From Methylotenera sp. (lineage in GTDB: Bacteria; Pseudomonadota; Gammaproteobacteria; Burkholderiales; Methylophilaceae): a stretch of DNA of 33,229 nt. This document shows, in pieces, positions 1-33,229 of this stretch. Position numbers and translations under genes: made by a program. Within the stretch, counting starts at the first letter, position 1. The number at the start of each line of letters is the position of its first letter. The notes under the pieces are model-generated. The model was given only the letters and a program-made list of their open reading frames with translations. It ran no database searches and had not been told where the DNA came from. The stretch spans positions 1 through 33,229 of the forward strand of contig NZ_JABFRA010000011.1 of NCBI RefSeq assembly GCF_013141425.1. The letters run 5' to 3'.

Positions 1-127
1 CGGCACCATTGGGGCCTAAAAAGCCGAGGACTTGGCCTTTGCTTAAATGAAAGCTGACGTTACTGACGGCTTCACGCCCGCCATACAGACGGGTGAGCCC
101 TTGCGCTTCTACGGTAAAATTGGTCAT
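1..127 (-). CDS. ABC transporter ATP-binding protein, N-terminal part (runs off window)
   Basis: Reading the minus strand from an ATG at 127 gives 42 residues beginning MTNFTVEAQGLTRLYGGREA and ending GFLGPNGA, the first part of a Walker A (P-loop) motif preceded by the usual ABC strand pattern. This is the start of an ABC ATPase that would power a membrane transporter; the rest lies outside the window. A GTG two codons upstream (133) is an in-frame alternative start. Substrate cannot be told from this fragment. It is divergent from the TPR gene that follows. Confidence 0.85.
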   Translation of the reverse strand, partial: MTNFTVEAQGLTRLYGGREAVSNVSFHLSKGQVLGFLGPNGA

Positions 128-167
128 AGTCACTCTAAAATTATTGTTACTATCAATTAATTATCTA

Positions 168-203
168 AACTTTTTAGTTGGCAACTCGGTCGACTAAAAA
201 GTT
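168..203. repeat. 11-bp perfect inverted repeat in the divergent intergenic region
   Basis: AACTTTTTAGT (168-178) and ACTAAAAAGTT (193-203) are exact reverse complements with a 14-nt spacer. It lies between the divergent ABC ATPase and TPR genes, so it could be an operator or an RNA hairpin for either transcript. The rest of 128-377 shows no other convincing signal. Confidence 0.5.
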
Positions 204-377
204 CTATTGACATGCACTGCAGTCAATTCATAATTATGGAGGAACTTGCCTCACCTGTCACGGACTAAGAAATAGTCGCTACAATGCAATTGTAATGGCT
301 TATTATCTCAGAATCGATTGATAGCCGTTTATAAAGCAAATTTTCAACTCTTTTAATAACTACAACTAAAACAACTT

Positions 378-2156
378 ATGCGCCCAACTTCACGCCATTC
401 AAAAACAAATACACCAGTTAAAAACTTACCCTTTCGTTCTTTTCTGGGCATTTGTGCCTACCTCCTGGTCGGTACGCTTAGCTTGCATGGCTACGCCACT
501 GGCGGGGCGAATACTGCTAACAAGCCTAATAAGATTAGCAATGAATCAGCAGAAAACTTTAATTCAGAAGCGGATTTTATTTATAAGTATCTCGCGGCTG
601 AAGTCGCGGGGCAACGCGGTGAGCTTGCCACATCCAGCGCCATATTTTATGAACTGGCCAATACCACCAGAATTGCCAGCTTAGCAGAGCGTGCCGCCAA
701 AGTTGCCGCTTATGGCAATGTTTCTGGCATGACAATCCCTTCTATTAAACTTTGGTCGGAACTGGATCCAGAATCAACTGAAGCACAACAAGCCATGACA
801 GAAGTCTTAGTGGCCACGAGCAGATTGGATGAGGCCAAACCGTATTTGGCAAAATTACTCGTGAAAGAAGAAACAAGAGCCGGTGGCTTTTTATATCTAA
901 ATAACCTGCTTAATAAAAGCAATGATAAAGCTGGCGTATTAAAGCTTGTGCAATCACTTGCACAGCCCTACCCACAACTTGCAGAAGCAAAATTTGCCAT
1001 AGCGCAATCAGCCATGGTTGCCAATCAAGACAAAGTGGCCTTAGACGCGCTCAATAAAGCTGAAACGCTAAAACCAGGCTGGAGCGTAGGCGCATTATTA
1101 AAAGGTCAAGTGTTATATGAAGAATCGCCTCAGGTTGCCATTGATTTTTATCGTGCTTTCCTGGTCAAGCAGCCTGAAGCCAACGAAATACGCCTAAATT
1201 TAACGCGCCTATTGGTGAATCAAAAACAATACGATTTGGCGAAAAAAGAATTTCCACTTATTGTTCAATACGCTAAAAATGGCTCTGATAAAAATAGCGC
1301 AGAAGTAACTGCAGTGATTGGTTTATTAGCGTATCAAGCGGGTGATTATGTCACGGCAGAAAGTTATTTGCGTCAATCTTTAGCCTTGGGCTTTAAGGAT
1401 GAAGATCAACTTTACATATATCTAGCGCAAACGGCCGAAAAACAAAATCACAACGAGGTTGCAACCAATTGGTATGCCAAAGTTCAACCTGGCCAACATC
1501 ACTTAGAGGCAAAAATCAATTTAGCAAACTTGATTGCGCGAACTGAATCAACCGACAAAGCGATTGAATTATTAGATACTGTTGACGATTTAACAACCGC
1601 ACAGCAAATTATTGTGATTCAAACGCAAGCCTCGATGTTAAGCAAAGCCAAACGTGATAAGGAGTCGTTTGAATTGCTGGACAAAGCGGTTAAAAATTTA
1701 CCGAACACCCCCGAGTTAGTTTATGACTTCGCGCTGGCCGCGGAGCGCGTACAAAAACTCGATATTATGGAATCAGAACTACGCCGAGCAATTGCGGCAA
1801 ATCCTAATTTTGCGGCGGCCTATAATGCACTAGGCTACTCGTTTGCTGAGCGCAATATCAAGCTAAATGAAGCGATTCAACTCATTGAAAAAGCACTGGC
1901 AATTAGCCCAAATGATCATTACATGCTCGACAGCCTTGGCTGGGCACATTACCGTAAAGGCAATTTAGATAAAGCCATCAACTACTTACAACAAGCCTAC
2001 AACATCAATCCAGACCCGGAAATAGCCGCGCACTTAGGTGAAGTGCTTTGGCAAAAAGGCCGACATGACGAAGCCAGAAAAATTTGGAATGACGCACTAA
2101 CGAATGATCCAGCCAATGAAGTATTAATCAAAACTACTAGCAAATTCAAATCTTAG
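378..2156 (+). CDS. Tetratricopeptide repeat protein, exported or membrane-anchored
   Basis: A 592-residue protein with a positively charged N terminus and one hydrophobic segment (about residues 21-41), consistent with an uncleaved anchor or signal peptide that places the remainder in the periplasm. The rest is alpha-helical TPR repeats; the clearest are near the C terminus, with A-x-N-x-L-G-Y/W and repeated A-I-x-L-x-x-A-x-x-I-x-P patterns (about residues 485-575). Such repeats bind partner proteins. It sits 9 bases ahead of lolB, and this TPR-lolB-ispE arrangement is common in Betaproteobacteria, suggesting a role linked to outer-membrane lipoprotein biogenesis, though no partner can be named. 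The Shine-Dalgarno in front of the ATG is weak. Confidence 0.85.
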   Translation: MRPTSRHSKTNTPVKNLPFRSFLGICAYLLVGTLSLHGYATGGANTANKPNKISNESAENFNSEADFIYKYLAAEVAGQRGELATSSAIFYELANTTRIASLAERAAKVAAYGNVSGMTIPSIKLWSELDPESTEAQQAMTEVLVATSRLDEAKPYLAKLLVKEETRAGGFLYLNNLLNKSNDKAGVLKLVQSLAQPYPQLAEAKFAIAQSAMVANQDKVALDALNKAETLKPGWSVGALLKGQVLYEESPQVAIDFYRAFLVKQPEANEIRLNLTRLLVNQKQYDLAKKEFPLIVQYAKNGSDKNSAEVTAVIGLLAYQAGDYVTAESYLRQSLALGFKDEDQLYIYLAQTAEKQNHNEVATNWYAKVQPGQHHLEAKINLANLIARTESTDKAIELLDTVDDLTTAQQIIVIQTQASMLSKAKRDKESFELLDKAVKNLPNTPELVYDFALAAERVQKLDIMESELRRAIAANPNFAAAYNALGYSFAERNIKLNEAIQLIEKALAISPNDHYMLDSLGWAHYRKGNLDKAINYLQQAYNINPDPEIAAHLGEVLWQKGRHDEARKIWNDALTNDPANEVLIKTTSKFKS

Positions 2157-2165
2157 CTCGATTTA

Positions 2166-2813
2166 ATGCAATTAATGCGGCTAAATTCATTCTGGTTTGA
2201 TGACTCTTTGATACGATTAGTTTTGATTTCATGCTTTGTTGTTGGCATGCAGGGCTGCGCTTCTGTGCCAAAAACAAAACTTGATTCTGCAGTTACGCAG
2301 CAACAATACCAGTTGCATCAAGCCAGCTTAAAGACCATCGAGCAGTTCACACTCACTGGACGCATTGGCGTACAAACCAATGGAAAAGGCTTTTCTGGTG
2401 GCTTGAACTGGCAGCATAATGAGGCAGAAGATGCTATTGCATTGTATTCGCCGCTAGGTGGGCAAGTCGCTAGGATTCTAAAAACGGCTAATCAGGTCAC
2501 GTTAGAAGATGCAAAAGGCAATACTATTTCTGCCGCAGACACTGAAACGCTCACGCAAAATGCGCTTGGCTGGCAACTTCCACTTGCGGGCTTAGCCGAT
2601 TGGTCACTTGGCCGCCCAACCAACAGTCCCATCCTAGCGAGCACTTGGAATGAGCAAGGCTACTTAAGCACATTGAAGCAAGATGGCTGGGAAATTGAGT
2701 ATCAAAACTATACACAACAAAATGGCTTTACCCTGCCTAGCAAAATTACGCTTAGAAGCGATAAAGTCAATTTAAAATTATTGGTAGAAAGTTGGGAAAA
2801 TTTAAACCCCTAG
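2166..2813 (+). CDS. lolB: Outer-membrane lipoprotein receptor LolB
   Basis: LolB receives lipoproteins from the periplasmic carrier LolA and inserts them into the outer membrane; it is itself a lipoprotein. The 215 residues start with a hydrophobic signal peptide ending in a lipobox-like VGMQGC, so the acylated cysteine would be Cys31. The following FTLTGRIGVQTNGKGFSGGLNWQ strand region and the SPLGGQVARI segment fit the LolB half-barrel, and length is normal for the family. It follows the TPR gene by 9 bases and is probably co-transcribed with it. An internal ATG at 2175 is a possible alternative start. The 196-base gap after it has no strong terminator. Confidence 0.88.
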   Translation: MQLMRLNSFWFDDSLIRLVLISCFVVGMQGCASVPKTKLDSAVTQQQYQLHQASLKTIEQFTLTGRIGVQTNGKGFSGGLNWQHNEAEDAIALYSPLGGQVARILKTANQVTLEDAKGNTISAADTETLTQNALGWQLPLAGLADWSLGRPTNSPILASTWNEQGYLSTLKQDGWEIEYQNYTQQNGFTLPSKITLRSDKVNLKLLVESWENLNP

Positions 2814-3009
2814 CCTTTGATTCACACCTGCGCTTTCTCAACTAAGGCCCTTTTGATATAAACAGAGTCAATTCCAAAACCAGAGAAATTCCAAAGTCCA
2901 GGCAATTCTAGGAATTAAGGCCTAATTACACCATTACTTCATCAATAAAACTCTCCCGCTCGAACGCATAATTTAAGCTAACTAAAGTTTTGCTAAAGGC
3001 ACGGATGCA

Positions 3010-4296
3010 ATGAAAAAAGTGATTGCTGTATTTTTATATTTTTTCCTAATCGGCAATAGCCATGCGGCTGTATGGGTAAAATTGCTTGACAATAACAACG
3101 CTAAAATTACACTCGACAAGCAATCCATTCTGCAAAAGGATAATTTAAAAAGAGCTTGGGTAAAGGTTGAATATAAAACACCTCAAAAGAACCCAGAAAC
3201 CGTCGATAAGCAATATAACATCGCCAAATTACTGTGGTTTTTCGACTGTGCGGCGCAAAAATCAGCTACCTCACAAGTATTCCAATACTTGAACAGTGAG
3301 CTTGTTTATTCTGTCGGCATTGATGTAAAGAATGCCGAGTTCATCGAACCCGTGCCTGAAACTGACGTAGACATTGCCATGCGCTATGTCTGCAAGCCCG
3401 ATAAGCCCATCGCCCCTGCAACGCCAAAAACCACTGCAGTTAAGCCTTTAGCTGAAAAATCTGCATTAGAAAAACCTAAAGGTGAAACAAATAAACCAGA
3501 GGCAGTTCCAGTTAAAACTGAAGAAAAAGTTAATGTAGATGAAAAACCAGAATCAACCGCTGTTAAATTGCCAGCTACAAAACCTATTCCAACAAAAGCT
3601 AGTCACGGCAAAAAAGAGGAACATAAACCGCACTGGACTTACGAAGGCAAAGAAGGCCCCGAAAGCTGGGGGAAACTCAGCCCAGAATTTGCCACTTGCG
3701 ACGTAGGCCGAAATCAGTCTCCCATCAATATCGAAGAAACCATGCATGCCACATTAAAGCCCTTAAAAGCCATACAGAAGTTTGCTGCAAAAGATATTTT
3801 TAACAACGGCCATACCGTACAAATCAACTTCAAAGAAGGCAATATGCTGGCATTGGATAATGCGGCATTTCAAATGAAACAGGTACATTTTCACTCACCT
3901 AGTGAAAATACCATACGCGGTAAATCATTCCCACTGGAAGCGCATTTCGTGCATGCTGACGCTAAAGGCAACCTCACCGTAATTGGGGTAATGTATACCG
4001 AAGGCAAAGCCAATACGGCTTTAGCCAAATTATGGGAACAGCTGCCTAATGAAATCAGCGAGCCGATAGAACTCAAAAACAGAGTCATTCCAAGTGACTT
4101 AATCCCAGAAAATCGCAGTTACTATCGATTTAGCGGTTCACTTACCACGCCACCCTGCAGCGAAGGTGTACGATGGTTATTGATGAAAAATCCTTTAACC
4201 GTATCAAAAGAGCAAATTGAGGCCTTTAAGCATGCCGTGCATCACAACAACAATCGTCCCGTGCAGGCTTTAAATGGGCGCGTGATTGTGGAATAG
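3010..4296 (+). CDS. Exported alpha-class carbonic anhydrase with an N-terminal surface-adhesin-E-like domain
   Basis: The 428 residues have three parts. A cleavable signal peptide (about 1-19, ending SHA) leads into a domain of about 110 residues (starting AVWVKLLDNNNAKITLD, with one Cys pair) that resembles the surface-adhesin protein E family. A Lys/Pro/Glu-rich linker (about 130-205) follows. A complete alpha-carbonic anhydrase domain (about 208-428) ends the protein, with HWTYEGKEGPESWG, QSPINI, zinc ligands His293, His295 and His312, and the LTTPPCSEGVRW signature. The enzyme interconverts CO2 and bicarbonate in the periplasm. Stand-alone bacterial alpha-anhydrases are about 220-250 residues, so this is nearly twice the usual length. 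It separates lolB from ispE, which are often adjacent in Betaproteobacteria. Confidence 0.9.
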   Translation: MKKVIAVFLYFFLIGNSHAAVWVKLLDNNNAKITLDKQSILQKDNLKRAWVKVEYKTPQKNPETVDKQYNIAKLLWFFDCAAQKSATSQVFQYLNSELVYSVGIDVKNAEFIEPVPETDVDIAMRYVCKPDKPIAPATPKTTAVKPLAEKSALEKPKGETNKPEAVPVKTEEKVNVDEKPESTAVKLPATKPIPTKASHGKKEEHKPHWTYEGKEGPESWGKLSPEFATCDVGRNQSPINIEETMHATLKPLKAIQKFAAKDIFNNGHTVQINFKEGNMLALDNAAFQMKQVHFHSPSENTIRGKSFPLEAHFVHADAKGNLTVIGVMYTEGKANTALAKLWEQLPNEISEPIELKNRVIPSDLIPENRSYYRFSGSLTTPPCSEGVRWLLMKNPLTVSKEQIEAFKHAVHHNNNRPVQALNGRVIVE

Positions 4297-4356
4297 ATTT
4301 TAACGCTGGCGTCAATACGATTAATTAAATATCGCCAGCAACCTAACAACCTTTAG

Positions 4357-4376
4357 GATGCGTTAAAATACGCATC
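4357..4376 (+). promoter_or_regulatory. Hairpin directly before the ispE start, containing a -10-like hexamer
   Basis: GATGCGT (4357-4363) pairs perfectly with ACGCATC (4370-4376) around the loop TAAAAT. The ATG of ispE begins two bases later and no Shine-Dalgarno is visible. TAAAAT (4364-4369) could serve as a -10 box giving a very short or leaderless mRNA, or the hairpin could occlude the start. No matching -35 is evident. Confidence 0.35.
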
Positions 4377-4377
4377 T

Positions 4378-5250
4378 ATGCAAGATTTCCAATCATTTTT
4401 AGCACCCGCAAAAATTAATCTATTTTTGCACATCACAGGGCAACGGGCAGATGGCTATCACCTGCTTCAGACGATATTCCGGTTGCTGGATATTTACGAC
4501 ACAGTCCACCTAAAACCCAACAATAACGGCATAATTAAGCGCGTCAACGACGTCGCGGGTGTTTCTGAAGCCCAAGACTTATGCATTCGAGCAGCAACGC
4601 TTTTAAAGCAATACACAGAATGCCCACTTGGCGTAGAAATCTTGCTTGAAAAGCGCATTCCAATGGGTGGCGGCCTGGGTGGCGGCAGCTCCGATGCAGC
4701 CACTGTTCTACTAGCCTTGAACCGCATCTGGCAACTTAAATTAAGCCGCAAACAATTGATGCTGCTTGGCTTAAAATTAGGCGCTGATGTGCCCTTCTTT
4801 ATATTTGGACAAAATGCCTGGGCCGAGGGTGTGGGCGAGCAACTACAAGCGATAACTCTGCGTGATGCTTACTATGTGGTGTTAAATCCAAACGTACATG
4901 TTTCAACCGCACAAATATTTGCCAATAAGCAATTGACAAAAAACATGATTCCTAAGACAATGTCGGACTTTTCAGGGGCGTGCGATCTTAGTGTTGGTAA
5001 TTTAAACGCTGAATTTACAAATAAGCTTGAAAAAGTAGTCTGCAATGAATATCCCGTGGTCTTAGATTGTTTAAATTGGCTTGGCCAATTTGGCGATGCA
5101 AGAATGAGTGGGTCTGGCGCTTCGGTGTTTTTAGAAGTAGCCAATATTAAAATTGCAACTGAAATTTGCAATCAAATACCTAAAAATGTTCAGGGCTTTG
5201 TTGCAAAAGGGTTGAATCAGCACCCGTTAATTGACTTTGCGTCTGATTAA
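4378..5250 (+). CDS. ispE: 4-(cytidine 5'-diphospho)-2-C-methyl-D-erythritol kinase
   Basis: IspE phosphorylates CDP-methylerythritol with ATP in the MEP pathway of isoprenoid synthesis in the cytoplasm. The 290 residues begin with the family motif FLAPAKINLFLHITGQRADGYH, carry the GHMP-kinase glycine-rich ATP loop PMGGGLGGGSSDAA at about 95-108, and end with the RMSGSGAS motif. Length is typical. It is followed by tRNA-Gln 17 bases downstream and then prs, the classical ispE-tRNA-prs-rplY-pth neighbourhood of proteobacteria. The start is fixed by the conserved N terminus although no ribosome binding site is visible. Confidence 0.95.
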   Translation: MQDFQSFLAPAKINLFLHITGQRADGYHLLQTIFRLLDIYDTVHLKPNNNGIIKRVNDVAGVSEAQDLCIRAATLLKQYTECPLGVEILLEKRIPMGGGLGGGSSDAATVLLALNRIWQLKLSRKQLMLLGLKLGADVPFFIFGQNAWAEGVGEQLQAITLRDAYYVVLNPNVHVSTAQIFANKQLTKNMIPKTMSDFSGACDLSVGNLNAEFTNKLEKVVCNEYPVVLDCLNWLGQFGDARMSGSGASVFLEVANIKIATEICNQIPKNVQGFVAKGLNQHPLIDFASD

Positions 5251-5267
5251 TTAAGCAGGTTAAATAT

Positions 5268-5344
5268 TGGGGAGTCGCCAAGTTGGTTAAGGCACTGGGT
5301 TTTGATCCCAGCATCCGAAGGTTCGAGTCCTTCCTCCTCAGCCA
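5268..5344 (+). tRNA. tRNA-Gln (anticodon TTG)
   Basis: A 77-nt cloverleaf. The acceptor TGGGGAG pairs with CTCCTCA (one G-T pair). The anticodon stem CTGGG/CCCAG has loop TTTTGAT giving anticodon TTG. The T arm is GAAGG-TTCGAGT-CCTTC. The discriminator G and an encoded CCA complete it. The weak U1-A72 pair and G73 are glutamine identity elements. It sits between ispE and prs. Confidence 0.95.
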
Positions 5345-5385
5345 GATTTTAGAATGTACGCTAACATCGTGCATTAATTTAGAAT

Positions 5386-5424
5386 AAAGCGTGTAGATTC
5401 TCGATTTACGCGCTTTTATTTTTT
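5386..5424 (+). terminator. Rho-independent terminator after tRNA-Gln
   Basis: A 12-bp stem (5386-5397 with 5405-5416, including G-U pairs), a 7-nt loop and a T-rich tail (5413-5424). It would end the ispE/tRNA-Gln transcript before prs. Confidence 0.8.
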
Positions 5425-5498
5425 ATACGTTTTTATTAAGCTTTTATTGATAGTTTGACGCTGTTGCCTACAAGCACAGCACGATAGGAACTCAGCAG

Positions 5499-6449
5499 AT
5501 GTCTAACGGCAACTTGATGGTCTTTACTGGTACTGCTAACCCAGCACTTGCACAAGAAGTAGCTAAATACTTGGGCATTGAGCTTGGGCAGGCGCATGTT
5601 GGCACGTTTAGCGATGGTGAAACCACGGTTGAACTGCTTGAAAACGTGCGTGGTAAAGACGTATTCGTGCTGCAGTCAACTAGCCACCCAACCAATGACA
5701 GTCTAATGGAAGTCATGGTGATGGTGGATGCGCTTCGCCGCTCCTCTGCTGGCCGCATTACAGCGGCAATCCCCTATTTTGGTTACTCAAGGCAAGATCG
5801 TCGGCCTCGTTCTGCACGTGTGGCAATTACCGCTAAAGTAGTCGCAAACATGCTCACGGGCGTAGGTGTGAATCGTTTGCTGACAATGGATTTACACTCC
5901 GATCAGATTCAAGGTTTCTTTGATATTCCTGTTGATAATATTTATGCCACACCGATTTTGCTGGCAGATTTATTAAAGCAAAATCATGAAAATTTAATGG
6001 TAGTTTCACCAGATGTGGGTGGTGTTGTTCGTGCGCGTGCAGCTGCTAAACAACTCAATTCTGATTTAGCAATTATCGACAAACGTCGTCCAAAACCTAA
6101 CGTCGCAAAGGTGATGAATATTATTGGTGATGTTACTGGCCGCACTTGCGTGATTATGGATGACATGGTTGATACCGCCAACACATTATGTGAAGCAGCA
6201 GCAGCGCTTAAGAAATTTGGTGCAGTTAAAGTTATTGCTTATGCCACTCACCCAGTATTATCTGGCGGCGCGGCTGAGCGTATTATGAATTCTGAATTAG
6301 ATGAGCTAGTGGTGACTAACACCATTGCACTTGGTGCTGAGTCAGCCAATTGCAAAAAAATTCGCCAATTAAGCACAGCGGAATTATTAGCTGAAACGAT
6401 TCGCAGAATTAGTAGTGAAGATTCAGTATCTTCACTATTCATGGATTAA
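5499..6449 (+). CDS. prs: Ribose-phosphate pyrophosphokinase
   Basis: Prs makes PRPP from ribose 5-phosphate and ATP, feeding nucleotide, histidine, tryptophan and NAD synthesis. The 316 residues match the family length. The ATP-binding region [20 protein letters not shown], the [18 protein letters not shown] segment and the PRPP-binding signature [15 protein letters not shown] (about 217-231) are all intact. The N terminus [20 protein letters not shown] fits the ATG chosen at 5499. It follows the terminator after tRNA-Gln and has its own terminator before rplY. Confidence 0.97.
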
Positions 6450-6462
6450 TTACTTTTTAACC

Positions 6463-6491
6463 CTGCATACTGGTCGCGGTATGCAGTTTTT
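6463..6491 (+). terminator. Rho-independent terminator after prs
   Basis: CTGCATAC (6463-6470) pairs perfectly with GTATGCAG (6479-6486) around an 8-nt loop, followed by five T. Confidence 0.85.
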
Positions 6492-6549
6492 GTGTAGTAA
6501 GGCCTCAACAGCCTAGCAGTAAATGTAGTATAAAATTAGGAGTAGTAAA

Positions 6550-7161
6550 ATGTCTATCGAAATTAATGCAGTAAAGCGTGATGTAAAAGGTACGGGTGCG
6601 AGCCGCCGTCTTCGTCGCGCAGGCACCGTTCCAGGTGTTGTTTATGGTGGTGGTAAAGAAGCCGTAACACTTGAAATTAACGCTAAAGAATTATTCTTAG
6701 AATTCCGCCATGAAACTTTTCATGCTTCAGTATTAAGCTTGAATTTAGATGGCAAAAAAGAAAACGTATTGTTACGTGATTTCCAAATGCACCCAGTACG
6801 CAACACAATTCAACACATTGATTTTCAACGTGTAAGTGCTACTGAAAAAATCCACGTTAAAGTGCCATTCCACTTTATCAATGCTGATATCGCTCCAGGC
6901 GTTAAAATCGGCGGCGGTATCGTTGCGCACATTTTGACTGAAGCTGACGTAAGCTGCTTGGCTAAAGATTTACCAGAGTTTCTTGAAGTTGACTTAGCTG
7001 GTCTAGAAATGGGTCACTCAATTCACTTATCACAAATCAAATTGGCTAAAGGCGTTGAGTTTGTTAAATTAGCGCATGGTGATGATGCAGCGGTTGCAGC
7101 GATTGCTAAAACACGCGGCGGCGTTTCTGATGCTGCGGCTGAAGAAACACCAGCAGCTTAA
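6550..7161 (+). CDS. rplY: 50S ribosomal protein L25 (CTC-type, two-domain)
   Basis: L25 binds 5S rRNA in the large ribosomal subunit. The 203 residues comprise an N-terminal L25 beta-barrel (about 1-95, with KRDVKGTGASRRLRRAGTVPGVVYGG) and a C-terminal CTC-like domain (about 100-190, with VKVPFHFINADIAPGVKIGG), ending in an acidic Ala-rich tail. The long two-domain form is usual in Betaproteobacteria, unlike the 94-residue Escherichia coli protein. A good ribosome binding site (AGGAG) lies about 7 bases before the ATG. It forms a unit closed by a strong terminator before pth. Confidence 0.95.
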   Translation: MSIEINAVKRDVKGTGASRRLRRAGTVPGVVYGGGKEAVTLEINAKELFLEFRHETFHASVLSLNLDGKKENVLLRDFQMHPVRNTIQHIDFQRVSATEKIHVKVPFHFINADIAPGVKIGGGIVAHILTEADVSCLAKDLPEFLEVDLAGLEMGHSIHLSQIKLAKGVEFVKLAHGDDAAVAAIAKTRGGVSDAAAEETPAA

Positions 7162-7180
7162 TTTTACAAGCATGCTAATT

Positions 7181-7213
7181 AACGCGCACTTTACTACGAA
7201 GTGCGCGTTTTTT
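7181..7213 (+). terminator. Strong rho-independent terminator after rplY
   Basis: AACGCGCACTT (7181-7191) pairs perfectly with AAGTGCGCGTT (7199-7209), loop of 7, then TTTTTT. A GTG at 7201 lies inside the stem, so it is not the pth start. Confidence 0.92.
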
Positions 7214-7230
7214 ATTGGTACTATAGAATT

Positions 7231-7806
7231 ATGACTGGCATAAAACTTTTTGTAGGTTTAGGCAATCCAGGTGAAAAATACGCCGCAACTCGCCACAATG
7301 CTGGCTTTTGGTGGCTAGATGAAATCGCCGCACAAACCAACAGTAAATTGGCAGTAGATGCCAAGTTCTTTGGTGTTGCTGGCAAACTAAATTCCAAAGC
7401 GGACACATGGTTGCTAAAACCTACAACGTTTATGAACGGCAGTGGCAAAGCAGTTGCGACATTGGCTAATTATTACAAAATAACGCCAGCTGAAATCTTG
7501 GTGATTCACGATGAGCTTGATTTGCCAGCGGGTGGAATCAAACTAAAAATTGGTGGCGGTCATGGCGGCCACAATGGACTAAAAGACATTGAAGCCGCTT
7601 TAGGTACAAAAGAATTCTGGCGATTGCGATTAGGCATTGGTCACCCAGGTGACCGTAACGAAGTCATTAACTTTGTGCTAAAGGCGCCAACAAAAGATGA
7701 GCGAACAGCAATAGATGAAAAAGTGTACGAAAGCAGCAAACTCATAGACTTATTTCTTGCGGGCGAATTTGAAAACGCAATGTTGAAATTACACACTAAA
7801 AAATAA
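7231..7806 (+). CDS. pth: Peptidyl-tRNA hydrolase
   Basis: Pth cleaves the ester bond of peptidyl-tRNAs released from stalled ribosomes. From the ATG at 7231 the protein has 191 residues starting MTGIKLFVGLGNPGEKYAATRHN. The family signature places Asn12 and catalytic His22 as expected, and the IHDELDLPAGGIKLK and GGGHGGHNGL motifs follow. An upstream in-frame GTG (7201) would add ten residues but lies in the rplY terminator and is rejected. TATAGAAT directly before the ATG resembles a -10 box, so a very short leader is possible; no Shine-Dalgarno is seen. Confidence 0.95.
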   Translation: MTGIKLFVGLGNPGEKYAATRHNAGFWWLDEIAAQTNSKLAVDAKFFGVAGKLNSKADTWLLKPTTFMNGSGKAVATLANYYKITPAEILVIHDELDLPAGGIKLKIGGGHGGHNGLKDIEAALGTKEFWRLRLGIGHPGDRNEVINFVLKAPTKDERTAIDEKVYESSKLIDLFLAGEFENAMLKLHTKK

Positions 7807-7815
7807 CACACAGAA

Positions 7816-7891
7816 GTCATCCCGACGGAAGTCGGAATCTAGTGACTTAAGAAATTTTTGGCGCTAGATTCCGCATCATGCAAGGAATGAC
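7816..7891. repeat. Palindromic intergenic repeat (REP/MITE-like) between pth and ychF
   Basis: A 76-bp imperfect palindrome. The outer arms are GTCATCCC/GGAATGAC and the inner arms are a perfect GGAATCTAG (7834-7842) and CTAGATTCC (7864-7872). Small hairpins sit inside it, such as CCGAC-GGAA-GTCGG. It can fold as RNA or cruciform and has the look of a dispersed non-autonomous repeat. Confidence 0.6.
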
Positions 7892-7914
7892 AAAATAAAG
7901 ATGATTGGACAAAT

Positions 7915-9000
7915 ATGAAATGTGGCATCGTAGGTCTTCCAAACGTTGGTAAATCCACGCTTTTCAATGCGATTACCAAAGCAGGCATTGCGGCTGAGAA
8001 CTACCCGTTTTGCACTATCGAACCCAACGTTGGCATCGTAGAAGTGCCAGACACACGCATGCAAGCGCTTATCGACATTGTAAAGCCGCAACGCGTGCAA
8101 CCTGCCATTGTTGAGTTTGTTGACATTGCTGGGCTAGTGGCTGGCGCGTCAAAAGGTGAAGGTTTAGGTAATAAGTTCTTAGCAAACATTCGCGAGACAG
8201 ACGCTATTGCCCATGTGGTGCGCTGTTTTGAAGATGCAAATGTGATTCACGTTGCCAACAAAATTGACCCGCTTTCAGACATTGAAGTGATTAACACCGA
8301 ACTTGCACTTGCCGACATGGAAACCGTTGAGAAAACAGTGCAACGCGAAAGCAAAAAAGCCAAAAGTGGCGATAAAGAGGCTATCGCGCTATTAAAAGTG
8401 CTAGAAAAAGTGGTGCCGTGTTTAGACCAAGCCAAAGCAGTGCGCACGCTAAATTTAGATGCTGAAGAGTTGCAATTACTCAAACCACTTTGCCTCATTA
8501 CGGTTAAACCCGTCATGTATCTTGCCAATGTGGACGAAAAAGGCTTCGAAAACAACCCACTTTTAGACAAAGTCGTTGCGCTAGGAAAAACAGAAAACGC
8601 ACCTGTAGTCTGCATTTGCGCAAAAATAGAAGGCGAAATTTCCGAGCTAGATGAAGAAGACAAATTATTATTCTTAAGCGAACTCGGCCAAGACGAACCT
8701 GGCCTAAACCGTGTCATTCGCGCCGCTTACGATTTACTTGGCCTGCAAACCTACTTTACCGCAGGCGTGCAAGAAGTACGCGCTTGGACAGTAAAAAAAG
8801 GCGCTACCGCGCCGCAAGCCGCAGGTGTTATTCACACAGACTTTGAACGTGGCTTTATTCGCGCAGAAGTGATTCAATACGATGAATATGTTAAAAACAA
8901 AGGCGAGCAAGGCAGCAAAGAAGCAGGCAAAATGCGTCTAGAAGGCAAAGAATATATCGTACAAGATGGCGACGTAATGCACTTTAGATTTAACGTATAA
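7915..9000 (+). CDS. ychF: Redox-regulated ATPase/GTPase YchF (Obg family)
   Basis: YchF is an Obg-family P-loop NTPase that prefers ATP and binds ribosomes; it is linked to translation and oxidative stress responses. The 361 residues show the G1 motif GLPNVGKST (about 7-15), G2/G3 regions ([11 protein letters not shown] and [19 protein letters not shown]), a helical insertion (about 130-160) and the C-terminal TGS domain (from about 280, [18 protein letters not shown] to the end). Length is standard. It follows the palindromic repeat downstream of pth, the usual pth-ychF pairing, and is the last core gene before tRNA-Met and the integrated element. Confidence 0.97.
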
Positions 9001-9099
9001 ACGCCATAAATTAACGCCAAATAGCAAACTAATTTTGACAATTAACGCCTAAACCACTAGAATTGCGCCCTTGCTAAAGTTTTGGCAACCGATTTATCT

Positions 9100-9176
9100 G
9101 GTGATGTAGCTCAGCTGGTTAGAGCACAGGATTCATAATCCTGGGGTCGAGGGTTCAAGTCCCTCTTTCACCACCA
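9100..9176 (+). tRNA. tRNA-Met (anticodon CAT), host site of the integrated element
   Basis: A 77-nt cloverleaf. Its anticodon stem CAGGA/TCCTG has loop TTCATAA (anticodon CAT), its T arm is GAGGG-TTCAAGT-CCCTC, and CCA is encoded. Overall it resembles elongator tRNA-Met rather than tRNA-Ile(CAT). The acceptor GGTGATG against TTTCACC leaves a T-T mismatch at the sixth pair and a G-T at the seventh. That is unusual and may mark a 3' end replaced by the integrating element. Confidence 0.93.
9162..9176. repeat. Left attachment-site core in the tRNA-Met 3' end (attL)
   Basis: CCTCTTTCACCACCA at the end of the tRNA resembles CCTCTTTCCCACCA at 32469-32482, differing by one inserted base. P4-type integrases commonly recombine at tRNA 3' ends. 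Confidence 0.5.
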
Positions 9177-9210
9177 AAATAGGGTATCACAAAACATCGT
9201 GACCCTTCAG

Positions 9211-9243
9211 AAGCCCCGAAGTTTATAGCTTCGGGGCTTTTTT
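9211..9243 (+). terminator. Rho-independent terminator downstream of tRNA-Met
   Basis: AAGCCCCGAAG (9211-9221) pairs perfectly with CTTCGGGGCTT (9229-9239), loop TTTATAG, then a run of T. It ends the tRNA transcript and separates it from the integrase promoter. Confidence 0.92.
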
Positions 9244-9271
9244 ATTGTACCTTACCGTATCATATCATTCC

Positions 9272-9347
9272 TTGACATACCCCAATTACAGGGGTAACTT
9301 ACAGGGGTAGCACTTAAATAACGGCATTTTCATGTTGGAGTTACCCC
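9272..9347 (+). promoter_or_regulatory. Integrase promoter overlapping arm-type repeats
   Basis: TTGACA (9272-9277), a 17-bp spacer and TAACTT (9295-9300) form a good promoter reading into the integrase. GGGGTA motifs lie in it as ACAGGGGTA at 9288-9296 and again at 9301-9309, with inverted TACCCC at 9278-9283 and GTTACCCC at 9340-9347. These look like integrase or excisionase binding sites, so integrase may repress its own transcription. Confidence 0.55.
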
Positions 9348-9351
9348 AAAA

Positions 9352-10596
9352 ATGGCACTTTCAGACACTTTAATTAAGGCCAATAAGCACAAAGATGATG
9401 ATGGAAAAATCAAAATACCTCCATATAAGCTCTACGATTCAGAAGGTTTATTTCTACAAGTTACCCCAACTGGCGGTAAGTGGTGGCGTTTAAAGTATCG
9501 TTTTGGAGGAAAAGAAAAATTACTATCTTTAGGCACATACCCTGAAGTATCACTAGCCGATGCGAGGGAAAGGCGAGCCTCTGCAAGAACGCTATTAGCA
9601 AAAGAACCACCGATAGACCCAAGTGAGAACCGTAAAAATGTTAAAGCTATCACAAGGTTAAATACAGAAAATAGTTTTGAACTGGTAGCGCGTGAGTGGT
9701 GGCAATCACATATGACTAATAAAGCAGAGAGCCATAAAGAAAAAGTAATAAGACGATTTGAGCTTTACTTATTCCCTTGGATTGGCAATAGGCCGATTAA
9801 CACACTTACCGCACCACAAGTATTAGAAGTCATTAAGCGTATTGAGAAACAGAATAAACTTGAAACTGCTCACCGCACATTACAAACGGCTGGACAGGTA
9901 TTTAGATATGCTGTGCAAACTGGCCGTGCTGTTCGTGATGTTACTGCTGATTTAAAAGGTGCATTACCAGCTACTGCGATTAAACACATGGCTGCATTTA
10001 CTGAACCGAAAGAAGTGGCAGAATTACTACGTGCATTTGATGGCTTCAACGGCACGTTTACAGTGCAATGCGCTCTCAAGCTATCACCTCTAGTGTTTGT
10101 TCGCCCTAGTGAACTCAGGCAAGCAAAGTGGAAAGATATAAATCTTGATACAGGTGAATGGCGTTATTTAGTGAGTAAAACTAAAACAGACCATTTAGTA
10201 CCCCTATCCACTCAAGCCATAGATATCCTAAAAACTATTCATCCTCTATCAGGTCAGGGTGAATATGTTTTTCAAGGAGGACATTCTCCACGAAGGCCAA
10301 TGAGTGAAGCTGCAGTTAATGCTGCTTTAAAACGCATGGGATATGACACCAAAAATGAAATTACTGGGCATGGATTTAGGGCTATGGCACGAACTATGAT
10401 ACATGAAAGATTAGGCTATGATGTTCCTGTAATTGAACATCAACTTGCTCACAGTGTTGCTGATAATTTAGGTACTGCTTATAACCGAACTAAATTTATT
10501 GATCAGCGTAAAGAAATGATGCAGGTTTGGGCTGATTATTTAGACGAACTTAAAGTAGGTGCAAAGGTAATCCCAATTAATAACAAGTTAGCTTGA
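9352..10596 (+). CDS. P4-type tyrosine integrase
   Basis: Site-specific recombinase that would integrate and excise the element at tRNA-Met. The 414 residues have the N-terminal arm-binding DUF4102-type domain (about 1-90, with GGKWWRLKYRFGGKEKLLSLGTYPEVSL), a SAM-like core-binding domain (about 105-200) and the catalytic domain with Arg251 (VRPSEL), His340-x-x-Arg343 (HGFR), His367 (QLAH) and the nucleophile Tyr377 (AYNRT). All catalytic residues are present, so it should be active. It starts 175 bases from the tRNA, reading into the element. A closely related but truncated integrase lies at 32668. Confidence 0.96.
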   Translation: MALSDTLIKANKHKDDDGKIKIPPYKLYDSEGLFLQVTPTGGKWWRLKYRFGGKEKLLSLGTYPEVSLADARERRASARTLLAKEPPIDPSENRKNVKAITRLNTENSFELVAREWWQSHMTNKAESHKEKVIRRFELYLFPWIGNRPINTLTAPQVLEVIKRIEKQNKLETAHRTLQTAGQVFRYAVQTGRAVRDVTADLKGALPATAIKHMAAFTEPKEVAELLRAFDGFNGTFTVQCALKLSPLVFVRPSELRQAKWKDINLDTGEWRYLVSKTKTDHLVPLSTQAIDILKTIHPLSGQGEYVFQGGHSPRRPMSEAAVNAALKRMGYDTKNEITGHGFRAMARTMIHERLGYDVPVIEHQLAHSVADNLGTAYNRTKFIDQRKEMMQVWADYLDELKVGAKVIPINNKLA

Positions 10597-10606
10597 TTCA
10601 AGTCAT

Positions 10607-11239
10607 ATGAAAAACTTCACTTTTGAAATAAATACTGCGCTTCTTTCTCAAGTAATGATTGATAAGTTACATTCTATTGAAAAAGATATTAAAACTGGAT
10701 TACGGGAATTTGGAATTAATACTGAAGATGATTTAAATAACCTTCAATATTTAATAATCTTTCACACTAACGATAATTTTAAAGATGAAGTTTTCATAAA
10801 TGGCAAACTAACGAATGCCAAAGAACTTGATTCAAGATTACTTGTTTATGGAATGGCGTTAAGTTGCTTCTATGCAGCGAAATTTACACTTGAACATAAG
10901 CCATACAGTACTTTCATAGAGTCAATATTTGAGGCTGAATCATTTTTATTTTCTCTAAAATATAAATTACCATTTAGCTCTGAGGCTATAGAAGATATTC
11001 AGCGTAATCATAGTAGTGAAATTGGCAAAAAAGGTGCATTGGCAATGTTAGCCAAGAGTGAAAAGCAAAAAGCTATAGTTGAAGTAAAGAGGTATTGGGA
11101 TAGATACCAAAAAGACCCATACATCTATGAAAGTCAGGCTGCTTTTGCAAGAGATATGATTGATAAATTTGAAATATTAAAATCTTCAGCATCAATTGAA
11201 AGAAGGTGCCGCAAATGGAGAGAGAACTTACTCAGCTAG
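10607..11239 (+). CDS. Uncharacterised protein following the integrase
   Basis: A 210-residue protein starting 10 bases after the integrase stop, so probably in the same transcript. The N-terminal two thirds are mixed helix and strand with no recognised motif. The C-terminal part (about 130-210, from SEIGKKGALAMLAKSEKQKA to the RRCRKWRENLL end) is basic and helical and resembles C termini of other small island and prophage proteins, where an SQAAFARDMIDKF-like helix is followed by a basic helix. A nucleic-acid-binding role is possible but unproven. No signal peptide or membrane segment. Confidence 0.7.
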   Translation: MKNFTFEINTALLSQVMIDKLHSIEKDIKTGLREFGINTEDDLNNLQYLIIFHTNDNFKDEVFINGKLTNAKELDSRLLVYGMALSCFYAAKFTLEHKPYSTFIESIFEAESFLFSLKYKLPFSSEAIEDIQRNHSSEIGKKGALAMLAKSEKQKAIVEVKRYWDRYQKDPYIYESQAAFARDMIDKFEILKSSASIERRCRKWRENLLS

Positions 11240-11275
11240 CTCAGTGAGCATCAAGCTAGCATAGCTATCTATAAT
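11235..11275 (+). promoter_or_regulatory. Hairpin and TATAAT box upstream of the AlpA-like gene
   Basis: GCTAGCT (11235-11241) pairs with AGCTAGC (11254-11260) around 12 nt, overlapping the previous stop codon and lacking a T tail. TATAAT at 11270-11275 is a perfect -10 hexamer, but no good -35 is visible. A weak terminator followed by a promoter for the AlpA-like gene is plausible. Confidence 0.3.
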
Positions 11276-11325
11276 AAATTTAAGATTCAATTTAAGCTGC
11301 CTTTACTTTCAAAAAGGAGCTTAAA

Positions 11326-11559
11326 ATGTCACAACAACCCATAGTAAACCCCATTCCAGATGCTTTAAAGAATTTCAGCTTATATCCAGATTGCGCACAT
11401 GTTCGCCTATCTACCGTGAAAGGTTTATTTGGCATAAGTGCAGCAACTGTATGGCGGATGGTGAAAGCTAACAAACTTAAATCTCATAAACTTACTCCCA
11501 GAACTACAACATTTAATGTTGGAGAGTTACGTCAAGTTTTAGCAGCTGCTAAGAGTTAA
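11326..11559 (+). CDS. AlpA-like helix-turn-helix regulator (excisionase type)
   Basis: A 77-residue protein with one small HTH: VRLSTVKGLFGISAATVWRM (about 26-45) followed by a basic wing and a THAT-type ending around VGELRQVLAAAK. This is the layout of AlpA/excisionase-like proteins of P4-type elements, which activate integrase or direct excision. A strong ribosome binding site (AAGGAG) lies 8 bases before the ATG. It stands between the integrase block and the replication-like gene, the usual place for such a switch. Regulator versus excisionase cannot be settled from sequence. Confidence 0.8.
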   Translation: MSQQPIVNPIPDALKNFSLYPDCAHVRLSTVKGLFGISAATVWRMVKANKLKSHKLTPRTTTFNVGELRQVLAAAKS

Positions 11560-11599
11560 GCCGATATGTTAATTTCTATTGCGGAATTGGGCTTAATTT

Positions 11600-12283
11600 A
11601 TGGCTAACCCTAATAAACCTAAGAAACTTCCTGAAACTTTTGAAGGTGGATATTCTGCACTACCTCATTCAGTGCAGGATAACCTATCTTTCACTGGTGC
11701 TACAGATAAAGCTAAATCATTATTGTTTGCTTTAATTCGGCAAGTTAACGGCAAAAATAACGGCCATATTCATCTAGCACCCCAATGGCTAAAAAAACAC
11801 GGTTATACATCAAGTAGCATTTATGTTTCACGTGCTGAATTAATAGACCGTGCATTAATTACTCAAACAAGATGGGGTGGCCTGAATAATGGTCCGAATC
11901 TATATGCCGTTACTTGGCTTGCTATCAGTAACTTCGTGGGATTGGATATTGACGAAGATGATTTCCAGCGTGGCGCTTGGGCTAGATGCAAACTACCACC
12001 TACACCAAGACGTGCAAAACCCATCAATAAAAAGCTAGAAAAGCCACACGATGACCGTAATAGCGTAACTACGGCTATCGTAAGCGTGAGTATCTCACCA
12101 TCTACGATTACCGTAGCTGAAAATGTGCTTTTATTAGCTAGTTCAACTACGACTACCGTAAACAATGTAGTTAATACCAATACGTACTCTAAGAAGCCTA
12201 AGCGAGTTGTAGGTGTAATAGGCAAAAGTGGAATTAAAAAGCCAATAGCACAAACTCCAATTGCTGGTGGGGTTGCCGTATGA
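11600..12283 (+). CDS. Putative winged-helix replication initiator with repeats inside its gene
   Basis: A 227-residue protein. Residues about 33-105 (DKAKSLLFALIRQVNGKNNGHIHLAP to NLYAVTW) read as a winged-helix DNA-binding domain of the kind used by lambda-O-like initiators: helix, wing-type strand, and recognition helix SSSIYVSRAELIDRALI. The C-terminal half is low-complexity, rich in Thr, Val, Ser and Lys, and likely disordered. The DNA for it holds three dyad repeats (12068-12161), as lambda O carries its origin iterons within the gene. A plain regulator is the alternative. The next gene overlaps its stop (ATGA), opening a coupled run of four genes. Confidence 0.55.
   Translation: MANPNKPKKLPETFEGGYSALPHSVQDNLSFTGATDKAKSLLFALIRQVNGKNNGHIHLAPQWLKKHGYTSSSIYVSRAELIDRALITQTRWGGLNNGPNLYAVTWLAISNFVGLDIDEDDFQRGAWARCKLPPTPRRAKPINKKLEKPHDDRNSVTTAIVSVSISPSTITVAENVLLLASSTTTTVNNVVNTNTYSKKPKRVVGVIGKSGIKKPIAQTPIAGGVAV
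12068..12161. repeat. Three dyad repeats, possible origin iterons, inside the replication-like gene
   Basis: ACTACGGCTATCGTAA (12068-12083), TCTACGATTACCGTAG (12101-12116) and ACTACGACTACCGTAA (12146-12161) share the pattern CTACG-N5-CGTA. The second is a perfect 5-5-5 inverted repeat and the others miss one base. A partial ACCGTAA lies at 12054-12060 and an AT-rich stretch at 12121-12145. All three share one reading frame, so protein-level repetition is an alternative. Confidence 0.5.
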
Positions 12284-12468
12284 ACAATCTAAGGAAATAT
12301 CAGAATTGTATATTTTGTGGCTTGAAATTTATGCCAGTGCAATTTGTTATTTATCGCCAACACGGTTATTGCACAGAAGGTTGTATGGCACATGAAAAAC
12401 GCACGCCCCAAAGTGCAATAGATATCGCCTATAGAAATGGTTTCCCATTAAGAAAGATTAAATTATGA
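12280..12468 (+). CDS. Small putative zinc-binding protein
   Basis: A 62-residue basic protein with CIFCGLKF near the N terminus and YCTEGC about 20 residues later, a four-cysteine arrangement typical of a small zinc ribbon. Its ATG overlaps the stop of the previous gene (ATGA), as its own stop overlaps the next start, so translation is coupled along 11600-13348. No function is recognised; such proteins in phage-like operons often bind nucleic acid. Confidence 0.65.
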   Translation: MNNLRKYQNCIFCGLKFMPVQFVIYRQHGYCTEGCMAHEKRTPQSAIDIAYRNGFPLRKIKL

Positions 12469-13091
12469 CAAATATGATTAAGAATAAAGGCTATATAAAG
12501 CCAAGCAAATGCGCACGATGTAGTTCAAAAAATAGGTTAACTCCATGTGGAGGTAAACATCTGTGCTTTGACTGTATGGAAGATTTTCGCAATGAGCGAG
12601 ATGCAACTACTGTACTAGTCAGAGAAAGTGCATTGGAAAACCAAAACCATTTGAATACAGAAGAAATTAATACAAAAGAGATTAAATTATATTTGGATGG
12701 CATGACCTCTGAAATGGTAAGTAATGATGCTGCAAATCATCGTGGGATGCTTCTAAGTTATACAGGCGTTGATTGTGCAGCCATGGCATTACAAGCCGAG
12801 ATTGATATGAAAGCAGAAAATAGTGTAGAAAAGATGTTATGTCACCTAATGGCAATGTCTTACAAAGGTTCCTTGGAAGTGATGGGGAAGGCATTTCTAG
12901 AAGATGATGTGGTAATTCAATCACAACGATTGAAAGCTTCATCAAAGCTAATGGACAGCTTTTCAAAGGCGATGTTAATCATGCATAGAGTGAAAACTGG
13001 TGGTAATCAAAATATTGTTGTGCAGCACGTAACCGTGTCTGATGGGGGTCAAGCTGTAATTGGAAATATTAAGGGAAGAGGCGAGCTATGA
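12465..13091 (+). CDS. Uncharacterised phage/island protein with N-terminal zinc-finger-like cysteines
   Basis: A 208-residue protein. The N terminus has CARCSSKNRL and CFDCMEDF, with CGG between, a likely zinc-binding CxxC...CxxC pair (about 17-38). The remainder is helical (TSEMVSNDAANHRGMLLSYTG, then a long helix KASSKLMDSFSKAMLIMHRVKTGG) and ends in a short strand-rich tail NIVVQHVTVSDGGQAVIGNI, a pattern I recognise from small proteins next to HGGxSTG genes in islands and prophages. The next gene is such a protein. The starts and stops overlap as ATGA on both sides. Function unknown. Confidence 0.7.
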   Translation: MTNMIKNKGYIKPSKCARCSSKNRLTPCGGKHLCFDCMEDFRNERDATTVLVRESALENQNHLNTEEINTKEIKLYLDGMTSEMVSNDAANHRGMLLSYTGVDCAAMALQAEIDMKAENSVEKMLCHLMAMSYKGSLEVMGKAFLEDDVVIQSQRLKASSKLMDSFSKAMLIMHRVKTGGNQNIVVQHVTVSDGGQAVIGNIKGRGEL

Positions 13092-13348
13092 AAATTAAAA
13101 TTTACCCCATGCACTGTGCATTAAGGTGCGGAGCAAAGACCAGATTAGGTCATCCATGTAAGTCACCTGCTATTCATGGCAAGGAAAGATGCCGTATGCA
13201 TGGTGGCAAATCTACAGGTAGACCAAGTACTCCAAGTAGTATATTTAGAAAAGGATATTTGATTGAGAGGCGTGAGTGGCGAAAACAACTTAAAGACATG
13301 AAAACAATGTTATTGGAATTAAATAAAATACAACTTAAACGAAACTGA
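13088..13348 (+). CDS. HGGxSTG domain protein
   Basis: An 86-residue basic protein with CGAKTRLGHPCKSPA, CRMHGGKSTGRP and a helical basic C terminus. CGA-T-x-G-x-PC and CRMHGG-STG define the small HGGxSTG family found in phages and integrated elements, likely a zinc-binding fold using its cysteines and histidine. It closes the four-gene ATGA-coupled run. Its biochemical function is not established; association with the preceding gene suggests they work together. Confidence 0.8.
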   Translation: MKIKIYPMHCALRCGAKTRLGHPCKSPAIHGKERCRMHGGKSTGRPSTPSSIFRKGYLIERREWRKQLKDMKTMLLELNKIQLKRN

Positions 13349-13386
13349 AAAATCCATTAATCATTGGCTGGGCAGAAAAGAAAAAG

Positions 13387-13437
13387 TTGTTAACAAAAAT
13401 AAAAACTGCAAGGTAACATGGTTTGTCAGATACAAAC
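13387..13437. promoter_or_regulatory. Two small palindromes before the 13452 gene
   Basis: TTGTTAACAA (13387-13396) is a perfect 10-bp palindrome. GTTTGT (13421-13426) and ACAAAC (13432-13437) form a 6-bp inverted repeat. They lie just upstream of the next start and could be operators. Confidence 0.3.
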
Positions 13438-13451
13438 TATTAGGAAAAATC

Positions 13452-13703
13452 ATGTTACTTACTTTGTTAGAAGAGTCAGCTAAGATCATTCAGTTCCCAA
13501 GCAAAAAGCGGAATAACAAAGTGACTATTGAAGCACTTAAAGACTTACTAATACTGGCAGAAAGTGGTCAGTTAATAGGTATTGCTGGTGTGGGATTTGA
13601 AATACATGAGGCTACTAGTTGCTTTGTCATAGGTGATGCTTGTGAAAGTATTTCAAATACAATTTATGAGCTTGATAAGCTGCGAAGTAGAATATCTAAT
13701 TAG
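13452..13703 (+). CDS. Uncharacterised small island protein
   Basis: An 83-residue protein. After a short N-terminal stretch (KIIQFPSKKRNN), the segment ALKDLLILAESGQLIGIAGVGFEIHEATSCFVIGDACES resembles a small group of phage and island proteins with the order A-L-x-x-L-L-x-x-A-E-x-G-x-I-x-G followed by a beta strand and a conserved glycine. No catalytic residues are evident. It is separated from the coupled operon by 103 bases with two palindromes, so it may have its own promoter. It converges with the XRE regulator gene. Confidence 0.6.
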   Translation: MLLTLLEESAKIIQFPSKKRNNKVTIEALKDLLILAESGQLIGIAGVGFEIHEATSCFVIGDACESISNTIYELDKLRSRISN

Positions 13704-13724
13704 TAGTTGCTGATATTGCAATTA

Positions 13725-13955
13725 TCAATTATTGAGAATTTTTGCCTCAACCATACCAATAAACTCTGTAGCAGTTACACCAAGATAAGGAGTTAACTTA
13801 AATATCGTTTTAATACTTGCACTATTTTGACCTAGCTCAAGTAGAGAGATGTAGTTACGCTCCAAGCCAGCTTTAAGGGCTAATGCTTCTTGAGACAGCG
13901 ATTGCTGTTTTCTTAACTCCCTCAAGACTAAACCAAATGCAACTTCTGCTTCCAA
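13725..13955 (-). CDS. XRE-family helix-turn-helix regulator
   Basis: A 76-residue Cro/C1-type repressor: FGLVLRELRKQQSLSQEALALKAGLERNYISLLELGQNSASIKTIFKLTPYLGV is a complete HTH (about 7-62). The start is a TTG at 13953-13955, supported by a good ribosome binding site (GAGGAG) about 6 bases upstream; no ATG is available. Size and sequence also fit controller proteins of restriction-modification systems, but the hsd genes are about 10 kb away, so control of the element is more likely. It is divergent from the 14201 gene, with a dyad in the shared region. Confidence 0.88.
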   Translation of the reverse strand: MEAEVAFGLVLRELRKQQSLSQEALALKAGLERNYISLLELGQNSASIKTIFKLTPYLGVTATEFIGMVEAKILNN

Positions 13956-14106
13956 CCTGACTCCTCTTCTGAAAGAGAAGTTACGGCAGATTTACATCCA
14001 AGTCCTCACAATATATTGGGAATAAATGGGTTGTTCAAGTATCATGAGCTGAATCATGCCGTAAAGTTAAAAATGACAATCACAATGGTTATGACTTAAG
14101 CGGAGT

Positions 14107-14138
14107 TACTATTCACAATATTTATTTTGTAAATAGTA
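14107..14138. promoter_or_regulatory. Imperfect inverted repeat, candidate XRE operator
   Basis: TACTATT-c-ACAA (14107-14118) and TTGT-a-AATAGTA (14127-14138) are reverse complements except for one position, around an 8-nt centre. It lies between the divergent XRE gene and the 14201 gene, about 60 bases before the latter. The rest of 13956-14200 shows no gene. Confidence 0.45.
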
Positions 14139-14200
14139 GTGTTATATCAGGCAATACCACTCCTTGCTGGTGCAATTACGATAACAAAAAAAGGGTTTAT

Positions 14201-14965
14201 ATGGGCCTCGGTAGGATTTTAAAAACACTTGTAAACCCCAAGGCAATGGCGGAAGAAATCATCCGTTTACAGGAAGTTGCTTATCAAAAGGGATCAAAGC
14301 TTTACCCAAATGCAGATCCTCATATCTTGCTTGCACATGCGTGGTTATCGCGAATGGCCGCAAGGGGGCTTGTTGACCCAGATTCATTTGCGGCTCAGCA
14401 GCAAGCCTTTATTACAACTTGGCAATTTTCAACATTATTTTGGCCTGTAAGCACACGTGCTTTAGGATTGCATTTTGTAGGTGAAGAACGCCCAGACATT
14501 ACAAAGGGATTCCCTGAGTATGGGCGGGAGTACGATTCCATTCTAATGCCATGTCTTCGCTCACTACAGGATGGAACATTCTTTGCAAAATATGAAGAAA
14601 TTAATCCGAATATGGAGTACTCACCATCAAAAGACACAGGCACTGAGTGGATATTCAAGAGTGATCCTAATAGTCATCAAAAAGACAAGGGTTATGACAC
14701 AAATGAAAATGAAGTTGCTATTCATGAACACACCAAAAGTGAGTCCGCAAATATAAATACTGAGGCAATATATCCCGTTAACCAAGCCAACGAATATAAA
14801 ATATCTAAAGGCATATCTAGTCGTGATGGTGATAACCTTATAAAAAGAGATATGGATATGTTTAAAGCTAAAGAATCCAAGATTACTCAAAATAAAAACA
14901 ATAGCAATGAAAATGAGTCGCGAGATAATGACTTCCTTAAAACACGTATTAAATCTCGGAAATAA
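14201..14965 (+). CDS. Uncharacterised two-part protein with a disordered tail
   Basis: A 254-residue protein, not recognised. The first 130 residues look folded: helical LVNPKAMAEEIIRLQEVAYQ, an HAWLSRMAARGLVDPD segment, then FSTLFWPVSTRALGLHFVGEERPD. The second half is Asn-, Glu-, Lys- and Ser-rich, low in hydrophobics and probably disordered. Start chosen by an AAGGG ribosome binding site. No signal peptide or clear membrane helix. It stands alone between the dyad at 14107 and the 15065 gene; the XRE protein is a plausible regulator. Confidence 0.65.
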   Translation: MGLGRILKTLVNPKAMAEEIIRLQEVAYQKGSKLYPNADPHILLAHAWLSRMAARGLVDPDSFAAQQQAFITTWQFSTLFWPVSTRALGLHFVGEERPDITKGFPEYGREYDSILMPCLRSLQDGTFFAKYEEINPNMEYSPSKDTGTEWIFKSDPNSHQKDKGYDTNENEVAIHEHTKSESANINTEAIYPVNQANEYKISKGISSRDGDNLIKRDMDMFKAKESKITQNKNNSNENESRDNDFLKTRIKSRK

Positions 14966-15064
14966 GCTATATCAAAACTTTATTGAGACATGTATGCAAC
15001 TGCCCTGCAGAAGCAAACTAGAACAAATATTCTCAATTAAATATTAAAAAAAGTAAGGGGTAAA

Positions 15065-15748
15065 ATGTTCTGGATTTTTAGCAGAAAAAATACCGATAAG
15101 AAAACCTTAGCTGATAGACCAGTGTTAAGCCCACTCTATCAAGGTAACCGAGACCTCTGCGACCTAACCTCACGTGAATCAGAGTTAAGAGTATGGTTGC
15201 CAGCAACCATATTTGTAGCTCTTGTTGATATGGCTGCTATATCAAATAATCACCGTTCTGATTACCTTAGAAAGTTTTTTACTCACTACCTGTATGGCGC
15301 TCATGAGTTTGAACGTATGAGGCAAGCGCATACAGGTGCGTTTTATGACGTTTCTAAACATCCTGTAGACTTGTTGGCACTAAAAGCTAGAGAAGCGCAA
15401 GAACCAAAGATTTTGGAATCACGTGTTGCTAACATTGAATGTTTACGTGGGCTTGGTAAAAATATCATTCCCCTCAAAATCTTCCTAGCCACAAAAATCA
15501 AAGATGATTTGCAGTTACTTGCCGACAAAACAGCAATGCCATTATCGCAATTTGTCAGGGAGATACTTATATCTCATCTGTTAGGTCATACAGTGTGGCC
15601 TGAACGGTTTCCTGCTTGGAGTAAGGAGCAAGAACAGCTTGCGACTTCATGGGAGGCTGCTGAAGTAGAACCTGAGTTGATAAGCGGAACGGATCAAGAG
15701 TTAGTTGAGCTATACGGTGAAATGCCTGATGGAGTAATACAGCAATAA
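15065..15748 (+). CDS. Protein with two ribbon-helix-helix-like segments
   Basis: A 227-residue protein in which two stretches read as ribbon-helix-helix DNA-binding units. The first is at about 40-78 (ELRVWLPATIFVALVDMAAI, then SDYLRKFFTHYLYG). The second is at about 135-174 (IPLKIFLATKIKDDLQLLAD, then LSQFVREILISHLLGH). Each has a short strand followed by two helices with S-x-F/Y-x-R-x-x-L. Two units in one chain would make a pseudo-dimer able to bind asymmetric DNA. The C-terminal 45 residues are acidic. A strong ribosome binding site (AAGGGG) precedes the ATG. A regulatory or partition-like role is inferred; no known family name fits. Confidence 0.65.
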   Translation: MFWIFSRKNTDKKTLADRPVLSPLYQGNRDLCDLTSRESELRVWLPATIFVALVDMAAISNNHRSDYLRKFFTHYLYGAHEFERMRQAHTGAFYDVSKHPVDLLALKAREAQEPKILESRVANIECLRGLGKNIIPLKIFLATKIKDDLQLLADKTAMPLSQFVREILISHLLGHTVWPERFPAWSKEQEQLATSWEAAEVEPELISGTDQELVELYGEMPDGVIQQ

Positions 15749-15790
15749 GAAAGTCCCCTATTTATATTCTTGCGATATTCAATGTTCAGC

Positions 15791-15826
15791 GATTATTCTA
15801 GAGGCGATAACTTCTAGCAAATAATC
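15791..15826. repeat. Imperfect inverted repeat upstream of the lipoprotein gene
   Basis: GATTATTCTAGAG (15791-15803) pairs with CTTCTAGCAAATAATC (15811-15826) allowing three unpaired bases. There is no T tail, so an operator or mRNA hairpin is more likely than a terminator. Confidence 0.3.
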
Positions 15827-15854
15827 AAAATAACATTTAACTCAGGAATTAAAT

Positions 15855-16130
15855 ATGAAAGTTTTACTTATGATCGCAGCAATTTCTACAGTTGCTTTAG
15901 TTGGATGTGCAGCAAATACAGGAATCGTTAAAATTTCAGAAGATACTTATATGTATGGCAAGCAAGCTGGATGGGAGCAATCTGGTGCTGTCATAAAAGT
16001 TGGTATGTATAAGGAGGCTAATGAGTTCTGTAGCAAAATGGGAAAGAAGTTTGTGCAAGTAGCTAATAGCTCTTCAGATCAAGAAGCAGGTAAATTTTCA
16101 GCAGCCGAAATTCAATTTAAATGTGAATAG
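15855..16130 (+). CDS. Small predicted lipoprotein
   Basis: A 91-residue protein with a signal peptide ending in the lipobox ALVGC (Cys18), so it is exported and lipid-anchored. The mature part has SEDTYMYGKQAGWEQSGAVIKVGMYKEANEFCSKMGKKF. This resembles a group of small proteobacterial lipoproteins with a conserved D-T-Y-x-x-x-K-x-x-x-W and YKEAN-x-FC; two later cysteines may form a disulfide. A ribosome binding site (AGGAA) lies upstream. The 274 bases after it (16131-16404) hold no gene I can support. Function unknown. Confidence 0.8.
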   Translation: MKVLLMIAAISTVALVGCAANTGIVKISEDTYMYGKQAGWEQSGAVIKVGMYKEANEFCSKMGKKFVQVANSSSDQEAGKFSAAEIQFKCE

Positions 16131-16404
16131 CTAACAAGCTACATCTATAACGCGATTTTATTTTCGTCTGTAGAATTTTAATCGCACAAACTTAGCAACA
16201 AACTAAGAATGTAATATGGGTTGAAAAAGTTTAGTTAGAGTTAATACTGGACGAATGTCAGTCAACGAGTCATAAACTTTGCTTTGTCATGGACTGGCAA
16301 AAAAATAGCCGATAAACACTTGCAGCACTCCAGCTGATGGTTCTGAACTTGGAACAGTTTAATAAAACAATAAAGATTATCAATATTTTTTGGGCTAAAT
16401 TAAC

Positions 16405-16707
16405 ATGTCAGATGTTTGTATTCATGAAAATGGCCAGATAGTTCTATTCTCTCTAGTGGGATGCAGTACTGGAAAGAATGATCCTAACGATAAAATGTAT
16501 GGCTTATGGGAACTAGCTAACGGTAAAAAAGAAATGGTGTGTTGGAAGTATGACAATATGATTCTTGTCTATACACTTGATAAAAGAGTTCTTGCATTCA
16601 CACCAGATCAGCAAGATACCGAATGCCCGCTCCATCCTAGTAGTGAACCTTATTCCACTCCAGAAACCAAGTCACCTGCAGAGTATCATGAGCCACTAAA
16701 TGGATGA
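16405..16707 (+). CDS. Cysteine-containing small protein, paralog A next to Sir2
   Basis: A 100-residue protein starting MSDVCIHENGQIVLFSLVGCS. It shares with the 78-residue protein at 17543 the pattern MSD-x-CIH...GQIV-x-F-x-L-x-GCS...MYG-x-WE...CW-K/R-Y...VYT-x-D...F-x-PD...TEC. The four cysteines are conserved in both copies and could bind metal; the C-terminal 25 residues are Pro/Ser-rich and unique to this copy. The Sir2 gene starts inside its last codons (8-base overlap), implying coupled expression. No known family; a partner, substrate or regulator of the deacetylase is inference. Confidence 0.7.
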   Translation: MSDVCIHENGQIVLFSLVGCSTGKNDPNDKMYGLWELANGKKEMVCWKYDNMILVYTLDKRVLAFTPDQQDTECPLHPSSEPYSTPETKSPAEYHEPLNG

Positions 16708-17521
16708 TGATTTTAGAGATTTAATCAGAGATATTACTGATATTGCAGATGGGCTACTTATCACGGCTGGTGCTGGTATGGGTGTTGACTCTGGCTTGCC
16801 TGACTTTCGTGGTGAACATGGATTTTGGAATGCCTATCCTGCACTGAGAAGCTCTGGAGTCAATTTTTATGACATTGCTAGTCCAGATGCTTTCATCACC
16901 AATCCAAAGCAAGCATGGGGCTTCTACGGTCACCGCTTGAACCTATATCGCAAGACTATACCGAATGCTGGATTTGCAATTCTTAGAGCGCTTGCACACC
17001 AAATGCCAAATGGCGCATTCATTTTCACCAGCAATGTGGATGGTCAATTTCAGAAGGCAAGTTTTTCTGAATCACAGATTGTTGAATGTCATGGATCAAT
17101 CCATCACCTGCAATGCATTAATGGCTGTTTAAATGAAGTTTCTAGTGCCAAGGACTTTCAACCTGAAACAGATGATACAGAGTGCTTACTATTGTCACCG
17201 TTACCACGCTGCATTTGCTGTGGTGAAGTTACGCGTCCTAACATTTTAATGTTCAATGACTGGAAATGGATTAGCAAACGCATGGAGTCACAGAAGGCGC
17301 AATTTGACGAATGGCTAGGTAAAGTAACACGCTTACTTATTATTGAGATTGGCGCAGGTACTAGCATCCCTACTGTCCGTAAATTCAGTGAGAGTCATGC
17401 TGGGTATTTGATACGCATAAACCCAGATGAGCCTGAAATACCTAGTCATGTGAAAGGTATCAGCTTGCCTATGACTGGATTGGCAGGGCTTCAATTGCTT
17501 TCAGATTCCATCACTGATTAA
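16700..17521 (+). CDS. Sir2-family NAD-dependent protein deacylase
   Basis: Sirtuins remove acyl groups from lysines using NAD and release nicotinamide. The 273 residues show the Rossmann NAD motif GAGMGVDSGLPDFRG (about 24-38), TSNVDGQF (about 110-117, the T-x-N-x-D motif), catalytic His131 in CHGS and a zinc site Cys139/Cys143 and Cys171/Cys174. Unlike Sir2 domains of defence proteins such as Thoeris ThsA, it is a single-domain enzyme with an intact deacylase histidine and zinc site, so protein deacylation is more likely than NAD depletion. It is bracketed by two paralogous small genes. Confidence 0.93.
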   Translation: MDDDFRDLIRDITDIADGLLITAGAGMGVDSGLPDFRGEHGFWNAYPALRSSGVNFYDIASPDAFITNPKQAWGFYGHRLNLYRKTIPNAGFAILRALAHQMPNGAFIFTSNVDGQFQKASFSESQIVECHGSIHHLQCINGCLNEVSSAKDFQPETDDTECLLLSPLPRCICCGEVTRPNILMFNDWKWISKRMESQKAQFDEWLGKVTRLLIIEIGAGTSIPTVRKFSESHAGYLIRINPDEPEIPSHVKGISLPMTGLAGLQLLSDSITD

Positions 17522-17542
17522 TAAATAAGAAAGCACAACAAA

Positions 17543-17779
17543 ATGAGCGATACCTGCATACATACTGATGGTGGACAGATAGTATTTTTTCCATTGATGG
17601 GCTGTAGTCAGGACGATAATAAAGAGAACAATAACCAGATGTATGGTGTCTGGGAGAATGGTAAAGGTTTAAGAGAAAAGATATGCTGGCGATATGAGCG
17701 ATTTAACTTTGTTTACACAAAAGATAGATCTTACTCATTTAACCCAGATGAAATTTCAACTGAATGTGACCCTAAATAG
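17543..17779 (+). CDS. Cysteine-containing small protein, paralog B next to Sir2
   Basis: A 78-residue paralog of the 16405 protein: MSDTCIHTDGGQIVFFPLMGCS, NNQMYGVWENGKG, ICWRYERFNFVYTKDR, FNPDEISTEC. It keeps the four cysteines but lacks the C-terminal extension. It starts 21 bases after the Sir2 stop. Two diverged copies either side of one enzyme point to duplication within the cassette and a role tied to Sir2. Not recognised as a known family. Confidence 0.7.
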   Translation: MSDTCIHTDGGQIVFFPLMGCSQDDNKENNNQMYGVWENGKGLREKICWRYERFNFVYTKDRSYSFNPDEISTECDPK

Positions 17780-17832
17780 TTTAACTCCATCAAACTCAAC
17801 ATCTAATGTTTCTATTAAAGCTATATTAAATC

Positions 17833-18255
17833 ATGATCATTAAAACTTCTGTTGTGTACACAATCTCCCTTGATACAGGCACAGACACATGGGCATGGAT
17901 GAAAGATGCAAATGATGAGAGTAGGTATCTAGGAAGCGCAGTTGGCGAATCTGATGGTTGGTATGGGCAGCATGAGATTAGTCATGAGCTAATGCAGAAT
18001 GCAAGTATGTGGCTATTAGGATTTCTACGATCAAAACTTGACGATGAGGCCAATGTAGATGGATTTGATTGGGATAGTCTTCATCGTTATGGAATAGAAC
18101 TAGCTAAACGGCTCAAAGCGGAAATTGGTGAAACTGCCGATGTTAGATACGTAAAAGCTAGTAAAGATCCTTCATACAACCGAGAGGAAGGATTTGAGAT
18201 CACATATGAAGGAGTAGTGTTGCCAATAAGCCGATTACAATGGTGTCCAGTTTGA
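17833..18255 (+). CDS. Uncharacterised protein in the Sir2 cassette
   Basis: A 140-residue soluble acidic protein, not recognised. Segments YTISLDTGTDTWAWMKDAND, SDGWYGQHEISHELMQNASMWLLGFLRSKLDDE and FDWDSLHRYGIELAKRLKAEIGE suggest an alpha/beta fold. Tryptophans are frequent. It starts 53 bases after paralog B, and the next gene starts 7 bases after its stop, so 17833-20127 forms a tight three-gene unit. No signal peptide, membrane segment or cysteine cluster. Confidence 0.65.
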   Translation: MIIKTSVVYTISLDTGTDTWAWMKDANDESRYLGSAVGESDGWYGQHEISHELMQNASMWLLGFLRSKLDDEANVDGFDWDSLHRYGIELAKRLKAEIGETADVRYVKASKDPSYNREEGFEITYEGVVLPISRLQWCPV

Positions 18256-18262
18256 TTAGTTT

Positions 18263-18817
18263 ATGACATTCAACGAAATAGAATGGCGCAAGAAAGTAAG
18301 GCTGGCGAAGTCAGGGGATGAGTTAAGAAATCTGCTAATGGAGATTCCAGACGATTACAACGGTGCTGCTGCTAAAGGTTCTTTGCAAGCTGAATCACCT
18401 CAATGTGGATCAAGACTGACTTTCAATCCAACTCTGCCAGATGGGGCGACGAATTCGGAATTTACATTTGATGCTGAGGAGGTTGAAATGGCTGCTATGA
18501 AGGCTTTCACTTCAATTCCAAACACAACAAATTTGAAACTAATTGCAAATTGGGCCTCACATCGTAATGCCACAATCACTACTCCAACGCCCTTACCTGA
18601 AGGCACTGATTGCTTTGAACTGATTTTAGCGGATCTAATTGACTTAGGTAATGGGCAAGTATGGTGTTATGAGTGTGATAAAGTTTATTCTGTGGCAGAA
18701 ATGCAACTTACGCACCAAACTCGTGGTAGTTGGGGTTGCAAAGATTATCTATGTCCTTCTATGCACTTTCTTGCATCCCTAAAATGGATACATTTCATGC
18801 GGCATAGAAACTTCTAA
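18263..18817 (+). CDS. Uncharacterised protein with C-terminal zinc-finger-like motif
   Basis: A 184-residue protein, not recognised as a whole. Near the C terminus WCYECDKVYSVAEM is followed by GSWGCKDYLCPSMHF, giving two CxxC-like pairs that could bind zinc. The middle holds a helical segment TNLKLIANWASHRNATI. It starts 7 bases after the previous stop and its TAA overlaps the next ATG by one base, so the three genes are almost certainly translated together. A nucleic-acid or protein adaptor is possible; function unknown. Confidence 0.65.
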   Translation: MTFNEIEWRKKVRLAKSGDELRNLLMEIPDDYNGAAAKGSLQAESPQCGSRLTFNPTLPDGATNSEFTFDAEEVEMAAMKAFTSIPNTTNLKLIANWASHRNATITTPTPLPEGTDCFELILADLIDLGNGQVWCYECDKVYSVAEMQLTHQTRGSWGCKDYLCPSMHFLASLKWIHFMRHRNF

Positions 18818-20127
18818 TGACTTTCCAAAGCATATTTGACGATCACCCAATCACAACTTATTCCAATCTGTTGGAATGGTTAATATCTATTCCTATGAGA
18901 GTAGCACCATCAGCACAATGGATTGCAACGATTAAAGCAGCAAAGGGAATACGGACAGAGGAAATTGAAAGATCTGAGTTATTAGACTATCTTTTTGAAT
19001 ATACCGATGATCAGAAGGTAACAAAGGAGCATTTGTTGGAAATCGCAGAATATGGATTATCTACATGCAGAATCACTGTCCAGACCGAACGCTCATCAAC
19101 GTATCGTCCAACATTACAATGCAAATCCTTTCCACCAGAAAATATACCGAAAAAAGTGAGTAGTAGTTTTGCTGATGGCTCTATTATTGGCTGCATGAAA
19201 CTACCTTCTTTTGCATATAAGGTAATTGGGCTTAGATATACGGATTTATTCGGTGGTGGTGAGGGTTGGTATATTTTTGATGAGCGTTGGCGTCAAATAA
19301 AACCATATAGGTGCTACAAAAACTCTTTAGATTCTATTGATGCAGTCTATTCTGCCATAGTGAATAAATTCAGTAGATTTACCAGCCATGTTTCTTTTAA
19401 TCACTATGAATGGTATGCGTTGCTTGGCAAAAGAAAAAACTACAAGGAGTGGATAGTAAGCATTCCAAGTTGGGTAGCTACATTTGAAAGCACACATTTT
19501 GTTGTAGAAAATACCGTCTTACATCTCCGCACGTCAGAATGGAAAGACAGTGATGGTCTGCCACTGTTACTGATAGATGAAATTCAGAGCGATTGGCATG
19601 CGACTGGGAGAGTCAATGGCTACAGTGACATTGATGAACTATTAGATAACGATGAGAGTGATGCCGTACCTGATGCGCCATTTATTAAAGAATGGCACGA
19701 GTTAGGTATAAAAATTGCAATTTGGGTTGCACTTAAATCTGGTCATTCACGAATCGCCTTTACCAAAGGTGACGTTCACAGTGAGCGTTATGGAGAAGAT
19801 CTTGAGGGATTCCATTTGCTTTATGACCAAGCTATTCCCAAGTCGCTGGCGAAACTGGTTTCTAAGTTTCAATGTCATTTAGGGTCGGCGATTATTACGA
19901 TTAGTAAGCCAAACCAAAGTATTCGGCATAGAAGTGGTACAGGCTGGGAGTTACTGGCCTCAGGTAAGAATGAGAAATCTAAAGTTGTAAAAAACGAAGT
20001 GGTTGCCATGCGCTATTTAGTGAGTCGTGGACAAAAAAAGCAAGAAGAAGTGCGTATGTTTGAAATATCGCCTGCATTGGCAGATGCAGTGAAAAGTAAA
20101 GGCATACCATTATTTGGTTGGTGGTAA
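18817..20127 (+). CDS. Free-standing protein with a domain typical of phage/ICE large polyvalent proteins
   Basis: A 436-residue protein. The C-terminal half matches a domain I know as an internal part of large polyvalent proteins of phages and conjugative elements: LLLIDEIQSDWHATGRVNGY (about 250-269), PDAPFIKEWHELGIKIAIWVA (about 285-305), a RIAFTKGDVHSERYG strand, LYDQAIPKSLAKLV (about 335-348) and the closing EISPALADAVKSKGIPLFG. There this block is usually fused to helicase, methyltransferase or peptidase domains; here it is alone behind an unfamiliar N-terminal region of about 120 residues. Its activity is not established. Overlap with the preceding gene and proximity to Sir2 suggest joint action. 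Confidence 0.7.
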   Translation: MTFQSIFDDHPITTYSNLLEWLISIPMRVAPSAQWIATIKAAKGIRTEEIERSELLDYLFEYTDDQKVTKEHLLEIAEYGLSTCRITVQTERSSTYRPTLQCKSFPPENIPKKVSSSFADGSIIGCMKLPSFAYKVIGLRYTDLFGGGEGWYIFDERWRQIKPYRCYKNSLDSIDAVYSAIVNKFSRFTSHVSFNHYEWYALLGKRKNYKEWIVSIPSWVATFESTHFVVENTVLHLRTSEWKDSDGLPLLLIDEIQSDWHATGRVNGYSDIDELLDNDESDAVPDAPFIKEWHELGIKIAIWVALKSGHSRIAFTKGDVHSERYGEDLEGFHLLYDQAIPKSLAKLVSKFQCHLGSAIITISKPNQSIRHRSGTGWELLASGKNEKSKVVKNEVVAMRYLVSRGQKKQEEVRMFEISPALADAVKSKGIPLFGWW

Positions 20128-20134
20128 ATATTAA

Positions 20135-20299
20135 GCTCAATATGAAAAACTCACCCCACAGGAACGACGTGCCTTCAGAGCCAGTGATTCCGTTTCTATC
20201 GGTTTGCGGAGGATTGGGAACTCCTTACTCGGCAAAGGGGTTGCTAGAGATTTCAAAGAGCAAGGAACAACAAGCCTTATCGGTAAACATATGCAATAG
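20135..20299 (+). pseudogene. Possible gene remnant without a start codon
   Basis: The frame from 20135 reads AQYEKLTPQERRAFRASDSV and continues to a stop at 20297-20299 (54 codons). It looks protein-like (basic, helical, L-T-P-Q-E-R-R start) but has no ATG, GTG or TTG near its beginning. The competing frame with an ATG (20118 or 20142) is less protein-like. It may be the tail of a lost gene. Confidence 0.3.
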
Positions 20300-20326
20300 A
20301 CTAGTTAAACCTTAGCCTTAGGAATG

Positions 20327-21601
20327 CTAAGAAACTGTCGGAACATCCTGCCAGCGAGTCGTATAGCTAGGGCTTTTATTCCCCTGCTTCATTTTCCAAG
20401 GTCGCTTAAAGCCCTCACTAGCTAACTTGATGGATTCTTTCCCCATCTTACGATTGATATTGTCCATGGCAGTCATTAATGCTGTTGATTTTGGGGAAGT
20501 TTGTATCTGAGTAAATAAATCAGTTTGCACACCCTGTTCTTGAACAATCTCCCCCAGCATCACTCCTGCCTTAGCGTAGCTATAATTGGGCCTGTATATC
20601 TGTTTTAAGCCCCATAGGGCGACATTAACGAGTTGCCTAGTGTCATTGGTGGGACTAGACAACGGAATGGTCAGGCCGTTGCTATAGAAGGGATCATCTG
20701 GCTTGAATGGGCTAGTTCTGATATACACATAAACCGACCCAGCAAATGATTGCTGATTGCGTAGTTTCTCTGCAGCACGGCTCATGTATAGCGTGATTGA
20801 TTCAGCAAGGCTATTGTAATCGCGCACTGGGTAACCGAAACTTCTTGAACTAATGATCTGCTTCTTGGCTGGGCTGATTTCTTCTAGTTCTATACATACA
20901 GTACCATTCAATTCACGTATAGTCTTTTCCATAACTACGCTAAACTGTTGACGTAATCTTTCTGGATTGGCGCGTTTTAAATCTAATACCGTATTGAAGC
21001 CTAACGCCTGAAGCTTGGGTGCAAGTTTTCGGCCTACACCCCATATCTCTCCCACTTCTACTTGACCTAGTAAATCATCTAAATCTTTAGGAGGCATAGT
21101 ATTGAAGTTGCATACGCTATTAAATACTGGTCGTTTTTTAGCACAATGATTGGCTAGTTTTGAAAGAGTTTTAGTTGAACCGATGCCAACGCAGACAGGT
21201 AAGCCAGTCCATTTCAGAATACGCTTACGCATATCTTGACCATACTGAATTAAGTCACGTGATTGAAAGCCTGTTAGGTCTAAGAACGACTCATCAATTG
21301 AATAGATTTCTTGATCTGGACTATATTGCCTGAGAATGCTCATGACACGATTGCTCATATCTGCATACAAGGCATAGTTGCTAGATAAACCGATGATGCC
21401 ATGCTGCTTAGCCAAGTCTTTGAACTTAAACCATGGCGCACCCATACCGACACCAAGTGCTTTGACTTCATTACTACGTGCTACGGCACAACCATCATTA
21501 TTAGATAGTACTACAACAGGCTTGCCGATAAGCTTAGGGTTAAAAACACGCTCACATGAAACGTAGAAGTTGTTTACATCTATGAGTGCAATGCTACGCA
21601 T
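20327..21601 (-). CDS. umuC: UmuC-like Y-family DNA polymerase (polymerase V catalytic subunit)
   Basis: UmuC copies past DNA lesions with cleaved UmuD. The 424 residues start MRSIALIDVNNFYVSCERVF; metal-binding Asp8 and the Asp103-Glu104 pair in IYSIDESFLD are intact. The VCVGIGSTKTLSKLANHCAKK palm and GVGRKLAPKLQALG helix-hairpin-helix follow, and the C-terminal DUF4113-type tail (about 380-424, IQTSPKSTALMTAMDNINRK) is present. Length is typical. It starts 11 bases after umuD and is the last gene of a four-gene minus-strand operon. It converges with the Sir2 cassette. Confidence 0.95.
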   Translation of the reverse strand: MRSIALIDVNNFYVSCERVFNPKLIGKPVVVLSNNDGCAVARSNEVKALGVGMGAPWFKFKDLAKQHGIIGLSSNYALYADMSNRVMSILRQYSPDQEIYSIDESFLDLTGFQSRDLIQYGQDMRKRILKWTGLPVCVGIGSTKTLSKLANHCAKKRPVFNSVCNFNTMPPKDLDDLLGQVEVGEIWGVGRKLAPKLQALGFNTVLDLKRANPERLRQQFSVVMEKTIRELNGTVCIELEEISPAKKQIISSRSFGYPVRDYNSLAESITLYMSRAAEKLRNQQSFAGSVYVYIRTSPFKPDDPFYSNGLTIPLSSPTNDTRQLVNVALWGLKQIYRPNYSYAKAGVMLGEIVQEQGVQTDLFTQIQTSPKSTALMTAMDNINRKMGKESIKLASEGFKRPWKMKQGNKSPSYTTRWQDVPTVS

Positions 21602-21612
21602 GATGGAACTGC

Positions 21613-22266
21613 TTACTTAAAACGTCTAAATGAACCTGTTACTACGCCCCATATCTCAAAATTCATACCTTCTTTAATTTCAATTGGAGAATATGCGCCT
21701 GTGGAGTTAGCTGGCAATAGCTTTGGACTTCCGTCTTTATTGCGACTAAGCGTTTTTATGGTGAACTCACCATCTATCACAGCTAGAACTATGTCACCTA
21801 TAGAGGCTTGTTTAGATCGGTCAACTACAGCCTTGTCATTCGGCAGCAAGCCTACATCCATCATTGAGTAGCCTTGAATAGTGACAAAGAAAGTTGCATC
21901 CATTTGATCTATTAAAAAATCATTGGGATTTAGACGCTTTTCTACATGCTCTTCTGCTGGGCTAGGGAAACCTGCTGATACTTTGGAACTATATAACAGC
22001 AGATTAATTGGAGGAGTGTTAAGTTTAGGCCATTCAAAATCTATTACAGCATCAATATCAACTGTTAACTTTTTGCGTTGATAGGCAATTAGAAAGTCTT
22101 TGATAACAGTTGTTTGACTAGCTGGAACTCGGAGTACAGTGGTAGGTTCACGGAACTTACCAGTGCCATTTCTTCTACCAGCACCTTGGCGGATACCACC
22201 ACGCTTGCTATTTAAATATTGATCATTATCATTCATGTGATTATTGTAACAATAATCATAGTGCAT
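21613..22266 (-). CDS. umuD: UmuD-like S24 autoprotease (polymerase V accessory subunit)
   Basis: UmuD cleaves itself on RecA filaments and the product joins UmuC. With the start at 22266 the protein has 217 residues. The S24 domain has the cleavage site SAGFPSPAEEHVE (Ala98-Gly99), nucleophile Ser134 (GYSMMD) and Lys171 (FTIKTL), with the same 37-residue Ser-Lys spacing as Escherichia coli UmuD. The N-terminal 80 residues, absent from E. coli UmuD, contain GGIRQGAGRRNGTGKF and TTVLRVP, a basic extension found in element-borne versions and perhaps DNA-binding. An AGGTAG site favours 22266; an ATG at 22236 is the alternative. It begins 5 bases after the SRAP gene. Confidence 0.93.
   Translation of the reverse strand: MHYDYCYNNHMNDNDQYLNSKRGGIRQGAGRRNGTGKFREPTTVLRVPASQTTVIKDFLIAYQRKKLTVDIDAVIDFEWPKLNTPPINLLLYSSKVSAGFPSPAEEHVEKRLNPNDFLIDQMDATFFVTIQGYSMMDVGLLPNDKAVVDRSKQASIGDIVLAVIDGEFTIKTLSRNKDGSPKLLPANSTGAYSPIEIKEGMNFEIWGVVTGSFRRFK
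22239..22257. promoter_or_regulatory. Perfect 9-1-9 palindrome at the 5' end of umuD
   Basis: GATTATTGTAACAATAATC is an exact inverted repeat with a single central base. It lies within the first codons from the 22266 start, or two bases before the alternative ATG at 22236. The length and symmetry suit a repressor operator. Confidence 0.5.
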
Positions 22267-22271
22267 TGATA

Positions 22272-22910
22272 CTACCTAGGTGCTTCTTCACTCATTAGAA
22301 AATCACTAGGGGCTAAATTCAACATTGATCTGGCATCATCATGATTAGCGTTTAACCAAGGTAGGTACTGGCTGTCATTTAAAACAACCACTGATCGCTT
22401 TTCATCTTCTGGTTTATGAAAATGCTTCATTACTTCATGGCCATTAGCATTAATTGTAAGCATTGAAAACGAGAAAATGATCTCACCCGTTTCTTTGTCT
22501 ATAAAACGTTCCCAGATTGATGCAATAACAGTTGGCTCAGAATCGGCTCTTTTAATTCGCCACCTAACTGCTTTTCCTGATTCCCAATTAGGCTCATAAA
22601 AACTTTCTGCTAACACCAAACCAAATCGGCGCTCTTTCCATGCGCTACGATAGCTAGGTTTTTCATGAACAGTTTCTGATCTAGCATTATAGGTTTTTAG
22701 TCCAAACTTCTTTTTATCTGTTGCCCAATGTGGAACAAGACCAAATTGAGCTAACTCACAACGAGGCTGTCCATTTTCAAGATAGATAAATGGGGCAGGA
22801 TAAGTCGGATAAGCTTCAGAACGCCACTCTGCGTTTGGCAAATTACAGTTAAAGTGCTGCTTTACCCAGTTTGCGTGGTGATTCTTAATTGGTTGGAAAT
22901 TACTGCACAT
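22272..22910 (-). CDS. SRAP/HMCES-family abasic-site processing protein (YedK-like)
   Basis: These proteins shield abasic sites in single-stranded DNA by forming a covalent thiazolidine link through Cys2. The 212 residues start MCSNF, leaving Cys2 exposed after Met removal. Asn75 in YNARSE, Glu106 in ESFYEP and a C-terminal active-site histidine in HFHKPEDEKRS (about 163-173) match the catalytic set of YedK, as do FGLVPHW and SYRSAWKERR. Length is normal. It sits 5 bases ahead of umuD and 27 bases after the alarmone hydrolase, tying abasic-site protection to translesion synthesis in one operon. No canonical LexA box (CTGT-N8-ACAG) is seen directly upstream. Confidence 0.93.
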   Translation of the reverse strand: MCSNFQPIKNHHANWVKQHFNCNLPNAEWRSEAYPTYPAPFIYLENGQPRCELAQFGLVPHWATDKKKFGLKTYNARSETVHEKPSYRSAWKERRFGLVLAESFYEPNWESGKAVRWRIKRADSEPTVIASIWERFIDKETGEIIFSFSMLTINANGHEVMKHFHKPEDEKRSVVVLNDSQYLPWLNANHDDARSMLNLAPSDFLMSEEAPR

Positions 22911-22937
22911 ATACTTTTTTCTGTAACTTGTTTGCTA

Positions 22938-23480
22938 CTAATAAGGTCTGCTTGCGTAGACATCATCAAACGTTATACTAAGCTTTTTGTTAGCATCCCT
23001 CACTTGATCAACTACTTGCTTAGCCCAATCAAAGTAATCTTGCTTCCTCTGCACTGACCAATATGCAGGTGGGCTATTCAAAATGTCACGAAGATTTGAA
23101 ATCTTATCTGCAAGCTTAACCAGCTTTGCTCTCTTACTTGCATGACGAGCATGTTCTATCTGCTGAAGTTTTCGTTCGGCTTTAGGTAGTGACTTATCAT
23201 CAGAAACCTCTAAAACGATTTTGGTAATACTTTTTCCAAAGAGAGCAACTAATTCCTCTGCAGTAGTTTCAGTATCTTCAATCGTATCGTGTAGCAACGC
23301 TCCGCAAATCACTTTATGGTCTGTGATACCACCTTCAACACAGAGTACTTTGGCTAGGGCAATTGGATGGTTAATATAGGGTGATGCTTCAGCATCTTTC
23401 CTTCTTTGATCTTTGTGCTTTCTTGAAGCAAACTCTAATGCATTAATGATTAGTGCTAGATCATTATTTTCTTTAGCCAT
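22938..23480 (-). CDS. Small alarmone hydrolase (MESH1-like HD phosphohydrolase)
   Basis: Single-domain homologue of the hydrolase half of RelA/SpoT that would remove pyrophosphate from (p)ppGpp. The 180 residues contain the HD set: His38 in YINHPI, His64-Asp65 in LLHDTIEDT (with Glu68/Asp69) and Asp125 in KLADKISNLRD, with RKHKDQRRKD at the start. No synthetase, TGS or ACT domains follow. A good ribosome binding site (GAGGAA) precedes the ATG. It is the first gene of the minus-strand operon that continues with SRAP, umuD and umuC, and is divergent from hsdM across 179 bases that must hold both promoters. Confidence 0.92.
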   Translation of the reverse strand: MAKENNDLALIINALEFASRKHKDQRRKDAEASPYINHPIALAKVLCVEGGITDHKVICGALLHDTIEDTETTAEELVALFGKSITKIVLEVSDDKSLPKAERKLQQIEHARHASKRAKLVKLADKISNLRDILNSPPAYWSVQRKQDYFDWAKQVVDQVRDANKKLSITFDDVYASRPY

Positions 23481-23659
23481 GTTATTTCCTCAATAATTTA
23501 GTTACTGGCTAGAAGCCTACGGTAATCTTTACGATATGAAAAGCAAAATACCTAAAATAACCAAATAGAAAGTCTGGAATGGAACAATAAATACATTCAG
23601 TTTCTTTAAACTTGTCACTTTGTATTATCATATCTTCACAAAATAACTTAGAAAAAATT

Positions 23660-25267
23660 ATGTCAGAAGAACAACGCCGTCAACTCCAACAACAACTCTG
23701 GAATATCGCAAATACATTACGTGGCAAGATGGGTGCAGATGAGTTTAGGGATTACATACTTGGCTTCATCTTCTATAAATATCTCTCAGAAAAGATCCAA
23801 CGTTTTGCTGATGGTGAACTGGCCCAAGAGAACCTCAAGTTTGCTGAAATCAATGACACCACAGCCGAAGGTCAAGCTTACATAGATGCTTTAGAAGATG
23901 CTGCATTGAACGAACTTGGCTACTTCCTAAAGCCATCTGAACTGTTTCATGCCATTGCAATGAAGGGAAGTAACCAATTAGATTCTAATAATGAAGGTGC
24001 AAGTCATAATTTCATATTAGGTGATCTGACTAAAATCTTAAAGAACATTGAGCAAAGTACTCTTGGAACGGATAGTGCTGATGACTTCGTAAATCTATTT
24101 GAAGATCTAGATTTAACTTCATCCAAGCTTGGTAAAACTGAAAAAGAGAAGAATGACTTAGTTGCTAAGGTGCTAGTGCATTTGGACAAGATTGATTTCA
24201 ACCTAAGTGATGCTACTGCTGATGTACTAGGTGATGCTTATGAATATTTGATTGGTGAGTTTGCTAGTGGTGCAGGTAAAAAAGCTGGTGAGTTCTACAC
24301 ACCACAACCAGTATCAACTTTACTTGCCAAGATAGTAACCGCAAACAACAAGAACCTCAAAAGCGTATATGACCCAACCTGTGGCAGTGGATCATTATTA
24401 CTACGTGTAAAACGTGAAGCGACCAAGGTTGATAAGATTTACGGTCAGGAACTCAACCGAACCACCTACAACTTAGCACGTATGAATATGATTCTGCATG
24501 ACGTGCATTATGCAGACTTTGACATCAAGCAGGAAGACACGCTAGAGCGCCCACAGCATCGTGATTTACGTTTTGATGCCATAGTAGCCAATCCACCATT
24601 TTCAGCCCAGTGGAGTGCCAGCCAGCTTCATATGAACGATGATAGATTTAGTGTGTATGGCAAACTTGCACCAAGCAGTAAAGCAGATATGGCATTTGTT
24701 CAGCATATGGTCTACCACTTGGCTGAAGAAGGTACGATGGCTGTAGTATTGCCACATGGTGTGCTGTTTCGTGGTGGGGCAGAAGGACATATTCGCACAT
24801 ACCTTATTGAACAATTGAATTGCTTAGATGCTGTGATTGGCTTGCCTTCCAATATGTTCTACGGTGCGGCTATACCAACGACTGTATTAGTATTCAAGAA
24901 ATGTCGTAAAAATCCTGACAACATTTTATTCATAGATGCCAGCCAGCACTTTGATAAGGTTAAAACTACAAATGTAATGCGCCCTGAGCATATTCAAAAG
25001 ATTGTAGATACCTACAAAGCAAGGACGAATGAAGAGAAATTCAGCCATATTGCTAGCATTGAAAGCATTAAAGCCAATGATTACAACCTCAATATTCCAA
25101 GGTATGTTGATACCTTTGAGGCAGAAGATATGATTGATTTGGGTGCAATATCAGCACAGTTGATTGAGCTTGATAAAGCCAGCCAAGCTACAGATGCAAC
25201 GATTGCGGCATTCTGTAAAGAGTTAGGCATTGAGCCACCATTTGCTTTACAAGGTCAAGCAGTATGA
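23660..25267 (+). CDS. hsdM: Type I restriction-modification system, methyltransferase subunit
   Basis: HsdM methylates adenine at the target chosen by HsdS. From ATG 23660 the protein has 535 residues; an in-frame ATG 16 codons upstream (23612) adds only residues unlike the family and is rejected. The N-terminal helical domain starts SEEQRRQLQQQLWNIANTLR with MGADEFRDYILGFIFYKYLS. The catalytic domain has SAM motif I DPTCGSGSLLL (about 238-248) and the adenine methyltransferase NPPF motif at 311-314. Its stop overlaps the hsdS start (ATGA). It opens an hsdM-hsdS-membrane protein-hsdR operon. Confidence 0.96.
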   Translation: MSEEQRRQLQQQLWNIANTLRGKMGADEFRDYILGFIFYKYLSEKIQRFADGELAQENLKFAEINDTTAEGQAYIDALEDAALNELGYFLKPSELFHAIAMKGSNQLDSNNEGASHNFILGDLTKILKNIEQSTLGTDSADDFVNLFEDLDLTSSKLGKTEKEKNDLVAKVLVHLDKIDFNLSDATADVLGDAYEYLIGEFASGAGKKAGEFYTPQPVSTLLAKIVTANNKNLKSVYDPTCGSGSLLLRVKREATKVDKIYGQELNRTTYNLARMNMILHDVHYADFDIKQEDTLERPQHRDLRFDAIVANPPFSAQWSASQLHMNDDRFSVYGKLAPSSKADMAFVQHMVYHLAEEGTMAVVLPHGVLFRGGAEGHIRTYLIEQLNCLDAVIGLPSNMFYGAAIPTTVLVFKKCRKNPDNILFIDASQHFDKVKTTNVMRPEHIQKIVDTYKARTNEEKFSHIASIESIKANDYNLNIPRYVDTFEAEDMIDLGAISAQLIELDKASQATDATIAAFCKELGIEPPFALQGQAV

Positions 25268-26487
25268 ATTTGCCAGCTTTAAGATTTAAAGAATTCAATG
25301 AACCATGGATTGATGAAACAATTGGGAAATTAATTCATGAGTTTAGATTAGGTGGAGATTACTCTAATAGCGAGACAGAAACGCCATTTCCATTAATTAA
25401 AATGGGGAATTTAGACAGAGGCACAATAAAGTTAAATAAAATTGAGTTTATTGAAGAATCCGAGGTGGCTGACCCAAAAGATAAGATAGTTTTTGGTGAT
25501 TTATTTTTTAACACTAGAAATACCTTAGATTTAGTGGGTAAGGTAGCGATATGGAAAAATGAATTACCTTGTGCATATTACAATTCAAATTTAATGCTCA
25601 TGAAATTCAGTAATAATTTCTTCATGAACTTCAGGTTAAATTCACCTGTGGCTGTAAAAAAGTTAAGGGCGATAGCAACAGGGACAACAAGTGTTGCGGC
25701 GATTTACAATAAAGACCTATTTCAAATTAAATTAGAAACACCTTCACTCACAGAACAAACCAAAATCGCCAACTTCCTCACGGCTGTTGATGAAAAAATC
25801 ACCCAACTAACCCAAAAACACGACCTATTAAACCAATACAAAAATGGCGTGATGCAACAGATTTTTAGTCAAGAACTGCGCTTTAAAGATGATGATGGGC
25901 AGGATTTTCCTGAATGGCAAGAGAGTTGCATAGGAGAAGTAGCGAGCTTCATTAAAGATGGAACACATGGTACACACCAAGATACAGTGGATGGTGAATA
26001 CTTATTATTAAGTGCAAAAAATATAAAAGATGGCGGAATTTATTATGATGAATCTGACAGAAAAATATCTAAACTAGAGTTTCAGTCTATTTATAAAAAC
26101 TACAAACTACATGATGGAGACGTTTTGTTATCTGTAGTTGGAACAATTGGTCGTGTAGCAATTTATTCTTCTGAATTTAAGAATGTAGCATTTCAACGAA
26201 GTGTCGCATTTTTTAGGTTTAATAATCAAAATAGTCAGTTCATAGCTCAACTATTTACCGCTAAGCAATTTCAAAATGACTTAATAACTAATCAAGTAGT
26301 TTCGGCTCAAGCTGGAATTTACTTAGGTGATTTATCTAAAATAAAAGTAAAGTTGCCTTGCTTAACCGAACAAACCAAAATCGCCAACCTCCTCACCACC
26401 ATTGACGAAAAAATCACTGCCACCAAAACCCAAGCCCAAGCCGTGAAGCAATACAAACATGGCTTATTACAGCAGATGTTTGTTTAA
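25264..26487 (+). CDS. hsdS: Type I restriction-modification system, specificity subunit
   Basis: HsdS carries two target recognition domains that read the two halves of the recognition site. The 407 residues form two repeats: TRD1 (about 1-155) and TRD2 (about 215-360), each followed by a conserved helical spacer, LTEQTKIANFLTAVDEKITQL (from 162) and LTEQTKIANLLTTIDEKITAT (from 367), and a YKNGVMQQIF or YKHGLLQQMF end. The spacer DNA is nearly identical between copies and visibly richer in C than the AT-rich TRDs. The sequence recognised cannot be predicted by eye. Confidence 0.94.
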   Translation: MNLPALRFKEFNEPWIDETIGKLIHEFRLGGDYSNSETETPFPLIKMGNLDRGTIKLNKIEFIEESEVADPKDKIVFGDLFFNTRNTLDLVGKVAIWKNELPCAYYNSNLMLMKFSNNFFMNFRLNSPVAVKKLRAIATGTTSVAAIYNKDLFQIKLETPSLTEQTKIANFLTAVDEKITQLTQKHDLLNQYKNGVMQQIFSQELRFKDDDGQDFPEWQESCIGEVASFIKDGTHGTHQDTVDGEYLLLSAKNIKDGGIYYDESDRKISKLEFQSIYKNYKLHDGDVLLSVVGTIGRVAIYSSEFKNVAFQRSVAFFRFNNQNSQFIAQLFTAKQFQNDLITNQVVSAQAGIYLGDLSKIKVKLPCLTEQTKIANLLTTIDEKITATKTQAQAVKQYKHGLLQQMFV

Positions 26488-26500
26488 AAAAGGACTCAAT

Positions 26501-27874
26501 ATGATTGAAAAGCTATGGGAGTTGTTAACAACTATTACCCCTGAATCACAAAATAACGTCATTAATAAATGTATTGAATTTGGTTTCAATACAACAAGTA
26601 GAGGAGTTGTAAGCCTTGAGGAGTCTTATATTAACTTGAATGCATCAGCTTTACTGTTGAAAGATTTAATAGAAAAGAAAAAACTTATACAGCTACCCAT
26701 TACAATTCAAAAGGTCTTGATTGACGCATTACAAAATATTATCAATGCTCAGACTGGTATAGTGGCTGGTGGGGATGCTGTTGAAAATCTTTCTACCTAT
26801 ATAGAAAGTTTAAATACTCAAATATGGCAGTATGGGCTACACAATCTTTCTGATGAAGTTTTAGGTTATCAAACTAAAATGAATCAGATTAAAAGCTTAG
26901 AGCTAGAAGTTGGGAGATTAAGAAAAGAGTTAGTCGCTGGTATAAAGTCTATAGAAATTTTGGATGCTTTAATTAAACAAAGCTCAGTCACTAGTAACGT
27001 AATTACAACCTACAATGCTGAAGCTGAAGCTTTACTTATTCAAATAAAACAAAACGTTCAAGAAGTTACTACTAACGCCCAAAGTGTAGCAGCTTATTTC
27101 ACACAAGTTCAGCAAAACGATACTGCAATCGCACAGATTAGGGCAAACGCTAATCAATCAAGTGCCGAAATTGTTGTCTTGGAAAGCAAAGCTACAGAGT
27201 TTTTTGGAGAGGTATCTAATTTCACAAAGCGTGTTGATGTTTTAACAAAGAAAGCTGAAGATTCAGTTGAGTTAAATACTAAAGAAACTACAACTCTTAA
27301 AGAAAAATTGGTGAAACTAGAAGTTCAAATTAAAGATCAACTTGAAAAAGCTACAGGTTATTCATTATTCCATTCATTCCAGACAAGGCAAGGTTTGATG
27401 GTTAAGTCCAAAAATTTTTGGTTATTAGTTCTGAGTGTATTGCTATTAATTGCCGTTGGTCTTGGATGCTGGTTGGTAAAATCAATGAGTGGCATGTCTT
27501 TAGATTCAATCGGAGTAGCTTTTTATCTTAAACTTTCGCTCACCATACCATTACTTTTTGCAATTTCATTTAGCACGATTCAATATTCTAGGGAGCGAAG
27601 ACTTGAAGAGGAGTATGCCTTTAAATCAAACATTTCTATTTCTTTAATACCCTATCAAGAGCTAGTTGAAAAACTAGTTGATGAAGATGATCAGGAGCAA
27701 AGAAAAGAGTACGCAACTTTTATAATTTCAACTATAAATAAGATTTTCACTTCACCTACAAATGAGATATTTAAAGATAAGAAATCATCAAAGGGTATGA
27801 TTGATGAAAATTCTTTAAAGATAATTAGCCAAATTGGTGATGCATTTTCTAAATTCAAACCTCCATCTGCCTAA
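26501..27874 (+). CDS. Coiled-coil membrane protein embedded in the type I R-M operon
   Basis: From ATG 26501 (ribosome binding site AAGGA) the protein has 457 residues; an ATG 14 codons upstream lies inside hsdS and is rejected. The N-terminal part is helical, residues about 115-290 form long coiled coils, and two membrane helices follow (about 306-326 and 339-357, separated by a short loop). A soluble C-terminal region contains YSRERRLEEEYAFKSNISISLIPYQELVEKL, reminiscent of the end of other bacterial coiled-coil membrane proteins. It starts 13 bases after hsdS and ends 5 bases before hsdR. It is not a standard R-M subunit; a membrane-linked sensor or accessory defence protein is inference. 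Confidence 0.75.
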   Translation: MIEKLWELLTTITPESQNNVINKCIEFGFNTTSRGVVSLEESYINLNASALLLKDLIEKKKLIQLPITIQKVLIDALQNIINAQTGIVAGGDAVENLSTYIESLNTQIWQYGLHNLSDEVLGYQTKMNQIKSLELEVGRLRKELVAGIKSIEILDALIKQSSVTSNVITTYNAEAEALLIQIKQNVQEVTTNAQSVAAYFTQVQQNDTAIAQIRANANQSSAEIVVLESKATEFFGEVSNFTKRVDVLTKKAEDSVELNTKETTTLKEKLVKLEVQIKDQLEKATGYSLFHSFQTRQGLMVKSKNFWLLVLSVLLLIAVGLGCWLVKSMSGMSLDSIGVAFYLKLSLTIPLLFAISFSTIQYSRERRLEEEYAFKSNISISLIPYQELVEKLVDEDDQEQRKEYATFIISTINKIFTSPTNEIFKDKKSSKGMIDENSLKIISQIGDAFSKFKPPSA

Positions 27875-27879
27875 TACCA

Positions 27880-30753
27880 ATGTCACCTACTCAATCTGAA
27901 TACGCCTTAGAAGCTGCCTTAATCGCCCAACTCAACGGCATGGAGTATGCCAGCGTGGTGATTGAGGATGAAGCGGCTATGTTGGCGAATCTCAAACGTC
28001 AGCTAGAAATCCATAACAAAGATATTCTCTTCACTAGCAACGAATTTGACCGTATTCTCAACCACCTCAATACAGGCGGTGTATTTGATAGAGCTAAAAT
28101 TCTACGTGATAAGTACGCTCTAAGACGTGACAATGATGACGTTGCTTATATTAGTTTCATCAATAATGATGATTGGTGCTTGAACGAATTTCAGGTGACC
28201 AATCAAGTCACCATACAAGGTAAACGTAAAAATCGCTATGACGTAACGTTACTCATAAACGGCTTACCACTGGTTCAAATTGAACTTAAAAGACGTGGTG
28301 CAGAGCTTAAAGTAGCCTTTCACCAAATCAATCGCTATCAGCATGATTCATATGATGCTGGAATGGCCCTATTTCAGTATGTGCAGTTATTCATCATTAG
28401 TAATGGCGTAAATACCAAATATTTCTCTAATAACAAGCAGCAACACTTTCAGCAAACATTCTTCTGGACAGATAAAGACAATAAGCGATTATCTGATCTA
28501 CATGAGTTTAGTAGTGAGTTTTTAAAGCCATGCCATATTGCTAAGATGATTACGCAGTACATGGTGCTGACAGAAGAACAAATTATTAAAGTGTTACGAC
28601 CCTATCAGTACTTTGCTGTTGAGGCCATGGTGGATAGAGTTAAGAACAGTAATGACAATGCCTATATATGGCACACTACGGGCAGTGGCAAGACCTTGTC
28701 ATCTTTCAAAGCTAGTCAAATTATCCAGCGTATGCCTAAAGTGCATAAGGTAGTGTTTGTTGTTGATAGGAAAGATCTGGATTACCAAACCTGCAAAGAA
28801 TTTAACGGCTTTGCTAAAGGTAGCGTTGATGAAACTACCGATACCAGTACGCTCGTTAAGCAACTGTGTGACGATAGCACCAAACTCATTCTCACTACAA
28901 TTCAAAAGCTCAATAATGCGATTACCAACCCAAGGCACTTAACCAGAGTTGAACATTTGCAGGATAAGAAGGTAGTGTTTATCTTTGATGAATGTCACCG
29001 CAGCCAGTTTGGTGATACGCATAGGAACATTAAGAAGTTCTTTCATAAAGCACAGATGTTTGGTTTTACTGGTACGCCCATATTTGCTGATAACGCTGCA
29101 GGTAGCATCGGTAATCAACAAACGACCAAAGATCTATTTGGTGAATGTTTACATAAATATGTGATTGTTGATGCCATTAAAGACGAGAACGTACTTCGTT
29201 TTGCAGTGGAGTATGTAGGTAAATATAAGAAAAAGAATAGTTCCAATGAATTAGATATTGCTACAGATGCAGACATTCAAGTGGAAGCAATAGATACTAA
29301 AGCCCTGCTAGAAAGCCCTCAACGGCTTGAGAAAATCACTGACTACATACTAACTTACCACCCACAGAAATCTAAAGCCCCAGACTTCACAGGCATGTTC
29401 TGCGTAAGCAGTGTGCAGACCTTAATTAAGTATTACGAGCTATTCAAACAAAAACAGGTAGGCGCAGCCAAGCCACTCAAGATTGCAACTATATTCAGTT
29501 ACGCAGCCAATGAAGAAGATCCAAATGCGAATGGATTAATGAATGGCCTGATTCCTGAAGAGAACCCTATCCCAGAAGGCAAGATAAACCCATATAGCCG
29601 TGACAAGCTGGATGAGTTTATTGCTGACTATAATGGAATGTTTGGCACAAATTACTCAACTAAAGATAGTCAAACGTATTACAACTATTACCAAGACATA
29701 GCAAGGCGAGTAAAAACAGGCCAAGTTGATATATTGCTAGTGGTGAATATGTTCCTGACTGGCTTTGACAGCCCAAGGTTGAATACGCTGTATGTTGATA
29801 AGAATCTGAAATTTCATGGATTGGTACAAGCATTCTCTAGGACTAACCGCATTCTGAATGACAGAAAATCCCAAGGTAATATAGTTTGCTTTAGAAACTT
29901 AAAAGCAGCAACAGACGAAGCGATAGCCTTGTTCTCTAATAAAGATGCCAGAGAAACGGTGTTGCTTGAACCGTATGAGGATTATGTCACCCAGTTCAAT
30001 GAAGCCACTGAAGCTCTCTTAGCCATAGCACCTACGGTAGCGAGTGTGGATGCCTTGCCAGATGAGAATGCTGAACTTGAGTTTGTAATGAAGTTTAGAG
30101 AGTTACTGCGCATTAAAAACATTCTCACCACCTTTGCAGACTTTAAAATTGAAGATATTAATCTGCCTGAGCAGGACTTTGAAGATTACAAGAGCAAGTA
30201 CCTTGATGTGCATGACAAGGTGAAGAAGCATACCGATCCAGAGAAAGCATCTGTACTAGAAGATATAGACTTTGAGTTAAGCCTGATCCACCGTGATGAA
30301 ATCAATGTGGCCTATATTTTGAATTTATTAATTGGAATGAATAAGCTTAATCCTGAAGAAGCTAAAAAGCGTCAGAAAGAAATCATTGATATGGTGGCTG
30401 GGGACGTGCAGCTACGCAGTAAACGCCTATTAATTGAAGAGTTCATTCAAGAGAATCTTCCGAAGCTTAAACCAAATGAAAATGTGATTAATGAGTTTGA
30501 GTCATATTGGACTAAACATAAACAAAAAGCCTTTGAGCAGTTATGTGCTGATGAAAAGATTCAACCTGAGAAGCTTGAGAAGCTTTTACAAACATATATT
30601 TTTGCAAACCGACTTCCAAGGGATCAGGAAATTAAGAAGGCATTAAACTTTGAGCCTAGAATCTTGGAACGAAAATCTATATTAGAGCGTGTGGCAGATA
30701 AGATTCAGGTGTTTATCAATACGTTTATTGAGGGTATGGGTGGGAGTGTTTGA
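27880..30753 (+). CDS. hsdR: Type I restriction-modification system, restriction (translocase/nuclease) subunit
   Basis: HsdR pumps DNA with ATP and cuts it when stalled. The 957 residues show the N-terminal nuclease with Asp121 and Glu135-x-Lys137 (RYDVTLLINGLPLVQIELK), Walker A HTTGSGKT (about 265-272), the DECH box at 370-373 (FDECHRSQFG), the FTGTPIF motif and helicase motifs VVNMFLTGFDSP and LVQAFSRTNRI. The C-terminal helical region binds the methyltransferase core. Intact and of normal length. It follows the membrane protein by 5 bases with little ribosome binding site, so translation is probably coupled. Confidence 0.96.
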   Translation: MSPTQSEYALEAALIAQLNGMEYASVVIEDEAAMLANLKRQLEIHNKDILFTSNEFDRILNHLNTGGVFDRAKILRDKYALRRDNDDVAYISFINNDDWCLNEFQVTNQVTIQGKRKNRYDVTLLINGLPLVQIELKRRGAELKVAFHQINRYQHDSYDAGMALFQYVQLFIISNGVNTKYFSNNKQQHFQQTFFWTDKDNKRLSDLHEFSSEFLKPCHIAKMITQYMVLTEEQIIKVLRPYQYFAVEAMVDRVKNSNDNAYIWHTTGSGKTLSSFKASQIIQRMPKVHKVVFVVDRKDLDYQTCKEFNGFAKGSVDETTDTSTLVKQLCDDSTKLILTTIQKLNNAITNPRHLTRVEHLQDKKVVFIFDECHRSQFGDTHRNIKKFFHKAQMFGFTGTPIFADNAAGSIGNQQTTKDLFGECLHKYVIVDAIKDENVLRFAVEYVGKYKKKNSSNELDIATDADIQVEAIDTKALLESPQRLEKITDYILTYHPQKSKAPDFTGMFCVSSVQTLIKYYELFKQKQVGAAKPLKIATIFSYAANEEDPNANGLMNGLIPEENPIPEGKINPYSRDKLDEFIADYNGMFGTNYSTKDSQTYYNYYQDIARRVKTGQVDILLVVNMFLTGFDSPRLNTLYVDKNLKFHGLVQAFSRTNRILNDRKSQGNIVCFRNLKAATDEAIALFSNKDARETVLLEPYEDYVTQFNEATEALLAIAPTVASVDALPDENAELEFVMKFRELLRIKNILTTFADFKIEDINLPEQDFEDYKSKYLDVHDKVKKHTDPEKASVLEDIDFELSLIHRDEINVAYILNLLIGMNKLNPEEAKKRQKEIIDMVAGDVQLRSKRLLIEEFIQENLPKLKPNENVINEFESYWTKHKQKAFEQLCADEKIQPEKLEKLLQTYIFANRLPRDQEIKKALNFEPRILERKSILERVADKIQVFINTFIEGMGGSV

Positions 30754-30871
30754 TCATATCATTACAACACAAGCGATTAAATTGACTGGACAGGTTAATC
30801 GGAATGCTTTGGGAAGTGATGATGCGGAAGTAATTTATAGTTCAGCTAGACTAAGTTACGAAAGTGTATAA
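30746..30871 (+). CDS. Possible small gene overlapping the hsdR stop
   Basis: A GTG at 30746 within the last hsdR codons opens a 41-residue frame, FDHIITTQAIKLTGQVNRNA continuing to YSSARLSYESV. It looks protein-like and precedes the MqsRA operator. It has only a distant GAGGG as ribosome binding site and no known relatives, so it may be a remnant or a chance frame. Confidence 0.25.
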   Translation: MFDHIITTQAIKLTGQVNRNALGSDDAEVIYSSARLSYESV

Positions 30872-30898
30872 AATAAAAAGTCAAACTAATGAATTAAA

Positions 30899-30918
30899 TA
30901 CAATCACCATTATGGTGA
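30899..30918 (+). promoter_or_regulatory. Palindromic operator and -10 box of the mqsRA-like operon
   Basis: TCACCAT (30904-30910) and ATGGTGA (30912-30918) are perfect inverted arms around one base, 16 bases before the toxin start. TACAAT (30899-30904) is a -10-like box overlapping the operator. MqsA-type antitoxins repress their own operon through such dyads. Confidence 0.6.
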
Positions 30919-30933
30919 CAAAAAATATCATCT

Positions 30934-31296
30934 ATGCCATTATATCAACTTGAAGCATTTCAAAAGCTAGTAGTTACAAACGGCTGGCAATTTTTGAACA
31001 AAAAAAGGTGTCTTAGAACTCAAGAAGATCTAGGTTGGTCTGATGAGCAAATTGAAGCTTTTTTACTAGGCATACAAATTAGTGACTTTCAAAAAACTGT
31101 TCCTAATAATATAGTGAACGATCTTGCAGGCCAAGATTTTGTTAACGCTGACCAATATGCCGTTAAATGGTGTGAAGAAAACATGGTGCATGCAGACTTT
31201 TACAATAAAGAAACTATTGAAATTTCAACAAAAATTGCAATTATTACAACCGCTACTGGACAGCTAGCTGGAGCTGTTACATTTCATTTTTCTTAG
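30934..31296 (+). CDS. mqsR: MqsR-family toxin (putative mRNA interferase)
   Basis: MqsR toxins cleave mRNA, preferentially at GCU in Escherichia coli. The 120 residues show the family pattern YQLEAFQKLVVTNGWQFLNKKRC, LGWSDEQIEAFLLGIQISDFQKT and a C-terminal beta segment (KETIEISTKIAIITTATG). The central DFQKT region and the toxin-before-antitoxin order with an MqsA-like partner 14 bases downstream support the call. It is somewhat longer than E. coli MqsR (98 residues), and I cannot confirm all catalytic residues by eye. It stands behind hsdR with its own operator. Confidence 0.7.
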   Translation: MPLYQLEAFQKLVVTNGWQFLNKKRCLRTQEDLGWSDEQIEAFLLGIQISDFQKTVPNNIVNDLAGQDFVNADQYAVKWCEENMVHADFYNKETIEISTKIAIITTATGQLAGAVTFHFS

Positions 31297-31310
31297 ATTA
31301 CTTTATTTAT

Positions 31311-31967
31311 ATGACGCTTATAACTCACAACGACAACTGCCCAAAATGTGCTTCTAAGGAAATTGAACTTAGATCATTTAGCGATGATATTGAATTTAGA
31401 GGCTTCATTTTAGATGTAGAAAATTTACAAGATTTACACTGCAAAAGTTGTGGTCACTCTTGGGAAGAGAAAACCCAAGTTCAACACAATCAAGAAATGT
31501 TAAAAATTCGTTATGCCGCTATTAGAGATAAAGAAAGAACCAAACAAGGGTTGCTCGGAGCCGCAGAAATTGAAAACATAAGGAATCTTTTTGATTTAAG
31601 TCAAAGAGATGCCGCCTCATTATTTGGCGGTGGATACAACGCCTTTAATAAATACGAATCTGGAGAGGTCTTGCAGAGCTTTGCAATGGATAGACTTCTA
31701 AGAATAACCAGAGCATTCGGTATAAATGCAATTGAATTTTTAAAAGACGTAAACCAAAACACTCAATTTAACGTAACTAAAGTTAATGCGAAATTTTCAA
31801 AGATACCTAACTACAATATATCTAAAGCCACAGATCAATTGATTTTAACCTCTAGAATGCAGGCTAATGAATCATCAGCACGTTACGTAAATGATTTTTT
31901 TCCACCAGCATTCTTAATTGACAGCAAAAAATCAAATTCTAGAAGGATCTCCAAACATGAAAGTTAG
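31311..31967 (+). CDS. mqsA: MqsA-family antitoxin/repressor
   Basis: MqsA neutralises MqsR and represses the operon. The 218 residues have an N-terminal YgiT-type zinc finger with Cys10, Cys13, Cys44 and Cys47 (CPKC, CKSC) and a C-terminal HTH (about 84-140) with LSQRDAASLFGGGYNAFNKYESGE, the signature of MqsA/HigA-type antitoxins. It is longer than E. coli MqsA (131 residues): about 75 extra residues at the C terminus are hydrophilic and of unknown role. It starts 14 bases after the toxin stop, and the following gene overlaps its end. Confidence 0.88.
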   Translation: MTLITHNDNCPKCASKEIELRSFSDDIEFRGFILDVENLQDLHCKSCGHSWEEKTQVQHNQEMLKIRYAAIRDKERTKQGLLGAAEIENIRNLFDLSQRDAASLFGGGYNAFNKYESGEVLQSFAMDRLLRITRAFGINAIEFLKDVNQNTQFNVTKVNAKFSKIPNYNISKATDQLILTSRMQANESSARYVNDFFPPAFLIDSKKSNSRRISKHES

Positions 31968-32382
31968 ATATTACTTAGGTGATGACGTTCGCCAAGAAAT
32001 GAATAACAAGGTTTCTATTTCCGGTCTATATGCAGACAATCGCCTAGTTATGCCAAATAATTACATTCAAGAAATAAATGATGCTACTAAAAATGGCGAT
32101 CAAGTGATGTACTTTATTGATAGGCTTACCTTATTGATCAACATCAGCGAGATTGATGGTGAAGTTGAATTAGAGGGGCAATTTTTAGATCCCAATAACA
32201 ATCCTCATGGAGATCTGCATAATTTAGGAAAGGTTAAGCTCACACCTAATCAAAGTCACAATATAATTATTCAATCAAATCCATTCCCATTTCCCAAGGC
32301 TGGTGTTTATAAATTCAACTTACTAATAAACAAAGAACCAGAAATTGTTGAATTTGAAATTCAGTTTTCAGATACCCACTAA
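31957..32382 (+). CDS. Third gene of the toxin-antitoxin operon (DUF6941-like)
   Basis: From ATG 31957, chosen for its AAGGA ribosome binding site, the protein has 141 residues; a start at 31918 lies inside mqsA and is rejected. The opening MKVRYYLGDDVRQEMNNKVSISGLYADNRLVMP matches proteins in which a C/G-DDVRQE-x-x-x-K-x-S-L-x-G-x-Y block starts a beta-rich fold (DUF6941-like). The rest is mostly strands, ending GVYKFNLLINKEPEIVEFEIQF, like an immunoglobulin-like domain. It overlaps the antitoxin end by 11 bases, so it belongs to that operon. Function unknown. Confidence 0.75.
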   Translation: MKVRYYLGDDVRQEMNNKVSISGLYADNRLVMPNNYIQEINDATKNGDQVMYFIDRLTLLINISEIDGEVELEGQFLDPNNNPHGDLHNLGKVKLTPNQSHNIIIQSNPFPFPKAGVYKFNLLINKEPEIVEFEIQFSDTH

Positions 32383-32386
32383 TAAT

Positions 32387-32408
32387 TTGGGGTAACTTTA
32401 GGGGTAAC
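32387..32408. repeat. Arm-type direct repeats at the right end of the element
   Basis: GGGGTAACTTTA (32389-32400) is followed at once by GGGGTAAC (32401-32408), a 12-base period. The same motif with a 13-base period occurs beside the left end (9291-9309), supporting integrase binding at both ends. Confidence 0.6.
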
Positions 32409-32468
32409 TATGTTATCTATAAACAATAGATCCATACGAATAGATGATTGAAGCCAGTTGTTTGGGGG

Positions 32469-32482
32469 CCTCTTTCCCACCA
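32469..32482. repeat. Candidate right attachment-site core (attR)
   Basis: CCTCTTTCCCACCA matches the tRNA-Met 3' end (CCTCTTTCACCACCA, 9162-9176) with one base missing, and lies about 60 bases from the right arm repeats. A shift of a few tens of bases is possible. Confidence 0.4.
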
Positions 32483-32513
32483 TTCCCATATCCTGATAAA
32501 TCCAGGATAGTAC

Positions 32514-32540
32514 AAAAGCCCGCGTAATAGCGGGCTTTTT
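32514..32540 (+). terminator. Rho-independent terminator at the element junction
   Basis: AAAAGCCCGC (32514-32523) pairs perfectly with GCGGGCTTTT (32530-32539), loop GTAATA, T-rich tail. A further 7-bp hairpin, TATCCTG/CAGGATA, sits just before it (32489-32509). The arrangement att core then terminator mirrors the left end. Confidence 0.88.
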
Positions 32541-32596
32541 ATTGCATTTTATTCCAAAAAGGTTCAAGATAATCTTATCAAATCCAGTAACCAAAT

Positions 32597-32652
32597 GGGG
32601 CAACTTCGGGGGCAAGTCATAAATATCCCACTGTTTTGATAAAAGTTGCCCC
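32597..32652. repeat. Arm-type repeats of the second element
   Basis: GGGGCAAC (32597-32604) and GGGGCAA (32609-32615) with inverted GTTGCCCC (32645-32652) stand before the second integrase, in the same geometry as the GGGGTA set before the first one but with C for T in the core. Confidence 0.5.
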
Positions 32653-32667
32653 TAATTGAGGTGATTT

Positions 32668-33120
32668 ATGCCCTTGAATGCCCTATCAGTTCAGTCTGCT
32701 AAACCTAAAGATAAGTCTTATAAACTATCTGACGGAAGAGGTTTGTATCTAGAAATTTCACCAAATGGGGGCAAGTGGTGGCGATATAAATATAGATTTG
32801 ATGGAAAAGAGAAGCGTATCTCTCTTGGAACATATCCTGATGTATCACTAGCTAAAGCACGAGAAAGTCACATTGATGCTAGGAAGTTATTAGCGGATGG
32901 GATAGATCCCAGCGAAGACCGAAAGACTAAAAAAGCCACTAAGAAAATAAATGCTGAGAATAGTTTTGAGCAAGTTGCACGTGCATGGTGGGAATCTCAC
33001 ATGCAAAATAAAGCTGATACTCATAAAGACAAAGTCATTCGTCGTTTTGAATTATATTTATTTCCATGGTTAGGGAATAAACTAATATCTGAGATCACAT
33101 CCCTGTCAATGCTTGTTTAG
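32668..33120 (+). pseudogene. P4-type integrase of a second element, truncated by an IS21-family insertion
   Basis: The frame encodes a close relative of the 9352 integrase: GGKWWRYKYRFDGKEKRISLGTYPDVSLAKARE and then NSFEQVARAWWESHMQNKADTHKDKVIRRF align along the DUF4102-type and core-binding domains. Similarity ends at about codon 145 (KLISEIT); the last residues, SLSMLV, come from the insertion sequence that begins at 33104. The catalytic domain is missing, so it cannot recombine. GAGGTG provides a ribosome binding site. Its presence right after the attR-like site indicates a second element in tandem. Confidence 0.9.
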
Positions 33121-33229
33121 AAGTGCACCACAGTTTGCGTGCAGAAGTGCACCAGTTTAAGACCTATTTTTAAATCGATAAGAATCATTACCTGTTTCAA
33201 CAATATCGCAGTGATGCACCAGTCTATCG
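33104..33229 (-). mobile_element. IS21-family insertion sequence, one end (runs off window)
   Basis: The integrase similarity stops where TGTCAATG begins (33104), an IS21-like terminus. Inside, AGAAGTGCACCA occurs twice (33119-33130 and 33143-33154), like the repeated transposase-binding sites of IS21 ends. The istB 3' end follows, reading towards this terminus. Confidence 0.8.
33157..33229 (-). CDS. istB: IstB-type transposition helper ATPase, C-terminal end (partial)
   Basis: On the minus strand the last 23 codons read DRLVHHCDIVETGNDSYRFK then NRS and a TAA (33157-33159). DRL-x-HHC-x-I-x-E-x-G-x-S-x-R is the typical C terminus of IstB, the AAA+ partner of the IS21 transposase. The remainder lies beyond the window, so activity cannot be judged. 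Confidence 0.85.
   Translation of the reverse strand, partial: DRLVHHCDIVETGNDSYRFKNRS

Follow-up and report, generated by a model that had tools for sequence, protein, structure and literature searches.

A small Sir2 and a phage-type polyvalent-protein domain in a candidate conflict module of Methylotenera sp.

What could a small sirtuin do when its gene lies between two genes for paralogous cysteine-containing proteins and shares a strand with a gene of phage kinship? The question is raised by a six-gene unit at positions 16405-20127 of a 33,229-nucleotide stretch of a Methylotenera sp. contig (hereafter, the window), for which the original prediction had proposed a role in conflict or regulation. 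All six predicted open reading frames (ORFs) are present there on the + strand, in the order A-Sir2-B, then P140, P184, and P436 (Table 1). The intergenic distances are −8 nt (A-Sir2), 21 nt (Sir2-B), 53 nt (B-P140), 7 nt (P140-P184), and −1 nt (P184-P436). A does overlap the Sir2 start as predicted, and the predicted near-overlap of the last three genes holds among P140, P184, and P436, but B is separated from P140. Type I restriction-modification (RM) genes are also present in the window.

Table 1. Features of the cassette and its upstream gene in the window.
Feature	Coordinates	Strand	Description
P227	15065..15748	+	227 aa, module gene upstream of the cassette; Pfam gave no match
Small protein A	16405..16707	+	100 aa, four Cys, 8-nt overlap with Sir2 start
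Sir2	16700..17521	+	273 aa, class III-like sirtuin (Y76-x-x-R79, H131, Cys4)
Small protein B	17543..17779	+	78 aa, paralog of A
P140	17833..18255	+	140 aa
P184	18263..18817	+	184 aa, Cys cluster
P436	18817..20127	+	436 aa, host-borne version of phage polyvalent-protein domain; residues 205-436, C-terminal domain modeled as GNAT-like

Sir2 matches the Pfam SIR2 family (2.8e-19), and a second Pfam domain is absent from its 273 residues. The motifs that had been described as intact are so: the NAD motif reads GAG..D...DFRG, N112 and D114 form the Asn-x-Asp motif, H131 is the catalytic histidine, and C139/C143/C171/C174 make up the zinc site. The Y-x-x-R acyl-specificity motif is also present, with Y76/R79 aligned to the Y..R of Sir2Af1; the corresponding acyl-specificity residues of SIRT5 are Tyr102/Arg105 (PMC3446968). 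R79 is invariant in all eight alignment rows, and Y76 is variable (Phe in L013). Sequence matches in the PDB include Sir2Af1 (1.8e-17) and SIRT5 (7.6e-16). The window Sir2 has the catalytic His and Asn/Asp, the four zinc-site cysteines, and YxxR in common with the class III sirtuins SIRT5, CobB, and Sir2Af1, but belongs to its own subfamily, with ND or A/B as partners. Members of this subfamily are 31-53% identical to the window Sir2 (alignment A1). In the Sir2 tree, the window group of 19 has a support of 96/93, and a trio fused to a further domain, ND (100/100), stands apart from L053, which lies within a 95/96 group. The motifs suggest that Sir2 is probably a competent class III-type NAD+-dependent deacylase.

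A and B are diverged four-cysteine paralogs, as predicted (50% identity over 76 aligned columns, E 1e-25). The common cysteines are residues 5, 20, 46, and 74 in A and 5, 21, 48, and 75 in B, and are invariant across all four A/B members found. The two are present in 3 of 187 genomes of the host family and in 1 of 225 genomes of the order (the own genome); one copy, in G056, starts like a signal peptide and has no Sir2 in its visible surroundings. No viral match to A/B was confirmed, B as a query gave no match in plasmids, and a search of PDB sequences with A/B returned nothing credible. The bracketing of Sir2 by A and B is found in the own genome only, among the 187 family genomes. A and B are not the conserved core.

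The conserved core is Sir2 and P436, with P184, P140, and the upstream P227, not A-Sir2-B. Seven of the 187 family genomes carry the Sir2 subfamily, six carry host-type P436, and five carry both (hypergeometric p 7e-8, or 1.5e-6 with the own genome excluded, shared ancestry being ignored). In each of these five, no more than 1.3 kb separates Sir2 from P436 and the two share a strand; most of the adjacency is contributed by one genus. The expectation that the genes stay together is borne out in part, since P436 is present in five of the seven family genomes with Sir2, but the own genome alone has both in a 370-genome sample of the class, where Sir2 occurs in seven others and P436 in six others. 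P436 is without Sir2 or ND in all six, in neighborhoods that look housekeeping-like by eye, and profiles find no module partner around Sir2 in five of the seven. The Sir2 of L191 has an NAD motif that looks degenerate. In a targeted scan, two Burkholderiales contigs carry both families. Outside the host family, P436 is directly followed by Sir2 in L053, and Sir2 is ~6 kb from P436 in L054. A Caballeronia plasmid also has both, with Sir2 split into two frames ~87 kb from P436; the cassette searched at the DNA level in plasmids matched a Sir2 fragment only.

The original description of Sir2 as a single-domain protein holds in the window, but relatives carry ND, a ~340-aa domain that is absent from the window. 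ND and Sir2 are joined in one protein, with either one first (L029/L041, L030/L039, L032/L042, and L215), or are neighbors, and ND directly precedes P436 in L044, L046, L047, and L053. The partner of Sir2 varies: ND fused in relatives, A/B in the window. The ND protein of L046 had no match in Pfam, PADLOC, PHROGs, or NCBIfam at the limits used; ND was found in no plasmid with the L053 copy as query, and none was confirmed in viral contigs. P227 homologues lie upstream of ND-Sir2 in L029/L041, L030/L039, and L215, and P184 homologues come after Sir2 in L029, L032, and L215. P140 was found in no plasmid. In some of the loci compared, ORFs were called longest first with at most 25% overlap, which may mis-call genes in GC-rich loci.

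The last gene of the cassette had been predicted to carry a domain of phage polyvalent proteins, and its homology to viral proteins agrees with this. Many viral contigs carry the domain (218 relatives or stretches by tblastn, 80 of them kept), and 20 matches in BFVD have E values of 1e-3 or better (best 2.4e-18). Pfam models over the domain gave no score above the cut-off in any of nine domain-bearing proteins scanned (the window copy, one other host-type, and seven phage-type). Large phage ORFs have a domain of this kind, within the polyvalent proteins known from phages and conjugative elements (PMC5512222); those are multidomain injected proteins, whereas P436 is the product of a bacterial operon gene. 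P436 is a free-standing bacterial form of the phage domain.

The C-terminal domain of P436 was modeled with a pLDDT of 91.7. Foldseek placed GNATs or ICL2/Rv1916 in 47 of the 50 matches listed, from about 11 distinct proteins; the best E value against the PDB is 0.015, none being 1e-3 or lower, and the TM-score by query is at most 0.34 among the matches shown. A profile search of PDB sequences with P436 gave nothing credible. The position of an E-Q-S-D-W motif should be noted. It is invariant in all 60 P436-domain rows and is located at the strand-helix junction of the model at which GNATs hold the CoA pyrophosphate. The classical acyl-CoA loop of GNATs is R/Q-x-x-G-x-G/A; P436 has QSDWHATGR there instead. 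Because the classical loop is absent, catalysis by P436 is doubtful, and P436 may serve solely as a sensor. The model suggests that P436 may be an acyl-CoA-binding, GNAT-like protein; the C-terminal domain of ICL2 is GNAT-like and binds acetyl-CoA (PMC6788997).

Since several related bacteria keep Sir2 and P436 together, some of them beside antiphage genes, we tentatively read the cassette as one version of a reusable, modular Sir2-P436 conflict module in integrative/defense islands of Methylophilaceae-like bacteria, with an acylation/deacylation pair. The defense genes nearby are type I RM in the window, type III RM in L041, and BrxC/PglY in L046. The conflict module first proposed thus survives for Sir2 and P436 (with P184/P140), but not with A/B as its core. 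P436 would mark a target with an acyl group, or sense such a mark, and Sir2 would strip it off, consuming NAD+. The module could then work as an acylation switch or toxin whose activity hinges on NAD+ and acyl-CoA when phages attack; A/B (or ND) might be specificity partners of Sir2, and P140/P184 might be accessory sensors. In TacAT-type systems, the GNAT is a small toxin of the canonical sort, and the sirtuin is not known to be linked to its gene. The likeness is that a sirtuin opposes a GNAT-type enzyme there: in Salmonella, acetylation of the antitoxin by the TacT toxin is reversed by the CobB sirtuin (PMC5449658).

It is conceivable, if rather doubtful, that the acylation/deacylation pair represents a kind of conflict system not described before. 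Bacteria would have domesticated a GNAT-like polyvalent-protein domain of phages as the writer of the mark, or as an acyl-CoA sensor, and paired it with a sirtuin of its own as the NAD+-dependent eraser. The partners of Sir2 would be interchangeable (ND or A/B), and so would the effectors, with another protein in the place of P436 in L215. If so, the role of a common, unannotated phage domain would be tied to that of small deacylase-type sirtuins in defense islands, and both questions could be tested with a handful of proteins.

The main rival, a real possibility though not a probable one, is that the host conflict module handles ADP-ribose, much as the ADP-ribosylglycohydrolase (ARG)-centric counter-ADP-ribosylation systems do. 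Sir2 would act on or make ADP-ribosyl adducts or O-acyl-ADP-ribose, and a macrodomain, ADP-ribosylglycohydrolase, SLOG, and HD or DSP phosphatases would process the product under WYL control. Such partners are found around some relatives. L192 has the order WYL - AAA - Sir2 - MavL-type macrodomain (PF24754, 4e-121) - DSP phosphatase - MoxR - VWA, beside BREX-2; in L216, WYL is transcribed away from Sir2 and an ND of half length; HD_4 and WYL genes are near P436 in L061; ADP_ribosyl_GH is ~2 kb from P436 in L054; and the P140 domain and a cpYpsA SLOG domain are encoded by the same ORF in L044-L047, including L046. These variable gene sets, with vWA and ADPr hydrolases, resemble the template in section 3.8 of PMC9503650, which includes WYL, an HD or rhodanese-type phosphatase, and vWA. 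However, that template (an ARG with a WYL/Nudix regulator) selects sirtuin-free loci, and P436 and ND are absent from section 3.8. Each ADPr-type partner occurs in few loci only. A Pfam scan of 19 of the 37 gene models of the window gave no macrodomain, ARG, SLOG, WYL, or Nudix match, and the HD_4 gene of the window (22938-23480) is on the opposite strand, inside a UmuDC/SRAP block.

An NADase abortive-infection effector like ThsA or DSR2 is unlikely. A/B, P140, or P436 would sense phage and Sir2 would then deplete NAD+, and the Sir2 domain with partners, the defense islands of some relatives, the sensor-effector look of the ND fusions, and the joining of P140 to SLOG are consistent with this. 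Against it, no PADLOC model matches Sir2, the deacylase-type motifs are intact, the closest PDB relatives are deacylases, and the five of seven other class loci without a module partner would be unexpected for a toxic NADase.

The locus was predicted to be distinct from known Sir2 defense systems, and every comparison made agreed. Thoeris ThsA, DSR1/2, SIR2-HerA (Nezha), and short pAgo-SIR2 share the Sir2 domain and, for some relatives, the defense-island setting, but their partner domains were not found in the genes scanned, and Sir2 here is small and deacylase-like. Thoeris combines a Sir2 + SLOG/macrodomain fusion with a TIR gene; Sir2 has no extra Pfam domain here, and no TIR was found in the cassette, the three upstream genes, or the further window genes scanned. 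DSR1/DSR2 are large Sir2 proteins with a long C-terminal sensor, in contrast to the short Sir2 here. A HerA ATPase or Argonaute gene had no match in the six cassette and three upstream genes. SirTM (class M) has a macrodomain partner and a replaced catalytic His, whereas H131 is present here and a macrodomain had no match in the genes scanned.

It is quite improbable that the genes serve an integrative element, in early host takeover or counter-defense. The kinship of P436 with polyvalent proteins and its many viral-contig relatives, an integrase after tRNA-Met in the window, and relatives of Sir2 on plasmids and viral contigs point in that direction; lone P436 copies on chromosomes and modules beside RM or BREX genes favor a use by the host, and no sign of transfer or of a virion was noticed here in analyses directed at other questions. 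A direct repeat of at least 18 nt involving the tRNA was looked for in 9000-33229 and none was found; the contig stops at the window end. Very unlikely, too, is mere island cargo, Sir2 and P436 being joined in one genus with no functional unit beyond the neighborhood. The class sample without a second genome carrying both and decayed copies in G007, G027, and G031 are in its favor, and the pair's reappearance beyond the family (L053 and L054), the bridge by ND, and the tight coding overlaps are against it.

An RNA-end repair sirtuin, the role proposed for a phage sirtuin clade (PMC9503650, section 3.7.3), is hardly probable at all and was dropped as the main reading despite a phrog_2162 match at 2e-42, since the three phage Sir2s found with an annotation are only 24-31% identical to Sir2 and nine viral-contig Sir2s form a separate group (100/99) from the window group, though viral-contig L152-L154 fall inside the latter; ligase, PIN, 2H, and kinase also had no match in the 19 window genes scanned.

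The six ORFs predicted from the sequence, namely the small four-cysteine protein A, Sir2, its counterpart B, P140, P184, and P436, are all found at their expected places on the forward strand. The gaps between them in this order are −8, 21, 53, 7, and −1 nt, and A is separated from the preceding gene by 274 nt. The predicted paralogy of A and B holds, with 50% identity over 76 columns (E = 1e-25). Among the cassette proteins, only Sir2 has a Pfam match above cut-off (SIR2, 2.8e-19), and the single Sir2-family match in its own genome is on a contig identical to the window.

Features around the cassette in the window
Feature	Coordinates	Strand	Remark
tRNA-Met	9100-9176		seems to be the start of the apparent island
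tyrosine integrase	9352-10596		seems to be the start of the apparent island
UmuC, S24 peptidase (UmuD-like), SRAP, HD_4 block	20327-23480	-	
type I RM genes	23612-30753		name of the first gene assigned by eye

The UmuC, S24 peptidase, and SRAP genes of the block are also present in another family member (L035, genome G027) at 75-95% identity. The HD_4 family also occurs close to P436 in L045 and L061.

Gene linkage was analyzed by comparison of 37 window gene models with the loci of relatives and then with profiles. Among the 187 Methylophilaceae genomes, P436 is found in nine at E 1e-3, with six host-type copies (stand-alone bacterial genes), one of which is only a 56-aa end (G031), and three short matches, including one within a frame of 1141 aa. 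The Sir2 subfamily is found in seven at E 1e-12, in G007 as a C-terminal fragment only. Both occur in five genomes (G000, G032, G038, G016, and G007), always on the same strand, 67-1296 nt apart, with at most three genes between. The hypergeometric p values, which overstate independence because six of the seven Sir2 genomes belong to one genus, are 7e-8 for the six host-type copies and 1.4e-6 for all nine, or 1.5e-6 and 2.1e-5, respectively, with the window's own genome left out. That the genes stay together, a check set by the original prediction, is seen for Sir2 and P436 within the family, but only the own genome has both in the 370-genome class sample (Sir2 in eight at E 1e-50, P436 in seven at E 1e-15). 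P184 follows Sir2 in L029, L032, and L215, P140 follows it in L032, and the upstream module gene P227 precedes it in L029, L030, and L215. The two Sir2 genomes without P436 carry a Sir2 fused to ND (a domain of about 340 aa), P184, and another 432-aa protein (G024), and WYL, a half-length ND, and Sir2 (G226).

The 432-aa protein of G024 (L215, 5178-6476) is unrelated to P436, has no Pfam match, and occupies the usual place of P436 after ND-Sir2 and P184; an effector swap is possible. The P436 end in G031 (L033, 5032-5199) is 96-98% identical to the window and adjoins ORFs resembling, by eye, an IS21 transposase pair. The module there seems to be broken.

The Sir2 bracketed by A and B, the arrangement originally described, is not borne out as the core. 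The small protein occurs in only three of the 187 family genomes (the window with two copies, G027, and G056) and in one of 225 order genomes, the own genome being among the 225. In G027 it is directly followed by a Sir2 remnant (36 residues, 69%, E = 1e-8), whereas the G056 copy, with a signal-peptide-like start by eye, has no Sir2 match within 15 kb; thus three of the four known copies adjoin Sir2 or its remnant. A and B are not the core of the module.

ND is another partner of Sir2. The Sir2 proteins of L039, L041, and L042 (also numbered L030, L029, and L032, respectively) are 609-633 aa long with an N-terminal ND. In the class sample, ND is found at E 1e-8 in two of 370 genomes, each with this Sir2 subfamily: it is fused at the Sir2 C terminus in L185 and is the adjacent upstream gene in L191, where the NAD motif of Sir2 looks degenerate. 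Since both loci were first found through Sir2 and are themselves rows of the ND profile, this search shows only that it met no Sir2-less ND in the sample. A separate ND gene directly precedes P436 in L044, L046, L047, and L053, of which only L053 has Sir2 in the examined stretch. The ND profile has no match in the window, and A and B, present instead, may take its place.

Among named genomes, the four best-matching P436 loci come from three Methylotenera MAGs (L039, L040, and L042) and a betaproteobacterial MAG (L041), which points to a Methylophilaceae-like host. Of the 33 loci from the genome-collection scan, 20 were classed as host-type, with copies that are complete or almost so, although some are split or cut, and 13 as phage-type, which are either giant ORFs or short. 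Together with the window and a Caballeronia plasmid copy, the host-type set comprises 22 loci, and Sir2 lies in the examined stretch of seven (the window, L039, L040 as a fragment, L041, L042, L053, and L054). Profiles detect ND around seven, Sir2 or ND around 10, SLOG around five, and HD around five of the 22. Of the 21 stretches other than the window, nine span less than 14 kb, and only one residue in 560 separates the P436 protein of L044 from that of L046. Against this linkage of 10 in 22, none of six further host-type loci of the class sample gives a Sir2 or ND match, one of them (L203) being on a 5.3-kb contig.

Several loci of relatives have defense genes nearby, perhaps by chance: type III RM by the module in L041 (Pfam) and in the matching gene pair of L042 (BLAST cluster), and BrxC/PglY by the module in L046. 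L045 has a helicase and a type IIG-like methylase, the Sphaerotilus plasmid (L192) carries BREX-2 and a Wadjet-like gene according to its annotation, and L216 has genes for an SNF2-type helicase, dynamin, GmrSD, and DUF1156. The module of L039 and L040 is beside tRNA-Arg and tRNA-Ser. Inspection by eye also places lysC and alaS there and recognized no RM genes.

The model of whole P436 (19 sequences) has a pLDDT of 78.5. Foldseek gives 20 BFVD matches of 763-1479 aa at E ≤1e-3, the named ones from uncultured Caudovirales, and nothing in the PDB at that threshold. The C-terminal domain was modeled from 60 sequences, the window and 59 hand-picked from 78 non-redundant candidates, with a pLDDT of 91.7 and a pTM of 0.87. 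Its PDB search gave 591 rows at E 10 (best E, 0.015). The best 50 of these comprise 31 acetyltransferases or GNAT-type proteins (SSAT, Eis2, AtaT, GmvT, and others), 16 rows of Mycobacterium tuberculosis ICL2 or Rv1916, and three others, the 47 GNAT-type and ICL2/Rv1916 rows being chains of about 11 proteins. Eis2, AtaT, and GmvT are GNATs. The ICL2 C-terminal domain has been described as a GNAT-like domain that binds acetyl-CoA (PMC6788997), and the ICL2 rows probably match this domain, since the Rv1916 row spans 233-398. Invariant Glu51, Gln53, Ser54, Asp55, and Trp56 (domain numbering) are situated at the junction of strand 45-53 and helix 55-63 in the model. A profile search of PDB sequences gave nothing credible. 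On this evidence, the predicted domain is likely GNAT-like and may be catalytic.

The best PDB-sequence relatives of the window Sir2 are Sir2Af1 (1.8e-17) and SIRT5 (7.6e-16), and His131, Asn112, Asp114, Cys4, and Tyr76-x-x-Arg79 are present. In a tree of 34 Sir2 proteins, parts of which are unsure owing to three long branches (L011, L013, and L184), it lies unresolved inside an open group of 19 (96/93). Among the P436-linked Sir2s, two sets stand clearly apart: the trio fused to ND (100/100) and L053, which belongs to a 95/96 group shared with Sir2s of plasmids and viral contigs. L054 is placed at yet another position with weaker support (93/93). A further, distinct group (100/99) holds nine Sir2s from viral contigs.

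The best reading, which we hold tentatively, is that Sir2 is a deacylase that would work together with P436 as its GNAT-like partner. An ADPr-handling system, an alternative held only slightly less probable, fits the evidence about equally. NAD/ADPr-type partners are found in relatives: cpYpsA SLOG (5.6e-56) shares a single ORF with P140 in L046, L061 has HD_4 and WYL, L054 has ADP_ribosyl_GH, and the Sphaerotilus plasmid carries genes for a MavL macrodomain and a DSP phosphatase. These parts belong to relatives; the deacylase and GNAT-like reading draws on parts in the window itself. The two readings overlap, because certain sirtuins yield O-acyl-ADP-ribose, a macrodomain substrate, as stated in PMC9503650. 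The known Sir2 defense systems tested (Thoeris, DSR1/DSR2, SIR2-HerA, and pAgo-SIR2) do not fit in architecture, as originally predicted, and Sir2 has no match among the PADLOC models. Among the open-licence PMC papers found by searches on this combination, no title or abstract opening describes a pairing of Sir2 with a polyvalent or GNAT-like protein in defense islands, which weakly suggests that the combination is novel.

On the Sphaerotilus plasmid, a WYL-led run (L192, 8491-18974) with AAA, Sir2, MavL macrodomain, DSP phosphatase, MoxR, and VWA adjoins BREX-2. A viral scan for the P436 domain gave 218 relatives, of which 80 were kept; a single viral-contig ORF (L119, 8894-13843) has two copies with ART-PolyVal. 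A conserved protein of 550-660 aa (C3) lies upstream of P436 or ND in L061 (7100-8761), L043, L044, L046, and L049, and no model of Pfam, PADLOC, or NCBIfam matches the copy in L061. Directly 3′ of P436, window positions 20128-20297 (about 170 nt; single copy in the own genome) share 91% identity with what follows the P436 remnant in L033. A 129-nt part of them is 73% identical to the sequence before the Sir2 remnant in L031 (also L040). This stretch may be a site of recombination or insertion.
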